NCBI GenBank assembly: GCA_022710975.1
Contig: JAKLGA010000002.1
Coordinates: forward strand, 496,001-560,000
Source of the DNA: Myxococcota bacterium
Lineage (GTDB): Bacteria > Myxococcota > B64-G9
Reading direction: 5' to 3'
DNA length: 64,000 bases
A program made the translations under genes and the position numbers. This document shows positions 1-64,000 of the stretch, piece by piece. How positions within the stretch are numbered: the first letter of the stretch is position 1; every line of letters starts with the position of its first letter. Below the pieces are notes generated by a model, which ran no database searches, had not been told where the DNA came from, and was given only the letters and a program-made list of their open reading frames with translations.

Positions 1-1323
1 CGCTGGGCCGGCGCCTGGCACACCAGCCCGGCGGTGTGCGGCGCGGGCGACACCGGGGTGGGCGACTCGGGCGCCAGCATCCAGACCGGCTGGATGGAGC
101 TGTGCGTGGGCAGCCCGGCCTGGCCGCCCGTGTCCGCGGACGGGCTGCTCGGCAAGGCGTTGGCCGGTTACCAGGGCTGGTTCGCCGCGCCCGGGGACGG
201 CTCGGCCTGGAACGCCTGGATCCACTGGTTCCGCAGCCAGGACCCGAGCGCGGTGAACGCCACCTTCGACCTGTGGCCGGATCTGCGCGAGTACGAGGCC
301 GACGAGCTGTTCCAGACCGCCATGACCTACGCCGGCGGCGGCGCGGTCGGCCTGTTCTCGGCCCACACCCCGAAGACCGTCTCGCGCCACTTCCGCTGGA
401 TGGCCGAGCACGGCCTGGACGGGGTGTTCCTGCAGCGTTTCCTGCACGAGGCGGTCCTGGAGGTGCCCGGCGCCTTCCGCGATCAGGTCACCCGCAACGT
501 GCGGGCCGCGGCCGAGGCCCACGGCCGGGTGTTCGCGGTCGAGTACGACATCTCCGGCTCCACCGACGACATGCTGCCCCAGGCGCTCATCGACGACTGG
601 AAGCACCTGGTGGACGACCTGGGGGTGACCGCCAGCGACCGCTACCTGCGCCACCAGGGCCGGCCGCTGGTGGCCGTGTGGGGGCTGGGCTTCGACGATC
701 GGGCCGGACTGCCAGAGGACGTGCTCGCGCTCATGGACTTCTTCCACAACGCGCCCGAGGAGCGCTACCGCGCGACCGTCATGGGCGGGGTACCCGAGGG
801 CTGGCGCACGGGCACGGGCAGCTCGAAGCCCGGGTTCGGCGCGGCCTACCGGACCTACGACGTGATCAACCCCTGGATGGTGGGGCGCTACGCGGACGAG
901 GCCGGGGTGGCCGCGTTCGACCGCGACTTCATCGAGCCGGACCTGGCCGAGTGCGCGAGCCTGGGCAAGGACTACATGCCGGTGCTCTTCCCGGGCTTCT
1001 CCTGGGCCAACCTGACCGGAGACGACGGCACCTACAACCTGATCCCCCGCCGGGGCGGGGCCTTCTACTGGCGCCAGTTCCGGGAGTTCCTGGGGAGCGG
1101 CTGCCCGACGCTGTTCCTGGCCATGTTCGACGAGGTGGACGAGGGCACGGCCATCCTGAAGGCCGCGCCCAGCCAGGCGGACGTGCCGGTCCAGGGGCGC
1201 TTCCTGGCGCTGGACGCGGACGGGCAGAGCCTGCCCGCGGACTGGTACCTGAGGCTGGCCGGCGCCGGCACCAAGACGCTCCAGGGCGTCCGCCCGCTGT
1301 CCACTGCCCTCCCCATCCGCTGA
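1..1323 (+). CDS. GH71/99-like glycoside hydrolase, 5'-truncated by window edge
   Basis: The reading frame is open to base 1 with no obvious start, so the N-terminus lies outside the window; 440 residues are visible. From about residue 55 the segments GYQGWF and WNAWIHWF resemble the start of the (beta/alpha)8 catalytic domain of GH71/GH99-like proteins (endo-alpha-mannosidase/mannanase relatives). The later FDEVDEGTAI (nt about 1125-1155) is typical of this group and may hold the paired catalytic carboxylates; that assignment is inferred. The Cys-containing stretch before GYQGWF probably belongs to a preceding secreted or carbohydrate-binding domain. It is likely exported and acts on glycans, substrate unknown. 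The stop at 1321-1323 is followed by a tandem repeat rather than a clear terminator. Confidence 0.75.
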   Translation, partial: RWAGAWHTSPAVCGAGDTGVGDSGASIQTGWMELCVGSPAWPPVSADGLLGKALAGYQGWFAAPGDGSAWNAWIHWFRSQDPSAVNATFDLWPDLREYEADELFQTAMTYAGGGAVGLFSAHTPKTVSRHFRWMAEHGLDGVFLQRFLHEAVLEVPGAFRDQVTRNVRAAAEAHGRVFAVEYDISGSTDDMLPQALIDDWKHLVDDLGVTASDRYLRHQGRPLVAVWGLGFDDRAGLPEDVLALMDFFHNAPEERYRATVMGGVPEGWRTGTGSSKPGFGAAYRTYDVINPWMVGRYADEAGVAAFDRDFIEPDLAECASLGKDYMPVLFPGFSWANLTGDDGTYNLIPRRGGAFYWRQFREFLGSGCPTLFLAMFDEVDEGTAILKAAPSQADVPVQGRFLALDADGQSLPADWYLRLAGAGTKTLQGVRPLSTALPIR

Positions 1324-1334
1324 CGCGATTGCGG

Positions 1335-1389
1335 GAACAGAATCAGGGTCCTGCCGGCTCGAGAACAGGGTCGGGGTCCTGTCGGCTCG
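1335..1389. repeat. two tandem imperfect 27-bp direct repeats
   Basis: Copies at 1335-1361 and 1363-1389 both begin GAACAG and end CGGCTCG, with the shared core GGGTCCTG and about four mismatches. They lie just after the stop of the hydrolase gene. Function unknown; the core resembles small repeats seen near REP-type elements, but no transposase is present here. Confidence 0.6.
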
Positions 1390-1618
1390 TTCCCCACCCG
1401 TGCTCCCTCGCTTCGCTCGGTCTGCGCGGGCGGGGGCCCCCTCCCCGCCACCCCTCTGCGATCCTCACGCGAATCCTACGCTCCAGGCATCCATCTCCAG
1501 CTTCCTCGTCTTTCACCCTTTTAGACTCCTCTCCTCTTCTCCCTGCCAATCTGCCTTCGTTGACTGACCTTCCGGGCCGTGAGAACGTCGGTACGGAGCG
1601 AGCGAAGGAGGCTTGGCC
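1390..1618. other. intergenic region with GC hairpin and pyrimidine-rich tract
   Basis: A 7-bp GC stem (1429-1435 with 1443-1449) has no T-run after it. From about 1440 to 1580 the plus strand is markedly C/T-rich and lower in GC than its surroundings. TTGACT (1560-1565) could be a -35 for the downstream lipoprotein, but no matching -10 is seen at 17 bp, so no promoter is called. No gene is apparent. Confidence 0.5.
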
Positions 1619-2785
1619 ATGCTGCGCCGGGTCTGGGTGATCGGGCTGGTCGGGGGGACGCTGGCCGCGCTGGTCGGCGCGTGCGCGGACTACGGCCCCA
1701 ACCCCGCGCAGGCGGCCTGCGAGGCCATGCTGGCCGCGCTGGGCCGGGCGCCCGCCGCGGGTTCGACCCCGGGCTGCCAGAACCTGGCCCAGGCCGTGGC
1801 CGACGGCGGCATCGTGTTCGACCCGTCCCTGCAGACGGCCTGCCAGGCGGAGGCCCGCGCGGCCACCCCGCCCGGGCTGCTCACCCCGAGCTGGCTCCGC
1901 CAGAACCTGCCGAGCTGCGCGGCGATGTTCTCCGGCCGGCGCCGTGTCGACGAGGGCTGCCGGGTGACCCTGGAGTGCGCCGCGGAGGGCTACTGCGACA
2001 GCTCCGGCGCGACCTGCCCGGGCACCTGCCGCGCCTACGCGGCCCGCGGCGAGGACTGCGGGGCGGGGCGAGGGGCCTGCGACCCGTCCCAGGACGCCTG
2101 CGACCTCACCTGCGCCGCGCTGGCGCTGGCGGACGAGGCCTGCGGCCCGCGCCGCGGCTGCGCGCCGGGCCTGAGCTGCGTCGAGCGCGTGTGCCTGGTT
2201 CCCCAGCCCGAGGGCGGCCGGTGCGACCTCGCCGCGAACTTCGGCCGCGGCTGCGAGCAGGGCCTGTTCTGTGCCCAGGACGGCCGCTGCCAGGCCCCGC
2301 GGGAGGAGGTGGCGGCCTGCCTGTCGCTGGAGGAGCTGGGCGTGCTCCTGGGCCTGGGCGGCACGGCGGGTGGCCTGGGGCTGCTCGGGTACGCCCAGTG
2401 CGCCGCCGGGCTGGCTTGCCAGCACGGCGCCTGCCTCCCCCTGGGGACCCGGGGGGTGGACTGCGACCCCGCGGACTGGCCCTCCTGCGAGCAGGGCATG
2501 GGCTGCGATCCGCTGGCCCTCGAGTGCACCGCCCTGCGCCCGCCGGGCGCGACCTGCGAGCTGGGCGGGCTCGGCTGCCAGGCCGGCGCGTTCTGCCAGC
2601 GCGAGACGGACGCCCTGGTCGGCACCTGCACCCCCCTGCTGGCCCCGGGCGAGACCTGCGCGAGCCCGTTCGAGTGCCAGGCCGGGCTCACCTGCCGCGA
2701 GGCGCTGTGCGCCCCGGACCGCTGCCGCGACTTCCTGACCCCCACCCTGTCCAGCGCGGCCGCGGTGCCCGGCCACGCCGGCTGA
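1619..2785 (+). CDS. cysteine-rich lipoprotein
   Basis: Predicted 388-residue outer-surface or periplasmic lipoprotein. The ATG at 1619 is preferred over the in-frame TTG at 1613 because AAGGAGG (about 1605-1611) is 7 bp upstream of it. The signal peptide ends in lipobox LVGAC at about residue 23. The mature protein has dozens of cysteines in short repeats of the type CxxGLxCxxGxC, like Dickkopf-N/EGF-like cysteine-rich modules common in myxobacterial secreted proteins, so many disulfides are expected. No enzymatic motif is visible. It is followed after 24 bp by an alpha/beta hydrolase lipoprotein on the same strand, so the two are probably co-transcribed. The specific role is unknown. Confidence 0.8.
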   Translation: MLRRVWVIGLVGGTLAALVGACADYGPNPAQAACEAMLAALGRAPAAGSTPGCQNLAQAVADGGIVFDPSLQTACQAEARAATPPGLLTPSWLRQNLPSCAAMFSGRRRVDEGCRVTLECAAEGYCDSSGATCPGTCRAYAARGEDCGAGRGACDPSQDACDLTCAALALADEACGPRRGCAPGLSCVERVCLVPQPEGGRCDLAANFGRGCEQGLFCAQDGRCQAPREEVAACLSLEELGVLLGLGGTAGGLGLLGYAQCAAGLACQHGACLPLGTRGVDCDPADWPSCEQGMGCDPLALECTALRPPGATCELGGLGCQAGAFCQRETDALVGTCTPLLAPGETCASPFECQAGLTCREALCAPDRCRDFLTPTLSSAAAVPGHAG

Positions 2786-2809
2786 CCCGTCCCGGCCCGG
2801 AGGCCCGCC

Positions 2810-3808
2810 TTGAGCCGCGTGAGGATCCTGCTGCTCAGCCTGATCGCCGGCGCGCTCCCCGGCTGCTGGCACGGCTGGAGCGGGCTGCGCGAGCCGGGGG
2901 TGTGCCAGGACGGCGTCCAGTACCTGGAGACCGACTACGTGGGGGCGCACCACGCGGCGCGCGCGGCGACCCGCGTGAAGGCCCTGGCGGGCGCGTGCAC
3001 CGAGCGCTTCCCCGTGGCCGGTTTCGCCCCCTGCGGCGCGGGCCCCCACCCGGTCGTCCTGTACGTGCCCGGCACCATCCAGCCCTACGACCACGGCTTC
3101 ATCTCCCGGGTGCTCGCGCGCCTGGCCCGGGCGGGCTACGTGGCGCTGAGCGTGGACTACGCCAACGGACGGCCCGGCCAGGGCTGCGAGCGCTACCTGC
3201 CGCGCGCCCGCTGCATGTTCGACGGCGGGAGCCCGGAGAGCGCCGTGGCGCGCGCCTGCGCGCTCCCCCAGGCCGACTGCTCGCGCGGGCTGGCGGTGCT
3301 CGGGCACAGCCAGGGAGGGCTGATCGCGCTGCTCTCGGCCGACTTCGAGCCGCGGGTGCGCTGGGTGAACGCCCTGGGCGTCACCGCCAACCCGCCGCCC
3401 GACAGCGCGGATCTCGCCTGCGTGGAGCCCTACATCCGCAGGCTGCCGAGCGAGCGGCTGCTGGCGGTGTGCGGGGACTGCGACGTGTTCTTCGACGGCA
3501 CCCGGCTCAACTCCTGCGACGCCCGCACCCAGGGCGTGACCTCGGGGCTCCAGCGCCTGACCGACCTGCGTTGCGGCTCGAGCTCCTCCTGCCTGGGCAA
3601 AGCGCCCGGCAGCGGGGCCCGCTGGGGCTGGATCAAGGTGCCGAGCTCGCGGCTGCGGGATCGCGAGGCCGACCACTGCTACATGTTCGACCAGGGCTGC
3701 TTCGGCCCGCCGGACGAGGCCTGGCTGGACGATCCGTCCACGCCCTGGGGCCTGCAGGCCCTCCTGGACGATCTGCGCAAGGCGCTCCCGCCCGGCCAGG
3801 TGGATTAA
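2810..3808 (+). CDS. alpha/beta-hydrolase-fold lipoprotein
   Basis: 332 residues from a TTG start with CGGAGG 6-7 bp upstream. A short signal peptide with lipobox ALPGC implies membrane anchoring. HPVVLYVPGT (beta-strand and oxyanion region) and the nucleophile elbow GHSQGG (Ser at about residue 165) identify the serine hydrolase fold. The candidate acid is in DPSTPWG or upstream, and the catalytic His could be in ADHCYMF near residue 285; both are inferred. About ten cysteines suggest disulfides in the periplasm. The substrate cannot be deduced; esterase, lipase or dienelactone-hydrolase-like activity is possible. It ends 6 bp before a strong hairpin and probably forms a unit with the upstream cysteine-rich lipoprotein. 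Confidence 0.75.
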   Translation: MSRVRILLLSLIAGALPGCWHGWSGLREPGVCQDGVQYLETDYVGAHHAARAATRVKALAGACTERFPVAGFAPCGAGPHPVVLYVPGTIQPYDHGFISRVLARLARAGYVALSVDYANGRPGQGCERYLPRARCMFDGGSPESAVARACALPQADCSRGLAVLGHSQGGLIALLSADFEPRVRWVNALGVTANPPPDSADLACVEPYIRRLPSERLLAVCGDCDVFFDGTRLNSCDARTQGVTSGLQRLTDLRCGSSSSCLGKAPGSGARWGWIKVPSSRLRDREADHCYMFDQGCFGPPDEAWLDDPSTPWGLQALLDDLRKALPPGQVD

Positions 3809-3814
3809 AGGCGA

Positions 3815-3840
3815 AGGCCCCGCGATCTCTCGCGGGGCCT
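3815..3840. terminator. 11-bp hairpin, probable bidirectional terminator
   Basis: Perfect inverted repeat AGGCCCCGCGA (3815-3825) and TCGCGGGGCCT (3830-3840) with a 4-nt loop. It sits between the plus-strand hydrolase gene and the 3' end of the minus-strand tRNA. On the minus strand it is followed by a short T-containing run (CGCCTTTAAT); there is no T-run on the plus strand. Confidence 0.7.
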
Positions 3841-3857
3841 CCGGCTTCATCGGGGAA

Positions 3858-3930
3858 TGGCGAGGGGCGGAGTCGAACCGCCGACACGGGGCTTATGAGA
3901 CCCCTGCTCTGCCAACTGAGCTACCCCGCC
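3858..3930 (-). tRNA. tRNA-Met (anticodon CAT)
   Basis: The reverse complement folds into a complete 73-nt cloverleaf: acceptor GGCGGGG pairing with CCTCGCC (one G-T), D-arm GCTC/GAGC, anticodon stem GGGGT/GCCCC with loop CTCATAA, and T-arm GGCGG/CCGCC with loop TTCGACT. Discriminator A73; CCA is not encoded. The anticodon is CAT. The paired first base G1-C72 argues for an elongator rather than an initiator tRNA; a lysidine-modified tRNA-Ile2 cannot be excluded from sequence alone. Confidence 0.92.
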
Positions 3931-3971
3931 AGGATGCCAACCCACCGCGAAAACCCAACGCGGGCCGGGAA

Positions 3972-3998
3972 ATTAGACTACCGAGGCAGGGAAGTCAA
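3972..3998 (-). promoter_or_regulatory. candidate tRNA promoter
   Basis: On the minus strand, TTGACT (3993-3998) and TCTAAT (3972-3977) are separated by 15 bp, about 40 bp upstream of the tRNA 5' end. The spacing is short for sigma70, so this is a moderate call. Confidence 0.45.
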
Positions 3999-4019
3999 GC
4001 CCAGAATCGCCGGCCGCGC

Positions 4020-4991
4020 TCAGCGCAGCAGCTTGCCCAGCAGCCTCCCCAGGCCCACGGCCAGCCCGCCCGAGGTCGCCCGCCCGCCCATGCTCACGTC
4101 CGCGCTGGCCTGGGTCGCCTCGATGGCCCGCTTCTGCCGGAGCCAGCGCAGCTCCTCCTTGAGCGCGTCGCGCTCGCGCTGGGCCTGCTTGTCCAGCCCG
4201 CCCGCCTCGATGAAGGCCAGGATGCGCCGCAGCTCGTCCGCGTCGAACCAGGTCCCGTGCCCCTTGCACAGGTCGATGATCACCCCGGACAGGCGCCCGA
4301 AGTTTTGCTTGTTCATCAGCTTCTGGCAGGCGGGGCATCGGATGTAGCCCTGGCCCGCCTCGGCGCTCGCCGGCGCCTTCGCGCCCGCGGCCGGGATGCT
4401 GGTCGAGCTCGCCGTGGGGGCGATCGGCTTGCTCGCGCCGGTCAGCGACTGGAGGGAGGGCGAGGCCTCGCGGTCGGCGTAGATGCGCTCGACCGTCTCG
4501 AAGTCCACCCACAGGCCCTCGCAGGCCGGGCAGCGCTCGATGGCGCAGCCCGCGACCACCTCGACCCGCAGCAGCGGGGCCTCGGGCACGGACGGCGGCT
4601 CGCCCGACCCGCCCGCGGCCCGGTGGGCCAGGCGGGCCTGGACGAGCAGCCGGCCCTCGCAGCGCGGGCAGCGGTGCGGGGTGGCGGCCCCGTGCACCAG
4701 CACCGACCTGGCGGTGAGCTCCCGGCCACAGTGGTTGCAGCAGGTCACCCCCTCGAACACCAGCCCGAAGCAGGCCGGGCAGATCACCGTGGCCAGCGCC
4801 GTCTCGCAGTAGATGCAGCGCTTCAGCGCCGGATCCACGGGCGCCCCGCAGGCCGGGCAGTTCATCTTCCCGGCCGCGGCCGGCATCTCGGGCACCAGGA
4901 TGCCCTGCCCGCAGGCGCACACCACCAGCTCGCCCGACCTGGCCTCGCCGGTGTCCAGGGTCCGATTGCAGCTCTGGCAGACCACCCGCAT
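4020..4991 (-). CDS. zinc-ribbon (zf-TFIIB type) protein
   Basis: 323 residues; the start ATG at 4991 is preceded by GGAGGAGG, and upstream in-frame codons belong to a spurious extension. Several CxxC pairs occur in series: CxxC near residues 5-8, MNCPACGAP, CIYC, ICPACFG, CCNHCG, HRCPRCEG, ERCPACEGLWVD and YIRCPACQKLMN. The last two, with the following WxD/E and FDADEL segments, match the zf-TFIIB (PF13453-like) zinc-ribbon pattern. A basic, helical, charged segment follows at about 250-290, and the C-terminus is glycine-rich. Probably cytosolic and zinc-binding; no partner or process can be assigned. The tRNA-Met lies 89 bp downstream on the same strand but appears to have its own promoter. 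Confidence 0.75.
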   Translation of the reverse strand: MRVVCQSCNRTLDTGEARSGELVVCACGQGILVPEMPAAAGKMNCPACGAPVDPALKRCIYCETALATVICPACFGLVFEGVTCCNHCGRELTARSVLVHGAATPHRCPRCEGRLLVQARLAHRAAGGSGEPPSVPEAPLLRVEVVAGCAIERCPACEGLWVDFETVERIYADREASPSLQSLTGASKPIAPTASSTSIPAAGAKAPASAEAGQGYIRCPACQKLMNKQNFGRLSGVIIDLCKGHGTWFDADELRRILAFIEAGGLDKQAQRERDALKEELRWLRQKRAIEATQASADVSMGGRATSGGLAVGLGRLLGKLLR

Positions 4992-5053
4992 GCGCGCGCG
5001 CCCTCCTCCCCCGCGGGCCGGATTGTAGTATGAAGGCGGAGCCGGCGCGAGGG

Positions 5054-6493
5054 TCAGTCGCACGGCCAGGCGCAGGCGTGCTCCTGGCACACGGGCTCGC
5101 AGCCGGGCGGCGGGCCGACCACCTGGTACAGGCAGTGCTCGGGCTGATAGCAGGTCAGCGGCCGCACGCAGTGTCCCTGCGAGTCCGGCACCCACTCGTC
5201 CAGCATGCAGAACAGCTCCTCGCTGCTGCATTCCTCACCGGCGATGCCGCCGCACAGCGCGCCCTCGCCCGGGTCGCAGGCGCCCGTGTGCCACCACGGC
5301 CGGCCCAGGCAATCGGCGTAGCAACTGTCCGCGTAACCGTAGAAGTCGAAGCCGCACACCGGCACGCTCGGCCGCCCCAGCATGCCGCAGAAGTCGCAGG
5401 CCGGCTCGCAGGCGCCCGGGTAGAGCACCTCGAAGCCGTTGCAGCGGGCCTCCGCCAGCCCGCACAGGTAGGTCTGGCCGTTGGTCGCGCAGGCCGAGCA
5501 GTCGTAGAGCGGATCGCCGCAGTCGCAATCCATCTGGCACTCGCAGCGGCCGTGGTACAGCTCGCCCTGGAAGCCGGCGCAGGCCGCCTGGCAGGCGTTG
5601 GGGAAGGTGCTCACCCCGCCGGCGCCGGCGCACACCGGGTCCCACACGTCCGGGCACTCGCAGCCCTGCCCGAGCACCTCGCAGCGGCCCTCCAGGCACA
5701 CCGCCGGGCGGCCGGTGCAGGCGTCCACCGGGCCGAAGGGGCCGGTCATGCAGGCGCCGGCCAGCGCGCACTCGGCCTCGAGGTCGGCCAGGTACCGGGC
5801 CTCGTGGTCCGCGCGGACGGCGAACTCCCGGTAGCCGGCGTGGCAGTCGCAGGACGGGCAGGAGATGGGCACCACCACGCAATCCGCGTCCTCCCGGCAG
5901 GAGGTCAGATCGTCCACCGGGTCCTGCACCACCGCGCAGCGGCCCGCCTGGCAGGCCGCGCGCAGCCCCTGGGGCTCGACGCACTCCATGGGCGGGCAGT
6001 CCACCGCCCAGCAGTCGGGCCGGGTGGCGTACTCGGCCTCGTGTTCGGTGCGGATGGCGGCGAAGTCTGAGACCCGGAAGTTACAGCAGCAGTTCGTGCC
6101 CACCAGCGCGCAGTCGCTGTCCTCCTGGCAGGTCTCGTCCGCGAAGCAGGTGTACTGGCACCAGGAGTCGCGGCAGGCCAGCCAGCCCTGGCAGTCCGCC
6201 TCGAACTCCCAGCACTCGCTCACCGACTGACAGGCGCCCACGGCGGCGCAGGCGCCCTCCACGCAGCGCGCGCCCGCGCCGCAGTCCGCGTCCGTCTGGC
6301 ACTCGACGCACGGGATCTGCACCACCTGGGCAGGATCGCAGCGCCCGGCCACGCAGTCGGTCAGGGCGCCGCAGGTCTCGCCGGGGTTGCAGTCGCCGAG
6401 CGTCTCGCAGGCCGGCCGCTCGTCGCCGGTCCCGTACTCCAGGCACCCGCCCGCCAGCAACCCGAGGAACCCGATCCAGACGAGCGTGCGCAT
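5054..6493 (-). CDS. Kazal-domain cysteine-rich lipoprotein
   Basis: 479 residues from ATG 6493, with GAGGAGGT 7 bp upstream; longer in-frame extensions overlap the divergent gene and are rejected. Signal peptide with lipobox LAGGC (Cys at about residue 17). The N-terminal half has Cys-rich repeats (CxxDxDC, CVxGxC). From about residue 285, segments such as CPDVWDPVCAG followed by FPNACQAACAG, and later CATNGQTYLCGLAEARC and VPVCGFDFYGYADSC, fit the Kazal serine-protease-inhibitor pattern. At least two, probably three, such modules occur. In known families these domains inhibit serine proteases outside the cell; a protective or anti-protease role is therefore plausible but inferred. It is divergent from the ceramidase-like lipoprotein gene. 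Confidence 0.8.
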   Translation of the reverse strand: MRTLVWIGFLGLLAGGCLEYGTGDERPACETLGDCNPGETCGALTDCVAGRCDPAQVVQIPCVECQTDADCGAGARCVEGACAAVGACQSVSECWEFEADCQGWLACRDSWCQYTCFADETCQEDSDCALVGTNCCCNFRVSDFAAIRTEHEAEYATRPDCWAVDCPPMECVEPQGLRAACQAGRCAVVQDPVDDLTSCREDADCVVVPISCPSCDCHAGYREFAVRADHEARYLADLEAECALAGACMTGPFGPVDACTGRPAVCLEGRCEVLGQGCECPDVWDPVCAGAGGVSTFPNACQAACAGFQGELYHGRCECQMDCDCGDPLYDCSACATNGQTYLCGLAEARCNGFEVLYPGACEPACDFCGMLGRPSVPVCGFDFYGYADSCYADCLGRPWWHTGACDPGEGALCGGIAGEECSSEELFCMLDEWVPDSQGHCVRPLTCYQPEHCLYQVVGPPPGCEPVCQEHACAWPCD

Positions 6494-6675
6494 CGCGTCC
6501 ACCTCCTCGAGGAAGAACCCACCAGGAGAGGATACAGCAATGCGCATGCCACGGGCGCGGCAGGCCCGAACTCCAGCGAAAACGGAGGATTGAGCGGCCG
6601 CCCGCGCAGGCCAGCCGGGCCACCCGCTCAGAGATTCGCAGGCGGGTCGCGGTTTTCCATGGTATTCCAGGGGCC

Positions 6676-6704
6676 TTGCGGCCCGGAGGGCCTGTCCGTA
6701 GAAT
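6676..6704 (+). promoter_or_regulatory. sigma70-like promoter of ceramidase-like gene
   Basis: TTGCGG (6676-6681), 17-bp spacer, TAGAAT (6699-6704), 30 bp upstream of the GTG start at 6735. No comparable promoter was found for the divergent Kazal gene in the same 241-bp gap. Confidence 0.65.
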
Positions 6705-6734
6705 GGGGCGAGCGTTCCAACCGGGAGGTGCACG

Positions 6735-9407
6735 GTGGGCTTCAAGACGCGCAGAACCTGGATCGTGGCGTGGATGGGCCTGGCGGCGCTGGCGCTGGCG
6801 GGCTGCGACGGCGGCGGCGGCGCCACGGACGGCGGCGACGGCGGGGAGTGCGAGCAGAGCTGCAACCTGTACACCGACTGCGACACCAACCAGGACTGCG
6901 ACCAGGGTTGCTGCAAGCGCTCCACGCGCTGCTCCCAGGACGCCACCTGCCTGCCCTCGGGCCGCTGCATCGAGGGCCGCTGCATCGAGATGTGCCTCAA
7001 CGACACCGACTGCCAGCCGACCTACTCGTGCGTCTACGGCGACTGCGTGCCCTACCCTCAGGAGCTGTACCAGGCCCTCACCGGGCCGGACGTGGACGAG
7101 GGCTGGAGCACCCAGACCCCGCTCAGGGTCGGCATCGGCGTGGTGCCGCTCGACTTCCCCGTGGGCGTGAGCCCGGCCGGCTTCGGCGCGCGCATCGGCC
7201 CGCACACCCCCTACCGCGACACGCTGGGCGGCTCGGACTCCTACTGGGACCGGCCCATCGCCAAGGCCTTCGCCTTCGACAACGGCCTGCGGCGCGTCAT
7301 CCTCATCCGCGTGACCACCTCCTGGGTCACCGACCACATGGTCACGGACGTGGCCCGGCGCATGCACGAGGCCACCGGCGAGAACTACGAGAACCGCCTG
7401 GTGCTGTCGGCCTGCCACACCCACTCCTGGCCGGGCAACTACTCCTACTGGCTGCCGGGCCGGAGAATGGGCGTCCTGGGCCACGGCGACTTCACCAAGG
7501 AGATGTTCGACCGCCACACCCAGTGCATCGCCGAGGCGGCCCTGGCCGCCATCGAGGATCTCCAGCCCGCCCGCTTCAGCTACAAGACCCTGGAGCCCAT
7601 GGATCCGGCGGGCGAGATCCACCGCGACCGCCGGGACAACGACCAGGATCCCATGGACGACCGGCTGATCTCCATGCGCATCGACACGCCCGAAGGGCAG
7701 CCGCGCGCCTTCCTGTTCAACTTCGCGCTGCACGGCACCCACTCGGACGACACCACCATCACCGGCGACGCCCCGGGCGCGGTCGAGCTGATCGCCGAGC
7801 AGAGTCTCCAGGAGTTGACCGGCCAGCCGGTGGTGGCGGCCTTCCTGTCGGGCGCCTCGGGCGACGTGTCGCCGTCCGGGGACGGCTCGGGCCTGGACGA
7901 CTGGCGCAAGATCCAGAACGTCGGCCTGAAGGCCTGGCCCGTCCTCAAGGCCGAGTTCGAGGCCCTGGCCGGCCAGGGCGCGACCGAGCTCGAGCTCGAC
8001 GTCGCCAGCACGCGCGCGCCCATCAACCGCGCGGCGCTGGGCTACGCGCCGGGCACCTTCCGCAACGAGGACGGCGAGGACTACCTGTTCGGCGCCTTCC
8101 AGTGCGTGGGCGGCAACGACACCGACCCGGCCACCCACTACGAGGACGGCGCGCTCGGCTGCATCTTCTCCTGCCAGATGCTCACCGGCGGGCCGCCGGT
8201 GCCCGACTTCGCCAAGGTGCGCCTGACCGTGCTGCGGCTGGGCGAGCTCGGCTTCGCCACGCTGCCCGGCGAGCCGCTGGGCAGGTACGCGCGCGACGTG
8301 GCCCAGGGGCTGGTGGACCGCGGCCTGACCACCGCCGGCGTGCTCGGCTACAGCCAGGACCACCACTTCTACCTGATGCACGCGGACAGCTGGCTGCAGG
8401 GCGGCTACGAGCCCTCCATGGGCATCTGGGGCTGGGCCGAGGCCGACTACTTCGCCGCCCTGCACACCGCGCTGGCCGAGCGTTTCATGACCGAGGGCGG
8501 CGGCTTCTCCGAGCTGAACGGCATGGTGCCCGCCTGGTTCGATCTCCCGGACGACACCGTGCCCCCCACGGTCACGGCCGCGGGCAGCGCGGGCACCTTC
8601 CTCCTGGACGCCCCGGCCCAGGTGGAACGCATCTCCCGGGTGGTGCTGCAGTGGACCGGCGGCCACCCCGGGGTGGACCTGCCGGCCATGACGCTCGAGC
8701 ACGAGGTGGCCGGGAGCTGGGAGCCCTACACCAACGCCGCGGGCGTGCCCTACGCGGACTACTCGCACAGCTCGATGATCTGGTACCTGGGCGACTACGA
8801 GGCCGACCACACCTGGCAGCTCTCCTGGGAGGAGCGCGCCGGCTTCCCCACCGGCCGCTACCGGCTGCGCGTCGAGGGCCACTACTGGGACGGCGCGGGC
8901 GAGCAACCCTACACCGCCACCAGCCAGGCCTTCGAGCTCGTGCCCTGCAGCCGCCTGCGCATCGAGGGGCTGGCGGTGAACGGCAGCCAGCTCCAGGGCG
9001 TGCTCGCCTACCCGGCCGGCCCGACCACCGACGACGGGAGCGCGGACTTCACCGCGCTCGCGCCCGTGGGCTACCTGCTGCACTCGAACCGCGTGGCGGC
9101 CGAGTTCCCCTGGCCGCCGCCCGCGGACGCGGGGCTCCTGGTGGACGTGTCGGTGCAGCCCGCCGCGGGTCAGCCCGTCGAGGTGCAGGACGTCGCGCCA
9201 GGCGCCGAGGTCGAGTACCCGCTGACCTACGTGGCCTCGCGCGCCGCCGGCGTGGAGCAGACCGCCACGACCACGCTGCCCGGCGCGTCCTTCTCCGCGG
9301 ACCTCGGGCAGGATCTCGGCGGGCAGGAGCTCGACGTCACGGTGCAGGTGATCGACGCCCACGGCAACACGGGCTCGCGCGTGGTGCACCTGACCGCAGG
9401 CAACTGA
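6735..9407 (+). CDS. neutral-ceramidase-like lipoprotein
   Basis: 890 residues from GTG 6735 (GGGAGGTG 5 bp upstream). The signal peptide has lipobox LALAGC (Cys24), a Gly/Asp linker and a Cys-rich module at about residues 37-110. Residues about 128-520 resemble the neutral/alkaline non-lysosomal ceramidase catalytic domain: an early VGIGVVPLDFPVG strand, SACHTHSWPG (metal-binding His pair), FALHGTHS, ITGDAPGAVE and FLSGASGDVSP. Family members are zinc amidohydrolases cleaving ceramide to sphingosine and fatty acid. The C-terminal 350 residues look beta-rich. Sphingolipid turnover or scavenging at the surface is inferred; other N-acyl lipids are possible substrates. It has its own promoter. 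Confidence 0.8.
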   Translation: MGFKTRRTWIVAWMGLAALALAGCDGGGGATDGGDGGECEQSCNLYTDCDTNQDCDQGCCKRSTRCSQDATCLPSGRCIEGRCIEMCLNDTDCQPTYSCVYGDCVPYPQELYQALTGPDVDEGWSTQTPLRVGIGVVPLDFPVGVSPAGFGARIGPHTPYRDTLGGSDSYWDRPIAKAFAFDNGLRRVILIRVTTSWVTDHMVTDVARRMHEATGENYENRLVLSACHTHSWPGNYSYWLPGRRMGVLGHGDFTKEMFDRHTQCIAEAALAAIEDLQPARFSYKTLEPMDPAGEIHRDRRDNDQDPMDDRLISMRIDTPEGQPRAFLFNFALHGTHSDDTTITGDAPGAVELIAEQSLQELTGQPVVAAFLSGASGDVSPSGDGSGLDDWRKIQNVGLKAWPVLKAEFEALAGQGATELELDVASTRAPINRAALGYAPGTFRNEDGEDYLFGAFQCVGGNDTDPATHYEDGALGCIFSCQMLTGGPPVPDFAKVRLTVLRLGELGFATLPGEPLGRYARDVAQGLVDRGLTTAGVLGYSQDHHFYLMHADSWLQGGYEPSMGIWGWAEADYFAALHTALAERFMTEGGGFSELNGMVPAWFDLPDDTVPPTVTAAGSAGTFLLDAPAQVERISRVVLQWTGGHPGVDLPAMTLEHEVAGSWEPYTNAAGVPYADYSHSSMIWYLGDYEADHTWQLSWEERAGFPTGRYRLRVEGHYWDGAGEQPYTATSQAFELVPCSRLRIEGLAVNGSQLQGVLAYPAGPTTDDGSADFTALAPVGYLLHSNRVAAEFPWPPPADAGLLVDVSVQPAAGQPVEVQDVAPGAEVEYPLTYVASRAAGVEQTATTTLPGASFSADLGQDLGGQELDVTVQVIDAHGNTGSRVVHLTAGN

Positions 9408-9422
9408 AAAATCTAGACAAGA

Positions 9423-9436
9423 CTTGATGTTTCAAG
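9423..9436. repeat. short inverted repeat downstream of ceramidase-like gene
   Basis: CTTGA (9423-9427) and TCAAG (9432-9436) flank a 4-nt loop inside an AT-rich 100-bp gap. It lacks a T-run, so terminator function is uncertain. Confidence 0.4.
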
Positions 9437-9463
9437 CCTAACGCACCGTAGCAATACAAAAAT

Positions 9464-9491
9464 TGGACAAGCCATTCCGGCCGTGTTAACC
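9464..9491 (+). promoter_or_regulatory. candidate promoter for the 9524 reading frame
   Basis: TGGACA (9464-9469), 16-bp spacer, TTAACC (9486-9491). The -35 matches the consensus at five of six bases; the -10 is weak. The setting is the most AT-rich stretch in the first 30 kb. Confidence 0.4.
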
Positions 9492-9523
9492 TTCGCGGCG
9501 AACCTCGAGCCAGGAGGCGCCGC

Positions 9524-9829
9524 ATGTCCCAACGCGGGGGCCCGGGTCGGATCGCATCTCGCCCTGAGCTGGAGCGTGCGGTGCGCGAGTTCGACCGCGA
9601 CGAGGGCGCGCGCGCGGACGACGCCCTGCTCGAGCTGCAGCGCGCGGCCCTGCTCGCCGAGCTGTCAACCGCCGGGCGGGCTGCCCGCGCTCTCCTCGAG
9701 ACTGGCGGAGGGAGCGGCCCACAGGTGCCGGACGGTGATCTGGCTGGAGAACAGGCAGACCACGCCGAATGCGACCTGCTGCCCGAGCTGGATGGCGTGG
9801 GCCAGGATGGCGTAGGCCACGCCGCTTGA
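9524..9829 (+). CDS. short protein, probably a 3'-truncated gene
   Basis: ATG 9524 has an excellent AGGAGG 6 bp upstream and a candidate promoter. The first 47 codons (to about 9664) have strongly GC-biased third positions and predict an acidic, helical segment (PELERAVREFDRDEGAR, then LLELQRAALLAEL). After 9665 the frame runs antisense through the 3' end of the convergent UPF0104-type gene, third-position bias fades, and the frame ends at 9829. The simplest reading is a gene whose 3' part was lost by rearrangement exactly at the end of its convergent neighbour. A genuine 101-residue overlapping protein is the alternative. No family recognised. Confidence 0.4.
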   Translation: MSQRGGPGRIASRPELERAVREFDRDEGARADDALLELQRAALLAELSTAGRAARALLETGGGSGPQVPDGDLAGEQADHAECDLLPELDGVGQDGVGHAA

Positions 9830-10711
9830 GCCCAGCGTCGCGTCCGCCAGGAACAGCGACAACCCCAGCTTCACGAAGTAGTGGAAGTTGCCCACCATGC
9901 CCGGGCCAGCCGGGATGAGCAGCCCGACGCACAGCACCGCCAGCACGGTGAAGGCCTCGGTCAGCCCCAGGGCGCGCAGGTCGGCGAAGGCGTAGAACAG
10001 CACCCACATGCCCGCGCCGTTCATCGCCCAGTACACCACCGTCAGCCCCAGGAAGCCCAGCACCAGCCGGGCGTCGGGCAGGGCCCGGAGGCCGCCGATG
10101 AAGGCGCGCAGCATCGACACCAGCCGCGCGAGCAGGCGGGGCGGCAGGAAGCCGAAGGCGCGCTGGAACAGGGCCACCGTGCGCTCCTGCTTCCAGTACG
10201 CCAGCACCAGGAAGCCCAGCAGGGCCAGGAAGCCCCCCAGCACCACCCACGACCAGAAGGCCAGGTCGGCCGGCACCTCGACCTTGCCCTCGAGGAAGAA
10301 CAGCAGGCCCACCAGCAGCAGCGCCATGGCCAGCGCGTCCACCACCCGCTCGACCACGATGGTGGCCAGGGCGGCGCTGGCCCGGATCCGGCCGCGCTCG
10401 GCGATCAGGAAGGGGCGGGCGAACTCCCCCAGCCGCAGCGGCAGCAGCACCAGCGCCATGAAGCCCACCGAGGACACGGTGAACAGCTTGCCGAAGCTCA
10501 CCTGGCCGAGCGGCTTGAGCAGGATGCCCCAGCGGTAGACCCGCGAGAGGTGCACCAGGATGAAGATGCCCAGGTAGGCGAGCGGCACGCCCGGATCCAC
10601 GCGCCCCAGCACCTGTCCCACCGCGGCCCAGTCCACGCCGCGGGCGGCCAGCCACACGAACAGCGCGCCCAGCGCGAGGGACACGAGCACCTTGAGGATC
10701 GTGCCGCGCAC
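9665..10711 (-). CDS. UPF0104/YbhN-like lysylphosphatidylglycerol synthase TM-region family protein
   Basis: 348 residues from GTG 10711, with a purine-rich GAGGGGGA upstream. About eight hydrophobic segments span the length, beginning ILKVLVSLALGALFVWLAA and including FMALVLLPLRLGEFARP, which is the characteristic conserved loop of this family (PF03706-like). Family members are inner-membrane proteins resembling the flippase part of MprF; a role in lipid or glycan-carrier transport is plausible. It starts 10 bp after the stop of the CpsB-type phosphatase gene, so the two are co-transcribed, which points to surface polysaccharide or envelope work. The 3' end overlaps the short plus-strand frame at 9524-9829. 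Confidence 0.8.
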   Translation of the reverse strand: MRGTILKVLVSLALGALFVWLAARGVDWAAVGQVLGRVDPGVPLAYLGIFILVHLSRVYRWGILLKPLGQVSFGKLFTVSSVGFMALVLLPLRLGEFARPFLIAERGRIRASAALATIVVERVVDALAMALLLVGLLFFLEGKVEVPADLAFWSWVVLGGFLALLGFLVLAYWKQERTVALFQRAFGFLPPRLLARLVSMLRAFIGGLRALPDARLVLGFLGLTVVYWAMNGAGMWVLFYAFADLRALGLTEAFTVLAVLCVGLLIPAGPGMVGNFHYFVKLGLSLFLADATLGSSGVAYAILAHAIQLGQQVAFGVVCLFSSQITVRHLWAAPSASLEESAGSPPGG

Positions 10712-10721
10712 CCCGTCCCCC

Positions 10722-11450
10722 TCAGGCGCCCTGCCCCGCGGGGCCGGGCTCGAGCCCGGCCAGGATCGCCGGCGTGGTGTCCGTCAGGCGCTCGAACGCG
10801 CTCGGGTCCACGAGCTCGCGGAGCGCCGCGAGCCCCTCGGCCACGGCCTCCACGCCGTCCGGATCGTGCAGGTCGCTGGAGACCGCGTCCACCAGCCCGG
10901 CCTGCAGCAGGGTCCGGGCCGACGCCTGGCTGGCGGCGTCCCAGCGCCTCGCCAGGCTGCTCAGGTTGACCAGGCACTGGACGCCCCGCTCGCGCAGCGG
11001 CGCCAGGGCGCGGGGGTCGGCCTGCACCTCCGGGTAGCGCTCCACGTGGGCCAGGACCACGGTCAGCCCCTTGAGCTGGAAGCGGAACAGCATCTCGTCC
11101 ACCCGGGGCGGGAAGCCGCGCAGGGAGAACTCGAGCAGGAACGCGTCGCGCCGCCGGTAGCGCAGCAGCCGGTCCCCGGCCAGGACCTCGAGCACCTCGG
11201 AGGCGTGGTGCTCTCCGCCCGGCAGGAGCTCGAGCGGGATGCCCGCCCGGGTCACGGCGATCTGCAGCTTGTCGCGCAGTTCCTGCAACTCCTCGGTCGA
11301 GCGGCTGAACATGGCGACCTGCACGTGCGGGGTGCAGCACACGGCGCGGAAGCCCAGGCCGGCCAGGGCGCGGGCCATCTCCAGGGACTCCTCCATGCTC
11401 TCGGAGCCGTCGTCCACGCCGGGCAGCAGGTGGCAGTGCAGGTCGATCAC
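10722..11450 (-). CDS. CpsB/YwqE-type PHP-fold tyrosine-protein phosphatase
   Basis: 242 residues from GTG 11450. The N-terminal MIDLHCHLLPGVDDG is the signature of the PHP metal-dependent phosphatases (CpsB/CapC/YwqE). TPHVQV, EHHASE, LAHVERY and SSDLHDPD supply the remaining His/Asp/Glu metal ligands. In known systems these enzymes dephosphorylate a tyrosine autokinase controlling capsule or exopolysaccharide export; no such kinase is in this window, so the partner is elsewhere. It is first in a two-gene unit with the UPF0104-type membrane protein. The -10 box ends only about 6 bp from the start codon, so the transcript is probably leaderless. Confidence 0.82.
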   Translation of the reverse strand: MIDLHCHLLPGVDDGSESMEESLEMARALAGLGFRAVCCTPHVQVAMFSRSTEELQELRDKLQIAVTRAGIPLELLPGGEHHASEVLEVLAGDRLLRYRRRDAFLLEFSLRGFPPRVDEMLFRFQLKGLTVVLAHVERYPEVQADPRALAPLRERGVQCLVNLSSLARRWDAASQASARTLLQAGLVDAVSSDLHDPDGVEAVAEGLAALRELVDPSAFERLTDTTPAILAGLEPGPAGQGA

Positions 11451-11456
11451 GCGCGC

Positions 11457-11485
11457 AGCCTAGCATGCACCCCGGGCCCCCTCAA
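11457..11485 (-). promoter_or_regulatory. promoter giving a probable leaderless mRNA
   Basis: On the minus strand, TTGAGG (11480-11485), 17-bp spacer, TAGGCT (11457-11462). With a usual 6-7 nt distance, transcription would begin at about 11450, which is the G of the GTG start codon. No Shine-Dalgarno sequence would be in the transcript. Confidence 0.6.
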
Positions 11486-11745
11486 GCATCGAGTCGGCCG
11501 GCGACGGGTGCGTAACGGAGGTCACGCTCCGGGCGAACCTGTCGCGGTCGGGGCCCGCGCGGGCCCGCCGTCCCGGCCTGCCCGGCCGGGCGCTGCGCGC
11601 CTCCGCGAGGCGACCTTTCCATCGAAGATCCGGGCGATTGAGCCGCTTCCGTCCCCACGCCGGGCGAGCCCGGGGAGGGTCCGCGCACGGCGCGGCACGC
11701 GGGTTGCTAGCCTTGTCCGTGCGGAAGTCCGAGCAGGAGGATCCG
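11486..11745. other. divergent intergenic region
   Basis: 260 bp of very GC-rich DNA with several short self-complementary stretches, for example around 11563-11590. For the plus-strand gene, TGCTAGCCT (11705-11713) looks like an extended -10 (TGnTAnnnT), but no -35 is visible at 17 bp. No coding frame is convincing. Confidence 0.4.
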
Positions 11746-12000
11746 ATGCTCCCGGAGAACCTGGCCGCCCAAGCCGCCCTCGAGCCAGGCGAGGCCTCGC
11801 TCGCCATCCTGGTCTCCCTGCTCGTCCTGGGCGCCCTGCTCTCCTGCTACTTCCTGGTCCTCGCGCTGCACCGGCGCTGGATCCGCAAGCGCTACGGCTT
11901 CGACGATCCGGTCGATCTCCACCCGCACGGAATGGACGAGCCCGACGAGCGCGGCGGCGCGGACGGAGAGCTGCCGCGGCCGGGCCGGGCCACCACCTGA
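11746..12000 (+). CDS. small single-span membrane protein
   Basis: 84 residues from ATG 11746 with GCAGGAGG 5 bp upstream; a longer in-frame extension from 11638 lacks a ribosome site. One hydrophobic span (about residues 19-41, LAILVSLLVLGALLSCYFLV) is followed by a basic stop-transfer segment HRRWIRKRYG and an acidic, Gly/Pro-rich cytoplasmic tail. The topology predicts N-out/C-in. No family recognised; such proteins often act as small regulators or complex accessories, but nothing here shows it. It is convergent with the inositol-phosphatase-like gene with 7 bp between them. Confidence 0.65.
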   Translation: MLPENLAAQAALEPGEASLAILVSLLVLGALLSCYFLVLALHRRWIRKRYGFDDPVDLHPHGMDEPDERGGADGELPRPGRATT

Positions 12001-12007
12001 CGGCCGA

Positions 12008-12865
12008 TCAGCGCGGCTCGAGCGAGGCGGCGATCTCGGCGTGCAGGCCGCGCGGCGCGGCCAGCAGCGCGATGTCGATCCGCTCGCCCTGCAGGTAGCT
12101 GGTCAGCTCGACGCGCTTGCCCTTCAGATCGCGCACGGCCCCGCCGGCCGCCTCCAGGATCACGCAGCCCGCGGCGATGTCCCACACGTGCGCGTTGCCC
12201 AGGATGGCCGCGCCGGCGGCGCCCCTGGCCACGTAGGCCATGTGGGCGGCGGTCGAGCCGAGGGAGCGGACCTTGCCCGGGAAGCGGGTGGTGAAGTCGG
12301 AGTGGAAACGGCTGTAGGTCAGCAGCAGCGACTCGTTGTCCCAGCTCTCCTCCCGGACCGCGATGGGCCGGTCGTTGAGCATGGCCTTCTCCCCGAGCAT
12401 GGCCGAGTACAGCTCGGTCGTCACCGGCAGGTGGATGACCCCCAGCACCGGCCGGCCGCCGTCGAACAGCGCCAGCGACAGCCCCCAGACCGGCATGCCG
12501 GAGGAGAAGCAGGCCGAGCCGTCCAGCGGGTCCACGACCCACAGCGGCTGCGCGGGCTCGACGTCCTGGGGCCGCCGTCGGCCCTCCTCGCCCAGGAACT
12601 GGTGGGACGGGTAGGCCGCCCGCACCTCGTGCCGCAGGAAGTCCTGGACCGCCACGTCGGCCTCGGTGACCAGGTCGTGGTCGAAGCGCAGGAGCGGGTT
12701 GGCCCGGCCGAAGAAGGACATGGCCAGGGCGCCGCCCGCGCGCGCCAGACCCTTGGCGAAGGTCAGCACCTCGTGCAGGTCCTTGCGGCTCAGGCGGGGG
12801 ACCGCCGCGCGCGGGCTCGGGGCCTCGGCGCGGCTCTCGGGGCTGGGCTTGGGCTTGCGGGCCAT
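12008..12865 (-). CDS. inositol monophosphatase-family phosphatase
   Basis: 285 residues. ATG 12865 is chosen over the in-frame ATG 12910 and TTG 12937 because it has GAGAGGAG upstream and because both alternatives lie upstream of the likely transcription start set by the 12909-12937 promoter. Residues 1-25 are a basic, Pro-rich tail. FLGEEG (Glu metal ligand), WVVDPLDGSACF (the WxVDPLDGT-type motif with Ser for Thr) and HVWDIAAGCVILEAAGG complete the Mg-dependent IMPase signature. Family members hydrolyse inositol phosphates, fructose-1,6-bisphosphate or PAP; which one applies here is unclear. Confidence 0.85.
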   Translation of the reverse strand: MARKPKPSPESRAEAPSPRAAVPRLSRKDLHEVLTFAKGLARAGGALAMSFFGRANPLLRFDHDLVTEADVAVQDFLRHEVRAAYPSHQFLGEEGRRRPQDVEPAQPLWVVDPLDGSACFSSGMPVWGLSLALFDGGRPVLGVIHLPVTTELYSAMLGEKAMLNDRPIAVREESWDNESLLLTYSRFHSDFTTRFPGKVRSLGSTAAHMAYVARGAAGAAILGNAHVWDIAAGCVILEAAGGAVRDLKGKRVELTSYLQGERIDIALLAAPRGLHAEIAASLEPR

Positions 12866-12908
12866 GCGGTTCTCCTCTCCGGGCACCCGGGTTGGCAGTT
12901 GACGGGCC

Positions 12909-12937
12909 ATCCTATTTCTGATTTCTTCCAGAGACAA
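12909..12937 (-). promoter_or_regulatory. promoter of the IMPase-family gene
   Basis: On the minus strand, TTGTCT (12932-12937), 17-bp spacer, TAGGAT (12909-12914). The predicted start of transcription is about 12902, giving a leader of about 37 nt before ATG 12865. Confidence 0.6.
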
Positions 12938-12974
12938 CCCTGCTCAGGTCGGATCCGCGCGGAGGTGGCACAGC

Positions 12975-13376
12975 ATGCACAAGCCAGCACTCGTCGCCGC
13001 CCTGGTCGCTCTGGCCTGGCTGGGCGGCTGCTCCCGCGCCGGCTCCGGCGACCCCGGGGAGGCCCTGCTCGACCACCTGGTGGCGCTGGCTGAAGTGGCG
13101 GAGGCCCGCGGCGACGACTGCCAGGCCGCCCTGGGCGCCGTCCAGGCCTACCTGGGCGAGCACCGGGCCGAGATCGAGGCCCTCAAGGCCGCGCTGGTGG
13201 AGCGCACCCGCGCCCAGGCGCCGGAGGAGCGCGCCCGGCAGACCGAGCGGTTCAAGGCCCACGCGGAGGAGCGCATGACCCGGACCATGGCAAGCCTGAT
13301 GGCGCTCGGCACGCGCTGCCCGGCGCAGGTCCCCGAGCTCGAGCAGGCGATGTCCTTCGCGGACATCGCCCCGTGA
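12975..13376 (+). CDS. small helical lipoprotein
   Basis: 133 residues from ATG 12975 (GGAGGTGG upstream). Signal peptide with lipobox WLGGC (Cys19). The mature part is almost entirely charged helix (LLDHLVALAEVAEARG, then long Glu/Arg-rich helices) with two cysteines that could pair. No family recognised. Its stop is 7 bp before the TetR start, so it heads a three-gene unit lipoprotein-TetR-lipoprotein. This suggests, but does not show, that the regulator acts on these lipoproteins or on an envelope process they serve. Confidence 0.7.
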   Translation: MHKPALVAALVALAWLGGCSRAGSGDPGEALLDHLVALAEVAEARGDDCQAALGAVQAYLGEHRAEIEALKAALVERTRAQAPEERARQTERFKAHAEERMTRTMASLMALGTRCPAQVPELEQAMSFADIAP

Positions 13377-13383
13377 GGCGGCC

Positions 13384-14013
13384 GTGGAACGCGCCGAGCG
13401 ACGCGCCCACCTGCTCCGCTGCGCCCTGGAGGTGTTCGCCGAGAAGGGCTACCACGCGGCCAGCATCAGCGACATCATCTCCCGCGCCAAGGTGGCCCGG
13501 GGCACCTTCTACCTGTACTTCGAGAGCAAGCGCACGGTCTTCGAGCAACTCCTGGACGAGGTGATCGCGGCCATCCAGGCCAAGGTGCGTCGCATCGATC
13601 CCTCGCGCGGCACCGAGGGCGTGCTGGCGCAGCTCGAGGCCAACGTCTACGGCGTGTTCGAGACCCTGCTCGCGGCGCGCTCCACGGCCCGCCTGCTGGT
13701 CAGCCAGGCGGTGGGCCTCGATCCGGCCTTCGACCAGAAGCTGCTCGAGTTCTTCACCAGGCTGCTGGAGCTGCTCGAGCGCTCCCTGGCCACCGGCCAG
13801 CAGATGCACCTGGTGCTGCCCATGGATCGCCGGGTGGCCTCCATGGCCATCCTCGGCTCGATCAAGGAGATCCTCTACCACGTGGCCGTGGGGACCGAGC
13901 TGCCGCCGGGTCCCGCCATGGTGGCCGAGCTGCTGCGCTTCCACGTGCGGGCCCTGTTCGTACCCAGCATCGCCGAGCTGGTGCAGGCCCGCGGAGCGAG
14001 GGGGACGCGATGA
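13384..14013 (+). CDS. TetR/AcrR-family transcriptional regulator
   Basis: 209 residues from GTG 13384. The N-terminal region carries the TetR helix-turn-helix: ALEVFAEKGYHAASISDII, then AKVARGTFYLYFESKRTVF, ending at about residue 53. The C-terminal ligand-binding region is helical and unrelated in detail to any family I can name. Usually a repressor released by a small hydrophobic ligand. Its stop overlaps the start of the next lipoprotein gene (ATGA at 14010-14013), so the two are translationally coupled. No efflux pump gene is adjacent, which is unusual for this family; the regulon cannot be inferred beyond possible autoregulation. Confidence 0.88.
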   Translation: MERAERRAHLLRCALEVFAEKGYHAASISDIISRAKVARGTFYLYFESKRTVFEQLLDEVIAAIQAKVRRIDPSRGTEGVLAQLEANVYGVFETLLAARSTARLLVSQAVGLDPAFDQKLLEFFTRLLELLERSLATGQQMHLVLPMDRRVASMAILGSIKEILYHVAVGTELPPGPAMVAELLRFHVRALFVPSIAELVQARGARGTR

Positions 14014-14711
14014 CGCACGCACGGGCGCTCTGGCTGCTGCCGGGCCTGGCCGGTCTGGCGCTGCTGGCGGGCGGCTGCACGCAGGACCTGTCCAAGGCCG
14101 TGGACGAGTTCGTCGGCTTCAGCGAGGGCAAGACCAAGGACGCGCTGAAGCCCGAGGTCAAGCGCGAGTACAGCCTGCGGAGCTGGGAGGAGGACGTGCG
14201 CGAGGGCCGCTCGCGCGCCCGGGTGGACGTCGAGGTGGCGCCCGAGGCGGACGCCGAGCAGGTCGAGGGCTGGCTGCGGGACGCCTGCCACGACGACAAG
14301 CTGCTGCGCAAGACCTCCGTCGTGCGGGTGCGCGCCTGGCCCGGGAAGCTCCAGGCGCTCGGGCACCCCTACGGAGACTGCACCTTCGCCCGCGACGGCC
14401 GCGGCTGGAACGGGACCGGGGTCGGCTTCGAGGAGATCCGCGTGTTCCTGCCGCGGGCGAGCGAGCTGGCCCAGGCCGGGCTCGAGCCGCTGGACGAGGA
14501 GACCTACCTGATCGTGCTGGGCGTGGACAACATGCTGAAGCGCAAGGCAGCGCGCGAGGTGGCCGTCGAGCAGGTGGCCGAGCGCCACGGCATCCCGGTC
14601 TCCAGGGTCCAGTCGGCCCTCACGCAGATCGAGGGGTTGAACGCGGTGCTGCGCGGGAAGGCCGGCCCCGACCGCGACGCCCCGGCCGAGAAGCCGGAGC
14701 CATCCGAGTAG
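14010..14711 (+). CDS. lipoprotein of unknown function
   Basis: 233 residues; start ATG overlaps the TetR stop. Signal peptide with lipobox LLAGGC (Cys24). The mature domain is mixed alpha/beta and charged, with EDVREGRSRARVDVEV followed by a Cys-containing helix (WLRDACHDDK) and DCTFARDG, so one disulfide is possible. The C-terminal 40 residues are rich in Ala, Pro and Glu. No family recognised. Its stop is 1 bp from the 3' end of the convergent gene at 14713, with no room for a separate terminator. Confidence 0.65.
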   Translation: MTHARALWLLPGLAGLALLAGGCTQDLSKAVDEFVGFSEGKTKDALKPEVKREYSLRSWEEDVREGRSRARVDVEVAPEADAEQVEGWLRDACHDDKLLRKTSVVRVRAWPGKLQALGHPYGDCTFARDGRGWNGTGVGFEEIRVFLPRASELAQAGLEPLDEETYLIVLGVDNMLKRKAAREVAVEQVAERHGIPVSRVQSALTQIEGLNAVLRGKAGPDRDAPAEKPEPSE

Positions 14712-14712
14712 C

Positions 14713-15747
14713 CTAGAAGTCGTCCTCGGTCCAGTCCTCGGCCTTGGCCTCGGGCTTGGCGCCGGACTTCTTCTCGGCCGGCTTGTCCTCGGCCTGGGGG
14801 CCCAGCAGCACCGAGACGGGCAGCAGCTCGACCAGGTCGATCTCGGCCAGGTAGGTGTCGTCGTTCTTCTCGCCCAGCAGGACCGAGGTGATCTTGAGCT
14901 CCAGGCTGGTGATGTTGCGCTTGTCCACGGTGAAGTAGCGCATCACCGGCTGGTTGGTGAAGCTCAGCTCCACCCGGTCGCCGTACAGCCCCAGGCCCAG
15001 GTCCTCGCCCAGGTCCACGTCGCTATCCGCGTCGTAGCGATCCTGGGCGGTCTCGACGGTGACCTCGGCCCGGTGGATGCGGTTGGAGTCGACCCACTGG
15101 CGCTTGCCGCGGAAGTCCCCGTGCAGTACGCCGATCAGCGCCAGGTGGACGGGCTTCTTGAAGGTCAGGGTGATGGACTCGTCCACCCCGGTGCCGTCCG
15201 CGCCCTCGGCCCAGGAGGTCTTCAGATCGCCGTCGAAGACGTTGGCGGCGGCCGCGCCGCCGCCCTTCAGCGTCGAGCTGGCCTTGATCTCCAGGCCGTC
15301 GAACGGTCCGCCCGGGTCCCCGCGCAGGAAGAAGTCCTTGCCGCGCTCGAGCAGCTTCGGGGTCTGCTGGTCGCCGGTGGCGGTCTTGCGCACCAGGTCG
15401 AGCTGCAACCCCCCACCCTTCAGCGCCACCTTGCGGGGGAAGACCTTGTCGAACATCGCGCACCAGGCCACCCGGTAGCCGTCCGCCGACGGGCTCAGCA
15501 CCAGCACGCCGCCACGCTGATCCACGGCGTCCTCGGGCTCGCGGAAGGCGACCAGCACCTCGCCGCGGCCGTCCCCGTCCAGATCGCCGTGCGCCACGTC
15601 GGTCACCACGTGGCGCTGGGTGATGCCGCGGAAGGGCTGCGACTTCTTGTAGGCGTCGTCGCCGTCCCCGGCAGCCGCCGGGGGAGGCAGGGCGAGCGCC
15701 GCGCAGAGCCCGAAAAGCGGCGCGAAGAGATGTCTCCGGCAGCGCAC
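14713..15747 (-). CDS. secreted protein with NADase-type glycan-binding (discoidin-like) domain
   Basis: 344 residues from GTG 15747. Sec signal peptide ending PPPAAAG (about residue 27), no lipobox. Near residues 52-66, HGDLDGDGRGEVLVA is an FG-GAP/dockerin-like calcium-binding loop. Residues about 153-290 (IKASSTL, then VFDGDLKTSWAEG and ITLTFKKPV) match the discoidin-like NADase-type glycan-binding domain. The C-terminal tail is Lys/Glu-rich and ends WTEDDF. It is probably exported and binds carbohydrate; target unknown. It lies just downstream of cheB but has its own strong promoter overlapping the cheB stop, so it is not necessarily part of the chemosensory system. Confidence 0.7.
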   Translation of the reverse strand: MRCRRHLFAPLFGLCAALALPPPAAAGDGDDAYKKSQPFRGITQRHVVTDVAHGDLDGDGRGEVLVAFREPEDAVDQRGGVLVLSPSADGYRVAWCAMFDKVFPRKVALKGGGLQLDLVRKTATGDQQTPKLLERGKDFFLRGDPGGPFDGLEIKASSTLKGGGAAAANVFDGDLKTSWAEGADGTGVDESITLTFKKPVHLALIGVLHGDFRGKRQWVDSNRIHRAEVTVETAQDRYDADSDVDLGEDLGLGLYGDRVELSFTNQPVMRYFTVDKRNITSLELKITSVLLGEKNDDTYLAEIDLVELLPVSVLLGPQAEDKPAEKKSGAKPEAKAEDWTEDDF

Positions 15748-15813
15748 CTTGGCATGCTCCCGCGCGGGCGACCCCGCGGGGTCCCCGCTGTTTCTCGGTC
15801 CTGTTCCGAGGGC

Positions 15814-15843
15814 ATGCTACGGCAGCCCCCCGACAACTGTCAA
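15814..15843 (-). promoter_or_regulatory. strong promoter overlapping the cheB stop codon
   Basis: On the minus strand, TTGACA (15838-15843, perfect consensus), 18-bp spacer, TAGCAT (15814-15819). The TGA of cheB (15840-15842) lies inside the -35 hexamer. Confidence 0.7.
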
Positions 15844-16946
15844 TGTTTTTGCCTGGTTCCGTCGGTCTGACGGCGCGCGAGCTCGTCGGCGAAGGCGCGG
15901 ATCTCGGAGGCCAGCTCGTCCAGCCTGCGGATGCGATCCACCGCCCCGGTGTCGATGGCCTCCCGCGGCATGCCGAAGATGACGGCGGTCTCCTCGGACT
16001 CGGCCAGGGTCCGGCCGCCGGCCGCCCTGACCTGGATGATCCCCTCCCGGCCGTCGGCGCCCATGCCGGTCATCAGGATGGCCAGGGTGCGCTCCCGCGC
16101 GCAGGCGGCCGCCGACAGGAACAGGGCGTCGATCGAGGGGACGTACAGGGCCCTGGAGTCCGGGCTGACTGGCCGCACGACCGCGCGCAGCACGCCGGCC
16201 TCCAGGCGCACGCTCAGGTGGTGGCCGCCAGGGGCCACCAGCACCTGGCCGGCGTCCACCGGGTCCCCGTCGCTGGCCTCCTTCACCCGCAGGGCCACCG
16301 CCCGGTGGAGCCGCTCGGCGAAGGCCCGGGTGAAGCCGGGCGGCATGTGCTGGGCGACCAGGAAGGCGAGCGGCACGTCGGCGGGCAGGTCGCGCAGTAC
16401 CGCCTGGAGGGCCGGCGGGCCCCCGGTGGACGCGCCGAGCACCACCAGGCCCAGCGGCGGGGCGCCCGGCGCGGCTTTCGGGCCGCTCTCGACCGGCTGG
16501 GGCGGAGGCGCGGCCGGGCGCGGCGCCGCGGGCCGCAGGGCGCGGACCAGGTTGATCTTGTCCAGCAGCTCGGCCTGGATGGCGATCAGCTCGGCCGTGG
16601 CGCCCACCCCCGGCTTGGCCACGAAGTCCAGCGCGCCCAGCTCCAGCGCGCGGAAGACGTTCTGCTGCTGGCTGTGGGAGCTGACCACCACGACCGGCGT
16701 GGGCAGCCGTGACATGAGCAGGCGCAGGAAGGTGAAGCCGTCCATGCGCGGCATCTCCAGGTCCAGGGTGATCACGTCCGGCCGGAGCAGCAGCGCGTCG
16801 CGCAGCGCCTCCTCGCCGTTCGAGGCCCGGCCGACCACCTCGACCTCGGGGCTGGCCTCCAGCATGCCGGCGATGGTCTGGCGGTTGTAGGCCGAGTCGT
16901 CCACCACCAGCACGCGCAGCCGGCGATCGCGGGGCGCGGCGCTCAC
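15840..16946 (-). CDS. cheB: CheB protein-glutamate methylesterase/deamidase
   Basis: 368 residues from GTG 16946, overlapping the cheR stop as GTGA. The N-terminal receiver has acidic pocket VVDDSAYNR and phosphoacceptor Asp62 (LDLEMPRMDG), with conserved Lys in FVAKPG. A Pro/Ala linker (about 138-163) leads to the methylesterase domain, whose catalytic triad is visible: Ser173 (GASTGG), His200 (VAQHMPPGFT) and Asp298 (GMGADG). It demethylates or deamidates receptor glutamates, opposing CheR, and is activated by CheA phosphotransfer. It is the last gene of the minus-strand chemosensory operon. All key residues are present, so it should be functional. Confidence 0.95.
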   Translation of the reverse strand: MSAAPRDRRLRVLVVDDSAYNRQTIAGMLEASPEVEVVGRASNGEEALRDALLLRPDVITLDLEMPRMDGFTFLRLLMSRLPTPVVVVSSHSQQQNVFRALELGALDFVAKPGVGATAELIAIQAELLDKINLVRALRPAAPRPAAPPPQPVESGPKAAPGAPPLGLVVLGASTGGPPALQAVLRDLPADVPLAFLVAQHMPPGFTRAFAERLHRAVALRVKEASDGDPVDAGQVLVAPGGHHLSVRLEAGVLRAVVRPVSPDSRALYVPSIDALFLSAAACARERTLAILMTGMGADGREGIIQVRAAGGRTLAESEETAVIFGMPREAIDTGAVDRIRRLDELASEIRAFADELARRQTDGTRQKH

Positions 16947-17845
16947 GGCAGCCTCCCGTCCGCTTCGCCGCCGTCCGGCCGGCGGTAGACCATGTCGTTC
17001 TTCAGGTGCACCAGCTCGAAGTCGGTGCTCACGTGCATCAGCGACTCGGAGTGCCCGAGCAGCAGGTAGCCGCGCGGCTGGAGCTTGTCGTAGAAGGAGT
17101 GCAGGACACTCAACCGCGCCGGCTTGTCGAAGTAGATCAGCACGTTGCGGCAGAAGATGGCGTCCACCCGGCCGACGAGCTGCAGCATCTCCTCGTCCAG
17201 CAGGTTGAGCTGGCCGAAGCTGACCATGGCGCGCAGCGAGGCCTCCACCTGGAAGCGGTCGCCCACCGGCTGGAAGTACCGCCGCAGGTAGAAGGGCTCC
17301 AGGCGCCGGAAGGACGAGCGGCTGTAGATGCCCTTGCGGGCCACCTGCAGCACGCGCCGTGAGATGTCGTTGCCGAAGATCTCCACGTCCCAGCCGACCG
17401 CCCGGGGCTCCTCGCGCACCAGCATGGCGATGGTGTAGGCCTCCTCGCCCGTGGAGCAGCCGGCCGACCACAGCCTGAGCCGGCGCTCGGCCCTGCGCCG
17501 CTCGAGCAGCTCGGGCAGGATCTCCTCCGAGAAGGCCCGGAGCTGGTAGTCCTCCCGGAAGAAGTAGGTCTCGTTGGTCGTCAGCAGCTCGATGATCTCC
17601 TCGAGCTCCACGCGGCGCTTGGCGTGGTACCGCAGGTGGCGGTGGTACTCGGTGAAGGACGGCAGGCCCAGCTCCTCGAGCCGCCCCTGCAGCCGCCGCT
17701 CGAGCAGGTAGGTCACGTCGTCCTGGAAGAAGATGCCGCAGTACGCGTGCACGATGTCCCGGATGATCCGGAACTCCTCCCGGTTCATCTCGACGCGCGG
17801 GCGAGCGAGCGGCGCGCCCCCCGAAGGCGGAGGCGCCTCATGCAT
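16943..17845 (-). CDS. cheR: CheR chemoreceptor methyltransferase
   Basis: 300 residues from ATG 17845, which overlaps the 3' end of the HEAT gene by 8 bp. The N-terminal helical domain (about 20-95, ending TTNETYFFRE) and the SAM-binding Rossmann domain with LWSAGCSTGEEAYT, IFGNDISRRVL, FGQLNLL and IFCRNVLIYFD are all typical. Methylates specific glutamates of the receptor for adaptation. There is no C-terminal TPR extension as seen in FrzF, so it is the short form. Its place between the HEAT protein and CheB makes an adaptation module for the operon's single receptor. Confidence 0.95.
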   Translation of the reverse strand: MHEAPPPSGGAPLARPRVEMNREEFRIIRDIVHAYCGIFFQDDVTYLLERRLQGRLEELGLPSFTEYHRHLRYHAKRRVELEEIIELLTTNETYFFREDYQLRAFSEEILPELLERRRAERRLRLWSAGCSTGEEAYTIAMLVREEPRAVGWDVEIFGNDISRRVLQVARKGIYSRSSFRRLEPFYLRRYFQPVGDRFQVEASLRAMVSFGQLNLLDEEMLQLVGRVDAIFCRNVLIYFDKPARLSVLHSFYDKLQPRGYLLLGHSESLMHVSTDFELVHLKNDMVYRRPDGGEADGRLP

Positions 17846-19865
17846 CCGGCTCCGCCTCCTTGGGCTTGATCAGCTGCTCCATGGCCTCGCGCACCAGCGC
17901 GTCCTGCTCCTCGGCCAGCCGGCCGGCCGCCGTCTGCAGCAGGACCGGATCGCGCAGCGTGCCCACCTTGTGGACGGCCGCCATGCGCACGTCCCAGCGC
18001 GCGTCGCTGAGCGCCGCGAACAGCGCCGTGCGCGCCGCGGGCAGGGGCCAGCGCTCGCACGCGCGCAGCGCCTCCTTGGCCACCTCGGCGTCGCTGTGGC
18101 GGCAGGCCAGCAGCCAGGCCTCGGTGTGGTTGCCCCAGCCCAGCCGGTTGAGCGCGCGCACCGCCTCGAGCGCCACCGCGCCATCCGCGCGCGCGGCGAA
18201 GGGCACGAGCTGCTCGGGGGCGACGCCGCTGCCCTCGGCCGAGAGCCCGGCCAGGGCCTCGTGCACCACCCAGGTGTCGGCGTCCCCGAGCGCCACCCGC
18301 AGGGCCTCGGCCGCCTCCGGGCCCGTGCGCCCCCCCAGCGCCCTGGCCGCCGTGGCGCGCACCTCGGGCTGCTCGTCGGCCAGGGCCCGGCGCAGGCGCT
18401 CGAGCACCTCGGGCCCCCCCACCCTGCCCAGCGCGCCCACCGCCAGCGCGCGGGTGCGCGGATCTCCCTGGGTCGCCAGCAGGGTGATCTGCGGCACGTC
18501 CGCGCGCCGTGCCATGGCGCACAGGACCATGGCGGCGTCCGCGCGGGCCTTCTCCTCGCCGCCCTCGAGCAGCGGCAGGATGGCGGCGCGCACCTCGCCG
18601 TGGAAACGCTCGGCCAGCCGGCCCAGGGCGGTCACGGCGCCCTGGCTGCCGACCTCGCCGCTGCGCCCGAGCAGACCGGCCAGGGCCGCCACGGCCTTCG
18701 GGCTGCCGATCGCACCCAGCGCGCGCTGGGCGGCGGCGGCCACCTCGGAGTCCTCGTGCAAGCACAGCTCCACGAGGCGCGGCAGGCACTCGGCCTGCCC
18801 GAACTGTCCCAGCGCCTCGATGGCCACGCCCAGCGCCGCGCGCCCCAGCGAGTCCAGGTACTCCAGCAGCGACGGGCTCACGCCCGGGCCGAGCGCCAGC
18901 AGCGCCTCCAGGGCGCGATCGCGCAGGCCCGGCTCCTCGGAGGCCTCCAGGGCCACGTGCAGCACCTCGGGCCGGCCGGTCCAGCCGAGCAGGCGCAGGG
19001 CCGCCGCGCGCACCTGGGGCTCCTCGGCGCCCACCATCTCCCCGAGGCGCTCGAAGATCTGGCCGTCGGAGCGCGCGGCCACCAGCCGCTGCAGCCTCGC
19101 GCGGCCCTCGGCGCCCGCGCGTTGCCAGCGGTCGTCGAGCGCCAGCGCGGCCGAGCCGCGCTCCACCCGCCCGCGCGCCACCAGGCCGTCGAGCAGCATG
19201 GCCTCCGCCTCGGGGGCCGGGCAGCGCCCCAGCAGCCGGCCGAGCTGCGCCCTGAGCGGACGCACGCCCGCGAGCCCGCGCAGGGCCTCCCAGGGCACCT
19301 CGGCGCCCAACCGGTCGAGCGCGTCCAGGGCCGCGATCTGCAGCTGCAGCTCGCCAGAGCCCAGCGCGCCGACCAGGTGCTCCAGGGCGCGCGCGTCCCC
19401 CAGGCGGCCGAGGGCCTCGGCCGCGGCGGCGCGCACGTTGCCGTCACCGTCGGCCAGGCGGGCCACCAGGGGCTCCAGCGCCCGGGCATCGCCAATCTCG
19501 CCCAGGATGTCGGCGGCGAACTTGCGCACGTCGGCGTCGGCGCCGGCCAGCGACCCCAGCAGGCCGTCCAGGGCGGGCGCGCCCAGGCGCACCAGCACCT
19601 CGGTGGCCGCGTTGCGCAGGCCGGCGTTGTCCTCCGAGGCCAGACAGCCGAGCAGCCCTCCGACCAGCTCCGCGCTGGCCGGGGCGGAGGCGAGCTGATC
19701 GCCGGCCGCCTTGCGCACGCGCCAGCTCGTGTCCCCGAGCGCCCGCAGGAGCGGGGCCAGGGGCGGCGTCTCGAACTCCGCCAGCCGGCGCACGGCCGCG
19801 TGCCGGATCTCCTCGATCGTGCTGTCCAGGGCGGCCAGCACCCTCTCCTGCTCCTGCGGTTTCAT
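17838..19865 (-). CDS. large HEAT-repeat protein within the chemosensory operon
   Basis: 675 residues from ATG 19865, overlapping the receptor stop as ATGA. The sequence is an almost unbroken solenoid of roughly 20 HEAT/PBS-lyase-like repeats of 30-32 residues, with recurring units such as ALGRLGDARALEHL, VRAAAAEALGRLG and VRKFAADILGEIGDA. No signal peptide, membrane span or catalytic motif, so it is probably a cytosolic scaffold. Translation is coupled to the receptor upstream and CheR downstream, implying fixed stoichiometry with the signalling array. HEAT proteins have, to my recollection, been reported in at least one Myxococcus xanthus chemosensory cluster; direct homology is not established here. 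Confidence 0.85.
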   Translation of the reverse strand: MKPQEQERVLAALDSTIEEIRHAAVRRLAEFETPPLAPLLRALGDTSWRVRKAAGDQLASAPASAELVGGLLGCLASEDNAGLRNAATEVLVRLGAPALDGLLGSLAGADADVRKFAADILGEIGDARALEPLVARLADGDGNVRAAAAEALGRLGDARALEHLVGALGSGELQLQIAALDALDRLGAEVPWEALRGLAGVRPLRAQLGRLLGRCPAPEAEAMLLDGLVARGRVERGSAALALDDRWQRAGAEGRARLQRLVAARSDGQIFERLGEMVGAEEPQVRAAALRLLGWTGRPEVLHVALEASEEPGLRDRALEALLALGPGVSPSLLEYLDSLGRAALGVAIEALGQFGQAECLPRLVELCLHEDSEVAAAAQRALGAIGSPKAVAALAGLLGRSGEVGSQGAVTALGRLAERFHGEVRAAILPLLEGGEEKARADAAMVLCAMARRADVPQITLLATQGDPRTRALAVGALGRVGGPEVLERLRRALADEQPEVRATAARALGGRTGPEAAEALRVALGDADTWVVHEALAGLSAEGSGVAPEQLVPFAARADGAVALEAVRALNRLGWGNHTEAWLLACRHSDAEVAKEALRACERWPLPAARTALFAALSDARWDVRMAAVHKVGTLRDPVLLQTAAGRLAEEQDALVREAMEQLIKPKEAEPDA

Positions 19866-22411
19866 GCCTTGGGCTCCCCCTCCCGCTGCAGCCTGCCCAG
19901 CCAGGCGCGCAGCGTCGCCAGGGCCTCCTTCAGGCGAGCGAGGCTCTCCATCGCGTCGAGCACCACGGCGCTCTCCTGGGACTGGGAGTCGCGCAGCTCC
20001 TCGGCCGCCTCGGCCACGTGGCTGACCCCCTGGCCCTGCTCGCTCATGGCCTTGGCGATGAAGCCGACCATCTCGTTCATGCGCTCCATGTTGCCGGCCA
20101 CGCCGGAGACGGCCTGGACCTGCTCGCTGGCGCTGCGGCCGATGAAGCGGGCGTCCTCGCGCATCTGCTCGGAGGTCCGATCCACGCGGGCGGTGGCCAG
20201 GGTCTGCTCCTCCATGGCCCGGCGGATGTCGCGCACCATGCTGGAGATCTCCCCCATGGACTGGGTGATGCGATGGGCCAGCTGGGTGTGCTCGCTGGTG
20301 TTGCGCGCCACCTCGCCGGTCCGCGCGCTCACCTGGGCCACGGCGGACTGGATCTGCGCCAGGGCCAGCCCGGCGTTCTGGGCCACCTGGGCGCCACGCC
20401 GCACCGTGCTGGTGCCGCGCTCGATGGCCTCCATGGCCATGCGCGAGTCGGCCTGGACGGTCTTGATGAGCGCGGCGATCTCCTTGGTCGAGGTGGCCGT
20501 CCGATCGGCGAGATCCTTGATCTCGTCGGCCACCACCCCGAAGGCACGGCCGTGCTCGCCGGCCGCGGCGGCGATGATGGCGGCGTTCAGCGCCAGCAGG
20601 TTGGTCTTCTCGGCCACGTCGCCGATCACCACCAGGATCTTGCCCACCTCGTCCATGCGCGTGCCCAGGCGGTGGATGACCTGGCGGGCCTCCTCGGTCA
20701 CCTTCTGGATCTCCTCGATGCCCACGATGGTCTCGCGCACCGACTGCACGCCCCGGCCGGCGGTGTCCGCCACGCCGTGGGTCAGCTCACGCGTCTCGCG
20801 CGTGGTCCCCTCGACCTGGCGGATGGCCGCGTCCATCAGCCCGATGGCGCCGACGGCGTCGGTGGCGCGGCGGGCGAGGTCCTCCACGTGCCCGGCCACC
20901 TCCTGGACGGAGCGCGCGATCTCGCGCATGGCCGAGGCGGTGTCGTCCATCATGCCCTGGAAGCTGGAGGCCGAGCCGGACACCTCGCGCACGCTCTGAT
21001 CGATCTCCATCAGCGCCGATGAGCAGTCCGAGGCCGAGCCGCGCAGGGCCTCCACCTGTTCGGTGATGCCCTGGATGGCGGAGCGCATCTCGATCACCGA
21101 GCTGGCCGTCTTCTCCGCGCTGGCCTGGCGCCCCTCGCCGCCCTGCCGCAGCCGGTCGAGGGGAGCCTGGCAGGCGACCATGCGCGCCTCGAGCTGCCCC
21201 AGCGCCTGGTGGCCGTCGGCGGCCAGGGTGCGCAGGTGCCCGCTCAGGCCGGCCACCGCCCGCTGCAGCTCGGCCACCTCGCCCTGCCCGCCCGCCACCA
21301 GCCCGGCATCCAGGTTGCCCTCCGAGGCCCGGCGCACCCGCTGGGTCAGATCGGTGAGCGGGCGCAGGCCCGAGGCGGTCACCGACCACATGAGCAGCAG
21401 GCCGAGCGCGGCCATCAGGCCGACGCCAAGCAGGATGGGCGGCAGCAGGCCGAGCGGGCCGCGGTTGACCTCCTCCACGTCTCCCACCCACACCAGCAGC
21501 CGCTGCTCGGTCAGCGGCCGGGCCAGGAACAGGAACGGCGCCTGCAGCTCCAGCCAGCTCCGCGCCTTCAGCGCGACGATGCGCTGCAGCCAGGTCTTGT
21601 CGGCGCGCACCTGGCCCGCCAGCACCTGGCCGCGGGCGCCGAGCACCAGCAGCTGGGTCCGGAGCTGCTGGCTGGAGAGGAGCTGCTCGAGGGCCGCGCC
21701 CGGCTCCAGATCGGGGCTCTTGCGCAGCAGGCCCTCGAGCTCCCGCTGCGCGCGCTCGACCGCGCCGTACCTGGCCGCCAGGAGCTCGTCCGCGCGCTGC
21801 AGCCGGAGGCGGCTGAGGACGATGGCGCCGAGCCCGCCCAGGCCGATCAGCGTCACCGCCAGCGCCGCGGCCGTCAGGCGCCGCGACAGGTGGCCGAAGG
21901 GCGCGCGCCAGCCCTCCCCGGGCGGCAGCAGGGCCTCCAGGCGGACGCGCAGCCCGGCCACCAGGCGGGTGTTGGCGCTGTAGCGCAGCAGCATGTCGGC
22001 CAGGGCGCCGGCCAGGCCCAGGTAGGCCAGCAGGTAGATCTGCCAGCCGTCCAGGCCAAACAACAGCGCCAGTAGCGCCACGGCGATCAGCGTCCCCAGG
22101 GTCCACAGCAGCAGCGAGGTGGCGCCGTCGCGGAAGGCGAACACGTCGAGCCCCCCCAGGGCCCGGCGCACCGAGGTCGGCTTGGCCTCCTCTCCGGCCG
22201 CGCGGCCGAGCAGCTTCGCGGCCGGCTCGAGCATCCAGCGCACCAGCCGGGTCTGCAGGAAGAACATGGGCGCGGCCAGGACGACGACGATCAGCGCGGC
22301 CCACAGGAAGATCCTCTCCAGGGCGCCGGACAGCAGGGCCACCAGGATGATGGTCGCGAGCGCCGACGAGAGCGCCAGCAGGTGGGCCCGCCTGTACTCC
22401 ATGACTTGCAT
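19862..22411 (-). CDS. methyl-accepting chemotaxis protein with multi-span N-terminus
   Basis: 849 residues from ATG 22411 (GTGGAG upstream; extensions into cheW rejected). The first 210 residues hold about five hydrophobic spans, not the usual one. A roughly 110-residue, probably periplasmic segment follows, then a further span (GLLPPILLGVGLMAALGLLL) and a HAMP-like stretch. The cytoplasmic signalling domain is long. Its hairpin tip near residue 610 reads EKTNLLALNAAI then IAAAAGEHGRAFGVVADEI: the usual Glu and Arg of IEAARAGE are replaced by Ile and Ala. The ligand is unknown. It is the only receptor in the operon. The C-terminus (EGEPKA) lacks a CheR-docking pentapeptide. Confidence 0.92.
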   Translation of the reverse strand: MQVMEYRRAHLLALSSALATIILVALLSGALERIFLWAALIVVVLAAPMFFLQTRLVRWMLEPAAKLLGRAAGEEAKPTSVRRALGGLDVFAFRDGATSLLLWTLGTLIAVALLALLFGLDGWQIYLLAYLGLAGALADMLLRYSANTRLVAGLRVRLEALLPPGEGWRAPFGHLSRRLTAAALAVTLIGLGGLGAIVLSRLRLQRADELLAARYGAVERAQRELEGLLRKSPDLEPGAALEQLLSSQQLRTQLLVLGARGQVLAGQVRADKTWLQRIVALKARSWLELQAPFLFLARPLTEQRLLVWVGDVEEVNRGPLGLLPPILLGVGLMAALGLLLMWSVTASGLRPLTDLTQRVRRASEGNLDAGLVAGGQGEVAELQRAVAGLSGHLRTLAADGHQALGQLEARMVACQAPLDRLRQGGEGRQASAEKTASSVIEMRSAIQGITEQVEALRGSASDCSSALMEIDQSVREVSGSASSFQGMMDDTASAMREIARSVQEVAGHVEDLARRATDAVGAIGLMDAAIRQVEGTTRETRELTHGVADTAGRGVQSVRETIVGIEEIQKVTEEARQVIHRLGTRMDEVGKILVVIGDVAEKTNLLALNAAIIAAAAGEHGRAFGVVADEIKDLADRTATSTKEIAALIKTVQADSRMAMEAIERGTSTVRRGAQVAQNAGLALAQIQSAVAQVSARTGEVARNTSEHTQLAHRITQSMGEISSMVRDIRRAMEEQTLATARVDRTSEQMREDARFIGRSASEQVQAVSGVAGNMERMNEMVGFIAKAMSEQGQGVSHVAEAAEELRDSQSQESAVVLDAMESLARLKEALATLRAWLGRLQREGEPKA

Positions 22412-22427
22412 CCGGTTTTTCTCCACG

Positions 22428-22946
22428 TCAGGCCTCGTCGCCGCGCCGGTCGTCGGGACCCGCCGGCGGGCTGTTGTCTCCCTCATCCCGGGAGAAGAAG
22501 GCCGGGCTCAGCACCCGCTTGAGGTTGAGCAGCAGCAGCAGCCGGTCGTGGTGCTGGCAGACCCCCAGGACGAGCCCGGGCTCCTGCCCCGCCCGCAGCC
22601 GCGGGGAGGGCCGGATCTGGCTGGACGGCAGGCGCACCACCTCCAGCACCTCGTCCACGCGGAAGCCCACCAGCTGGTTCTGCACCACGCAGATGACCAG
22701 CTTGGTGCGCTGGTGGTCCGCCAGGGCCGGCAGGCCCAGCCGGCTGCGCAGATCGACCACGGGGATGATCGCCCCGCGCAGGTTGAGCACGCCCTCCAGC
22801 AGGCCGGTGGCGTCCGGCACGGGCGTCAGCTTGGGCGGCCGGATGATCTCCCGGATGCGCATGATGTCGATGGCGTAGTCCTCGCTGCCCAGCCGGAAGG
22901 AGGCCAGCTGCACCAGGCTCGTCGGGTTGCCCGCCGGATCCGCCAT
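22428..22946 (-). CDS. cheW: CheW-like coupling protein (second copy)
   Basis: 172 residues from ATG 22946 with GAGGGG 8 bp upstream; a GTG at 22955 overlapping the previous stop (GTGA) is the alternative start. A single CheW domain: FRLGSEDYAIDIMRIREII, then LNLRGAIIPVVDLRSRLGL and LVGFRVDEVLEVV. The C-terminal 20 residues are charged and disordered-looking. Couples the receptor to CheA. It sits between the other CheW-like gene and the receptor, 16 bp before the receptor start. Having two different CheW proteins in one operon suggests distinct array positions, for example a ring or cap component; that is inference. Confidence 0.92.
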   Translation of the reverse strand: MADPAGNPTSLVQLASFRLGSEDYAIDIMRIREIIRPPKLTPVPDATGLLEGVLNLRGAIIPVVDLRSRLGLPALADHQRTKLVICVVQNQLVGFRVDEVLEVVRLPSSQIRPSPRLRAGQEPGLVLGVCQHHDRLLLLLNLKRVLSPAFFSRDEGDNSPPAGPDDRRGDEA

Positions 22947-22951
22947 GCCGC

Positions 22952-23581
22952 TCACCCCTCGGGCGACAGGACCGCGTGGTCCTGCCGCCGGCGTACGAAA
23001 CGATCGGCCGCCAACGCGGCGTGCAGGTCGAGCAGGGCCACGATCTCGTCGTCCTTCCGGCCCACGCCCATGACCGGCTCGACCTCGGGCCGCGCCCCGA
23101 ACGGGTGCGCCTCGATGTCGGCCTCGCCCAGCCGCAGGACGTGGTGCACCTCGTCCACCAGCAGGCCCACCAGCTCGCCGCCGCGCATGTAGACCAGCAC
23201 GCGCGAGCGCCGCGTCTGCGGGCTGGCCGGCTGCCGGAGCAGCATGCGCAGGTCCACCACCGGCACGATCGTGCCGCGCAGCGACAGCACGCCCAGGACA
23301 AAGGGCTCGGTGCGGGGCACCCGGGTGATCAGCGGCACCTTGATGATCTCGCGGATCTGGGCGATGGGCAGCGCGAAACGTTCCTCCGCCAGGCGGAAGC
23401 TCAGGTACTCCAGCACCCCGGCGCCGGTGTCGCCGCGCGCCTCGCCGAGCTCGCCCAGGCCCAGATCGCCGGCGTCCAGCTCCTCCGGATCGGCGAAGAA
23501 GTCGCGCAGGGCCGTCTCCAGGGCGGCCTGGGCCCTGGCACCGCCCGGCCGGCGGCGGGTGCGCTCGTCCGCGGGGCTCAC
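22952..23581 (-). CDS. cheW: CheW-like coupling protein with N-terminal extension (first copy)
   Basis: 209 residues from GTG 23581, overlapping the cheA stop as GTGA. The first 55 residues are an acidic, Ala/Gly/Arg-rich extension (RDFFADPEELDAGDLG) absent from ordinary CheW. The CheW domain follows: YLSFRLAEERFALPIAQIREII, LSLRGTIVPVVDLRMLL and LVGLLVDEVHHVL. The extension could be a partner-binding or regulatory tail. It is directly downstream of cheA and upstream of the shorter CheW gene, and probably links CheA into the array. Confidence 0.92.
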   Translation of the reverse strand: MSPADERTRRRPGGARAQAALETALRDFFADPEELDAGDLGLGELGEARGDTGAGVLEYLSFRLAEERFALPIAQIREIIKVPLITRVPRTEPFVLGVLSLRGTIVPVVDLRMLLRQPASPQTRRSRVLVYMRGGELVGLLVDEVHHVLRLGEADIEAHPFGARPEVEPVMGVGRKDDEIVALLDLHAALAADRFVRRRQDHAVLSPEG

Positions 23582-25740
23582 GCTTGCCTCCCCATGTCGC
23601 CGAGCCGGGCTTCCTGGATGAGGGAGCCCACGTCCAGCACGAGGATGGTCTGCTGGCCCGCCAGGTTGGTGGCCCCGGCGATGCCCGGCACCTGGGCCAG
23701 CGAGGGGCCCAGGGCCTTGATGACGATGTCCTGCTGCCCGATCAGCCCGTCCACCACGATGCCCAGCCTGTTCTCGGCCAGGCCCACCACCACCACCTTG
23801 GTCTGGCCGTCCTCGCTGGGGGGCGCCGCCGGCAGCTCGAACAGCTCCTGCAGCCTCAGCAGCGGCAGCGTCGTGCCGCGCAGCTCCAGCACCTCGCGGC
23901 GGTCGAGGGTGCGCACGCGCTGCCCTGCCACCTCCAGGATCTCGATGACCGAGCTGAGCGGGATGGCGTAGATCTCCTCGCTGGTGCGCACCAGCAGGGC
24001 GCGGATGATGGCCAGCGTGATGGGCAGGGTGAGCAGCAGGCGGGTGCCCTGGCCCGGGACCGAGTGCATGTCGATCATCCCGCGCAGGTTGGCGATGTTG
24101 GTCTTGACGACGTCGAGGCCCACGCCGCGGCCCGACAGCTCGCTGACCTGGTCGGAGGTGGAGAAGCCCGGCAGGAACAGCAGGTTGAGCAGCTCCCGCT
24201 CGCTGAGCTCCGCGGCCCGCTCCCCGTCCACCAGGCCCCGCTCCATGGCCTTGGCCCGCACCCGGTCCAGATCCACGCCCCGCCCGTCGTCGGCCACCTC
24301 GATCACCACGTGGTTGCCCTTCTGGTAGGCGTCGATGCGGATCACCCCGGTCTCGCTCTTGCCCGCTGCGCGGCGCTCGGCCGGCGACTCCAGGCCGTGG
24401 TCGAGGGCGTTGCGCAGGATGTGCATCAGCGGGTCGGCCAGATCCTCGACGATCAGCTTGTCCAGCTCGGTGTCCGCGCCGCTCAACCGCAGCTCGACCT
24501 CCTTGCCGGCGGTGCGGGAGAGCTTGCGCACCATGCGCGAGAGCTTCTCGAAGTTCTGCCCCAGCGGCACCATGCGCACCTCCATGATGCCCGCCTGCAG
24601 CTCGTCCAGCCGGCGGCTGAAGGTGCGCGCCGCCTTGAACAGATCCACCGCCAGCCCGCTGAAGCCCTGCTCGGCCTTGAGCTGCTCGGAGATGGCCTGC
24701 ATGGCCGTGCGCACCAGGACCATCTCGCCCACGATGTTCATCAGGGAGTCGAGCTTCTTGATGTCCACGCGCACGGTCTGGCTGACGCTGCGCAGGCTCA
24801 CCGCGGCCAGGTCGGCCGGCGCCGGGGCGCGCTGCTCCGCGCCCTCGCCCTCGCCCTCGGCCTCGGCCTCCGCCCCGCCCGCCGCCGGCGGCGCGGCCGG
24901 GCGCGCGCGGCCCGGCGCGGGGGCCGGGGTGGCTGGAGGCGCGGGCAGATCGCGCAGCGTCGGCCGGCCCTGGGCGTCCCGGCGCGGGATGCGCTCCACG
25001 CGCGCCTCGAACGGCCGCACCAGGGCCTCGAGCTCCGCGGGCTCCATGCGCGCGCCCACCAGCAGGTCGAAGTCGATGGCCTGATCGTCGGCCGGGGCGG
25101 AGCTGGGCAGGGTGGAGATGAGCTCGCCGGCCGTCTTCAGCACGCTGGTCAGCTTGGCCAGGTGCTCGTCGAAGGACATCAGATCGAACGAGGCGCGCAC
25201 CCTGAAGAGATCCATGCCCCGCCGGATGTTGTCGACCAGCCGGTACTCCTCGTACTCGGTCAGCACGCCCAGCATGGCCGGCTCGAGCTCGACCAGCTCG
25301 AGCGGGTTGTCCTCCGCCCTGGCGCGCGCGCTCTCCAGGAGCTTCTCGAGCTGCTTCTTCAGCCCGGTCACCGTCCGCTTGGCCACCTTGGCGCCGCCGC
25401 TGGCCTCGACGATGAGCTGGTTGAAGAGCTCCACCGACTCGAACAGCAGGTCCAGCACCTCGGGCTCGATCGCCACCCTGCCCATGCGCAGGCCGTCCAG
25501 CAGGCTCTCGAGCGCGTGGGCGAAGTCGGACATGCCGCGCGCGCCGAACATGCCCGCCAGGCCCTTGAGCGAGTGGGCCGAGCGGAAGATGTTGTTGATC
25601 AGCTCGGGCTCGTGCTGGCCGCGCTTGCGGTTGTCGTCCAGCTTGAGCACGTCGCGGTTGAGGTGCTCGATGATCTCCTGGGCCTCGGAGAGGAAGTCCC
25701 CGAGCGCCTTCCCGCCGCTGGCGTCGCCGGGCTCGCTCAT
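23578..25740 (-). CDS. cheA: CheA sensor histidine kinase
   Basis: 720 residues from ATG 25740, overlapping the cheY stop as ATGA. Domains in order: Hpt/P1 with phosphorylatable His56 (FRSAHSLKG); a linker of about 150 residues with a second helical region; a Pro/Ala/Glu-rich disordered stretch (about 270-310); dimerisation P3 (VRVDIKKLDSLMNIVGEMVL); P4 HATPase with NALDHGLESPAERR, VADDGRGVD and GRGVGLDVVKTN; and a CheW-like P5 to the C-terminus. A clear CheY-binding P2 ferredoxin-like domain is not evident, which is unusual for flagellar CheA but common in alternative systems. No receiver is fused. It should phosphorylate the operon's CheY-like protein and CheB. Confidence 0.95.
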   Translation of the reverse strand: MSEPGDASGGKALGDFLSEAQEIIEHLNRDVLKLDDNRKRGQHEPELINNIFRSAHSLKGLAGMFGARGMSDFAHALESLLDGLRMGRVAIEPEVLDLLFESVELFNQLIVEASGGAKVAKRTVTGLKKQLEKLLESARARAEDNPLELVELEPAMLGVLTEYEEYRLVDNIRRGMDLFRVRASFDLMSFDEHLAKLTSVLKTAGELISTLPSSAPADDQAIDFDLLVGARMEPAELEALVRPFEARVERIPRRDAQGRPTLRDLPAPPATPAPAPGRARPAAPPAAGGAEAEAEGEGEGAEQRAPAPADLAAVSLRSVSQTVRVDIKKLDSLMNIVGEMVLVRTAMQAISEQLKAEQGFSGLAVDLFKAARTFSRRLDELQAGIMEVRMVPLGQNFEKLSRMVRKLSRTAGKEVELRLSGADTELDKLIVEDLADPLMHILRNALDHGLESPAERRAAGKSETGVIRIDAYQKGNHVVIEVADDGRGVDLDRVRAKAMERGLVDGERAAELSERELLNLLFLPGFSTSDQVSELSGRGVGLDVVKTNIANLRGMIDMHSVPGQGTRLLLTLPITLAIIRALLVRTSEEIYAIPLSSVIEILEVAGQRVRTLDRREVLELRGTTLPLLRLQELFELPAAPPSEDGQTKVVVVGLAENRLGIVVDGLIGQQDIVIKALGPSLAQVPGIAGATNLAGQQTILVLDVGSLIQEARLGDMGRQA

Positions 25741-26114
25741 GGTCCGCCCTTGAGGTACCGCGTCACCAGCTCCTGCAGCTGCGCAGGATCGAAGGGCTTG
25801 ACCAGGTAGTTGTTGGCGCCCAGGGCCAGCCCCCGCTCGCGGTCGCGCTGGCTGCCCTCGGTGGAGATGACGATCAGCGGGATCTTCGCGTAGCGGTCGT
25901 TCTCGCGGATGAAGCGGATCAGCTCCAGCCCGTTGATGTCCGGCATGTTGATGTCGGTGATGACCAGGTGGAAGGCCCGCCGCGGGAGCTCCTTGAGGGC
26001 CTCGAAGCCCGAGGCGGCCTGGACAGCGCGCACCCCGTCCAGCTCCTCGATCGTCGAGGAGATGAAGGCGCGCATGGAGGCGCTGTCCTCGACCACCAGC
26101 ACGTCGTAGTCCAC
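25737..26114 (-). CDS. cheY: CheY-like single-domain response regulator
   Basis: 125 residues from GTG 26114 with AGGAGG 6 bp upstream; longer in-frame extensions lack support. Complete receiver: acidic pocket Glu9-Asp10 (VVEDSASMR), phosphoacceptor Asp54 (ITDINMPDINGLEL), Ser/Thr pair in VISTEGS (84-85) and Lys106 (NYLVKPF). There is no output domain, so it acts by protein binding. It is the first gene of the operon, directly after the promoter region, and its stop overlaps cheA. No flagellar genes are nearby, so the output may be gliding or type IV pilus motility, or a non-motility function. Confidence 0.95.
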   Translation of the reverse strand: MDYDVLVVEDSASMRAFISSTIEELDGVRAVQAASGFEALKELPRRAFHLVITDINMPDINGLELIRFIRENDRYAKIPLIVISTEGSQRDRERGLALGANNYLVKPFDPAQLQELVTRYLKGGP

Positions 26115-26153
26115 GAGAACCTCCTGGCCGGGATCGAGCCGGAATTTCGGATA

Positions 26154-26182
26154 ATCTTTCCAGCCCTTGTCCGTAGAGTCAA
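26154..26182 (-). promoter_or_regulatory. candidate promoter of the chemosensory operon
   Basis: On the minus strand, TTGACT (26177-26182), 17-bp spacer, AAAGAT (26154-26159). The -35 is good and the -10 poor. The AT-rich GATTATC 3-9 bp further downstream is an alternative melting region. Confidence 0.35.
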
Positions 26183-26192
26183 GCGCCCCGGG

Positions 26193-26221
26193 TGGCCATC
26201 CGGGCCCGGTTCGGTTAGAGT
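26193..26221 (+). promoter_or_regulatory. promoter of thiouridylase-like gene
   Basis: TGGCCA (26193-26198), 17-bp spacer, TAGAGT (26216-26221). The leader is about 17 nt and contains GGTGGAGGTGA just before the start codon. It lies back to back with the che promoter region. Confidence 0.5.
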
Positions 26222-26244
26222 CCCCGGGGCGGGTGGAGGTGAGC

Positions 26245-27285
26245 GTGGGCGAGCGGAACCCGGGTCCTGGGCAGGCCGGCCTGGCGGTGGGCATCGCGTC
26301 CGGCGGGCTGGACAGCCTGCTGGCGGTCAAGGTGGTGCAGCGCCTGGGGTTCGAGGTGGTGGCGCTGCACTTCGTGATCGGCTTCGAGTCCGCGCACCTG
26401 CGCGGCTTCATCGAGCGGCCGGACGAGCCGGCGCGGGCCTCGCCCGCCCTCCTGGCCACCGGGGCCCGGGTTGAGGTGCACGACGTGCGCGCCGGGTACC
26501 TGCCGCTGCTGGCCGACCCACCCTGCGGCTTCGGCTCCCAGTGCAACCCGTGCATCGACTGCCACGCGTTCATGCTGGCGCAGGCCGGCCAGCGCATGCG
26601 CGCCCTGGGCGCGGCCTTCGTCTTCTCCGGCGAGGTGCTGGGCCAGCGGCCCATGAGCCAGAACTCCCAGTCCCTGGTCCGGGTCGCGGAGCGCAGCGGG
26701 CTCGGTGACCGCCTGGTGCGGCCGCTCTCCGGCGCGCTCCTGCCTCCCACGGCGCCCGAGCGCGAGGGCGTGCTGCGGCGCGCGGACCTGCTCGACCTGT
26801 CCGGCCGCGGCCGGCAACGCCAGCAGGCCCTGGCCATGGAGCTCGGGGTGCGCGACTACCCCTCCCCGGCCGGCGGCTGCCTGCTGACCGATCCGCAGTA
26901 CTGCGTGCGGCTCCGGGACCTGTTCGCCCGCCGGCCCGGGCGCCTGCTGCGGGTGGACGATCCGCTGCTGCTGTTCGTGGGCCGGCACCTGGTGCTGCCC
27001 TCGGGGGCCAAGGTGGTGATCGGCCGGCGCGACGAGGAGAACGGGGTGGTGGCCCGCTACGCCCCCCGGGGGCTGGTGTTCGAGGCCGTGGAGCAGAACG
27101 GCCCGACCGCCTTCCTGGAGGGCGCCCCCCCGGACCAAGACGTGCTCGACGTGGCCCGCCTGGTGGCGCGCTACGGCCAGGGGCGCGGCCTGCCGCGGGT
27201 GGCCATCCGGGTGAGCGCCCCGGACGGCTCCACGCGCGTGCTGGAGGTCGAGCCCGGCACCCCCGAGGGCTGCCGGGTGCTCTGA
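26245..27285 (+). CDS. PP-loop thiouridylase-like (TrmU/MnmA-related) protein
   Basis: 346 residues; GTG 26245 is preferred (GGAGG 5 bp upstream), with in-frame GTGs at 26233 and 26239 as alternatives. The N-terminal GIASGGLDSLLAVKVVQRLG is a PP-loop ATP-pyrophosphatase motif. CNPCIDCHAFMLAQA and GEVLGQRPMSQ are typical of TrmU/MnmA-related proteins, where the CxxC Cys and PP-loop support tRNA 2-thiouridylation. The C-terminal half differs from MnmA: it has DYPSPAGGCLLTD and a beta-rich region as in the deltaproteobacterial TrmU-like proteins. Probably activates a substrate by adenylation for sulfur insertion; the true substrate is uncertain. It is divergent from the che operon. Confidence 0.75.
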   Translation: MGERNPGPGQAGLAVGIASGGLDSLLAVKVVQRLGFEVVALHFVIGFESAHLRGFIERPDEPARASPALLATGARVEVHDVRAGYLPLLADPPCGFGSQCNPCIDCHAFMLAQAGQRMRALGAAFVFSGEVLGQRPMSQNSQSLVRVAERSGLGDRLVRPLSGALLPPTAPEREGVLRRADLLDLSGRGRQRQQALAMELGVRDYPSPAGGCLLTDPQYCVRLRDLFARRPGRLLRVDDPLLLFVGRHLVLPSGAKVVIGRRDEENGVVARYAPRGLVFEAVEQNGPTAFLEGAPPDQDVLDVARLVARYGQGRGLPRVAIRVSAPDGSTRVLEVEPGTPEGCRVL

Positions 27286-27326
27286 ACCCGCTGTGTCTTT
27301 TTTCGCCTCGAGGAAAAAAAACGCAC
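27286..27326. other. AT-rich inverted-repeat tract
   Basis: Within a GC-rich region, a run of six T (about 27298-27303) and a run of eight A (27313-27320) flank GCCTCGAGG. The symmetrical arrangement could fold as a hairpin after the thiouridylase-like gene, or mark a recombination junction. GAGGAA before the A-run is also placed to serve as ribosome site for the frame at 27327. Confidence 0.45.
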
Positions 27327-27464
27327 ATGATGATCCAGCGCCACCTCGAGGCCTCGATCCGCGCCGACCTGGCCGAGAAGCTGGCCCTGGGCGGCAAGCG
27401 CGACTTCCTGCGCGACGGCACCCGCGTGCTCCCCGCCGAGCGCTTCCTGGCCGGGTTGATCTGA
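27327..27464 (+). pseudogene. probable internally deleted AAA ATPase remnant (45 codons)
   Basis: ATG 27327 to TGA 27464 encodes 45 residues. The first half (IQRHLEASIRADLAEKLAL) resembles the start of the AAA/DUF4143 ATPase family, where a P-loop should follow after GG. Here GGK passes straight into RDFLRDGTRVLPAERFLAGL, which looks like the extreme C-terminus of the same family. The P-loop, Walker B and DUF4143 regions are absent. The reading frame is kept across the junction, so it may still be translated. The interpretation as an in-frame deletion remnant rests on recalled family patterns. A small functional protein is the alternative. Confidence 0.45.
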
Positions 27465-27481
27465 CCCTCCACGGCAAGGGC

Positions 27482-28494
27482 TCACTGCACCAGCAGGAAG
27501 TCCCGCTCCTCGAGCTTCCCGGCGGCGGCGAGGTGGCGGCGGATGTTCTCGTGGCCGCCCACCGCCCCCACCGCGCCCAGCAGGAAGGGCAGCTCGGGCG
27601 CCGAGGCGGCCTCGGGGCCGAGGACCGGGGCGCCCTCGATCGTCCGCCCGATCTTCCTGCGGTCCACGTCCAGGAAGAGCGCCACCTCGACGCCAGCGCC
27701 TGCCAGAAGCCTCGCCCAGCGCCGGCCGTTCTCGCCCGCCCCCCACAGGGCCACCCGTCCCCTGCCCCGCAGCGGGCCGGCGAGCAGGTGCTCGAGCTTG
27801 AGCCTGCGGTGGGCCTCCGGGGCGTAGCGCGGATCCTGGCGGGTCAGGCGCCCCTCCCGCTCGCGCCAGGCCAGCAGCACCCGCGGCAGCTTGTCGAGCG
27901 CGAGCCCCGCGCCCAGCAGCCGCAGCCACAGATCGTAGTCCTCGGGGAAGGGCCCGTCCCGGTAGCCGCCCACGCCGGCGAGCGCCGAGGCCCGCAGCAT
28001 GACGCTCGGGTGCGCCAGCGGACTCTCCACGAACCGCTCGCGGCGCAGCTCCTCCGGCCGCACCAGCCCGTTCAGCCAGCGCTCGTACCGCAGCCAGCCT
28101 GGCCCCAGCCGGTGGCGGGGGAACAGGCGCACGCGCGCGCCCGTGCCGGCCAGCTCCGGGTGGGCCTCGAGGTGCTCACGCTGCAGGCGCAGGCGCTCCG
28201 GGTGGCACACATCGTCGGCGTCCATGCGGGCCAGGAGCGGGGCCCGGGCCTCGCGCCGGGCGAGCTCCAGGGCCGCGACCAGCCCCGCCCCGCCCGTGGA
28301 CAGCACCCGCACCCGGCCGTCCCCGGCCGCGGCCCGCGCGAGCAGCTCGGCGCTCCCGTCCCGGGAGCCGTCGTCCACGGCCAGCAGCTCGAAGTCGGCC
28401 AGGGTCTGCCGCCGGAGGCTCTGCAGCGCGGCCGGGAGGGTCGACAGCCCGTCGCGCACGGGCAGGAGCACGCTGACGAGCGGCGCGCGCGGGC

Positions 28495-28498
<4 letters not shown>
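27482..28498 (-). CDS. family 2 glycosyltransferase with C-terminal nucleotide-binding-like domain
   Basis: About 338 residues if translation begins at CTG 28498, which overlaps the upstream stop as CTGA and has GGAGG 10 bp upstream. The first in-frame ATG/GTG/TTG is GTG 28471, and using it would cut through the first beta-strand (PLVSVLLPV). GT2 features: VDDGSRDGS, LARMDADDVCHPERL (DxD) and EDYDLWLRL. After about residue 245, VALWGAGENGRRWARLL and FLDVDRRKIGR form a Rossmann-like segment similar to sugar-modifying or PglD-type N-terminal domains. It transfers a sugar from a nucleotide donor; acceptor unknown. It is coupled to an NtrC-type regulator, an odd pairing. Confidence 0.8.
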
Positions 28499-29943
<1,445 letters not shown>

Positions 29944-29999
29944 GCGTCCTCTCGAACCCCCCGCGTCCGCTCCGGATTCCCGCGGGCTCCGCTCCGGCC

Positions 30000-30028
30000 A
30001 CGCTACGAGCCGGACCGCGGGCTGTCAA
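30000..30028 (-). promoter_or_regulatory. promoter of ntrC-like/glycosyltransferase unit
   Basis: On the minus strand, TTGACA (30023-30028, perfect), 17-bp spacer, TAGCGT (30000-30005). The predicted leader is about 50 nt. One of the best promoters in the window. Confidence 0.75.
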
Positions 30029-30040
30029 GCCGGGACGGGG

Positions 30041-30069
30041 TAGGCAGCCGCCCCGCGCCGTGGTACTGT
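30041..30069 (+). promoter_or_regulatory. candidate promoter of MopE-motif lipoprotein
   Basis: TAGGCA (30041-30046), 17-bp spacer, TACTGT (30064-30069), 33 bp before ATG 30103. Moderate match; divergent from the ntrC-like promoter with 12 bp between their -35 boxes. Confidence 0.45.
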
Positions 30070-30102
30070 CGGGTGTCCACAGAACCAGCGCGGAGGACGG
30101 GG

Positions 30103-33100
30103 ATGGCTGCGCTCCGGAAGGTCACCATCGCGTGGGCGGTGCTCGGGGGTCTCCTGGCCGGCTGCGACGACAGCTCGCCGTGCCGGAGCGAGTGCGGGGA
30201 CGGGGTGATCGCCTGCCAGGAGGAGTGCGACGATCGCAACCGCGTGGACGGCGACGGCTGCTCGGCGGACTGCCGGGACGAGGCTTGCCTCGACCAGGAC
30301 GGGGACGGGCACCCGGCCGAGACCTGCGGCGGGGACGACTGCGACGACCAGCAGGCGGGCACTCACCCGGGCGCGCCGGAGTCGCTGAACGACGGGGGCT
30401 GCGAGAACGGGCTGGACGACGACTGCGACGGGTTCACCGACGCCCTGGACCTCGGCTGCTGGCCCTGCTTCTCCGACGCCGAGTGCGACGATCTCGACGT
30501 CTGCAGCGGGGTGGAGACCTGCGCCTCGGGCGCCTGCCTGGCCGGCGAGCCCCTCGCCTGTGACGACGGCCTGTTCTGCAACGGGGCCGAGGGCTGCGAC
30601 CCGGCGCTCGGCTGCCAGCCCGGCGCCCTGCCCTGCCCCGCGCCAGGCCCCTGCGTGCGTTGCCGGGAGGAGCTGGACACCTGCCTCGAGGCGGACGGGA
30701 CGCCCTGCGACGACCACGACGGCTGCACCACCTCCTCGGCCTGCCAGGCCGGGGCCTGCGCGCCCGGGCCCAGGGACCTGGACGCGGACGGCGACGGGTT
30801 CGTGGAGGAGGAGTGCGGCGGGGACGACTGCGACGACCAGGCCGCGGCGGTGAACCCCGGGGCGGCCGAGTGGTTCATCGACGCGAGCTGCCACGACGGC
30901 GTCGACAACGACTGCGACCAGGGCACCGACGCGGAGGACATCGGCTGCTGGGACTGCCTGGACGACGCGGAGTGCGACGACGGGGTCTACTGCAACGGGC
31001 GGGAGCTGTGCGGCCAGCACCTCGGGTGCCTGGAGGGCGTCCCGCCCTGCCCCGGGACCGAGTGCAACCGCTGCCAGGAAGACCCGCGCACCTGCCTCGA
31101 CCCGGAGGGCACGCCCTGCGGCGACGCCACCATCACGGCCTGCGACGGCGCGGACACCTGCGACGGTCAGGGGGCCTGCCTGGCCCGCCTGGCCGCGGAC
31201 GGCCAGCCCTGCGACGACGGGACGGTCTGCAACGGCGCCGAGCGCTGCCTCTCGGGTGCGTGCCAGCCGGGCGAGCCGCTGGCCTGCGACGACGGGCTCT
31301 ACTGCAACGGCCCGGAGAGCTGCGACCCGGCGCTCGGCTGCCAGCCCGGCCTCCCACCCTGCGCCGAGGCGGAGTGCAACCACTGCCAGGAGGATGGGGA
31401 CTCGTGCCTCGATCCGGAGGGCACGGCCTGCGGGGAGCCCGCGGTCGCCCAGTGCGACGGCGCGGACACCTGCGACGGCCTGGGGAGCTGCGATCCACGC
31501 CACCTCGCCGCCGGGACGCCATGCGATGATGGCGAGCCCTGCAGCACGCACGACACCTGCCTGGAGGGGGCCTGCCTGGCCGGACCGGTGGACCTCGACG
31601 CGGACGGCGACGGCTTCGTGGCCGAGAGCTGCGGCGGGGACGACTGCGAGGATGGAGCGGCCTGGGTGAACCCGATCGCCCTCGAGGGCGACTTCCCCGA
31701 GGAGTGCGCGGACGGCGCGGACGACGACTGCGACGGCTTCCTGGACCGGCTGGACCAGGGTTGCTTCGGCTGGCAGCACCGCTGGACGGTTGCGTTCGAC
31801 CGTGAAGTCAGGGCAATGACCGTGGAGGGCGGGAAGGTCTACGCAGGCGGAGCATTCCGATCGGTTTCCCAGCTCACTGGGATGTTCGGGGTGGTCAACC
31901 TATCAGATTCCAGTCTGGAGCCGACCACACCCAAGATCGAGGGGAGAATCCGCTCCATCGCACCAGATGGGAATGGTGGCTGGTACATCGCCACCGACGA
32001 CGAGGCAACCGTGGATGGGGTGCTCTGGGGACCGTGGCTCCATCTCCAAACCGACGGGACCCCCGACGAGAACTGGAGACCAGCACTGGCCGAACAGTAC
32101 TGCCTCGTCCATGCCGGTGGATCGGTCTTCGTCGGCGGCGGCTTCACCAGCATCGGCGGAGACTGGGGTTACCAATACCTCGCTGCGTTCGATCCCGTGA
32201 CCGGTGCCCCACAGCCATGGCAGCCTGATCTCGACGGATACGTGAGCGATCTCTATTCCTTCGGCGACACCCTCATCGCCGTCGGTGGGTTCACCCACGT
32301 GGGAGGAGTGAGCCGCCAGGGGATCGCGGCATTCGACACAACGACCCACGAGCTCCTGCCGCTCTCGATCTCACACTCGGGCAGCATCGATGATCTGACG
32401 GTGCTCGGCGACACCCTCTACCTCGCAGGAGACTTCACCAGAATCCAGGGGCAGTTACGCACCAACGTGGCTGCCGTGGATGCATCGTCAGGTGAACTGC
32501 TCGCCTGGCAGCCCGAGATTGTCGACCGTGAGGTCTGGGCGATCTCGGCGTCGGGCTCCACGGTCTATGTCGGAGGCCCGTTCGAGGAAGTGAACGGCCA
32601 GCCCAAGCCATACATCGCCGCACTCGATGCCAGCACCGGCGAGCTCCTGCCCTGGTCGCCACCGGCGCTGTTCCACGTGTTTACCATCCTGGCCACCGAC
32701 GTCGCCGTGCTTGTAAATGGGACTTTCCAGCAGGCCGATGGGCTCATGCGTACCCACCTCGTCGCGTTGAGACCGGACACAGGCGAGCTCGTCGAGGAGT
32801 TTCCCCAGACCAATGGCGACATCACGGAGATCGCCGTCCAGGGGAACAGGGTCGGGCTGGGGGGACTCATTTCTCGATTCGGCGCAAGTGCCCGGACCAC
32901 CCTGGCTGCTTTCTCGCTTGCCACAGGGGAGCTACTGGAATGGAGCCCGATACCTACGCAACCCGCTGGAGAACCAGCCCCCGCGGTGCTCAACCTGGCA
33001 GCCTATGATGGGAAGGTCTACTCCGGCAGCCAGTCTCTCAGACAAGGGCCCTGCTTCCGCGCACTCGACGGCGCCACCGGGCAGGATCTCTTCACCCACC

Positions 33101-33828
33101 CCGACCTTGCGCTGGGCTGCGAGCTCCAGGGGATGGACCGCAAGGGATCGACTCTCTACCTGGGTGCGGCGATTGGCGGATACCACAAGTATGCACTCGA
33201 CCTCGCCACGGGTAGCTGGCTGCCGTGGTCCCCGGTCACTTTCGGTAACTCAATCGTTAGCATCACGGTGGCAGATGGCCCGGTGTTCATGGTCACGCCC
33301 ATGTTCAATGCAGGGGGCTACTACACGAGCCTGGTTGCCTATGACCTCCAGAGCGGGGACATGCTGGACTGGAGACAGTCTACCGAGTACTTCAACCTGT
33401 TCGCGAAAGCAGTCGGGACCGATGCCGTCGCGATCAAGAGCTTCTACGAGCGATGCGAGTCTGGAACCTATGCACCTCGGAATTGTGGCTTGGTTCGTTA
33501 CAGCGGCACCACCGGTGAAGAACTCTGGCGCAACTATGACTTCTCCCACGGTCGCACGCTGGACCTGATTGCGCCAGACCTCTTGTTGGTAGGAGCCAAT
33601 GTATGGGTGCCGGTTGAAGGTACACCGTACTTCTTCGATTCCTACCGATTGGTCGGTGTCGATGCGACAACCGGCGAGATGGCGGAGTGGTTTGGGTCGC
33701 AGATCAACGTGGCGGACGTCATCGAAGTTGGCGAAGGCTACGTGCTGCTCAGTAGGGCTGAATACTCACAACAGACTGCCACCTACTACCTGGAAGCATA
33801 CGAACTGGTGCCTCCCTACCCCCAGTAG
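30103..33828 (+). CDS. chimeric lipoprotein: Cys-rich/MopE metal-binding repeats plus beta-propeller-like domain
   Basis: 1241 residues from ATG 30103 (CGGAGGA upstream); signal peptide with lipobox LLAGC (Cys about 21). Residues 25-60 form a myxobacterial disulfide repeat (CGDGVIACQEECDDRN). Three MopE-type metal-binding motifs (CGGDDCDD/CEDG followed by DDDCDG) lie near residues 76, 237 and 510, separated by Cys-rich repeats of which some are near-duplicates (CDPALGCQPG twice, CDGADTCDG twice). From about residue 565 the protein changes to repeated beta units of roughly 45-50 residues (VYAGGAF, LYLAGDF, VYVGGPF, AALDASTGELLPW), typical of a beta-propeller. Composition also changes there: about 70% GC before nt 31780, roughly 53-60% after. 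Surface or periplasmic metal binding is inferred. Confidence 0.82.
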   Translation: MAALRKVTIAWAVLGGLLAGCDDSSPCRSECGDGVIACQEECDDRNRVDGDGCSADCRDEACLDQDGDGHPAETCGGDDCDDQQAGTHPGAPESLNDGGCENGLDDDCDGFTDALDLGCWPCFSDAECDDLDVCSGVETCASGACLAGEPLACDDGLFCNGAEGCDPALGCQPGALPCPAPGPCVRCREELDTCLEADGTPCDDHDGCTTSSACQAGACAPGPRDLDADGDGFVEEECGGDDCDDQAAAVNPGAAEWFIDASCHDGVDNDCDQGTDAEDIGCWDCLDDAECDDGVYCNGRELCGQHLGCLEGVPPCPGTECNRCQEDPRTCLDPEGTPCGDATITACDGADTCDGQGACLARLAADGQPCDDGTVCNGAERCLSGACQPGEPLACDDGLYCNGPESCDPALGCQPGLPPCAEAECNHCQEDGDSCLDPEGTACGEPAVAQCDGADTCDGLGSCDPRHLAAGTPCDDGEPCSTHDTCLEGACLAGPVDLDADGDGFVAESCGGDDCEDGAAWVNPIALEGDFPEECADGADDDCDGFLDRLDQGCFGWQHRWTVAFDREVRAMTVEGGKVYAGGAFRSVSQLTGMFGVVNLSDSSLEPTTPKIEGRIRSIAPDGNGGWYIATDDEATVDGVLWGPWLHLQTDGTPDENWRPALAEQYCLVHAGGSVFVGGGFTSIGGDWGYQYLAAFDPVTGAPQPWQPDLDGYVSDLYSFGDTLIAVGGFTHVGGVSRQGIAAFDTTTHELLPLSISHSGSIDDLTVLGDTLYLAGDFTRIQGQLRTNVAAVDASSGELLAWQPEIVDREVWAISASGSTVYVGGPFEEVNGQPKPYIAALDASTGELLPWSPPALFHVFTILATDVAVLVNGTFQQADGLMRTHLVALRPDTGELVEEFPQTNGDITEIAVQGNRVGLGGLISRFGASARTTLAAFSLATGELLEWSPIPTQPAGEPAPAVLNLAAYDGKVYSGSQSLRQGPCFRALDGATGQDLFTHPDLALGCELQGMDRKGSTLYLGAAIGGYHKYALDLATGSWLPWSPVTFGNSIVSITVADGPVFMVTPMFNAGGYYTSLVAYDLQSGDMLDWRQSTEYFNLFAKAVGTDAVAIKSFYERCESGTYAPRNCGLVRYSGTTGEELWRNYDFSHGRTLDLIAPDLLLVGANVWVPVEGTPYFFDSYRLVGVDATTGEMAEWFGSQINVADVIEVGEGYVLLSRAEYSQQTATYYLEAYELVPPYPQ
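30549..31350 (+). repeat. intragenic duplicated modules
   Basis: Segments near 30549-30625 and 31278-31355 encode nearly the same module (LACDDGL, then CNG, then CDPALGCQPG) and share long identical DNA stretches. A second pair near 31097-31170 and 31415-31490 encodes LDPEGT, ACG and CDGADTCDG. This indicates tandem module duplication inside the gene. Confidence 0.6.
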
Positions 33829-33832
33829 ACTG

Positions 33833-33842
33833 TCAACGTTGA
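33833..33842. promoter_or_regulatory. palindrome overlapping -35 box (possible operator)
   Basis: TCAACGTTGA is a perfect 10-bp palindrome starting 5 bp after the upstream stop codon. It is flanked by GACTG on the left and GTC on the right, which extends the dyad with one bulge. It covers the first four bases of the -35 at 33839-33844. A regulator binding site is plausible but unproven. Confidence 0.4.
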
Positions 33843-33867
33843 GTCCATTCGAGTCCTCGGGTAGCAT
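33839..33867 (+). promoter_or_regulatory. promoter of receiver-PPDK fusion gene
   Basis: TTGAGT (33839-33844), 17-bp spacer, TAGCAT (33862-33867), 17 bp before ATG 33885, so the leader is very short and begins at about the GGAGG ribosome site (33874-33878). Confidence 0.65.
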
Positions 33868-33884
33868 GCGCGCGGAGGCGCCGC

Positions 33885-36800
33885 ATGCCTGACGCGCGCA
33901 CGGCCTCCCGCCTCAGGCGGGAGAGCGACCTGATGGCCTTCCGCGTGCGGGAGATCCTGCTGGTCTCCTCGCGCTTCGACGCCTTCGTGCTCGAGGAGGA
34001 CGGCCACATCACCGAGCAGGTGTTCCAGGAGTACATGGCGCTGTCGCTCTCCAGCGCGCCCCGCTTCACCCACGTCGCCGACCAGGAGCAGGCCCTGGAG
34101 CTGCTGGCCGAGCGGGCCTTCGACCTGGTGCTGGTGGTGGCCCGCGAGGCCAGCCGCGAGGTGGTCGCCTTCAGCCAGGAGGTCAAGCGCCGGGTCCCCG
34201 GGCAGTGGGTGGTGGTGCTGGGCTTCGAGAGCGCCGATCTGTCCTACCTGCAGCGCCAGGTCGGGCCGGGCTGCCTGGACGGCGTGTTCGTGTGGAACGG
34301 CGACGCGCGCATCCTGCTGGCCATCACCAAGTCGATCGAGGACCAGGCCAACGCCGAGCGCGACATCCGCGCGGCCGGGGTGCGCGCCATCCTGGTGGTC
34401 GAGGACTCCATCCGCTACTACTCCTCCTTCCTGTCGGAGCTCTACCCGGAGCTCTTGAAGCAGTCGAAGTCGCTCGTGTCCGAGGGCCTGAACCGCCTGC
34501 AGCGCCCGGCCAAGACCCGCACCCGGCCGAAGATCCTGCACGCCCAGGACTTCGAGGCGGCCCTGGCGCTCTTCGAGCGCTACCAGGACTACGTGATCGG
34601 GGTCATCTGCGACGCCGGCTTCCCCCGCGCCGACGCGCTCGATCCCAAGGCGGGCCTGGAGCTGGTGCGCCGCTTCCGCGCCTGCAGCCCGGACCTGCCG
34701 GTGCTGCTGCAGTCGGCCGAGGGCGATCTCACCCGGGAGGCGAACGAGCTGGGGGTGCAGTTCGTGGCCAAGCACTCCCCGGCGCTGATGCAGACGCTGC
34801 GCAGCTTCCTGGCCGACTACCTGGGCTTCGGCCCGTTCATCTTCCGCCTGCCCGACGGCCGCGAGGTGGCCCGGGCCTCCGACGTGCGCCAGCTCATGGA
34901 GTGCCTCGAGCGCATCCCGGTCGCCTCCCTGGGCTACCACTCCCAGCGCAACCACTTCTCCAACTGGCTCATGGCGCGCAGCGAGTTCGAGCTGGCCGAC
35001 AGCCTGCGGCCGCTCAAGGTGTCCGACTTCCCCTCGCTGGAGTCCATCCGCGCGCACCTGGTGCGCCGCCTGGCGCAGCGCATGGAGCGCGCCCGGCGCG
35101 GCATCGTGGCCGACTTCGCGCCCCGGACCTCCAGCCGCGGGGCCCTGTTCCAGCGGCTGGGCGACGGCTCGCTGGGCGGCAAGGCGCGCGGGGTCGCCTT
35201 CCTGAACCAGCTCCTGGCCGAGGAGGAGGAGCGCCTGCCCGCGGGCCTGGCGGTGCGCATCCCGCAGAGCTTCGCCCTGACCACCGAGCACTACGAGCGC
35301 TTCATCGACGAGAACAGGCTGCAGGATTCCGTGGGCCGCGAGCCGCCGAGCGACGAGCGCATCCTGGAGCGCTTCCTGGCCGCGCGCCTGCCCGAGAAGC
35401 TGACCACGGATCTGGCCGCCCTGGCCGAGCAGCTCCGCGGGCCGCTGGCCGTGCGCTCCTCCTCCATGCTGGAGGACGACGTGATGCACCCCTTCGCCGG
35501 GGTGTACGGCACGGTCATGATCCCCAACGACGCCTCCCTGGCGGCCGAGCGCCTGGCCGATCTCCGCCGGGCGGTCAAGACGGTCTACGCCACCACCTTC
35601 CTGCGCAACGCCCGCGCCTACCTGGCCAACACCGGCCACGGCGTGGAGGAGGAGCGCATGGGGGTGCTCATCCAGCGCGTGGTCGGCCAGGCCTTCGGCC
35701 CGCGGTTCTACCCGCACTTCAGCGGGGTGGCGCACTCGTACAACTTCTACCCGGTCGGCCCGCTGCGGCCCGAGGACGGCGTGGCCCAGGTGGTGCTGGG
35801 CCTGGGCCGCCTGGTGGTCGAGGGGGGCGAGGGCGTGCGTTTCAGCCCCCGGCACCCCGGCGTGGTGCCGCTGCTGGCCGAGCCGCGGCTGGCGCTGCGC
35901 AACTCGCAGCGGGTGTTCTACGCCGTGGACCTCTCGCGCCGCTGGCAGGTGGAGGGCCGCGACATCACCGCCAACCAGCAGGCCTACGATCTGTCGCTGG
36001 CGCACGAGGACGGCCCCTTCCTCCAGGTGGGCGAGGTGGTCAGCGCCTACCGCGACGAGCTGACCGACGACCTCGACGCCGCGGGCACGCGCGTGGTCAC
36101 CTTCCGCCGCCTGCTGCGCGGCGGTGAGGTGCCGCTGGCCGAGAGCCTGGCGGCGCTGCTCGAGCTGGTGTCCGAGGCCATGGGCTCGCCGGTGGAGATG
36201 GAGTTCGCCTGCGACCTGGGCGACCGCGGCCGGGCGCCCTCGCCCGCGGCCGTGCCCGACCCGCCCACCCTGTACCTGCTGCAGGTGCGCCCCATCCTGG
36301 TGCGCGAGGCGCTCAAGGAGCTCAGCCACGAGGAGTTCGATCCCGACACGGTCGTGTGCCGCTCCAGCCTGGCGCTGGGGCACGGCCACCACAGCGACAT
36401 CCACGACCTCGTGTACGTGAAACCGGACGCCTTCACCCCGGAGAACACCCAGGCCATCGCCCAGGAGGTCGGGCAGCTCAACGACCTCCTGCAGCGGGAG
36501 GCCCGGCCCTACGTGCTGATCGGCCCGGGCCGCTGGGGCTCGGCCGACCCATGGCTGGGCATCCCCGTGCAGTGGGCCCAGATCTCAGGCGCCAAGATCA
36601 TCGTGGAGGCCTCCCCCCAGGGCTTCACCGTGGAGCCCTCGCAGGGCTCGCACTTCTTCCACAACCTGACGGCGCTGCACCTGGGCTACTTCACCATCCC
36701 GCCCGGGGCCACCCGCGAGCGGCCGCAGCGCGAGTCGTGGGTGGACTGGGCCTGGCTGCGGGAGCAGCCGGCCACCGTGGAGACCGCCCACCTGCGGCTG

Positions 36801-36920
36801 GTGCGCACCACCACCCCGCTGGTCGCCCACCTGGACGGGCGGCACGGGGTGGGGCTGATCGCCTGGTGCCGCAGGTGCGAGCACCCCATCTGCCGGGGAG
36901 CGAGGCGCAGCGGCGCTTGA
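33885..36920 (+). CDS. tandem receiver-like domains fused to PEP/pyruvate-binding (PPDK N-terminal type) domain
   Basis: 1011 residues from ATG 33885 (GGAGG 6 bp upstream). Residues about 20-155 resemble a degenerate receiver with no Asp where the phosphoacceptor belongs (DLVLVVAREAS). Residues about 165-310 are a fuller receiver: acidic Glu173-Asp174 (VVEDSIR), Asp243 (VICDAGFP) and Lys296 (FVAKHSP). From about 425 to 810 an ATP-grasp PEP/pyruvate-binding domain follows: GDGSLGGKARGVAFLN, PLAVRSSSMLEDD, FAGVYGT and LYLLQVRPI. The phosphohistidine and PEP-barrel domains of PPDK/PEP synthase are absent. The last 200 residues (LIGPGRWGSADPWLG) are less clear. Possibly a phosphorylation-controlled nucleotide or phosphotransfer enzyme; substrate unknown. 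Confidence 0.8.
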   Translation: MPDARTASRLRRESDLMAFRVREILLVSSRFDAFVLEEDGHITEQVFQEYMALSLSSAPRFTHVADQEQALELLAERAFDLVLVVAREASREVVAFSQEVKRRVPGQWVVVLGFESADLSYLQRQVGPGCLDGVFVWNGDARILLAITKSIEDQANAERDIRAAGVRAILVVEDSIRYYSSFLSELYPELLKQSKSLVSEGLNRLQRPAKTRTRPKILHAQDFEAALALFERYQDYVIGVICDAGFPRADALDPKAGLELVRRFRACSPDLPVLLQSAEGDLTREANELGVQFVAKHSPALMQTLRSFLADYLGFGPFIFRLPDGREVARASDVRQLMECLERIPVASLGYHSQRNHFSNWLMARSEFELADSLRPLKVSDFPSLESIRAHLVRRLAQRMERARRGIVADFAPRTSSRGALFQRLGDGSLGGKARGVAFLNQLLAEEEERLPAGLAVRIPQSFALTTEHYERFIDENRLQDSVGREPPSDERILERFLAARLPEKLTTDLAALAEQLRGPLAVRSSSMLEDDVMHPFAGVYGTVMIPNDASLAAERLADLRRAVKTVYATTFLRNARAYLANTGHGVEEERMGVLIQRVVGQAFGPRFYPHFSGVAHSYNFYPVGPLRPEDGVAQVVLGLGRLVVEGGEGVRFSPRHPGVVPLLAEPRLALRNSQRVFYAVDLSRRWQVEGRDITANQQAYDLSLAHEDGPFLQVGEVVSAYRDELTDDLDAAGTRVVTFRRLLRGGEVPLAESLAALLELVSEAMGSPVEMEFACDLGDRGRAPSPAAVPDPPTLYLLQVRPILVREALKELSHEEFDPDTVVCRSSLALGHGHHSDIHDLVYVKPDAFTPENTQAIAQEVGQLNDLLQREARPYVLIGPGRWGSADPWLGIPVQWAQISGAKIIVEASPQGFTVEPSQGSHFFHNLTALHLGYFTIPPGATRERPQRESWVDWAWLREQPATVETAHLRLVRTTTPLVAHLDGRHGVGLIAWCRRCEHPICRGARRSGA

Positions 36921-36945
36921 GCCGCGGCGCCCTGCCCTGGTTCTG

Positions 36946-37791
36946 TCAGTCGCAGGCGAGCTCGGCCAGGGCGAAGCCGGCGGCCTGGGCCGCCACACGG
37001 CAGGTGCTCGCGTCCCGCACCTGGCGCAGCGCGGCGGCCGCGCTGCAGTCCCCGGCCCGGGTGAGCGCCCAGGCGGCCGCGGCCCGCACCCGGCAGTCCG
37101 CGTCCGACTGCAGGCTGAGCAGCAGCTTGCCGGACTGGCTGCGATCGCCGAGCCGGCCCAGCGCGAAGACCGTCTCCAGGCGCACCCCGGCGTCCACGTC
37201 CGAGAGCCCGGCGGAGACGGCCACGGGCTCCGCGTCGGGGAGCCCTCCCAGGGCGCGCGCGGCCTGGGCGCGCACCGCCGGGTCACCCTCCCCGCCGGCC
37301 AGCGCCTGCTGCAGCGCGGCGGCGGCACCGGCCCGGTGCAGCTCGCCCAGGGCCTCGGCCGCCGCGGCCCGCACCTCCGCCTCCGCGTCGCCGGCCAGCG
37401 CGGCCGAGAGCGGCCCGACCGCCCCGCCGTCGCGCAGCGCGCCCAGCCCGAGCGCGGCCGCGCGCCGGGCCTCGGGCAGGGCGTCGGCGGCCGCCAGGAT
37501 CCCGGCCGCGGCGGTCACGCCCGCGCCCGCCTGCCCCTCGCGCCGCAGGTACCAGCCGGCCGCCCGGGCCACGTCGGGCTCCGGGTGGGCGAGCAGCGCG
37601 GTCGCGGGGGCGGTGGCCTGCGGGGGGTGGTAGCGGTCCAGCTCCTCCAGGGCCAGCAGCAGCGCCCCGGCGCCGTGGCGCAGCGCATCGAGGCTGGCGG
37701 CCGGATCGGCCGACTGCGCGCGCGAGGGCGCGGGCCAGCCGAGCGCCAGGGCCAGCAGGAGCCAGCGCGGGGCGAGGCCGCGGGTGCTCAT
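36946..37791 (-). CDS. secreted HEAT-repeat protein
   Basis: 281 residues from ATG 37791, overlapping the stop of the HzsA-like gene as ATGA. Signal peptide (WLLLALALGWPAPSRAQ) with cleavage near residue 25, so unlike the chemosensory HEAT protein this one is exported. The mature part consists of about seven HEAT repeats (PEARRAAALGLGALRDGGAV, EVRAAAAEALGELHRAG, VRLETVFALGRLGD). Four cysteines lie near the C-terminus (DADCRVRAA, AGDCSA, ASTCRV, ELACD). It is probably a periplasmic scaffold or binding partner for the co-transcribed cytochrome-like lipoprotein. It is convergent with the PPDK fusion, 25 bp away. Confidence 0.75.
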   Translation of the reverse strand: MSTRGLAPRWLLLALALGWPAPSRAQSADPAASLDALRHGAGALLLALEELDRYHPPQATAPATALLAHPEPDVARAAGWYLRREGQAGAGVTAAAGILAAADALPEARRAAALGLGALRDGGAVGPLSAALAGDAEAEVRAAAAEALGELHRAGAAAALQQALAGGEGDPAVRAQAARALGGLPDAEPVAVSAGLSDVDAGVRLETVFALGRLGDRSQSGKLLLSLQSDADCRVRAAAAWALTRAGDCSAAAALRQVRDASTCRVAAQAAGFALAELACD

Positions 37792-39896
37792 GGCGCGGCC
37801 CCCGCGCCGTGGAAGGGCGCCCCCGCGTCCACCCACTCGACCAGCCGCCAGCGCTCCTCGTCCGTGAGCCCCGGCGCGGCCCCGGCCTGATCCTCCGGGT
37901 GGCGGCGCGCCTCGGGCACGCCCCAGGGCGCCCAGGCCTCGGCCCCGGCGCAGGCCCAGCGGCAGGGCACGCCCAGGCGCTGGAGCAGCCGGCTCTCCCG
38001 CGCCCGGCCCGGCGTCACGTACGGCCGGCGGGACTCCAGCACCCGCCCGCTGGCCTCCTCGCGGCGCACGTCCACGGACAGGAGGTCGGCGTAGGCGGTG
38101 CTGCGCCGCCCCTGGGGCGTCGCGCTGAGATCCAGGCCGCGGAGCTGACCGCCGAGGTCGACGTAGGCGCCGGCGGCGGTCTGCGCGTCATGGCACCCGG
38201 CCACGGCGCAGGAGCGATCGAGCAGCGGCTGGATGTCGGCCCGGAAGTCGAACGCGCGGCGGTCGGCCGCCGGGGCGTCGAGCGGCGAGGGCGCGCGGGC
38301 CGCGGCCAGGCTGGCGGCGAAGCCCGGGGCCTCGCCCCCGTTGGCGTGGCAGGCGCCGCAGCTCCTGCGCCCGCAGTCCGGCCCGTCGCGCCAGATGGGG
38401 TCCTGGGCCAGGGCCGCGCCGTAGGCGTCCACGGCCTGCACGCGGAGCGGCTGCCCGGCCGGGGCGCGTAGCCTGAAGCTGCCGTCCGCCTCGACCGGCG
38501 CGGACTGGCTGTCCGCCAGCCCGTCGCCGTCCCCGTCACCGGTGCACACCGTGGCCGGCTCCAGGCCGCCGAGCTCCATGTCCCAGGGCGCCAGCGATCC
38601 GTCCAGCCCGACCAGGACCCGCAGGCCGACCGCGCCGGCGGAGCGCGTGGCCTCGTCCAGCACCCCCTCCAGCACCACCCCGGGCGTGGCGCAACCGAGC
38701 TCGGGCCGGGCCGGCAGGCTCACCCCGGCGTCGAGCAGCGAGCGCTCCAGCACGGGCCGCGGCCACAGCTCGTCGCGGGCCGCGTCGCTGGCCAGCGGGA
38801 AGCGGGCGCCGGTGACCCGATCGACGATGGCCAGGGCGAAGTCGGGGTTGCGCCCGTCCAGCTCGTCCTCGGCGTTCATGCAGCCGTCGGGCACCTTGGC
38901 GTAGGACACCAGCGCCAGCCCTTCCGCCAGCGGCCAGGGATCCCGCAGCCGGCCCTCGGGGGAGCAGCCCACGCCCGCCGGGATGCCCGACAGGGCGGGC
39001 AGCCAACCGCCCTCCGGCGCCTGCATGCACAGGCTGCCGGCCTCCCAGGTCCCACCCAGCGCCGAGCAGGCCGCCACGAGCTGGCCGTAGGCGTCCCGCA
39101 CCGCCCCCAGGGGCACGGCGCCCGGGTCGGGGGCGGGCCCGTCCACGCGCAGCCCGCGGGCCCCGCTGGGATCGAGCCGCACGGGGGTCAGCGACGCCAG
39201 GCCGGCCCGGCTGCTCCAGGCCACCCCCAGCACCCAGCCGTCCGGCAGGCCGCGGGCGCCCAGCAGCCGGCCGCCGGTGAAGCTCAGGCGCACCGGGCGG
39301 GTGCCGTCGGCCTCGACCGCCCACAGCTCCAGCGCCCGGCCCCGGCCCAGGAAGTCCACCGGCCCGTCGGGCGCCTGGCGCAGGAAGGCCACCCGCCCGT
39401 CCGGCAGGTACTGCGGCTCCAGGTCGTCGGCCGGGCCGAAGGTGAGCTGGCGGCAGGCGGGTCCGAGATCGCCGCCCTCGGCCAGGCAAGCGTCGCCGTC
39501 CAGCCGCCGGGTCAGGTCGATCTCCACCACGTGGTAGCGGTCCTGGGGCGCGGTGCGCAGCCCCACCAGGGCGCGCTCACCGTCCGGGGAGAGGTCCAGG
39601 CCGCGCACGTCGGCGTCCAGCCCGCCGGTCAGCGAGCGCACCGCGGCCCCCGGGGCGGCGGTCATCAGCAGGGCGGCGTCCCCGCCCGGGGCGAAGGCCG
39701 GCTCCGCCAGCGGGCTGCCCGCGTGCGGGGCGTGGGCGCGGCGCACGAAGGCCACCCGCTCGAAGCCGTACTTGCCCACCAGGCCGGCGGGTGGCTCGGC
39801 CGTGCAGCCCTGCAGCCCCAGCAGGCCCGCCAGGCAGGCGAGCGAAGCTCGCGCAGCTCGCCGGGCCCTCCGTCCGCAGGTCGCCTGCCAGCGCAT
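37788..39896 (-). CDS. HzsA-like lipoprotein with CxxCH haem-binding motif
   Basis: 702 residues from ATG 39896 (GGAGG 8 bp upstream; a GTG at 39911 is weaker). Signal peptide with lipobox LGLQGC (about Cys31). The N-terminal 300 residues look like a TolB/WD-type propeller (LDLSPDGERALVGLR, LEPQYLPDGRVAFLR). Near residue 513, CGACHANGG is a c-type haem motif, and near 565 CAVAGCH is a CxxxCH variant; DGDGDGLADS is a calcium-type loop. This arrangement resembles the hydrazine-synthase-alpha-like proteins found widely outside anammox bacteria. Hydrazine chemistry should not be assumed; electron transfer in the periplasm is the more cautious inference. Confidence 0.7.
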   Translation of the reverse strand: MRWQATCGRRARRAARASLACLAGLLGLQGCTAEPPAGLVGKYGFERVAFVRRAHAPHAGSPLAEPAFAPGGDAALLMTAAPGAAVRSLTGGLDADVRGLDLSPDGERALVGLRTAPQDRYHVVEIDLTRRLDGDACLAEGGDLGPACRQLTFGPADDLEPQYLPDGRVAFLRQAPDGPVDFLGRGRALELWAVEADGTRPVRLSFTGGRLLGARGLPDGWVLGVAWSSRAGLASLTPVRLDPSGARGLRVDGPAPDPGAVPLGAVRDAYGQLVAACSALGGTWEAGSLCMQAPEGGWLPALSGIPAGVGCSPEGRLRDPWPLAEGLALVSYAKVPDGCMNAEDELDGRNPDFALAIVDRVTGARFPLASDAARDELWPRPVLERSLLDAGVSLPARPELGCATPGVVLEGVLDEATRSAGAVGLRVLVGLDGSLAPWDMELGGLEPATVCTGDGDGDGLADSQSAPVEADGSFRLRAPAGQPLRVQAVDAYGAALAQDPIWRDGPDCGRRSCGACHANGGEAPGFAASLAAARAPSPLDAPAADRRAFDFRADIQPLLDRSCAVAGCHDAQTAAGAYVDLGGQLRGLDLSATPQGRRSTAYADLLSVDVRREEASGRVLESRRPYVTPGRARESRLLQRLGVPCRWACAGAEAWAPWGVPEARRHPEDQAGAAPGLTDEERWRLVEWVDAGAPFHGAGAAP

Positions 39897-39947
39897 CGTC
39901 CTCGCCTCCACCCGCCGTCTCGCCGCCTGGGCCTGGAATCCGCCGGG

Positions 39948-41609
39948 CTAGGGCGCCTTGCTCCCGCTGGGGCGGGGCGAGTAGCGCCCGCCCTCGTCGG
40001 GACCCACGGTGCCCTTCGCCTTGATGTAGCTCGCCACCAGCTCGCGGATCAAGGTGTAGGTGTTCTGGATGTCCTTGCCGCGGGCGAAGGTGTAGTACCC
40101 GTCCCCGCCGTTCAGCACGAACTCGTTGGTTCCCACCACGTAGAACGCGGCCAGGTCGAGCTCGACGCCGTCGGGCCCGGTGATCGCCAGGATGCGCTGG
40201 CCGGCGGGCGCCTCGGGGTCGAAGACCACCTTGAGCCCCGAGACCTCCATGACGCCGTACTGGGCGGCCAGGCCGTGCTCGAGGATCTCGCGCACCTGGG
40301 CGCCGGTCAGGGTGACCTTGACCAGGTTGTTGTCGAAGGGCACCACCTCGAACAGCCGCCCGAAGGTGACCTCGCCGCAGGGGATGGAGGTCCGCAGCCC
40401 GCCCGCGTTGTACATGGCGATGTCGATGCTGTCGTCCGCGGCGCGCATGGCGTCGGTGACCAGGTTGCCCACCGGGGAGTCCAGGCCCGTGCGGTTGGCG
40501 AGGTCGGCCGCGGCCCGGCCCAGGCGGATGGACTGCAGGTGGGCGATGCTGGCCTTGAAGCGCCTGAGCAGGCGGACGTACTTCGTCTGCGGGAGCATCC
40601 GGCGCCCGAGGAACCGGACCGGCTGGCCGTCGCGCTCGGCCCGCAGCACGAAGTCGCCCTCGTGCAGCACGGTCCGCTCCTGCAGCACCTTGCCCGCGCG
40701 CGGGTCGACGAACAGCTCGCAGCGGGCGAAGGACTGGCCGTTGGGCCAGCTCTGCATCACGGGGATGCCGTTGATGCGCGCGACGTAGGGCACGTGCTCG
40801 TGCCCGCCCAGGATGAGATCCACCTCCCCGGGCTCCAGGCTGCGGGCCAGCTCCGCCAGGTGACCGGCCACCGCGCCGCTCTTCTCGTCCACGCTCAGGC
40901 CCACGTGGGCCAGCACGATCACCACGCTGGCGCCCTTCTGGCGCACCTCGGGCAGCACCCGCCGCAGGCTCGCCAGCAGGGGGCGGAACTCGAGATCGCG
41001 CACGTTGGCCGGGTTGGTCACCAGCGGGGTGTCCACGCTGGACAGCCCGATCACCGCCACCCTGATCCCGCGCCGCTCGAAGATCACGTAGGGCTTGAGG
41101 TTGGGCCAGTCCAGCGGCTGCCCGCTGCGCCGATCGAGGAGGTTGGCGGACAGGAACGGGAAGCGGGCCTGGCGCAGGCGCTCCTTGAGCACCCCCAGGG
41201 GGTCATCCTCGGCGCAGGTGGGCACGCTGTGGTAGCCGATCGGGCCGAAGTCGAAGTCGTGGTTGCCGAGCGCGGCGGCGTCGTAGCCGACCGCGTTGTA
41301 GAAGTCGACCACCGCCCGTCCTTCGCTGGCGGCCGAGATCAGGGTGCCCTGGTACAGATCCCCGGCGTCCAGCAGCAGCACCCCGCCCGGGTTGTCGCGC
41401 CGGATGGCCCGGAAGTAGGCGGCCAGGATGTCGATCCCACCCACCTCGCGGCCGCCCAGGATCTTGGCGAAGCGCGGCTCCAGGGCGCCGTGGAAGTCGG
41501 AGGTGGCCACGATCGTGAGCCGGACCGGGGCGGGCTCGCGGGCGCCGGCCGCGCTCGCCCAGAGCAGGAGGCACAGCAGCAGCCGTGTGGGTCGAGGTGA
41601 AATGCGCAA
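39948..41609 (-). CDS. exported bifunctional metallophosphatase/5'-nucleotidase family enzyme
   Basis: 553 residues from TTG 41609; no in-frame ATG or GTG is better placed. Sec signal peptide (LLLCLLLWASAAGA). The N-terminal calcineurin-like domain shows TSDFHGALEP, DAGDLYQGT, ALGNHDFDFG and GGHEHVPY, which are the dimetal ligands. The C-terminal 5'-nucleotidase substrate domain (about 340-530) has NLVTDAMR, YNAGGLRTSIPCG and NGGDGYYTF. It hydrolyses nucleotides or related phosphate esters in the periplasm for phosphate or nucleoside scavenging. It is first of three genes; the HzsA-like gene begins 51 bp downstream. It has its own TAGAAT-type promoter. Confidence 0.9.
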   Translation of the reverse strand: MRISPRPTRLLLCLLLWASAAGAREPAPVRLTIVATSDFHGALEPRFAKILGGREVGGIDILAAYFRAIRRDNPGGVLLLDAGDLYQGTLISAASEGRAVVDFYNAVGYDAAALGNHDFDFGPIGYHSVPTCAEDDPLGVLKERLRQARFPFLSANLLDRRSGQPLDWPNLKPYVIFERRGIRVAVIGLSSVDTPLVTNPANVRDLEFRPLLASLRRVLPEVRQKGASVVIVLAHVGLSVDEKSGAVAGHLAELARSLEPGEVDLILGGHEHVPYVARINGIPVMQSWPNGQSFARCELFVDPRAGKVLQERTVLHEGDFVLRAERDGQPVRFLGRRMLPQTKYVRLLRRFKASIAHLQSIRLGRAAADLANRTGLDSPVGNLVTDAMRAADDSIDIAMYNAGGLRTSIPCGEVTFGRLFEVVPFDNNLVKVTLTGAQVREILEHGLAAQYGVMEVSGLKVVFDPEAPAGQRILAITGPDGVELDLAAFYVVGTNEFVLNGGDGYYTFARGKDIQNTYTLIRELVASYIKAKGTVGPDEGGRYSPRPSGSKAP

Positions 41610-41651
41610 CGAGAAGGCTCTCCAACCCCCGCCACCCTAGGGCCCAGGGGC

Positions 41652-41679
41652 ATTCTACACCCCGCGGACGGGCTGTCCA
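41652..41679 (-). promoter_or_regulatory. promoter of 5'-nucleotidase-family gene
   Basis: On the minus strand, TGGACA (41674-41679), 16-bp spacer, TAGAAT (41652-41657), about 43 bp before the TTG start. Confidence 0.65.
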
Positions 41680-41737
41680 GCACGATTCTCTCGGTCTGGA
41701 GGGCGCGACGCAGCGCGGCGGACGAGTCGGCAGCGGC

Positions 41738-43864
41738 CTAGAGGCAGTCGAAGATCTGCGCCGGGGCGACGGAGCGGTCCGAGCCCTCCTCGCGCGGATC
41801 GCCCTCGCTCTTGGTGATGGTGATCAGGTAGCGCTCCTGCTGGCGGAGCTTGATGCGGCCGGTGTAGTCGCACTCCGGATCGCAGCCCCAGCGCACGCAG
41901 GCGCCCACCTCCCAGCCCCGCCTGAGCCGGTCCTCGCGCGCCTTGCGCAGCGCCTGCGCCTGCTGCTCGCGCTCGGCCAGCCGATCCTTCTCCATCTCCT
42001 CCAGGGCCTTGGCCGAGCGGTAGCGCACCGTGGCGGTGTCGGCCGCGCGCTCGAGATCCACGGCCACCTCGCCCGGCTTGAGGAAGCGCACGCCCTGGGT
42101 CGTGGGCCCGCTCGACACGCCGGACAGGAAGGCGGCGCCCTGGGTGTCGTCGTGCTGCGGGTCGAACCGCCGCGCGTAGAAGCGATAGATGTTGCCCAGG
42201 CTGGCGCCGGCGTACACGTCGCACACGTCCACCCCCACCAGGCGCTCCCTGTGGAAGCGGGCCACCACCTCGAACCCGCCGGCCGGCCCCTCGGCGGGGA
42301 AGACCCGGCAGGGCTCCTCGGGATCCAGGGAGCAGCGGCAGGCCTCGCCGGCGTCCTGACCGGTGGCCCAGCGCCTGGCGAACTCCCCGCGCCCCAGCCA
42401 GCCCGCGCGCTTGGCGCCCCAGCTCAGGCCGCGGATGGCCTTGTCCCACTCGATGAAGAAGGTCAGCTCCTTGAGGGCGGCCCGCTCCAGCTCGTCGTCG
42501 CGCACCTGCAGCAACGCGCGCTCCTGGTCGTCGAGCCTGGCGCGCAGATCCACGCTGCGCTGGCCCGCGGGCAGGAACGGGTCGCAGCCGCCGAGCGCGG
42601 CCTGGATGCGGCGCATCTGCTCGAGATCCTTGGCCTCGAGCCGCTCGAGGGACTCCAGGCAGCGCTGCCCGAGCCCGCGCTGCACCTCGGGCAGGCGCGC
42701 GAAGGTCGGGAAGCGCGCCGCCAGCAGGCCCACCTCCCGCTCCAGCGCCTCCAGGTCCTCCAGCCCCTGGGGCCGTATGGCCTGCAGGTGATCGACCCAG
42801 CGCGCCAGGAAGCGCAGCTCCAGGTCCGGGTAGAACTGGGACCTGGGGAACAGCTCCAGGAAGCGCAGGAAGTCCTGCTTCAACCCGGGGAAGGGCTTCT
42901 TCTGCTCGTCCTGGGTCACCAGGTGATCGCGCCAGGCCAGCTCGAGATCGCGCTGCAGGTAGGGCATGAGCTGGGGCATGAAGTCGCCGGCCAGCTCGCG
43001 CACCTGGGTGAGCAGCGCCTGGACCGCGGCGAAGCCCTGCTCTCCCACCGGCAGGGAGCGCTGCAGCCGCAGGCAACCCAGGATGAACTCCTTGGACAGG
43101 TCGTCGAAGACAGGGTCCACCGGGTGGGCCTGGCGGAAGGCCCTCAGCACCACCGCCACGCGCGCGAGCGCCTCGAGGTAGCCCGCCATCGGCTCGAGCG
43201 CGGTGTCGAGCTGGGTCTTGAGGTAGGGCCGCAGGAGCTCGGCCCAGCGCCCGCCCGCCTTGCGCTGCAGGGCCTCGAGGCGCGCGGGCTCGGGCTTGTG
43301 CGCCGCGAAGCGGCCGAGGTGGCGCTCGACCGCCTCGACCTCCTCCATGGTCACCAGGGGCAGGCGCTCCAGCCGATCGGCCAGCTCCGCCAGGCGGGCG
43401 TCGGTCAGCGCCACCTCCAGGCGGCCGTCCACCTGCCACAGCACCACCTGCTTGACCTGCCCCTGCTCGGCTCCCTCCCCCTGCACGCGCGCCTCGCGGC
43501 CCACGGCGGAGAAGGCCTCCAGGCGCCCCTCGCTGGCCAGGGCCACGGCCCGGGCCGGCTCGAAGCCCAGCTCGAGGAGCTGCTGGGCCATGAGCGCCAC
43601 CAGCTTCTGCCGCAGGTAGCCCTTGGCGGCGGCCTCGTCGGCGAGCACCAGGTTCGCCTCGCGCACCTCCACCAGCAGGCGGCGCTCGGCGGGCAGGGAC
43701 TGCGCCAGCGGCGCCTCCAGGGAGCCCGCGGCGGGGCGGCCGTCGGCGGCCCCGCCCGCGCAGCCCGCCACCACCGCCAGCAGCCCCAGCAGCAGCCCCC
43801 ACCGCGGCCTGGTGATCCGCAGGCCCGCCAGGCGGCGCGGCACGGGGGACTCGTGCTTGTCCAT
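41738..43864 (-). CDS. large lipoprotein of unknown function
   Basis: 708 residues from ATG 43864 (GAGGAGGGAG upstream); extensions into the divergent promoter are rejected. A basic N-terminal 25 residues precede the hydrophobic core and lipobox VVAGC (about Cys35). The protein is mainly helical with many Leu/Arg/Glu residues; roughly 590-640 (KALEEMEKDRLAEREQQAQ) is likely coiled coil. C-terminal cysteines occur in ACVRWGCDPECDYTG, and a second Cys cluster at about 500-515 (EACRCSLDPEEPCRVF). No enzymatic motif or family recognised. It is transcribed from the divergent promoter region shared with the PP2C gene, so a regulatory or functional link to that phosphatase is possible. Confidence 0.65.
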   Translation of the reverse strand: MDKHESPVPRRLAGLRITRPRWGLLLGLLAVVAGCAGGAADGRPAAGSLEAPLAQSLPAERRLLVEVREANLVLADEAAAKGYLRQKLVALMAQQLLELGFEPARAVALASEGRLEAFSAVGREARVQGEGAEQGQVKQVVLWQVDGRLEVALTDARLAELADRLERLPLVTMEEVEAVERHLGRFAAHKPEPARLEALQRKAGGRWAELLRPYLKTQLDTALEPMAGYLEALARVAVVLRAFRQAHPVDPVFDDLSKEFILGCLRLQRSLPVGEQGFAAVQALLTQVRELAGDFMPQLMPYLQRDLELAWRDHLVTQDEQKKPFPGLKQDFLRFLELFPRSQFYPDLELRFLARWVDHLQAIRPQGLEDLEALEREVGLLAARFPTFARLPEVQRGLGQRCLESLERLEAKDLEQMRRIQAALGGCDPFLPAGQRSVDLRARLDDQERALLQVRDDELERAALKELTFFIEWDKAIRGLSWGAKRAGWLGRGEFARRWATGQDAGEACRCSLDPEEPCRVFPAEGPAGGFEVVARFHRERLVGVDVCDVYAGASLGNIYRFYARRFDPQHDDTQGAAFLSGVSSGPTTQGVRFLKPGEVAVDLERAADTATVRYRSAKALEEMEKDRLAEREQQAQALRKAREDRLRRGWEVGACVRWGCDPECDYTGRIKLRQQERYLITITKSEGDPREEGSDRSVAPAQIFDCL

Positions 43865-43913
43865 GGCTCCCTCCTCGCGCGAACCGATCGCGGGTAACCA
43901 AGAGTGGGAGCGT

Positions 43914-43942
43914 ATGCTACCAGCGGTGTGACGGGGATGCAA
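43914..43942 (-). promoter_or_regulatory. promoter of the 708-residue lipoprotein gene
   Basis: On the minus strand, TTGCAT (43937-43942), 17-bp spacer, TAGCAT (43914-43919), 50 bp upstream of ATG 43864. Confidence 0.65.
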
Positions 43943-43958
43943 GCCGTCCCGGCCGGCG

Positions 43959-43987
43959 TTGACAAGCCCAGGGGCCTCGTCCATCAT
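43959..43987 (+). promoter_or_regulatory. promoter of the PP2C gene
   Basis: TTGACA (43959-43964, perfect), 17-bp spacer, CATCAT (43982-43987), 22 bp before ATG 44010. Its -35 is only 16 bp from the -35 of the divergent lipoprotein promoter. Confidence 0.55.
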
Positions 43988-44009
43988 GCCCCGCCGGGAG
44001 GAGCCCCAG

Positions 44010-44768
44010 ATGCGGCTGCGAGCGCAGTCACGGACCGACGTCGGCCGGCGGCGCAAGAACAACGAGGACGCCTACCTGCAGGACGACGAGCACGCCCTGT
44101 TCGCCGTGGCGGACGGGATGGGTGGGCACGCCGCCGGCGAGGTGGCCAGCAACGCGGCGCTGGACGCGCTGCGCGACCACGTGCTGAACAACGCGGAGCT
44201 GCGCGCCGCCTTCGACGCCCACCCGGACGACGCGGGCGCCGAGGAGCTGCGCCGCATGCTGGAGACGGCGGTGCGGGTCGCCTGCTACCAGGTCTACAGC
44301 CTGACGGAGATGGACCCGGACCAGCGCGGCATGGGCACGACCCTGTCGGCCCTGCTGCTGACGCCGGCCGCGGCCTTCGTGGCCCACGTGGGTGACAGCC
44401 GCATCTACATGCTGCGCCAGGGGCGGGCGGTGATGGCCACGCGGGATCACACCTACGTGGCCGCCCTGGTGGCGCAGGGCAAGCTGACCCCCGAGCAGGC
44501 CGAGAAGGCCGGCAACAAGAACGTCCTGCTGCGCGCGGTGGGCCCCAAGGACTACGTCGAGGTGGACACGCGCATCGTCAGCCACATGCCCGGCGACACC
44601 TTCCTGCTGTGCACCGACGGGCTGCACGGTTACCTCAAGGCCGGCGAGCTGGAGCAGCTGGTGGTGAGCTCGGAGCTGGACGCCAGCCTGGAGCGGCTGG
44701 TGGCGCTGGCGCTGAAGCGGGGCGGCAAGGACAACATCACCGCCGTGGCCGTGACGCTGGAGCCGTGA
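44010..44768 (+). CDS. PP2C-family (PPM) serine/threonine protein phosphatase
   Basis: 252 residues from ATG 44010 (GGGAGGAG 6 bp upstream; an upstream GTG/ATG frame would begin before the promoter). All PPM motifs are present: RKNNEDAYL, VADGMGGHAAGEVASN, GMGTTLSALLL, HVGDSRIYMLRQG, LLRAVGP, LLCTDGLHGYL and KDNITAVAV. These include the Asp residues that bind the Mn/Mg pair. No transmembrane or sensor domain. It reverses Ser/Thr phosphorylation; Hanks-type kinases are frequent in deltaproteobacteria, but none is in this window. Its 3' end is 9 bp from the convergent aminotransferase gene. Confidence 0.93.
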   Translation: MRLRAQSRTDVGRRRKNNEDAYLQDDEHALFAVADGMGGHAAGEVASNAALDALRDHVLNNAELRAAFDAHPDDAGAEELRRMLETAVRVACYQVYSLTEMDPDQRGMGTTLSALLLTPAAAFVAHVGDSRIYMLRQGRAVMATRDHTYVAALVAQGKLTPEQAEKAGNKNVLLRAVGPKDYVEVDTRIVSHMPGDTFLLCTDGLHGYLKAGELEQLVVSSELDASLERLVALALKRGGKDNITAVAVTLEP

Positions 44769-44777
44769 GCGGACGCC

Positions 44778-45851
44778 TCAGGCGATGCGCTCGACCCAGC
44801 CGAAGGGATCGGGCTCGTGCCCGTACTGCAGGGCCAGCAGGTAGTCGTAGAGCTTCTTGGACAGCGGGCCCGTCTTGCCGTCGCCCACCTGGAAGTCCTC
44901 GGCCTTGTAGCGCACCGACTTGACGGGCGAGATGATGGCCGCGGTGCCGCTGCCGAAGGCCTCCTTGACCGTGCCCTTGCGCAGGCCCTCGACGACCTCG
45001 TCGATCGAGCACAGGCGCTCGAACACGCGGGTGTCCCAGCGCTTGAGCACCTGCAGGACCGAGTCGCGGGTGATGCCGGGCAGGATGCTGCCGGTCAGCG
45101 GGCAGGTGACCACCTCGTCCCCGAAGCGGAAGAACATGTTCATCGTGCCCACTTCTTCGATGTACTTGCGGTGGATGGCGTCCAGCCACAGCACCTGGGA
45201 GAAGCCCTGGCTCTTGGCCTCGCGCTGGGCCACCAGGCTGGCGGCGTAGTTTCCGCCGGTCTTGGCCGCCCCGATGCCGCCGCGCACGGCCCGCACGAAG
45301 TGATCGGAGACGTAGATGCTGATGGGGTTGAAGCCCTCGGGGTAGTAGGCGCCGACCGGGCCGGTGATGATGTAGAACAGGTAGCTCTCGCTGGCCCGCA
45401 CGCCCAGGGCGGCGTCGGTGGCGATGATGTTCGGGCGGATGTACAGCGCGCAGCCCGGGGACTTGGGGATCCAGGGGCTCTCCAGCAGCACCAGCTTCTT
45501 GAGCGCCTCGGCCACGAGGTCCACCGGCAGGGCCGGCATGCACAGGCGCTCGCAGGAGGCGTTCATGCGCTTGAAGTTGTCGCGGTAGCGGAACAGGTAC
45601 ACGCCGTCGTCCTTGCCGCGGTAGGCCTTCAGCCCCTCGAAGGCCTCCTGGCCGTAGTGCAGCACCATGCAGGACGGATCCAGGGCCAGGGGGTGGTAGG
45701 GCTCGATGCGCGCGTCGTGCCAGCCCTTGGAGGGCGTGTACTCCATGAGGAACATGTGGTCCGAGAAGTAGCGGCCGAAGCCCAGCGAGGCGGGATCCTT
45801 GGGAATGGGCTTCCTCTTGGCGGGCTCCACGACGCGCTGCGGGATGTCCAT
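44778..45851 (-). CDS. ilvE: branched-chain amino acid aminotransferase (type IIa)
   Basis: 357 residues from ATG 45851. Fold-type IV PLP aminotransferase of the long (eukaryotic-like/type II BCAT) group: YGQEAFEGLKAYRG, RFRYRDN-like FRYRDNFKRM, CALYIRPNIIATD, the PLP-lysine region AAKTGGNYAAS, VLWLDAIHRKYIEEVGTMN and GSGTAAIISPV. It interconverts branched-chain amino acids and their 2-oxo acids in the cytosol, the last step of Ile/Leu/Val synthesis and first of breakdown. It stands alone with its own promoter; no other ilv or leu gene is in view. It is convergent with PP2C and divergent from the TPR gene. Confidence 0.95.
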   Translation of the reverse strand: MDIPQRVVEPAKRKPIPKDPASLGFGRYFSDHMFLMEYTPSKGWHDARIEPYHPLALDPSCMVLHYGQEAFEGLKAYRGKDDGVYLFRYRDNFKRMNASCERLCMPALPVDLVAEALKKLVLLESPWIPKSPGCALYIRPNIIATDAALGVRASESYLFYIITGPVGAYYPEGFNPISIYVSDHFVRAVRGGIGAAKTGGNYAASLVAQREAKSQGFSQVLWLDAIHRKYIEEVGTMNMFFRFGDEVVTCPLTGSILPGITRDSVLQVLKRWDTRVFERLCSIDEVVEGLRKGTVKEAFGSGTAAIISPVKSVRYKAEDFQVGDGKTGPLSKKLYDYLLALQYGHEPDPFGWVERIA

Positions 45852-45916
45852 CGAGACTCGTCCTTTCTCCCCGGCCGCTCGGGGGGCTTCGTCCCGTCTG
45901 GGGCGGTTCGAGGCTA

Positions 45917-45944
45917 CTATAGCCCCCGAGCCCGGTTGATCAAC
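45917..45944 (-). promoter_or_regulatory. promoter of ilvE
   Basis: On the minus strand, TTGATC (45939-45944), 16-bp spacer, TATAGT (45917-45922). The leader is about 60 nt. This is one of the few -10 boxes in the window that begins TAT and not TAG. Confidence 0.65.
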
Positions 45945-46011
45945 CCCTTTTTGGCCGCTCTTGACGGCCGACCGGGCCGTCCGGCATGTTCGAGGCGGGA
46001 GGAGAGCGAGC

Positions 46012-46674
46012 ATGCACGGCGCGCGCGGCGGGATCCGCCTGGGGCTGCTGATCTTCGTCGTCCTGCTCGGCCTGGTGGCCGGCCAGTTCACCTGGCGCTA
46101 CATGACCCGGGCCAACCGGCTGAACGACGAGGCCGTGGATCTGATGAACCAGGACAAGTACGAGGCCGCCATGACCAGGCTGGACGAGGCCCTGGCGATC
46201 GACCCCAACCACTTCCTGGCCAGCTACCACCGCGCCCTGTGCCGGGCGGAGCGGCACATGTGGGAGGACTCGCTGGCGGACTTCGACCACGCCCTGAGCC
46301 TGCGGCCGGACGAACCGCGGGCCAACTTCAACCGCGGCAAGCTGCTGTGGACCCTGGGGCGCTTCGAGGAGGCCCACCGCTCGCTCCTGCGCGCCACCGA
46401 GCTGGATCACCAGGCCCCCGAGCCCTGGCTGCTGCTCGGCGAGTGCGAGTACGAGCTCTTCCTGAAGGCCGCGGCCGCGCACCCGGGCGCGCCCGGCAGT
46501 CCGGCGGCGGCCGTGGCCGCCCTCAAGACCTACCTGCGGCTGGAGACCAAGCCCGCGGACCGGCGGGCGGTCGAGCAGAAGCTCGAGATCCTCGAGCACC
46601 TCGACAAGTACCCCGAGGTGCTGGAGCGCCGCGCGCCGCCGCCGGTCGGCGGCGAGGCCCACCTCGAGCCCTGA
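46012..46674 (+). CDS. membrane-anchored TPR protein
   Basis: 220 residues from ATG 46012 (GGGAGGAG 7-8 bp upstream). One N-terminal span (LGLLIFVVLLGLVAGQF, about 10-26), then three to four tetratricopeptide repeats: YEAAMTRLDEALAIDPNHFLA, DSLADFDHALSLRPDEPRA, FEEAHRSLLRATELDHQAPE, and a looser fourth to about residue 180. The TPR region probably faces the periplasm and mediates protein contacts. TTGACG (45961-45966) is a possible -35, without a good -10. It is 9 bp from the convergent M28 peptidase gene. Partners cannot be inferred. Confidence 0.78.
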   Translation: MHGARGGIRLGLLIFVVLLGLVAGQFTWRYMTRANRLNDEAVDLMNQDKYEAAMTRLDEALAIDPNHFLASYHRALCRAERHMWEDSLADFDHALSLRPDEPRANFNRGKLLWTLGRFEEAHRSLLRATELDHQAPEPWLLLGECEYELFLKAAAAHPGAPGSPAAAVAALKTYLRLETKPADRRAVEQKLEILEHLDKYPEVLERRAPPPVGGEAHLEP

Positions 46675-46683
46675 GCCCCCCGC

Positions 46684-47733
46684 CTACTCCGTCCCCCTGT
46701 CGCCGGCCAGGTCCGCCACCACCCGGGCCAGGCCCGCGACCACCCGCGCCATGCGCTCGAAGTCCAGCCTGTCCGGCGTGTCGCTCGCCAGGTGGTAGTG
46801 CTCGGTGCGGAAGAAGGCCGTGTCGGTCACCATGATGGCCGGGACGCCGATCTGCCAGAAGGACCAGTGATCCGAGTAGCCGATGCCCGGCAACGCCCCG
46901 AAGATGGCCACCCCCTCGCTGGGGAAGGAGGCGTGCGCGCGGAAGGAGTCGATCGCCCGGTGCACCAGCGCGCGCGAGCCCAGGTCGCCCACGAAGGCCA
47001 CGAAGTCGCCCCGGGCGGGGTAGAACCAGGACAGGGGCGGAGGGTACTGCTGGCTGCCGGGCGCGTCCAGGTAGGTGCCGAGCATCTCCAGCGAGAGCAT
47101 GCCCGCGATCCTCTCCCCGCGGGCCTGGCAGCCCCGCGCGTGCACCAGGCTGCCCATGGGCTCGCGCTGGAAGAAGGGCGGCTCCTCGTTGACGAAGGCC
47201 ACCAGCCGCACCGTGCGGGCCAGGCGCTCCGTCCGCAGCAGCCGGCCGAGCACCAGCAGCGCCGCCACGCCGGTCGCGTTGTCGTCCGCGCCGGGCGTCG
47301 TCCAGACCGTGTCGTAGTGCGCGCCCACCACCAGCAGCGGGGCGGCCGGGTCGGCGCCGGGCAGCTCCGCCACCAGGTTGGCCGCGGTGAGGTCCTGGAC
47401 CGCGAACTCCTCGCGCCGCGCCTGGAGCCCCCCGGCCTGGAAGGCCTGGAGGACGTAGGCCGCGGCCGCCTCCAGCCCGTCCGGCTCCTGGAGCGAGCGC
47501 GGGCCGATGGTCGTGGCCAACGCCTCCACGTGCCGCCGGAGCTCCTGGGCCAGGGCCTGCTCCTGGTCGGAGAGCGCGGGCAGCGGGCCCGCGTGGCTGC
47601 AGCCAGGCATGCGGATCATCACCAGCCAGGTGGTGAGCAGCAGCAGCCCGAGCACGCCCGCCAGGGCGATCAGCACGCGCAGCGCCGACCGGGCCACCCG
47701 CCGCCCGACAGGCGGCCTCCCCTCCTCGTTCAT
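46684..47733 (-). CDS. membrane-anchored M28-family metallopeptidase
   Basis: 349 residues from ATG 47733 (GGGAGGGGAG upstream). An N-terminal membrane anchor (about 17-40, LRVLIALAGVLGLLLLTTWLV) is followed by a co-catalytic zinc aminopeptidase domain. Zinc ligands are visible: His in VGAHYDTVW, Asp in GADDNATG, Glu in FVNEEPP, further acidic LEMLGTY, and His in EHYHLASDTPD near the C-terminus. M28 enzymes are usually aminopeptidases or carboxypeptidases; related proteins are glutaminyl cyclases, which cannot be excluded. The domain is probably periplasmic. It is the last gene of a four-gene unit, 19 bp after the uvrD-like gene, with no obvious functional tie to it. Confidence 0.85.
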   Translation of the reverse strand: MNEEGRPPVGRRVARSALRVLIALAGVLGLLLLTTWLVMIRMPGCSHAGPLPALSDQEQALAQELRRHVEALATTIGPRSLQEPDGLEAAAAYVLQAFQAGGLQARREEFAVQDLTAANLVAELPGADPAAPLLVVGAHYDTVWTTPGADDNATGVAALLVLGRLLRTERLARTVRLVAFVNEEPPFFQREPMGSLVHARGCQARGERIAGMLSLEMLGTYLDAPGSQQYPPPLSWFYPARGDFVAFVGDLGSRALVHRAIDSFRAHASFPSEGVAIFGALPGIGYSDHWSFWQIGVPAIMVTDTAFFRTEHYHLASDTPDRLDFERMARVVAGLARVVADLAGDRGTE

Positions 47734-47752
47734 CGCGCTCCCCTCCCGGGCC

Positions 47753-49795
47753 TCAGCCGCCCAGCAGCTCCTTGATCTTCCGCAGGTGCTCGCGCACGTC
47801 CGCCTCGGGCGGCGGCGCCGCGCGATCCACGACCTCCAGCAGCTCCGCTGGCAGCTCGCTGACGAAGCGGCTCGGCGCCCGCTCCCGGGGCTTCCCGTGC
47901 AGCAGCCGCCGGGCGGCCCGGGTGAGCGTCAGCTCGTCCCTGGCGCGGGTGATGCCCACGTAGCACAGCCGGCGCTCCTCCGACAGATCGCCGCTCTCCA
48001 TGTCGGACGCGCTGGGGTTGAGGGTGCGCTCGTGGGGCAGGATGCCCTCCTCCATCCCCACCATGAACACGCACGCCCACTCGAGCCCCTTGGCCCCGTG
48101 GAGGGTGGACAGCGTCACCCGCTCGCCCTGCTCCTCCTCCTTGTCCTGGTCCCGGTCGGCCAGGGTGACCTGGGCCAGGAAGTCGCGCAGGCTCGGGCGC
48201 TCGGCCTGCCGCCCGTAGGCGCGCAGCCCCTCCAGCAGGTCCGTCACCCCGGCCCAGCGGCGCTCGTAGGCCGCCCCGCTCTGGTTCGAGTCCAGCACCT
48301 CGTCGTGCAGCCCGATGTCCTCCACCAGCCCCTGCAGCCCGCCGGCCAGGTCGGCCCCGTCCCGGAGGCGGCGCGTGGCGCGTCCCACCACGCCCCAGAA
48401 CGCCTGCACGGCGGGCAGGGCGCGATCGCCCGCCTCCAGCACCTCCCCCGCCCGCTCCACCGCCTTGAAGAGCGGCTGCTCGTGGGCCTCGGCCCAGTCC
48501 GAGAGCCTCGCCACCGTGGCCGGGCCGATCCCGCGCGGCGGGAAGTTGATCACCCGCCGCAGGCTGATCGCGTCCGCCGGGTTCTGGCACACGCGCAGGT
48601 AGGCCAGCAGGTCCTTGACCTCCTTGCGGTCGAAGAACGAGCGCCCGCCGAGCAGCCGGTACGGGACGTGCTGGGCGCGGAGCTGGGTCTCCAGCGCCTG
48701 CGCCAGGCGGTTCGAGCGGTAGAGCACGGCCACCTGCCCGGGGTGATGGCGGCGCTCGCGCAGCAGGGCCTCGATCTGCTCCGCCACCCAGGCGGCCTCG
48801 GCGTCGCCGTCCTCCAGCACGACCAGGCGCACGGCCGCGCCGGCCTCGCGGGTGGGCACGAGGCGCTTGGCGTGCCGCGCCGCGTTCTGGGCGATGACCG
48901 CGTTGGCCAGGTCCAGCACCCGGGCCACCGAGCGGTAGTTGCGCTCCAGCGCCACCACCTTGCAGGGGGCGAAGTCGCGCTCGAACTCCAGGATGTGGCG
49001 CACCTCGGCCCCGCGCCAGCCGTAGATGGCCTGGTCGTCGTCGCCCACCACGCACAGGTTGCGGTGCTGCCCGGCCAGGGCCCGCAGCATGCGGAGCTGC
49101 GCGCCGTTGGTGTCCTGGTACTCGTCGACCAGCACGTGCCGGAAGCGCCCGGCCCAGCGCTCGCGGCAGGCGGGCTCGCGCTCCAGCATGCGGGTCGGGC
49201 GCACCACCAGATCGTCGAAGTCGACCGCGGCCAGCGCCTGCAGGGCCTCCTGGTAGGCCGGGTAGAAGATGGCCGCCACCTGGGAGTAGTCGTCGTCGGC
49301 CTCGGGGGTCTCGCCTGGCTCGACGAAGGCGTTCTTCCAGGCGCTGATGCGCGCCAGCACGGCCTCCAGGTCGTAGTTCCGCCGGAGCCGCAGCCGGCCC
49401 GCCAGGCCACGCAGGCAGGCGAGCTGGTCGCCGGTGTCGTAGATCACGAAGCGCGCGCCCTTGCCCCGGCGCCCCCGGCCGAGCTCCTCGCGCAGCATGG
49501 CGAGCCCCAGCGCGTGGAAGGTGCACATGGTCACCGCCCGGGCCGGGGCGCCGACCATGCGCCGCAGGCGCTCGCGCATCTCGCCGGCGGCCTTGTTGGT
49601 GAAGGTGACCGCCAGGATCTGCTCGCCCCTCACCCCGCGCTCCATGAGCTGGGCCACGCGGTGGGTGATCACCCGGGTCTTGCCGCTGCCCGCGCCGGCC
49701 AGCACCAGCAGAGGCCCCTCGCCGTGCTCCACGGCCGCGCGCTGCTCGGGGTTCAACCCCTGGGTCCACTTGCCGGTCTTCCGCTGCGCCGCCAT
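47753..49795 (-). CDS. uvrD: UvrD/PcrA/Rep-type superfamily 1A DNA helicase
   Basis: 680 residues from ATG 49795. All SF1A motifs are seen: Q-motif GLNPEQRAAV, Walker A AGAGSGKTRVITHR, motif Ia VTFTNKAAGEM, Walker B VDEYQDTNGAQ, motif III GDDDQAIYGWRGA, motif IV NYRS, motif V TLHGAKGLEW and motif VI YVGITRARDEL. It is an ATP-driven 3'-5' helicase for repair or replication restart. Length and motifs fit Rep/PcrA at least as well as UvrD, so the exact member is uncertain. It begins 24 bp after the stop of the HelD-like gene, so two related helicases are co-transcribed. Confidence 0.92.
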   Translation of the reverse strand: MAAQRKTGKWTQGLNPEQRAAVEHGEGPLLVLAGAGSGKTRVITHRVAQLMERGVRGEQILAVTFTNKAAGEMRERLRRMVGAPARAVTMCTFHALGLAMLREELGRGRRGKGARFVIYDTGDQLACLRGLAGRLRLRRNYDLEAVLARISAWKNAFVEPGETPEADDDYSQVAAIFYPAYQEALQALAAVDFDDLVVRPTRMLEREPACRERWAGRFRHVLVDEYQDTNGAQLRMLRALAGQHRNLCVVGDDDQAIYGWRGAEVRHILEFERDFAPCKVVALERNYRSVARVLDLANAVIAQNAARHAKRLVPTREAGAAVRLVVLEDGDAEAAWVAEQIEALLRERRHHPGQVAVLYRSNRLAQALETQLRAQHVPYRLLGGRSFFDRKEVKDLLAYLRVCQNPADAISLRRVINFPPRGIGPATVARLSDWAEAHEQPLFKAVERAGEVLEAGDRALPAVQAFWGVVGRATRRLRDGADLAGGLQGLVEDIGLHDEVLDSNQSGAAYERRWAGVTDLLEGLRAYGRQAERPSLRDFLAQVTLADRDQDKEEEQGERVTLSTLHGAKGLEWACVFMVGMEEGILPHERTLNPSASDMESGDLSEERRLCYVGITRARDELTLTRAARRLLHGKPRERAPSRFVSELPAELLEVVDRAAPPPEADVREHLRKIKELLGG

Positions 49796-49819
49796 CGGCC
49801 CGCGCTCCAGTCCGCCTGC

Positions 49820-51904
49820 TCAGCCGGCCAGGCGCGCGGGGAGATCGCGCGGCAGCAGCGGCGAGGGGCGCCCCCAGGCCAGCAGCCAGGCCTGGTGGAT
49901 GGCCCGGGTGAGCCCCACGTGCAGCAGGTGGCGGGCCGACTCGGTGGCCGGGTAGCTGTCCGCGTCCACGCCCACCAGCACCACGTAGTCGAACTCCAGC
50001 CCCTTGGTCTGCACCACGTCGGTGACCTCGACCCCGGGCGTGAAGGTGAACTCCTGATCGCGCACCCGCCGCAGCCGGGGCAGCTCCCCGCGCGCGAGCG
50101 CCGCGTGGGCCTCGTCGGCCTGGGCGGGGCTGCGCGTCAGCACGGCCACCGAGGCGCCCGGCTCCCGGCGCGCCAGCTCCTGCAGCGCGTCGGCCAGGAA
50201 GGTGAGCGCCGCCCCGGCGCCGCCGAAGCGCAGCAGCTCCACCGGCAGGCCGTCCCGGGCGGCCGCGGCCGGCTCGGCAGGCGCGAGCGGGCCCAGGACC
50301 CGGTGCGCGAGCTCCATGATCGGGCGGGTCGAGCGGTAGGAGACGCGCAGCGGCTCCACCACGGCGTGGTCCTGGCCGATGGTCTCCAGGACCTCGCCCC
50401 AGTCGCGGAAGTCGTTGTCGGTCACCCGCTGGGCGGTGTCGCCGGCCAGGGTGACCGAGCGGCCGCGCACCGTGTCCAGGAGCACCTGGAGCTCGAGCGG
50501 GCTGAAGTCCTGGGCCTCGTCGATCACCAGGTGGTCGTAGCGCAGCTCGGCGTGGGCGCCCTGGCGCAGCGGCCCGAGCAGGAGCTGGTGGAGGCGCAGC
50601 AGGATGGGCGCGTCCTCCTCGTCGTACATGGGCGGCTCGTCGGTGGCCTCGTCCCCGCCCTCGACCCGCCGGAAGTGCTGGTCGGCGCACCAGCGCTGGA
50701 TCTCCTGGAGCTCCCGCTCGCTGAAGGCGCCCGGGGAGTGCCGGGCCACCCCCTCGGCCAGCCAGACCCGATCGGTGAACAGCAGGTCGAACAGCGCCAC
50801 CGGCGCGGCCCGCGGGTGGACCCGGGCGGCCTCCGCCAGCCAGGGCACCAGCAGGCGGTGGGTCTTGAACCGCACCACCGCGGCCGGGGTGCCCTCGGAG
50901 GTGGCCAGCGGCAGGTCCTCGAAGTGGCGCGGCAGCAGGCCCTGCGCCCAGTCCCGCAGCGTCCGCACCTCCACCCCGTGCACCCCCAGGGCCGGCAGCA
51001 CCCGGGCGATGTAGCGCTGCAGCGCCCGGCCGAACACCAGCACCAGCGAGCGCCCGGGCCGGAAGCGTTTGGGGTCGTGGAAGGTGAGGTAGGCCAGGCG
51101 GTGGAGCGCCACGGTCGTCTTGCCCGAGCCGGCGCTCCCGGCCACCACCAGCAGCTCCTCGCCGTCCCGGGTGAGCAGCCCGAACTGCTCGGCGTCGAGC
51201 AGCGCGGCGATCTCGGGCAGGTGCTTGTCCTGGCGGTGCTCCACCTGGCCGTCCGGGGTCCCCAGGAACGGCGCGGCCGTGTCGGGCCGGGTGGCGCTGC
51301 CGGCCCCGCCGCGCAGCGCCGCGGCCCGGGCCGACACGTCCTGCCAGCCCTGGCTGCCGCGCAGGAAGATGCCCTGCGGCGCGGCGACCCGCACGAGCTG
51401 CCCGTCCACGATGGTCAGCGTGCGCCGGGCGGCCAGGCGGCCCTCGATCTGCCGCGCGGCGATCTCTTCGGCGTACAGCTCCCCCTCGCGGTAGCGGTAG
51501 AACACCTGGCTGATGGGGGCGTTGCGCCAGTCGACCACGCGCACCTCGCCCCGGCTGAAGGTGGACTTGCCGAGCAGCAGGTCGCGCGTCCCGCGCTCGT
51601 CCTCCAGGCGCATGTGGGCGAAGTACGGGTTGCGGGGGTCGAGCCGCCCGGGCAGGTAGCGCCCGCGGGCGGCGGCCACGGCCTCCAGCCGGTCCATCTG
51701 CTCGACCAGCATGGCCTGGTCGTCGCTCAGCTTCTCCTCGCCCACCGCCTCGCGCAGCCGGAGCAGCTCGGCGTCGTAGTCCGGGAGCTCGGCCTGGCGC
51801 TGGCCGCCGGCCAGCGCGCAGCGGACCTGCTCGAGCAGCCCAAGCTCCTCGGCCACCACCTCGGGGGCGCCGGGCTCGGGCGGGAGTTCCTTGCCCCTGC
51901 CCAC
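49820..51904 (-). CDS. HelD-like UvrD-superfamily ATPase
   Basis: 694 residues from GTG 51904, 1 bp after the thiE stop. The N-terminal arm is coiled-coil-like and acidic (about 20-75, LLRLREAVGEEKLSDDQAML), followed by beta segments (VVDWRNAPISQVFYR) typical of HelD-type proteins. The SF1 core is split: Walker A AGSAGSGKTTVALHR near residue 258, Walker B VIDEAQDFSPLEL, SYRSTRPI, QTKGLEFDYVVLVG and HVGLTRA. HelD proteins bind RNA polymerase and remove it from DNA in Gram-positives; related forms occur in Gram-negatives. RNA polymerase recycling is therefore possible, DNA unwinding is the alternative. Confidence 0.82.
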   Translation of the reverse strand: MGRGKELPPEPGAPEVVAEELGLLEQVRCALAGGQRQAELPDYDAELLRLREAVGEEKLSDDQAMLVEQMDRLEAVAAARGRYLPGRLDPRNPYFAHMRLEDERGTRDLLLGKSTFSRGEVRVVDWRNAPISQVFYRYREGELYAEEIAARQIEGRLAARRTLTIVDGQLVRVAAPQGIFLRGSQGWQDVSARAAALRGGAGSATRPDTAAPFLGTPDGQVEHRQDKHLPEIAALLDAEQFGLLTRDGEELLVVAGSAGSGKTTVALHRLAYLTFHDPKRFRPGRSLVLVFGRALQRYIARVLPALGVHGVEVRTLRDWAQGLLPRHFEDLPLATSEGTPAAVVRFKTHRLLVPWLAEAARVHPRAAPVALFDLLFTDRVWLAEGVARHSPGAFSERELQEIQRWCADQHFRRVEGGDEATDEPPMYDEEDAPILLRLHQLLLGPLRQGAHAELRYDHLVIDEAQDFSPLELQVLLDTVRGRSVTLAGDTAQRVTDNDFRDWGEVLETIGQDHAVVEPLRVSYRSTRPIMELAHRVLGPLAPAEPAAAARDGLPVELLRFGGAGAALTFLADALQELARREPGASVAVLTRSPAQADEAHAALARGELPRLRRVRDQEFTFTPGVEVTDVVQTKGLEFDYVVLVGVDADSYPATESARHLLHVGLTRAIHQAWLLAWGRPSPLLPRDLPARLAG

Positions 51905-51905
51905 C

Positions 51906-52553
51906 TCAGGCCTCCCGCGGCCGCGCGCGGTCCGCCGCGCCCAGGATGGCGAGCAGGCGCGCGAGCACCGCGGCCGGATCCGCGGCCCGGTTCAGCGCCC
52001 GCACCGCGCACACGTTCCGCGCCCCGGCCGCGAGCACCCCGCCCAGGTTGGTCGCGTCGATGCCCCCCAGCACCACCGCCGGCCGGTCGGCCAGCGCCAG
52101 CATGGCGCGCATGCCGTCGAGGCCCAGGACCTGGTCGGGCAGGTCCTTGGTGGGCGTGGGGAAGACCGGCCCGACGCCGATGTAGTCGGCCCCGAGCGCG
52201 CAGGCGGCCCGGGTCTGGGCCGGGTTGTGGGTGGACAGCCCGATGAGGGCCTCGGGCCCGAGCAGCGCCCGGGCCCGGGCGTAGGGCATGTCGCCCTGCC
52301 CGAGGTGCACCCCGTCGGCGCCCACCTCGGCGGCCGCCTCGGGATCGTCGTTGACGATGAACCAGCTCGCCCCGCCGATGAGGGGACGGAGCCTCCGCCC
52401 GACCTTCACCACCTCGGCCCGGGGGGCATGCTTCATGCGGAGCTGGATGAAGCGAACCCCATGGGAAACAAGGACTTCCGTCAGCCGCTCGTAGCCGACG
52501 AGCGGGTCGGTCAGGATGCCGTACAGGCCGAACTCGAGGGGCACGCGGGGCAC
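51906..52553 (-). CDS. thiE: thiamine-phosphate synthase
   Basis: 215 residues from GTG 52553, 7 bp after GGAGGAG; a GTG at 52559 is too close to that site. TIM-barrel motifs are clear: IQLRMKHA, FIVNDDPEAAAEVGADGVHLGQGDM-type loop (Asp and His contacts), LIGLSTHNPAQ, YIGVGPVFPTPTKD and VVLGGIDATN. It joins hydroxymethylpyrimidine pyrophosphate and thiazole phosphate to thiamine phosphate in the cytosol. No other thiamine gene is nearby and no TPP riboswitch was recognised upstream. It heads a unit thiE-helD-like-uvrD-M28 under a good promoter. Confidence 0.9.
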   Translation of the reverse strand: MPRVPLEFGLYGILTDPLVGYERLTEVLVSHGVRFIQLRMKHAPRAEVVKVGRRLRPLIGGASWFIVNDDPEAAAEVGADGVHLGQGDMPYARARALLGPEALIGLSTHNPAQTRAACALGADYIGVGPVFPTPTKDLPDQVLGLDGMRAMLALADRPAVVLGGIDATNLGGVLAAGARNVCAVRALNRAADPAAVLARLLAILGAADRARPREA

Positions 52554-52579
52554 CGTCACCTCCTCCGGGCCGAGGGACG

Positions 52580-52608
52580 GTTCTACCGGGATCCGCCGCC
52601 TGTGTAAA
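52580..52608 (-). promoter_or_regulatory. promoter of the thiE-led operon
   Basis: On the minus strand, TTTACA (52603-52608), 17-bp spacer, TAGAAC (52580-52585), about 27 bp before GTG 52553. The leader of about 20 nt is too short to hold a riboswitch. Confidence 0.65.
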
Positions 52609-52718
52609 CCCCCAAGCGCGACCCGGCCAGCGGCCCGGGGGCGCTGTCATGCCGGGAGCGCCCCGGGCGACCCATCCCCAGCCGCCGGGAGGGCGCGCCT
52701 CCCGGCCAGGAGGACGCC

Positions 52719-53087
52719 ATGAGCCGAAGGCTTGAAGAGCGCCGGGTGCGTCCCCGCGTGCCCCTGGCGAGCGACGTCATGGTCACGCGCGGGGGAGAGC
52801 AGTTCACCTGCGCCGCCCGCGACCTGTCGAGCACCGGGCTGGGCATGGAGTGCCCGCAGGCCGGCCAGCGGGGTGAGCTCATCCACGTCGAGCTCACCCT
52901 GGACGGCAGCGCGGAGCGGCTCGTGCTCCAGGGCGTCCAGGTGAGGCGGGTCGGGGCCGGGGCGGGCTACCTGTGGGGAGTCCACTTCCGCGCGCCCGAG
53001 CCCAGGTCGACGGCCCTGCTCATGGCCCACGTGCGGCGCGAGATCGTCAAGTCGCACGAGGCCGGGAGCTGGCTCGACGGCGCCTGA
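52719..53087 (+). CDS. PilZ-domain protein
   Basis: 122 residues from ATG 52719 (AGGAGGA upstream). A single PilZ domain: the N-terminal RRVRPRVPL holds the RxxxR c-di-GMP motif, and DLSSTGLGMECP holds the (D/N)xSxxG motif, followed by beta-barrel strands (LIHVELTLDG, VQVRRVGAG, WGVHFRAPEP). It is a stand-alone c-di-GMP receptor, probably cytosolic, acting on motility, secretion or polysaccharide through an unseen partner. The DNA between it and the thiE promoter (52609-52718) shows no clear plus-strand promoter. Confidence 0.88.
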   Translation: MSRRLEERRVRPRVPLASDVMVTRGGEQFTCAARDLSSTGLGMECPQAGQRGELIHVELTLDGSAERLVLQGVQVRRVGAGAGYLWGVHFRAPEPRSTALLMAHVRREIVKSHEAGSWLDGA

Positions 53088-53230
53088 CGCCCCGCCCTGC
53101 GGCCTCGCGGGCCGCGTACAGCCACGGGTCCCGCGTTGACAAGGACCGGCCGGACGGGAGACAGTTGGGTTGACGGGTCCTCTCCCTGAAAAATCGGCTC
53201 GAGGGTGATGGGATCCGCCAGGAGGCTGGC
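53088..53230 (+). other. intergenic region with candidate -35 boxes
   Basis: TTGACA (53136-53141) and TTGACG (53170-53175) are both good -35 elements ahead of the vWA gene, but neither has a convincing -10 at 16-18 bp. The AT-rich TGAAAAAT (53187-53194) is the only melting-prone stretch. Promoter position undecided. Confidence 0.35.
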
Positions 53231-54682
53231 ATGCTGAACGGAGTGATCCGGGCTGCGCTGGGCGGATCCGTCATCCTCTCCCTCTCCCTGTTCCTCGGCA
53301 CCTGCCAGGACTACTCCTTCGAGGAGCTGCCGAGATCGATCGTCGAGGAGGGGCACGACACCATCATCATCCCGGCCGCGACCGACATCGACATCCTGTT
53401 CGTCATCGACAACTCGGGCTCCATGGTCGGAGAGCAGAAGCAGCTGGCCGCCTCGTTCTCGAGCTTCACCGCCGTCCTGGACGAGAAGTTCGGCGCGGGC
53501 AGGTACCGGATCGCGGTCGTCACCACGGGCATGGAGTCCCTGGGTTGCCCGCCCTGCGACCCGCTCATCACCACCTCCTGCATGAACGAGACCGGCGAGA
53601 ACGGCAGGTTCCAGGACCGCCGCGGCAGCATCGTGGACGAGTCCGTCGATCCCCCGATCTTCGCCTTCGAGCCCTCCGACCCGGCCTGCCGGGTCGTGAC
53701 CTCGGCCAACCTGGCCTGTTTCGTCGATCCCGCCGGGGGCGGCCTGTACGGCAGCGGGACCGTGTTCGTGGGGACGAACGGCTGCGGCTACGAGAAGGGC
53801 CTGGCGCCCATCCGCCTGGCGCTGTCGGGCGGCGCGGTGGGCGGCGGCGCCGACTTCCCACGGCCGGACGCCATGCTCGCCGTGATCGTGGTCTCGGACG
53901 AGGAGGACTGCGGCGAGGTGGGCGACGTGACGGAGGGCCTCTCGGGCCTGGGCGGCAAGGTGTGCTACTACGCGTCCAAGGGGGTGGGCCCGGACGGCGC
54001 CGAGTCGGATCCCCAGGGCAAGCCCTACGAGCTCACCTCCGTGCAGGAGACCTACGACTTCCTGATGGGCCTCAAGGGCAACCGCGTGGGCATGGTGAAG
54101 TTCGTGGCCGTGGTGGGCGTGGAGGACGAGGCCAACCCGGACACCACCGAGATTCGCTACGAGGATGGCACCGCCACCTCCGCCATCTCGCCGGCCTGCC
54201 TGACCCCGGGCTGCACCAGCACGGGCGACTCCTGCAAGGCCTTCCCGGGCACGCGCTACCTCGAGCTCGCCGAAGAGTTTACCCTGGAGGAGAACGGCCT
54301 GGTCGGCTCCATCTGCCAGAGCGACTTCAGCGCGCTGATGACGCGCATCGCCAACTTCGTCACCTGCCCGCGCGACTTCAAGCTGAGTCGCCCCATCGCC
54401 GACCCTGCCCTGGTCAACATCCTGATCAACGGCGTGGAGGTGCCGCGCTACTCGTGCGACGTGACCGGTCGCGTCGAGTCGTGCGCCGGCCCGGGCGCGG
54501 CCTGCTCCGAGGGCACCTGCCTCCCGACCTGGACCCGCCGCCTGCCCGGCGATCCGCTGAACCCGTTCACCGCGGCGAAGGCGCCTGGCGGCTGCATCTC
54601 GTTTGCCGACCACTACCAGCCCTGCGAGCTGATGGCCGGGGGCGAGATCCGCTTCGAGGTGGTCTACGTCGTCGACCGGTAG
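53231..54682 (+). CDS. vWA-fold lipoprotein
   Basis: 483 residues from ATG 53231 (AGGAGG upstream). Signal peptide with lipobox FLGTC (about Cys25). Residues 50-370 form a von Willebrand factor A-like domain: ILFVIDNSGSMVGEQ carries the DxSxS of the metal-ion-dependent adhesion site, and LAVIVVSDEEDCGE is the later metal-side strand typical of this myxobacterial subtype. Cys-rich inserts (CPPCDPLITTSC, CLTPGCTSTGDSC) suggest disulfides. The C-terminal domain (about 400-483) is beta-rich. Probably a surface adhesion or protein-binding lipoprotein. It is convergent with nuoN, 20 bp away. Confidence 0.82.
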   Translation: MLNGVIRAALGGSVILSLSLFLGTCQDYSFEELPRSIVEEGHDTIIIPAATDIDILFVIDNSGSMVGEQKQLAASFSSFTAVLDEKFGAGRYRIAVVTTGMESLGCPPCDPLITTSCMNETGENGRFQDRRGSIVDESVDPPIFAFEPSDPACRVVTSANLACFVDPAGGGLYGSGTVFVGTNGCGYEKGLAPIRLALSGGAVGGGADFPRPDAMLAVIVVSDEEDCGEVGDVTEGLSGLGGKVCYYASKGVGPDGAESDPQGKPYELTSVQETYDFLMGLKGNRVGMVKFVAVVGVEDEANPDTTEIRYEDGTATSAISPACLTPGCTSTGDSCKAFPGTRYLELAEEFTLEENGLVGSICQSDFSALMTRIANFVTCPRDFKLSRPIADPALVNILINGVEVPRYSCDVTGRVESCAGPGAACSEGTCLPTWTRRLPGDPLNPFTAAKAPGGCISFADHYQPCELMAGGEIRFEVVYVVDR

Positions 54683-54702
54683 GGGTGGCACCCGGAGGGG
54701 GC

Positions 54703-56127
54703 TCAGAGCAGGCTGCCGATCCAGTCCAGGAGCGCGCCCGGGGCCAGGCCGAGCAGGAGCACGCCCAGCAGGCACACGCCCACGCAGGCCGCCTCCAGGC
54801 GGGTGCCGCGGTGGAGCGGGGAGCCGGACGGCGGCGCGCCCTCCGCGGACATGTACATGGCGATGACCAGCTTCAGGTAGTAGACCAGGGACACCAGCGA
54901 GGCCAGCACGCCCACCAGGGCGAGCGGCAGGTGGCCGGCGCGGATGGCGGCCGCGAACACCCCCAGCTTCGCCATGAAGCCGCCGGTCGGGGGCACGCCG
55001 GCCAGCGCCAGCATGAACACCGCCAGGGCCGCGGCCAGGAACGGGTGGCGGTAGCCAGCCCCGCGGAAGGCGGCGAGCTGCTGCGGCTCGCCCTCCTCGC
55101 CCGAGAACGCGGTCAGCACCCCGAAGGCGCCGAGGGAGACCAGCGCGTAGAACACCAGGTAGAAGACCACCGCCTCCTGGCCCTCCGGCCCGGCGTCCAG
55201 CAGGCCCATGAGCACGAAGCCCATGTGGACCACCGAGGAGTAGGCCAGCATGCGCTTCACGTTCTCCTGGCGGAGCGCCGCCAGGGTGCCGAGCAGCATG
55301 GACAGGCCCGAGAGCGCCCACAGGACCGGCGTCAGATCACGCAGCCCCAGCCCGATCCCGGCCAGCAGGCCCACCACGGCCGAGAACATGGCCCCCTTGG
55401 AGCCGGCCGCCAGCAGCCCGGCCACCGGGGCCGGGGCGCCCTGGTACACGTCGGGGGTCCACAGGTGGAAGGGCACCAGCGACACCTTGAAGCCGATGGC
55501 CACCAGCAGCATGCCCCAGCCGAGCAGCCCCAGCGGCCGCAGCGGCGAGTCGCCGGCGACGCCGGCCATGGCCTCGGGCAGGTGGAAGGTGCCGGCGGAG
55601 GCGTACACGAGCGCCACGCCGAAGGCCAGCACCGCCGTGGCCGTGACCCCCAGCACCAGGTACTTGAGGCCCGCCTCGGTGCCCGCGGCGCTCCCGCGGT
55701 GGAAGGCGATCAGGATGTACAGCACCAGGGTGAAGGCCTCGAGGCCCAGGAACATGCCCACCAGCGAGGTGGCGGCCGAGAGCAGCGCCATGCCGGCCCC
55801 GGCGAAGAGCAGCAGCGACACCCACTCCCCGGGCTGGAAGCGCCGGGCCGCGGCGTAGCGCACGGAGGACAGCAGGGTCCAGGCGACCACCCCGGCCCAC
55901 AGCACCAGGAAGAAGCGGGCGTAGCGGGCGGCGGAGAACATCCCGCCCACCTCCATGACCTCGGGCGGGACGAGCACGGCCAGGGCCCCGGCCGCGGCGC
56001 ACGCCGCCACCCCCAGCGCGACCAGGCTGGGCAGGTGCTTCAGCCACAGGCCGAGCATGAGGACCAGCAGGCTGGCGCCGGCCAGCACCAGCACCGGCAG
56101 CAGGGAGAAGAGCTCCGCCAGGCTCAC
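54703..56127 (-). CDS. nuoN: NADH-quinone oxidoreductase subunit N
   Basis: 474 residues from GTG 56127, overlapping the nuoM stop as GTGA. Mrp-type antiporter-like membrane subunit with about 13-14 spans. VSLVPFHLWTPDVYQGAPAPV and GSKGAMFSAV contain the conserved proton-channel residues, and LAALRQENVKRMLAYSSVVHMG holds the discontinuous-helix Lys region. It pumps protons as part of complex I in the inner membrane. It is the final gene of the nuo operon; no terminator hairpin is evident in the 20 bp to the convergent vWA gene. Confidence 0.95.
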   Translation of the reverse strand: MSLAELFSLLPVLVLAGASLLVLMLGLWLKHLPSLVALGVAACAAAGALAVLVPPEVMEVGGMFSAARYARFFLVLWAGVVAWTLLSSVRYAAARRFQPGEWVSLLLFAGAGMALLSAATSLVGMFLGLEAFTLVLYILIAFHRGSAAGTEAGLKYLVLGVTATAVLAFGVALVYASAGTFHLPEAMAGVAGDSPLRPLGLLGWGMLLVAIGFKVSLVPFHLWTPDVYQGAPAPVAGLLAAGSKGAMFSAVVGLLAGIGLGLRDLTPVLWALSGLSMLLGTLAALRQENVKRMLAYSSVVHMGFVLMGLLDAGPEGQEAVVFYLVFYALVSLGAFGVLTAFSGEEGEPQQLAAFRGAGYRHPFLAAALAVFMLALAGVPPTGGFMAKLGVFAAAIRAGHLPLALVGVLASLVSLVYYLKLVIAMYMSAEGAPPSGSPLHRGTRLEAACVGVCLLGVLLLGLAPGALLDWIGSLL

Positions 56128-57629
56128 GGCGCGCCTCCTGCCCCGCCCAGCGAGGCGGCCAGGACGCGCGCCAGCTCGCGGAAGGGGTCCTGGAAGGTGG
56201 CCGGGTGGGTGCCCAGCCAGAGCACCAGGACGGCCAGGGGCGCGAGCACCAGCCCCTCGCGCAGGCTGAGATCGCGCCAGGGCTCCGCGGAGCGCGGCGG
56301 GCCCCACAGCACGCCCTGCATGAGCCGCAGCATGTAGGCCGCGGCGAACACCATCCCGGCCGCGCCCAGCGCCCCCAGCCAGGGCTCGGCGCGGAAGGCG
56401 CCCACGAGCACCAGGAACTCGCCGGCGAAGTTGTTCAGCCCCGGCAGGCCCATGGCGGCCAGGGCGAAGAACAGGAAGAACCCGGCCAGCACGGGCGCGC
56501 GCGCCCACAGCCCGCCCAGCTCGTCGAGCCGCCGGGTGCCGGCCCGCTCGGCGATCATGCCCACCAGGGCGAACAGGGCCCCGGTCGAGAGGCCGTGGTT
56601 GAGCATCTGCAAGAAGCTACCCTCGCAGGCGATGGGGGTGGCCACCGCGAGCCCCAGGACGACCAGGCCCATGTGGGAGACCGACGAGTAGGCCACCAGG
56701 CGCTTCGCGTCCTGCTGGCGGAAGGCCACCCAGGCCCCCCAGAAGAGACCCGCCAGCCCGAGCGCGGCCAGCCACGGCAGGCTGTCCCGGGCCGGCCCGG
56801 GGAACAGCGGGAAACCGAAACGGATGAGCCCGTACACGCCGGTCTTCAGCAGCAGCCCGGCCAGGATGACCGAGCCGGCGGTCGGGGCCTCGGTGTGCGC
56901 GTCCGGCAGCCAGGTGTGCAGCGGCACCAGCGGCACCTTGACCGCGAAGGCCAGCAGGAAGGCCGCGTACAGCCAGGGCGCCCAGCCCGCGGGCAGGATG
57001 GTGTTCTGCAGCGCCGCCAGGGCGAAGGTGTACTCCCCGGTCTGGTGCCCGTGGGCCAGGTACACGCCCAGGATGGCCAGCAGCATCAGCAGGCTGCCGG
57101 CCAGGGTGAACAGGAAGAACTTCACCGCGGCGTACACGCGCCGCTCGTGCCCCCAGATGCCGATCAGGAAGAACATGGGGATCAGCATGATCTCCCAGAA
57201 CAGGTAGAACAGCAGCAGGTCGAGGGACAGGAACACCCCCAGGATGCCCGACTCCAGGGTGAGCAGCAGCGCGTAGAAGAGCGGTACGGCGCGCTTCTCG
57301 CGCCGCCAGCTCACCAGCACGCCCACCACCACCAGGCAGGCGGTCAGCAGCACCAGCACGAGCGACAGGCCGTCGAGCCCCAGGGTGAGCCGCGCGCCCA
57401 GGCGCGGGATCCAGGCCAGGTCCTCGTGCAGCAGCCAGCCCGTTCCGCGCGGGCCGCCGAGCAGCACGAACAGCCAGCCGCACACCCCCAGCACCACCAG
57501 GCTCACCACCAGCCCGGCCACCCGGCAGGCCGCGTCCGAGCGCCTGAGCGCCAGGCAGGCCAGCGCCCCGAGCAGGGGGAAGGCGCACAGGGCGAGCAAC
57601 CAGGGGAAGTCTGCGTGGAAGTGCGCCAT
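56124..57629 (-). CDS. nuoM: NADH-quinone oxidoreductase subunit M
   Basis: 501 residues from ATG 57629, 2 bp after the nuoL stop; a GTG at 57647 inside nuoL is an alternative. Multi-span antiporter-like subunit: LILYLFWEIMLIPMFFLIG-type helix with the conserved Glu, VPLVPLHTWLPDAHTEAPTA, VILAGLLLKTGVYG and DAKRLVAYSSVSHMGLV. It forms one of the three proton channels of complex I. Full length for the family, no missing key residue noticed. Confidence 0.95.
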   Translation of the reverse strand: MAHFHADFPWLLALCAFPLLGALACLALRRSDAACRVAGLVVSLVVLGVCGWLFVLLGGPRGTGWLLHEDLAWIPRLGARLTLGLDGLSLVLVLLTACLVVVGVLVSWRREKRAVPLFYALLLTLESGILGVFLSLDLLLFYLFWEIMLIPMFFLIGIWGHERRVYAAVKFFLFTLAGSLLMLLAILGVYLAHGHQTGEYTFALAALQNTILPAGWAPWLYAAFLLAFAVKVPLVPLHTWLPDAHTEAPTAGSVILAGLLLKTGVYGLIRFGFPLFPGPARDSLPWLAALGLAGLFWGAWVAFRQQDAKRLVAYSSVSHMGLVVLGLAVATPIACEGSFLQMLNHGLSTGALFALVGMIAERAGTRRLDELGGLWARAPVLAGFFLFFALAAMGLPGLNNFAGEFLVLVGAFRAEPWLGALGAAGMVFAAAYMLRLMQGVLWGPPRSAEPWRDLSLREGLVLAPLAVLVLWLGTHPATFQDPFRELARVLAASLGGAGGAP

Positions 57630-57631
57630 GC

Positions 57632-59521
57632 TCAACCGCCCGCCCACTGGCGCACGAGGAAGTAGGCCAGCATGGCCCCGAGCCCGAGCGCCAGCGCCGT
57701 CAGGTAGCTAGACAGCCGGCCGGTGGCCCAGGCCGCCACCAGCCTCCCGCCCCGCCCGATCCCGCGCGCCGCGCCATCCAGGCCGCCGTCGATGAGCCGC
57801 TCGTCCACCCCCCGGTGCAGCAGCCAGCCCACGGCCAGGTAGGGCTTCACCCACAGCCAGGCGTAGGCCCGGTCGGCCATCCAGCCCCGCAGCAGGAAGC
57901 GGTCCAGCCCCCCCTGCGCGGGCGGCCGGAAGCGGGCGTACCAGCGCCGGGCGAGCAGCCAGCCCACGAGCACCAGCGCCGTGGCCACCCCCATGAGGGT
58001 CAGCTCGAGCGCGTGCGAGGCTCTCACCTCGGCGCCCCCGAGCGGGCCCAGCCAGCCGTCGAGCAGCCCGGCCATGGGCCAGCCGGCCGGGAGGTTCAGC
58101 AGGCCGCCCGCGAGCCCCAGCGCCGCCAGCGGCGGCAAGGTCCAGCGCATGACGCGCGGCAGGGGCTGGTCGTGGCCCGCGTGCCCGGCCGGGTGCTCCC
58201 CTCCGCGCGCCTCCCCGGCGAACACCAGGTACACCAGGCGGAAGGTGTACAGCGCGGTGAGCAGCGCGGTCAGCGCGCCCAGGCCGTAGACGCTCCAGTG
58301 GAAGGCGTCCCCACGGCTGAAGGCCGCCAGCAGGATGGCGTCCTTGGAGAAGAAGCCGCCGGTGAGCGGCACCCCCGCCAGGCACAGGGCGCCCGCCAGG
58401 AAGCTCCAGAAGACGAGCGGGCTCTTGCGCCGCAGGCCGCCCATGCGGGTGATGTCGTTCTCGTGCCCGGCCAGCGCGATCACGCAGCCCGCCGCCATGA
58501 ACAGCAGCGCCTTGAAGAAGGCGTGGGTCAGCAGGTGGAACATGGCCCCGGAGGCGGCGCCCACACCGACCGCCAGGAACATGAAGCCCACCTGGCTCAT
58601 GGTGGAGTAGGCCAGCACCCGCTTGATCTCCCGCTGCCGCAGCGCGCAGGTGGCCCCGTAGAAGGCCGTCAGCGCGCCCACCAGGGCGATGGCCTGCAGG
58701 CCGGCGGCGGAGAGCGACACCAGCGGGAACAGCCGGCACAGCAGGTACACGCCCGCGGTCACCATGGTGGCCGCGTGGATGAGGGCCGAGACGGGCGTGG
58801 GGCCGGCCATGGCGTCCGGCAGCCAGGTCATCAGCGGCAGCTGGGCCGACTTGCCCACGGCCCCGCCCAGGAGCAGCAGGCTGATCCCGGTCAGTGCCGC
58901 GGGGGCGAGCGCCCCGGCCCGCGCGTTCAGCGCGTCGATGTCCAGCGTGCCCAGGCTGGCGAACAGCCACAAGAGCGCCACGGCCAGGAACACGTCGCCC
59001 ACCCGGGTGACCAGGAAGGCCTTCTTGCCCGCGTCCGCGTTCTTCGGCTCCCGGTACCAGTAGCCGATCAGGCCGTAGGAGCAGAAGCCCACCCCCTCCC
59101 AGCCGAGGAAGAGCAGCGCCAGGTTGTCCGCCAGCACGATGCACAGCATGGCGAACACGAACAGGTTCAGCAGGGCGAAGAAGCGCGCGTGATCGGCCTC
59201 CGCGCGCATGTAGCCCAGCGCGTACAGGTGGATGAGGGTCGAGACCGCGGTCACCATGAGCGCCATGGGCGCGGACAGGCGGTCGAACAGGAGCCCGAAG
59301 CCGACCCGCAGATCGGCGCTCTCGAGCCAGGCGAGCAGGCTCACCCGGGTGCCCTGCCCGTCCGCCAGCCAGTAGAGCCACAGGCACAGCGCGGCCGCGG
59401 CGCCCACGGCGGCGACCGCCAGGCCGCCGGACAGGCGGCGCGACAGGCGCATGCCGACCAGCGCGTTCACCAACCCGCCCACGAGCGGCAGCAGCAGCAG
59501 CAGGTAGAGGAGGTTCGCCAT
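57632..59521 (-). CDS. nuoL: NADH-quinone oxidoreductase subunit L
   Basis: 629 residues from ATG 59521. Largest membrane subunit, with antiporter core (FLGWEGVGFCSYGLIGYW, LPLMTWLPDAMAGPTPVSALIHAATMV, REIKRVLAYSTMSQVG) and a C-terminal extension (about 480-629) corresponding to the lateral helix and final anchor. It provides the distal proton channel of complex I. It is separated from nuoK by 18 bp, the widest gap in the visible operon. Confidence 0.95.
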   Translation of the reverse strand: MANLLYLLLLLPLVGGLVNALVGMRLSRRLSGGLAVAAVGAAAALCLWLYWLADGQGTRVSLLAWLESADLRVGFGLLFDRLSAPMALMVTAVSTLIHLYALGYMRAEADHARFFALLNLFVFAMLCIVLADNLALLFLGWEGVGFCSYGLIGYWYREPKNADAGKKAFLVTRVGDVFLAVALLWLFASLGTLDIDALNARAGALAPAALTGISLLLLGGAVGKSAQLPLMTWLPDAMAGPTPVSALIHAATMVTAGVYLLCRLFPLVSLSAAGLQAIALVGALTAFYGATCALRQREIKRVLAYSTMSQVGFMFLAVGVGAASGAMFHLLTHAFFKALLFMAAGCVIALAGHENDITRMGGLRRKSPLVFWSFLAGALCLAGVPLTGGFFSKDAILLAAFSRGDAFHWSVYGLGALTALLTALYTFRLVYLVFAGEARGGEHPAGHAGHDQPLPRVMRWTLPPLAALGLAGGLLNLPAGWPMAGLLDGWLGPLGGAEVRASHALELTLMGVATALVLVGWLLARRWYARFRPPAQGGLDRFLLRGWMADRAYAWLWVKPYLAVGWLLHRGVDERLIDGGLDGAARGIGRGGRLVAAWATGRLSSYLTALALGLGAMLAYFLVRQWAGG

Positions 59522-59539
59522 GCCCGTCCTGCCCCTCCG

Positions 59540-59845
59540 CTAGCCGCGCAGGTCGCGGAACACGTCCGCGTCCAGGCTGCCCTTGCGCCGTTTCATGGCC
59601 ACCACCATGGCCAGCGAGATGGCCACCTCGGCCGCGGTCAGCGCCATGAGGAAGACCACCAGCACCTGGCCGTCCGCGCGCTGCCACAGGGCCGAGGCGC
59701 CGACCAGCGCCAGGCCCACGCCGTTGAGCATGATCTCGACCCCGATCAGGATCAGGATCAGGTTGCGCCGCAGCAGCACCGCGCCCAGGCCCAGCACGAA
59801 CATGACGGCCGAGACCACCAGCACGTGGGCGAAGGGGACGATCAT
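59540..59845 (-). CDS. nuoK: NADH-quinone oxidoreductase subunit K
   Basis: 101 residues from ATG 59845, overlapping the nuoJ stop as ATGA. Three hydrophobic spans with the conserved membrane Glu residues in LIGVEIMLNGVGL and LTAAEVAISLAM. Normal length for NuoK. It takes part in the E-channel/proton path linking the quinone site to the antiporter subunits. Confidence 0.95.
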   Translation of the reverse strand: MIVPFAHVLVVSAVMFVLGLGAVLLRRNLILILIGVEIMLNGVGLALVGASALWQRADGQVLVVFLMALTAAEVAISLAMVVAMKRRKGSLDADVFRDLRG

Positions 59846-60360
59846 CGCCGCCCCTCCCCGCCCCCGGCCGGCTCGTCGCCGCGCCCCACGGTGTAGGCGC
59901 CCACCGCGGCGAACAGCAGCAGGAAGGAGGCCACCTCCACGCCCAGCGCGTACTCCCCGAACATCAGCTCGCCGAAGGCCCGCGGCGAGGCGTAGTAGCC
60001 GGGCACCCCGGCCTGCCCGGCCGGATCGGCGAAGGCCAGCGCCAGGCTGCAGGCCAGGATGACCGCCGAGATGAGCACCACCGGCCAGCGCCTGGCCGGC
60101 GCCGGCCGCTGGGCCTCGCGGGCCGGGTCGAGCTCGAACATCATCACGATGAACAGGAACAGCACCATGATGGCGCCGGCGTAGATGATCACCTCCCAGG
60201 CGGCCACCAGCGGGGCCCCCAGCAGGTAGAACATGAGCGCCAGCGCAAACAGCGCGTTGATCAGGTAGACGATGGCGTGCACGGCCTGCTTGCGCGTCAC
60301 GCACAGCAGGGTGGCGACGAGCGCGGTGGCCGAGAGCACGTAGAAGATCACGGTCGACAT
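59842..60360 (-). CDS. nuoJ: NADH-quinone oxidoreductase subunit J
   Basis: 172 residues from ATG 60360. Five hydrophobic segments, with the conserved AAWEVIIYAGAIMVLFLFIVMM helix region (18-20 residues of it typical of NuoJ) and VEVASFLLLFAAVGA near the end. It forms part of the complex I membrane arm next to NuoK and NuoA. Starts 9 bp after nuoI. Confidence 0.94.
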   Translation of the reverse strand: MSTVIFYVLSATALVATLLCVTRKQAVHAIVYLINALFALALMFYLLGAPLVAAWEVIIYAGAIMVLFLFIVMMFELDPAREAQRPAPARRWPVVLISAVILACSLALAFADPAGQAGVPGYYASPRAFGELMFGEYALGVEVASFLLLFAAVGAYTVGRGDEPAGGGEGRR

Positions 60361-60369
60361 GCGTGTCCC

Positions 60370-60900
60370 CTAGGGCAGCAGCGAGCGCACGTCCGCGGGC
60401 GGCTCCTCCTCGGAGCCCTCCCCGCGCGCCTGGGCCACGCCGATGCCGGCGTGGCGGTAGAAGTCGTAGTCCCGGTCCTTGCCACCGTCCTCCACCAGCA
60501 GATCCTCCTTCTCGAACACCAGCTCGAGCGGGTCCCGGCGGCACAGCTCGTAGTCGGGGGTCATCTGGATGGCCAGCGTCGGGCAGGCCTCGGCGCACAG
60601 CCCGCAGAAGATGCAGCGGCTGAAGTTGATGCGGAACCAGGCCGCGTAGCGGCGGCCGTCCGGCCCCTCGGCCGCCTGCATGGAGATGCAGTTGACCGGG
60701 CAGGCGGCGCTGCACAGGTGGCAGGCCACGCAGCGCTCGCCGCCCCGCGGATCGCGGGTCAGCACGATGCGCGCGCGGTAGCGCGGGGCCGGCACGCGCT
60801 TCACCTCCGGGTAGGGGATGGTCGCCGGCCGGCGGAAGATGGCCTTCAGCGTCACGCCCAGGGCCGCGAGCGTGCCGCGGATGGAGCGCCACAGCGTCAT
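60370..60900 (-). CDS. nuoI: NADH-quinone oxidoreductase subunit I (2x[4Fe-4S])
   Basis: 176 residues from ATG 60900, overlapping the nuoH stop as ATGA. Two ferredoxin-type clusters: [15 protein letters not shown] and [15 protein letters not shown], binding N6a and N6b on the path to quinone. The N-terminal basic helix and the C-terminal FEKEDLLVE are typical. The tail after that ([17 protein letters not shown]) is acidic. Located at the base of the peripheral arm of complex I. Confidence 0.96.
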
Positions 60901-61892
60901 GCCCGCACCCCCAGCAGGATCCCGGCCGTGACCAGCAGGTTCACGAGCGCCAGCGGCAGCAGCACCTTCCAGCCCAGGTGCATGACCTGGTCGTAGCGCA
61001 GCCGGGGCAGCGTGCCGCGCACCCAGATGAAGAAGAAGGCCAGCGCGCCCACCTTGAGCAGGAACCAGGCCAGCCCAGGCAGCCAGGGCCCGTGCCAGCC
61101 GCCCAGGAACAGCACGGTCGTCAGCGCGCCCAGCACGATCATGTTGATGTACTCGCCCACGAAGTACAGGCCGAAGCGCATGCCGGAGTACTCGGTGTGG
61201 TAGCCGGCCACCAGCTCGCTCTCGGCCTCGGGCAGGTCGAACGGCGTGCGCCGCGACTCGGCCAGGATGCTCACCAGGAAGATGGCGAAGGACACGGGCG
61301 CGTACACCACGAAGGGCACCTCGGCCTGGGCCGCCACGATGTCGCTGAGCGAGAAGGAGCCGGCCAGCATGAGCACCGGCACCAGCGCCAGGCTCATGCT
61401 GAGCTCGTAGGAGATGAGCTGGGCCAGCCCGCGGACGGCGCCCATCAGTGCGAACTTCGAGCTGGAGGCCCAGCCGCCGAGCGCCACCCCGTAGACGCCC
61501 AGCGACGACAGCCCCAGGAAGAACAGCACCCCGATGTTGAGGTCGCTGACCACCATGGGGACTTCCTGCCCGAACAGGCTGAGCGGCGGCCCGAAGGGCA
61601 CCACGGCGAAGGTCAGCAGCGCCATGCAAGCCGTGACCGCCGGGGCCAGCAGGAACACCCAGCGATCGGCCTGGGCCGGGACCGTGTCCTCCTTGGCGAG
61701 CATCTTGATCACGTCGGCCAGCGGCTGCAGCAGGCCGAACCAGCCCACCCGGTTGGGGCCGAGCCTGAGCTGCATGCGCGCCAGCAGGCGCCGCTCGACC
61801 CACACCATGTAGGCGGCCATGGTCAGCAGCGCGGCCAGCACCACCACCAGCTTGACGGCGGTGAGCACCAGGCCGAGCCAGAGCGGGTTCAT
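60897..61892 (-). CDS. nuoH: NADH-quinone oxidoreductase subunit H
   Basis: 331 residues from ATG 61892, overlapping the nuoG stop as ATGA. Eight-span quinone-site subunit with [21 protein letters not shown] (conserved cytosolic loop), [26 protein letters not shown] and [13 protein letters not shown]. These loops contact the quinone and couple reduction to pumping. Complete. Confidence 0.96.
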
Positions 61893-64000
61893 CGGGCCCC
61901 GCCCTTCTCGATCCGGCAGGCGATCGGTCCGCCGCCCGGGGCGAAGCCCTCGAGCGGGCCGCCGAAGCGGCGCTGGACGAGGGCGAAGCCCGGGGCGAGC
62001 CCGGGCGCGAGCCGCACGGGCAGCACGGCCTCGCCCAGCGCCGAGCGCAGGCGGGCCGGCTCGCCCTCGCCCAGGCCGAGCCGGGCGGCGTCGGCGGGGC
62101 ACAGCGCCAGGGCGTCCTCGCTGGCCACGCCCGCCACGGGCGCCGCGCGCGCCGACAGCGGCTCGGAGCCGAACAACGCCTCGACCGAGAGCAGCGCCAG
62201 CTCGCCCTCGGCCACCCCCGGCTCCGCCGGGGTGTCAGGCCGCTCCCGCGCGCTCGGCTCGAGCGCGAGCTGGACGCCCGGACCGCCCGCCACGAGCCCC
62301 GCCAGGCCGGCCAGGCGCGGCTCGGACCGGGCCAGCTCGGCCCGCAGCTCGCCGAGCTCCACGGGCTCGCCCGCGAGCGCCGCGAGCACGGCCCAGCCCG
62401 GCTGGGGCAGCTCGCCGGGCGTGTCGGGGCGGAACTCCCGCGGCGGATGCGCGCCCTGGCCCGTGACCCGGATGGGCAGGCCGGCCGAGTACACCCGGGC
62501 GAAGCCCTGCAGCCGGCCGGCGTGGTTCACGAAGGCGCCGTCCATCTCGGCCGCGGCCGTGGTGGGCAGCACCGCGTGGGCGCGCGCCGCGCTGGCGGTC
62601 GGCAGGTGATCCAGCACCACCAGCAGCTCGAGCCGCCCCAGGGCCGCGGCCACCCGGGCCGGGTCGGGGTGCTCGCTCAGCGGATCCGCCTCCAGGCACA
62701 CGAGCGCCCTCACCCGGCCGGCCTCGATGCCCGCCAGGAGCTCGTCGGCGTCCGGCCCGTCGGGGCAGAGCAGCGCCCCGCCGAAGCTGTCCGGCCCCGG
62801 CAGCGCCAGCGACAGCCCGCAGGCCCGCCCGGGGCGCGACAGGGCGCGGGCCGCCGCGAGCAGCAGGCGCACGCCGCGCGGCCCGAGCAGATCGGCCCCG
62901 CCGAGCAGCACCGGGCGCTCCGCGGCCTGGAGCGCCGCGCGCGTCTCGGCGTAGCTCTCGCGCTCGGCGGCCTCCAGCCCGTCCGGCGCCCGCCCGTCGG
63001 GCCGCGCCAGCGCCTCGAGCAGCGCCTCCGGCAGGCGCGCGATGCGCCGGGCCGGGAACGGCAGCCGGTCGGGGCGCGGGTCCCACACGGCCGCCCGGGC
63101 CCCGCGCCGCACCGCCTGGCGCGCGGCCAGCGCCAGCATGGGCGCCTCGCCCTCGGGGTCGAGGCCCGCCAGCAGCAGGCAGTCGCTCTGGCGCACGTCC
63201 TCCTGGTCGCGGCCGAGCTGGCCGAGCTCCGCGACCAGCGCGCGCACGGCGCGGTCGCGGCGCGGATGGGGCTCGCACACGACCGGCGCGCCGCCCAGCG
63301 CCTGCCCGAGCAGGCCGAGGGCCCGGGCCGACTCCAGGCTGGCGCGGCCCGAGGTGAGCAGGCCCACCGCCCCGGGCCCGTGGGCCCAGGTCAGCTTCGT
63401 CAGCCGCTCCCGCAAGGCCTCCAGCGCCTCGGGCCAGCCGAGCTCGCGGCCGTCCAGGCGCGGGGTGCGCGGCCTGTCCGGGTGGTTCGCGTGGCCGGAG
63501 CCGAAGCGGCCGCGGTCGCACAGGAAGAAGCCGTTGGTGCGCGGGCCCTCCCGGCCGCTCACCCGCAGCAGCTCCCGGTAGCGGGCCCAGGGCCAGGTGG
63601 CGCAGCCCAGGCTGCAGTGCGGACAGACCGAGGGCGCGCACTGCATGTCCCAGACGCGGGCCCGGAAGCGCACGGTCTTGTCGGTGAACACGCCCGTGGG
63701 GCACACGTCCACCAGGTTGCCCGAGTACGGGCTCTCCAGCCGCCCGGGCCGGAAGCGCCCGTAGGCCACCCGCTGGCGCACGCCCAGCACCCCGAAGTCG
63801 TGGCCGCCGGCGTAGTCCCGGTAGGTGCGCACGCAGCGGTAGCACTGGATGCAGCGGTTCATCTCCTGCTCGACGAACGGCCCCAGCTCCTGGTTGGGGA
63901 AGGTGCGCTTCTTGCCCCGGTAGCGGCGCACGCCGTGCCCGCCGGCCACCGTCATGTCCTGGAGCTGGCACTCCCCGCCCTCGTCGCACACCGGGCAGTC
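61889..64000 (-). CDS. nuoG: NADH-quinone oxidoreductase subunit G, N-terminus beyond window
   Basis: 704 codons are visible; the frame is open to the right edge, so the start and the first part of the [2Fe-2S] domain are missing. The window begins in [14 protein letters not shown]. Then come the His/Cys-ligated cluster ([13 protein letters not shown]), VDVCPTG and the extra cluster [13 protein letters not shown]. The long molybdopterin-oxidoreductase-like domain follows; it is degenerate and Ala/Arg-rich, as usual for NuoG, and lacks a recognisable cofactor site. It carries electrons from NuoEF toward NuoI. nuoA-F are presumably outside the window to the right. Confidence 0.95.

Follow-up and report, generated by a model that had tools for sequence, protein, structure and literature searches.

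Organization of the chemosensory locus

The 64,000-nucleotide stretch of Myxococcota DNA analysed here (the window) carries on its minus strand a chemosensory set of eight genes, cheY-cheA-cheW-cheW-mcp-HEAT-cheR-cheB, each with the expected Pfam domains. The domains and coordinates bear out the gene order and placement of the first-pass annotation, which had also noted stop-start overlaps at nearly all joints: there are five overlaps of 4 bp (cheY/cheA, cheA/cheW1, cheW1/cheW2, mcp/HEAT and cheR/cheB) and one of 8 bp (HEAT/cheR), such that the HEAT gene indeed overlaps both the receptor stop and the cheR start. At the cheW2/mcp joint an overlap of 59 bp arises only with the first mcp ATG; judging from the sequence, an alternative ATG at 22411, with GTGGAG upstream and a 16-bp gap to cheW2, looks more likely to be the start. 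An artefact of long spurious reading frames in DNA of 75% GC is ruled out by the strong domains and the conserved neighbours.

The sole free-standing response regulator of the operon is a single-domain CheY (25737-26114, minus strand as are all features below; 125 aa; Pfam Response_reg, 95.5 bits), with a GTG start after AGGAGG. The 720-aa CheA (23578-25740) comprises Hpt, ferredoxin-like, dimerisation, ATPase and CheW domains, the known ones assigned by Pfam, and lacks a receiver. It had been described as devoid of an obvious P2 domain, which holds to the extent that no Pfam P2 is detected; however, the P2 position is filled by a conserved domain (residues 120-262; 24955-25383) which has no Pfam match. 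Its AF2 model (pLDDT 87.1, from a 50-row alignment) has a ferredoxin-like beta-alpha-beta-beta-alpha-beta arrangement, and the best Foldseek matches are MgtC-C/ACT-like, with no CheA P2 among the first 50. The first CheW (22952-23581; 209 aa) bears an N-terminal extension, reported earlier as 55 acidic residues; the extension is present (57 residues, 23411-23581, containing LRDFFADPEE), but it is only mildly acidic (12 D/E against 7 K/R). The second, also recognized by Pfam, has 175 aa (22428-22955).

The receptor gene (19862-22486) encodes at most 874 aa, or 849 aa from 22411, with an MCP signalling domain preceded by six membrane spans by hydropathy, rather than the approximately five counted before (about 36-54, 59-77, 125-143, 149-167, 206-224 and 347-365, with some 120 residues between the last two). 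Its hairpin tip, NAAIIAAAAGE (20555-20587), departs from the canonical NAAxEAARAGE in having a hydrophobic residue where a glutamate is usual. The HEAT gene (17838-19865) encodes a 675-aa alpha-solenoid (HEAT_2, 219 bits in 8 stretches), modelled as an all-helical solenoid of 43 predicted helices (pLDDT 95.2, pTM 0.82). The protein scores below the cut-off of every NCBIfam model, and the first 50 Foldseek matches to its model include generic solenoids such as CAND1, karyopherin, SF3b, alphaRep and PP2A. Downstream lie cheR (16943-17845; 300 aa, no TPR fusion), with AAGGAGG upstream of its start and a second in-frame ATG at 17788, and cheB (15840-16946; 368 aa, receiver and methylesterase).

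As claimed previously, Pfam finds no cheD, cheC or cheZ among the eight operon genes. The reported absence of flagellar genes is confirmed for flagellin, with no Flagellin_N match in a genome that is 98.63% complete; on account of this the operon is assigned to the non-flagellar chemosensory systems and not to flagellar chemotaxis. The genome has 10 matches to PF00437 ATPases of the type IV pilus/type II secretion type.

Linkage of the HEAT gene with cheR across genomes

A survey of 146 Myxococcota genomes, many of them from the single family of M. xanthus (a kinship that the Fisher value on co-occurrence ignores, so that it does not serve as a probability), recovered a CheR of the operon's type in 92, the HEAT protein in 89 and both in 87. 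In 85 of the latter 87 the two are same-strand neighbours, their matches being separated by -32 to +109 bases, and all nine exceptions to co-presence or adjacency lie at contig ends. Among 39 relatives the HEAT protein and this CheR type occur in the same 22 genomes. In 95 of 98 loci, a set that counts some genomes twice, the HEAT stop and the closest potential start of cheR are at most 60 bases apart, and the HEAT gene is directly 5' of cheR whatever its other neighbour, be it mcp, CheW or other genes; in the window's own family mcp is directly 5' of HEAT in all nine genomes searched. The linkage is also kept in other phyla, the lineage being found in Myxococcota, Desulfuromonadales and Nitrospirota. 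Absence of the gene from close relatives, which would have spoken against its membership in the system, is not observed; instead it lies next to the CheR type on every contig that extends far enough to tell (146 genomes and 39 relatives), as the first-pass annotation had proposed in regarding it as part of the system. The HEAT protein is hence a regular core component of the whole Che8/beta-group type, as defined below, and not peculiar to one genome.

A lineage-specific insertion of the HEAT gene is ruled out by its presence and linkage across relatives, the phylum and other phyla. Proteins with HEAT repeats abound in these genomes, each of which gives many weak matches, and this could mean that this one is merely co-transcribed and has a housekeeping job outside signalling. 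We regard this as highly improbable, given that presence and linkage track the system in 146 genomes and persist in other phyla, and that the ortholog scores 411-1386 bits in the window's family versus at most 37 bits for the other HEAT matches listed from the same genomes.

A general neighbourhood of HEAT and CheR genes was likewise considered and discarded, as none of 10 CheR loci of other kinds had a HEAT match within 1.5-kb flanks. The association is nonetheless not unique to this lineage, because Che7 and a second Geobacter cluster (cheR-HEAT-cheR) also have a HEAT gene next to that of CheR.

Relationship to the Che8, beta-group and Che7 systems

In a midpoint-rooted CheR tree, with long-branch warnings for several rows outside the clade in question, the window's CheR falls in an 84-row clade (support 96/97) together with those of M. 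xanthus Che8 and Geobacter, to the exclusion of the Che7 CheR. The M. xanthus cluster is taken as Che8 on the basis of its CheA of 862 aa, the length listed for CheA8 (table of Moine et al.). This cluster type was already in print in 2008 as the Geobacter beta group/M. xanthus Che8 (Tran et al. 2008). Along with the CheR clade, the window shares with it the joint presence of cheA, cheW, cheR and cheB, the order cheY-cheA-cheW-cheW-..-HEAT-cheR-cheB, and the kind of receptor tip, which is found in the M. xanthus and Geobacter genomes. It differs in having mcp between cheW2 and HEAT, whereas the beta group is described without mcp in that paper, as is the Che8 of Corallococcus elsewhere. It also lacks the AAA ATPase found between cheA and cheW in Geobacter, and cheB is not followed by a GAF gene and a second cheY as it is in one related locus. 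By these comparisons, the operon is a variant of the Che8/Geobacter beta-group lineage with its own six-span receptor gene. HEAT directly before cheR, as in the window, is a constant of the lineage in the genomes surveyed but absent from the published description consulted; the openly accessible literature searched yielded no mention of the HEAT gene of this cluster.

The comparison with the HEAT component of M. xanthus clusters that the first-pass annotation had suggested finds such proteins in both Che8, of the same CheR clade, and Che7. Under the family profile the second-best HEAT protein of M. xanthus (251.7 bits; the third scores 82.5) lies in a cluster of the order cheY-cheA-cheW-mcp-HEAT-cheR-cheB. 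We infer that this gene encodes Cpc7, because the order is that listed for che7 (Moine et al.). Che7 thus has the window's general order and a related HEAT protein, but a single CheW, a CheR of another clade, the canonical tip NASIEAARAGE, and a longer HEAT protein (788 aa; 31% identical over the matched stretch). Cpc7 has been reported to interact with CheY7 (a 2024 review citing Darnell et al. 2014), and their association is also stated in a publication of 2022. There is thus precedent for a HEAT protein as partner of a Che system, and the novelty of the present one is lower than first implied.

Distribution of the unusual receptor tip

The operon receptor has the same tip type as receptors from related clusters, a type that may correspond to the 40H receptor class of the Che8/beta group. 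Across such receptors the glutamate is replaced by a hydrophobic residue, mostly isoleucine, and the arginine mostly by glutamine or alanine, though it is kept in a few. Of the 39 relatives, all 23 that possess such a cluster have unusual-tip receptors, and the 16 that lack it have none. A strict tip pattern was positive in 20 genomes, all among the 22 in which profiles detected the cluster. A looser pattern, run only on genomes negative by the strict one, was positive in the remaining two (G021 and G038) and gave two matches in the 17 other genomes, G013 and G028. The match in G013 was dropped as it lies in no receptor frame. That in G028 lies inside a receptor, and this genome has a divergent cheA-cheW-cheW-HEAT-cheR-cheB cluster which falls below the profile thresholds of both the 39-relative and the 146-genome surveys, hence the count of 22 versus 23. 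The HEAT protein is accordingly present whenever tip-type receptors are found in the genomes compared. Four further PF00015 proteins in the window's genome include one with a canonical tip and three unmatched by the tip expression.

This co-occurrence can be read in favour of the earlier proposal that the HEAT protein is an array scaffold of unusual geometry, bridging receptors, the CheW1 extension and CheA. Further observations in this direction are the recurring short motifs in the extension (an FF pattern in 21 of 63 loci and a DPLxxL pattern in another 16, with neither in 26) and the concentration of HEAT conservation in residues 76-150, including K115, R84, N85 and N143. Many conserved arginines, though, are consensus residues of HEAT repeats. 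Moreover, contact between the CheW1 motif and the HEAT protein is conjecture, and Che7 has a HEAT protein but a CheW of 148 aa with its domain at 4-141 (Moine et al.), so no extension. We consider a scaffold quite unlikely. Equally doubtful is the broader conception that Che8/beta-group systems might build a structurally different array, in which the Glu-Arg ionic lock that holds dimers together as trimers in ordinary arrays would be lost and a HEAT protein bridging receptors, CheA and the motif-bearing CheW extension would supply part of the packing.

Possible roles of the HEAT protein

The report on Cpc7 is the ground for considering the HEAT protein an output adaptor for CheY, i.e., the constant docking protein of the lineage, a reading to which we assign about an even chance. 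Receptor dimers, the two CheW proteins and CheA would form the signalling complex, and CheR and CheB would adapt the receptors. The HEAT protein would bind CheY in a phosphorylation-dependent manner and could carry the signal to a target such as the pilus, matrix, second-messenger or gene-regulation machinery; it might in addition contact CheR or the receptor directly.

In distance matrices from 42 loci, the partial correlations of HEAT were highest with CheA (0.27), followed by CheR (0.20), CheW2 and CheB (0.12) and CheY (-0.02), the spread among subsamples being 0.09-0.19. The top value for CheA is in line with a scaffold. With respect to output through CheY, these values do not favour CheY, and the HEAT gene adjoins cheR-cheB, not cheY. 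Gene position is not decisive for the role of the protein, because the receptor/cheR adjacency is identical in Che7. Pull-downs with the M. xanthus orphan regulator MXAN_4468 recover both CheA8 and CheA7, and deletion of either cheA alters groESL transcription; thus the output of Che8 may pass via a different regulator, and that account mentions no part for a HEAT protein.

The position directly 5' of cheR, irrespective of the other neighbour, and the HEAT-CheR correlation would also be expected if the HEAT protein recruited CheR, and possibly CheB, to receptors without a pentapeptide tether. It would then be an in-trans counterpart of the role proposed for TPR in CheR-TPR fusions. The CheR of the window lacks a TPR domain, and the genome's three tip-type receptors (C-termini GEPKA, ERFKL and AGFDV) all lack a terminal aromatic pentapeptide. 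Group C CheRs of Geobacter, in which we assume the beta group to belong and which go with 40H/44H receptors or mcp-less clusters, are probably pentapeptide-independent (Tran et al. 2008). However, receptor methylation in many bacteria is believed to need no tether (same source), and the HEAT gene of Che7 likewise lies beside cheR, although the partner reported for its product is CheY7. The CheR-TPR fusions, such as WspC and FrzF, and the window's operon resemble each other in combining a repeat domain with CheR in non-flagellar (ACF) pathways. Here, however, the repeat protein is separate, larger and of the HEAT type, and no HEAT-CheR fusion occurs in the 98 loci. Recruitment of CheR is on balance unlikely.

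A further parallel for an output adaptor is the haloarchaeal HEAT_PBS protein OE2401F, likewise encoded in a che region and needed for Che output (Schlesner et al. 2009): in Halobacterium it has CheD and a CheF protein as interaction partners, and its loss uncouples the flagellum from the Che system. It is, however, archaeal, encoded next to CheF (DUF439) and acts on the flagellum, and the only demonstrated likeness is in the HEAT repeats. No CheF domain was found by Pfam among the eight operon genes.

Implications

A publication of 2022 lists M. xanthus Che8 as having no identified function. In Geobacter, deletion of GSU2220 (CheW) and GSU2222 (CheA), esnB/esnC, severely impaired growth on electrodes, and a diguanylate cyclase was proposed to act downstream (Chan et al. 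2017). From the order CheW-ATPase-CheA, these genes appear to belong to the beta-group cluster.

What looked like an isolated oddity of one operon thus becomes a rule open to testing, namely that a dedicated HEAT protein accompanies CheR in this chemosensory lineage, and receptors whose tips lack the usual glutamate also accompany the cluster in the relatives compared. No published test was found in the openly accessible literature searched; the HEAT gene offers a handle on the system in both M. xanthus and Geobacter, which are genetically tractable, and the Geobacter branch appears to control electrode colonisation.

Operon organization and genomic context

The eight genes cheY, cheA, cheW1, cheW2, mcp, HEAT, cheR and cheB run from 26114 to 15840 on the minus strand of the window, and the expected Pfam domains are recovered in all eight products. 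The gene order and overlapping junctions described in the first-pass annotation are thus borne out by both Pfam and coordinates: neighbouring genes share 4 bp at five junctions, and the overlap between HEAT and cheR is 8 bp, with an AAGGAGG upstream of the cheR start. Depending on the start codon, cheW2 and mcp overlap by 59 bp or, more likely, are separated by 16 bp, with mcp starting at ATG 22411. The genome assembly (phylum Myxococcota; 7.13 Mb, 29 contigs) contains three CheR matches, eight PF00015 matches in seven proteins, and PF00437 ATPases. The earlier statement that flagellar genes are absent holds for flagellin, none being found in a genome-wide search.

Slightly upstream of the operon lies a minus-strand gene (28495-29943) that, judged by eye, encodes an NtrC-type sigma-54 response regulator. 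A long plus-strand ORF (28774-33828), probably with its true start further in than the listed one, carries repeated Asp-rich motifs (such as DADGDGFVEEECGGDDCDD) and by eye resembles a large secreted protein.

Affinity with the Che8/beta group

In a midpoint-rooted maximum-likelihood tree of CheR (101 rows), an 84-row clade with support 96/97 unites the window with M. xanthus Che8 and Geobacter, and the Che7 CheR falls outside it. Long-branch warnings in this tree lie mostly outside the clade, the divergent CheR of one relative inside it (G028) being among the longest. The M. xanthus locus (L090, strain AM003) was assigned to Che8 because its gene order matches and its CheA has 862 residues, the length tabulated for CheA8 in Moine et al. 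2014. Conservation of che8 in A. dehalogenans and G. sulfurreducens is noted in the A. dehalogenans genome paper (PMC2330069), and Tran et al. 2008 named this cluster type the beta group, present in Geobacter and in further deltaproteobacteria such as M. xanthus, and described it as lacking an mcp. Hence, the CheR clade places the window in the beta-group lineage by descent, yet the mcp in its operon departs from that description. An mcp directly before HEAT is common to all nine genomes of the window's family, and mcp genes precede HEAT in some other lineages too. The window's system is therefore a variant of a known cluster type. The word HEAT is absent from the main text of both Tran et al. 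2008 and Moine et al. 2014, and our search found no published study of the HEAT gene of this cluster type.

The HEAT gene as a constant component

Among 39 relatives, a long HEAT match (at least 95 bits) was found in 22, and a CheR of the window's type (at least 236 bits; next best 169) in the identical 22. In all 22 loci HEAT is directly followed by cheR on the same strand, with cheB next in 21 and a contig end in the remaining one. Across 146 Myxococcota genomes (CheR E <=1e-58, HEAT E <=1e-80), the CheR type is present in 92, HEAT in 89, both in 87, and the two are adjacent in 85. The nine exceptions, examined one by one, comprise a partial HEAT before cheR at a contig end (G073, G110 and G081, and likewise G139, with a weak match), a partial cheR after HEAT (G121), a contig end within about 220 bases of cheR (G069, G143) or inside HEAT (G045), and one genome (G085) in which the HEAT match extends to the final base of one contig, with cheR beginning 146 bases into another. 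As the exceptions trace to contig ends or partial matches, none of the 146 genomes has this CheR in an intact neighbourhood that lacks HEAT, and the absence from relatives' operons that would have refuted the first-pass annotation was not observed. Further, no HEAT match lies within the 1.5-kb flanks of ten control loci carrying other kinds of CheR.

In a one-genome-per-species scan, cheR lies downstream on the same strand in 76 of the best 80 of 206 relatives, the other four being at contig ends; since these 80 were found via HEAT, the scan tests adjacency rather than co-occurrence. The 80 include Myxococcota, Desulfuromonadales (with Geobacter and Geotalea), Nitrospirota, one Schekmanbacteria and one Blastocatellia record, among others, although the Blastocatellia CheR clusters with Che7, outside the window's lineage, in the CheR tree. 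The HEAT-cheR adjacency is therefore found beyond Myxococcota, and the first-pass assignment of HEAT to the chemosensory system is upheld: the HEAT gene is a general, constant part of this cluster type. None of 98 loci showed HEAT and CheR fused.

The protein is predicted to form a continuous solenoid of 43 helices (AlphaFold2 with 70 rows; pLDDT 95.2, pTM 0.82). A fold search suggested no function, the first 50 matches being generic solenoids (CAND1, karyopherin, alphaRep), and no NCBIfam model matched at its cut-off. Conservation among 70 sequences peaks at residues 76-150. Several invariant arginines are ordinary consensus residues of HEAT repeats, which is not obviously so for W48, K115, N85 and N143.

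In the Geobacter sp. AOG1 cluster (L053), HEAT is preceded by a protein that combines a zinc ribbon with a receiver (8925-9956), and an AAA ATPase (6358-7158) separates cheA from cheW. The next-best HEAT matches of this genome (L128 6022-9558; L120 1900-3715) again have che genes as neighbours: two cheR genes flank one of them, and the other adjoins an mcp. Another locus (L079 13660-16527) has a second mcp and then a second HEAT match downstream of the main cluster.

Receptor, CheA and accessory components

The receptor hairpin tip of the window reads NAAIIAAAAGE (20555-20587, minus strand), and receptors of related clusters show NA(A/S)I(I/L)AA(Q/A/G/R)AG(E/D); those of Che7-type and several other clusters have the canonical EAAR tip. 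Searched in DNA, the tip pattern occurs in 20 of the 39 genomes, all within the 22 holding the HEAT cluster. A looser pattern adds the other two (G021, G038), has matches in M. xanthus, Geobacter and Archangium as well, and in the other 17 genomes hits only G013, outside a receptor, and G028, in a receptor. With the G013 match dropped and G028 counted, as it has a divergent HEAT-containing cluster, the tip is present in 23/23 genomes with such a cluster and 0/16 without. The two altered positions correspond to E385 and R388 of Tsr, which according to a figure legend form an ionic lock between dimers in ordinary receptors; the altered tip hints that receptor packing may differ. The arginine is kept in some matches (e.g., L104), and the tip could be no more than a mark of class 40H receptors. 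Three receptors of the window's genome carry an NAAIIAA tip, two of them outside the operon (G000:C3:27407-27438 and G000:C5:221283-221314), so the three may all feed the system encoded in the window.

The first-pass annotation saw no obvious P2 domain in CheA. No Pfam model matches residues 120-262, where P2 would lie; however, this region is conserved, with TEYEExRL invariant in 50 rows, and is predicted to fold as a ferredoxin-like domain filling the P2 place. Known P2 domains share this general topology, but no CheA P2 appears among the first 50 Foldseek matches to the model. The N-terminal extension of cheW1 contains LRDFFADPEE; in 63 loci the corresponding stretch shows an FF pattern in 21, at least one of which (L059) seems to fall in the CheW core, a DPLxxL pattern in 16, and neither in 26.

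In the window, cheB is followed by a gene for an F5/8-type (NADase_transloc) domain protein (14713-15747). In a relative (L034), a GAF-domain gene (14071-14907), a second cheY (14948-15295) and then a homolog of the F5/8-type protein (15279-16487) come after cheB. Because the F5/8-type gene directly succeeds cheB in the window, neither the GAF gene nor the second cheY is present at this position. The AOG1 cluster (L053 13956-14780) likewise has a GAF-domain protein between cheB and a second cheY, unlike the window.

Proposed mechanism and output

The receptors, CheW1, CheW2 and CheA would form a kinase complex, adapted by CheR and CheB, with CheY as the output carrier. By analogy, HEAT is most likely a CheY-binding output adaptor: according to a 2024 review that cites Darnell et al. 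2014, Cpc7 of Che7 regulates development and has the single-domain regulator CheY7 as an interaction partner, and in Halobacterium a HEAT_PBS protein operates between CheY and the flagellum. Recruitment of CheR by HEAT ranks second, and the array scaffold of the first-pass annotation third, as a hypothesis. Gene order does not discriminate between these readings, since M. xanthus Che7 shares that of the window's operon, and a distance-matrix comparison was uninformative among partners, if anything not favouring CheY.

A 2022 paper associates Che7 with a HEAT-repeat protein and gives the function of Che8 as not identified. The M. xanthus orphan regulator MXAN_4468 captures CheA8 and CheA7 in pull-downs, and deletion of either cheA alters groESL transcription, so Che8 may signal via a regulator outside its operon. 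Tran et al. 2008 mention unpublished signs that the beta group regulates extracellular matrix. Additionally, the Geobacter CheW GSU2220 and CheA GSU2222, which by order look like members of a beta-group cluster, are required for growth on electrodes but dispensable for reducing Fe(III) oxide; a diguanylate cyclase has been proposed as the output. For the window's system, the natural output candidates are matrix, pili, cyclic dinucleotides and gene regulation.

Follow-up and report, generated by a model that had tools for sequence, protein, structure and literature searches.

The protein encoded at 33885..36920 on the forward strand of the window, that is, the whole 64,000-nucleotide stretch of Myxococcota DNA analysed here, belongs to a family that probably controls or serves the central nitrogen enzyme glutamate dehydrogenase (GDH), since its relatives lie consistently beside GDH genes. 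The catalytic core of this family, a PPDK-type ATP-grasp domain (PPDK_N) followed by a C-terminal domain of its own, very probably shares a function of some kind with GDH. The architecture itself is known; what seems to be new is its association with GDH and the C-terminal domain. GDH is placed where carbon and nitrogen metabolism meet, and a signal-gated partner encoded beside it in many lineages, culturable gut Bacteroidales included, would be a missing layer of GDH control. Such a partner would also give a first function to the response regulators with PPDK output and to PPDK_N without its swivel domain, for which we know of no demonstrated activity. An orphan architecture has become a directly testable question, and the analysis also adds a fold that is predicted with confidence and for which the PDB search gave no match.

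Domain order and the two receivers

The ORF has an ATG start and encodes 1011 aa, and sequence comparison indicates that it is a real conserved gene: eight relatives from related genomes align over the full length with 43–57% identity, and 80 more loci, which are the best matches to the query and not a random sample, show 37–50% identity to the window protein, again in full-length alignments. Related loci number at least 578, and the architecture is widespread in bacteria and archaea. The earlier note on this DNA had read the protein as two receiver-like domains fused to an ATP-grasp and expected related architectures in other phyla; relatives were indeed found in many phyla of bacteria and in two lineages of archaea, and the domains it named were right, but DUF5752 and the conserved domain at about 819–990 had been overlooked. 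The features are as follows.

33885..36920, + strand: whole gene, 1011 aa; pseudo-receiver, receiver, DUF5752, PPDK_N ATP-grasp, new C-terminal domain
33942..34373, + strand: receiver 1, aa 20–163, aspartate-less (AF2 strands and helices; PleD and 3hv2 matches; no Asp at the end of beta-3)
34380..34820, + strand: receiver 2, aa 166–312, complete acceptor site E173 D174 / D243 / S277 / K296 (alignment, AF2, Foldseek)
34611..34613, + strand: codon of Asp243, the predicted phospho-acceptor (invariant in 87/87; end of strand 237–243)
34872..35096, + strand: DUF5752-like helical domain, aa 330–404 (Pfam PF19027, E 1e-5; AF2; alignment)
35169..36320, + strand: PPDK_N ATP-grasp, aa 429–812 (Pfam PF01326, E 6e-38; residue conservation, alignment)
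36339..36854, + strand: C-terminal "GPGRWG" domain, aa ~819–990 (AF2; Foldseek against the PDB; alignment)

In the Pfam search, PPDK_N covered profile positions 3–317 of 328, and Response_reg gave a weak, sub-threshold match at 216–296. H352 and W361 of the DUF5752-like domain are invariant, and S359 and R365 are conserved. The AlphaFold model of residues 1–425, built from 79 sequences (pLDDT 85, pTM 0.85), contains two successive (beta-alpha)5 units at 23–163 and 168–312 and then a small helical unit, so that the second receiver fold, which the earlier note had placed at 165–310, is present in the prediction. Foldseek against the PDB gave the tandem-receiver protein PleD as top matches with probability 1.00, and the lone receiver 3hv2 was also among the structural matches. 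In receiver 2, the proposed Asp174, Asp243 and Lys296 hold up well across 87 sequences: D243, S/T277 and K296 are found in 87/87, E173 in 86/87 and D174 in 83/87, with Asn in the other four. The acid pair, the Asp, the Ser/Thr and the Lys are thus all kept, and every residue that phosphorylation normally needs is present.

Receiver 1 is degenerate, as had been claimed: it has the (beta-alpha)5 fold in the model, its acceptor position holds mostly Thr, Ser or Val, and no Asp was seen there in the aligned family. The detached modules L021 and L022, which consist only of receiver, receiver and DUF5752-like domain (about 440 aa) without the ATP-grasp, carry Asp in receiver 1, and loss of this residue thus accompanies the fused architecture; in their genomes, GDH adjoins a stand-alone core. 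PleD, with tandem receivers and a GGDEF domain, resembles the window protein in its tandem receivers and is its best structural match in the PDB. The first receiver of PleD is the phosphorylated one, whereas the window protein has a degenerate first receiver, an intact second one and an ATP-grasp output. It has been reported that aspartate-less receivers are highly associated with PPDK effectors (PMC4395418); receiver 1 is like them in lacking the acceptor Asp throughout the family, and the window protein is unlike them in pairing such a receiver with the intact receiver 2. Combinations of receiver and PPDK have already been recorded (PMC5847659), and the response regulators with PPDK output of Galperin et al. 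likewise have one or more receivers fused to a PPDK-type ATP-grasp; the passages on them give the combination only and describe no function, GDH link or C-terminal domain. A Heimdallarchaeota member of the receiver–PPDK type (L091) is in the set of relatives. In the open-access literature, no function and no mention of GDH was found for receiver–PPDK proteins.

The ATP-grasp core and the C-terminal domain

The ATP-grasp domain keeps K433 (GGK), R524 (VRS), E771-x-E773 and Q800-x-R802, each at least 95% conserved in the family, and these residues we take to be the PPDK catalytic set. Most of them align with the PPDK of the same genome (GGKG, DIEF, LQCR), where the VRS block aligned poorly. In its PPDK_N domain with K, R, (D/E)xE and QxR, the window protein is like PPDK, PEP synthase, rifampin phosphotransferase and the prodigiosin ligase PigC; unlike these enzymes, it has no swivel domain and no PEP/pyruvate barrel, and the new C-terminal domain stands in their place. 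The absence of phosphohistidine and PEP domains, claimed in the earlier note, is confirmed: Pfam found neither PF00391 (phosphohistidine) nor PF02896 (PEP barrel) in the window protein, and neither Pfam nor the structure placed such domains in residues 810–1011. Only about 200 residues remain after the ATP-grasp, and nearly all of them are the new domain. Its conserved block reads GPGRWGSxDPWLGIPVxWxQISGAxIIVE...PSQG[TS]HFFxN, with G882, R883, E908, G921, H923, F924 and N927 invariant, and PPDK_N is accompanied by it in every architecture of the group aligned, the window protein included.

The AlphaFold model of residues 805–1000 (93 sequences) is confident, with pLDDT 90 and pTM 0.88. Foldseek of this model against the PDB gave no match at E <= 0.001; among the matches listed, query TM-scores reach at most 0.31 and no swivel domain appears. 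Because a confident model has no such PDB match, we regard the domain as a fold not described before rather than the phosphohistidine domain that the protein lacks, although a circularly permuted relation is conceivable. A hidden phosphohistidine domain in the C-terminus was rejected on Pfam and structure, although H923 starts a helix.

GDH genes beside the core in relatives

GDH was not the goal of the neighbourhood search, in which all flanking ORFs of 86 relatives were clustered. A GDH family appeared in the flank of 56 of these relatives; the other large clusters consisted mostly of frame-shadow ORFs, either of the gene or of gdh. By tblastn, GDH was found at 55 loci, within 500 bp at 50 of these; L026 escaped this count because its ORF was called too long. 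Of the 64 loci whose flanks both extend to 1.4 kb or more, about three quarters have GDH and about a quarter have no GDH neighbour. By our own estimate, which takes a genome of about 4,000 genes to hold one to three for GDH, a random gene would have GDH as an immediate neighbour, on either side, with a chance of roughly 1/1000, and kinship lowers the effective number of loci. The linkage in relatives is strong. By record title, the linked loci come from many bacterial phyla and two archaeal lineages; the bacterial titles include Myxococcales, Bacteroidetes, Ignavibacteria, Chlorobi, KSB1, Acidobacteria, Planctomycetota, Gemmatimonadales, Desulfatitalea, Neomarinimicrobiota, Delongbacteria and Desulfosporosinus, and the archaeal ones are Thermoplasmatota and Heimdallarchaeota. 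All orientations of GDH were found, namely upstream on the same strand, downstream, convergent and divergent. So many phyla and such varying gene order and orientation argue against one frozen ancestral operon. Six genomes of the same family have GDH beside the full-length gene with 86–124 bp between matches, and in eight further genomes most GDH genes are near a core. The GDH next to L004 is NADP-specific by NCBIfam.

In a Bacteroidetes MAG (L041, 1–10436), the genes form an array of gdh, receiver–core, gdh, receiver–core and gdh. WP_041525632.1 of the culturable species Parabacteroides distasonis (984 aa) has a homologous core with 38% identity over 98% of the core and an adjoining, divergent gdhA; it is annotated as "PEP/pyruvate-binding domain-containing protein", an annotation without function. 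The same core also occurs beside GDH with other inputs: as a stand-alone core or a GAF-like–core–nucleotidyltransferase protein (the two kinds together at L114, L116, L117, L120, L121) and as a KaiC-like–core protein (L118) divergent next to gdhA. Since varied sensors on one core are all found beside GDH, the linkage belongs to the core and not to the receivers. The KaiC-like N-terminal part of L016 and L017 (L118, L119), fused to PPDK_N and GPGRWG, was recognised by eye, without confirmation by Pfam. Genes of 1150 aa directly upstream in Bacteroidales, considered as kinases, in fact encode receiver, receiver, DUF5752 and core behind an extra N-terminal sensor.

Other metabolic genes occur in some of these neighbourhoods. 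2-Oxoacid:ferredoxin oxidoreductase is found at L055 and L086, with clusters also at L103 and L105, and in these four Bacteroidales loci the alpha and beta genes are followed by a tandem core pair; at L055, gdhA also lies downstream. The small subunit of glutamate synthase lies near L063, L087 and L071. A comparison of 56 linked with 7 unlinked GDH sequences gave no candidate for a linked-specific modification site, as only F188 and W199 differ.

Proposed function, alternatives and the window genome

The ATP-site residues are kept, there is no histidine carrier or PEP site, there are several sensors and the GDH neighbour is constant; together these favour a post-translational regulator of GDH. 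The protein may well be an enzyme that depends on ATP, is gated by a signal and acts on GDH or on the glutamate/2-oxoglutarate node, most likely as such a regulator, and we put this forward tentatively; gating by phosphorylation, GDH as target and the chemistry are what we infer. A histidine kinase encoded elsewhere would phosphorylate Asp243 of receiver 2, with the aspartate-less receiver 1 and DUF5752 serving as putative adaptors; the receivers and DUF5752 would switch the catalytic core, composed of the PPDK-type ATP-grasp and the new C-terminal domain; the core would then spend ATP on GDH, most likely as a covalent modifier of the phosphotransfer type, and GDH activity would be set according to nitrogen or energy signals. 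It is possible, with lower confidence, that this represents a hitherto unrecognised, widespread covalent control of GDH in many bacterial phyla and some archaea, where the ATP-grasp and the new fold would phosphorylate or otherwise modify GDH and interchangeable sensors (receivers, GAF-like, KaiC-like) would decide when.

The earlier note had left three options for an ATP-grasp of this kind, namely a different partner for the phosphate, an ATP-dependent sensor or another substrate; this is still the right set, and genome context now adds GDH as a candidate partner or substrate. The linkage indicates a shared function and not modification as such, and the core could be a metabolic enzyme in series with GDH, carrying out an ATP-driven phosphorylation or ligation of a small molecule (glutamate, 2-oxoglutarate, an ammonia-derived or a pyruvate-like compound), with receivers that merely regulate the step. 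The PPDK_N relatives (PPDK, PEP synthase, rifampin phosphotransferase, prodigiosin ligase), whose NCBIfam matches are sub-threshold, do act on small molecules, and glutamate synthase and 2-oxoacid oxidoreductase are among the neighbours; however, receiver, GAF-like and KaiC-like inputs on one core fit a regulator better, L041 pairs one core with each GDH, and the PEP barrel is missing, so that a metabolic enzyme is rather unlikely.

It is more doubtful that the protein is a non-catalytic ATP sensor, in which ATP/ADP binding and the receiver state would set direct inhibition or activation of GDH with no covalent chemistry. The GDH linkage, the lack of a phosphohistidine acceptor domain and a highly conserved C-terminal domain that could bind GDH would agree with this, but the residues of the PPDK catalytic set are almost invariant, a degree of conservation that seems higher than mere binding requires. 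Equally improbable is a classical transfer through phosphohistidine, like that of PEP synthase, in which the ATP-grasp would phosphorylate a histidine either on a separate swivel protein in trans or in its own C-terminal domain, where His923 would be a diverged acceptor. H923 is present in 87/87 sequences and, like swivel histidines, stands at a helix start, and the genome check for separate phosphohistidine proteins that the earlier note had proposed did find three PF00391 proteins elsewhere; yet by sequence these look like an ordinary PPDK, a PEP-synthase-like protein and PTS enzyme I, no link between them and the window gene was found, and the C-terminal model matches no swivel fold.

In the window genome, one ELFV-type dehydrogenase was detected (C9:162780-163514), and this sole GDH precedes the GAF-like paralogue L002 by about 90 bp. 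No GDH was found near the window gene in its own genome, whereas relatives of the same family carry one at a distance of about 100 bp from the orthologous gene. The window gene is thus an orphan: the assembly, 98.6% complete, lacks its usual partner. If it acts on GDH in this genome, it would do so in trans, and for the regulator proposed above the target may be the single remaining GDH. The paralogue L002 (L114; together with the GDH at G000:C9:162780-166781) has 1057 aa and combines a GAF-like N-terminus, seen by eye with no Pfam GAF, with PPDK_N, GPGRWG and a nucleotidyltransferase (PF01909), and is possibly a GDH-modifying fusion. By Pfam, the nucleotidyltransferase domain of GlnD/GlnE-like regulators is absent from the window protein and present only in this paralogue. 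A HisKA_3 histidine kinase of the same genome (L112 / L115; G000:C1:893961-894329) shares the N-terminal sensor region of L002, adjoins a response-regulator-like ORF and is a possible sensor partner.

The earlier note rightly saw no histidine kinase adjacent to the gene: the nearest one found in the window is CheA (23578–25740), and a motif screen for kinases in the flanks of relatives, crude and weak as it is, found none. Its single-gene unit with its own promoter and operator-like palindrome finds no support, since 56 bp separate the start of the gene from a preceding ORF on the same strand, a promoter scan found no sigma-70-type site, and the "palindrome" is a weak repeat, made of two 7-bp arms that straddle the start codon in DNA rich in GC. 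The gene that ends 56 bp before the start codon (28774–33828, +) is lipoprotein-like, with MopE-type metal-binding motifs and PQQ-type beta-propeller repeats. On the minus strand, chemosensory-type genes occupy 15840–26837, with CheB (15840–17471), the CheA mentioned above and a response regulator (25737–26837), and a HEAT-repeat protein (17838–19865, −) lies among them; two proton-antiporter-type subunits, NuoL/NuoM-like, are encoded at 54703–59521 (−).
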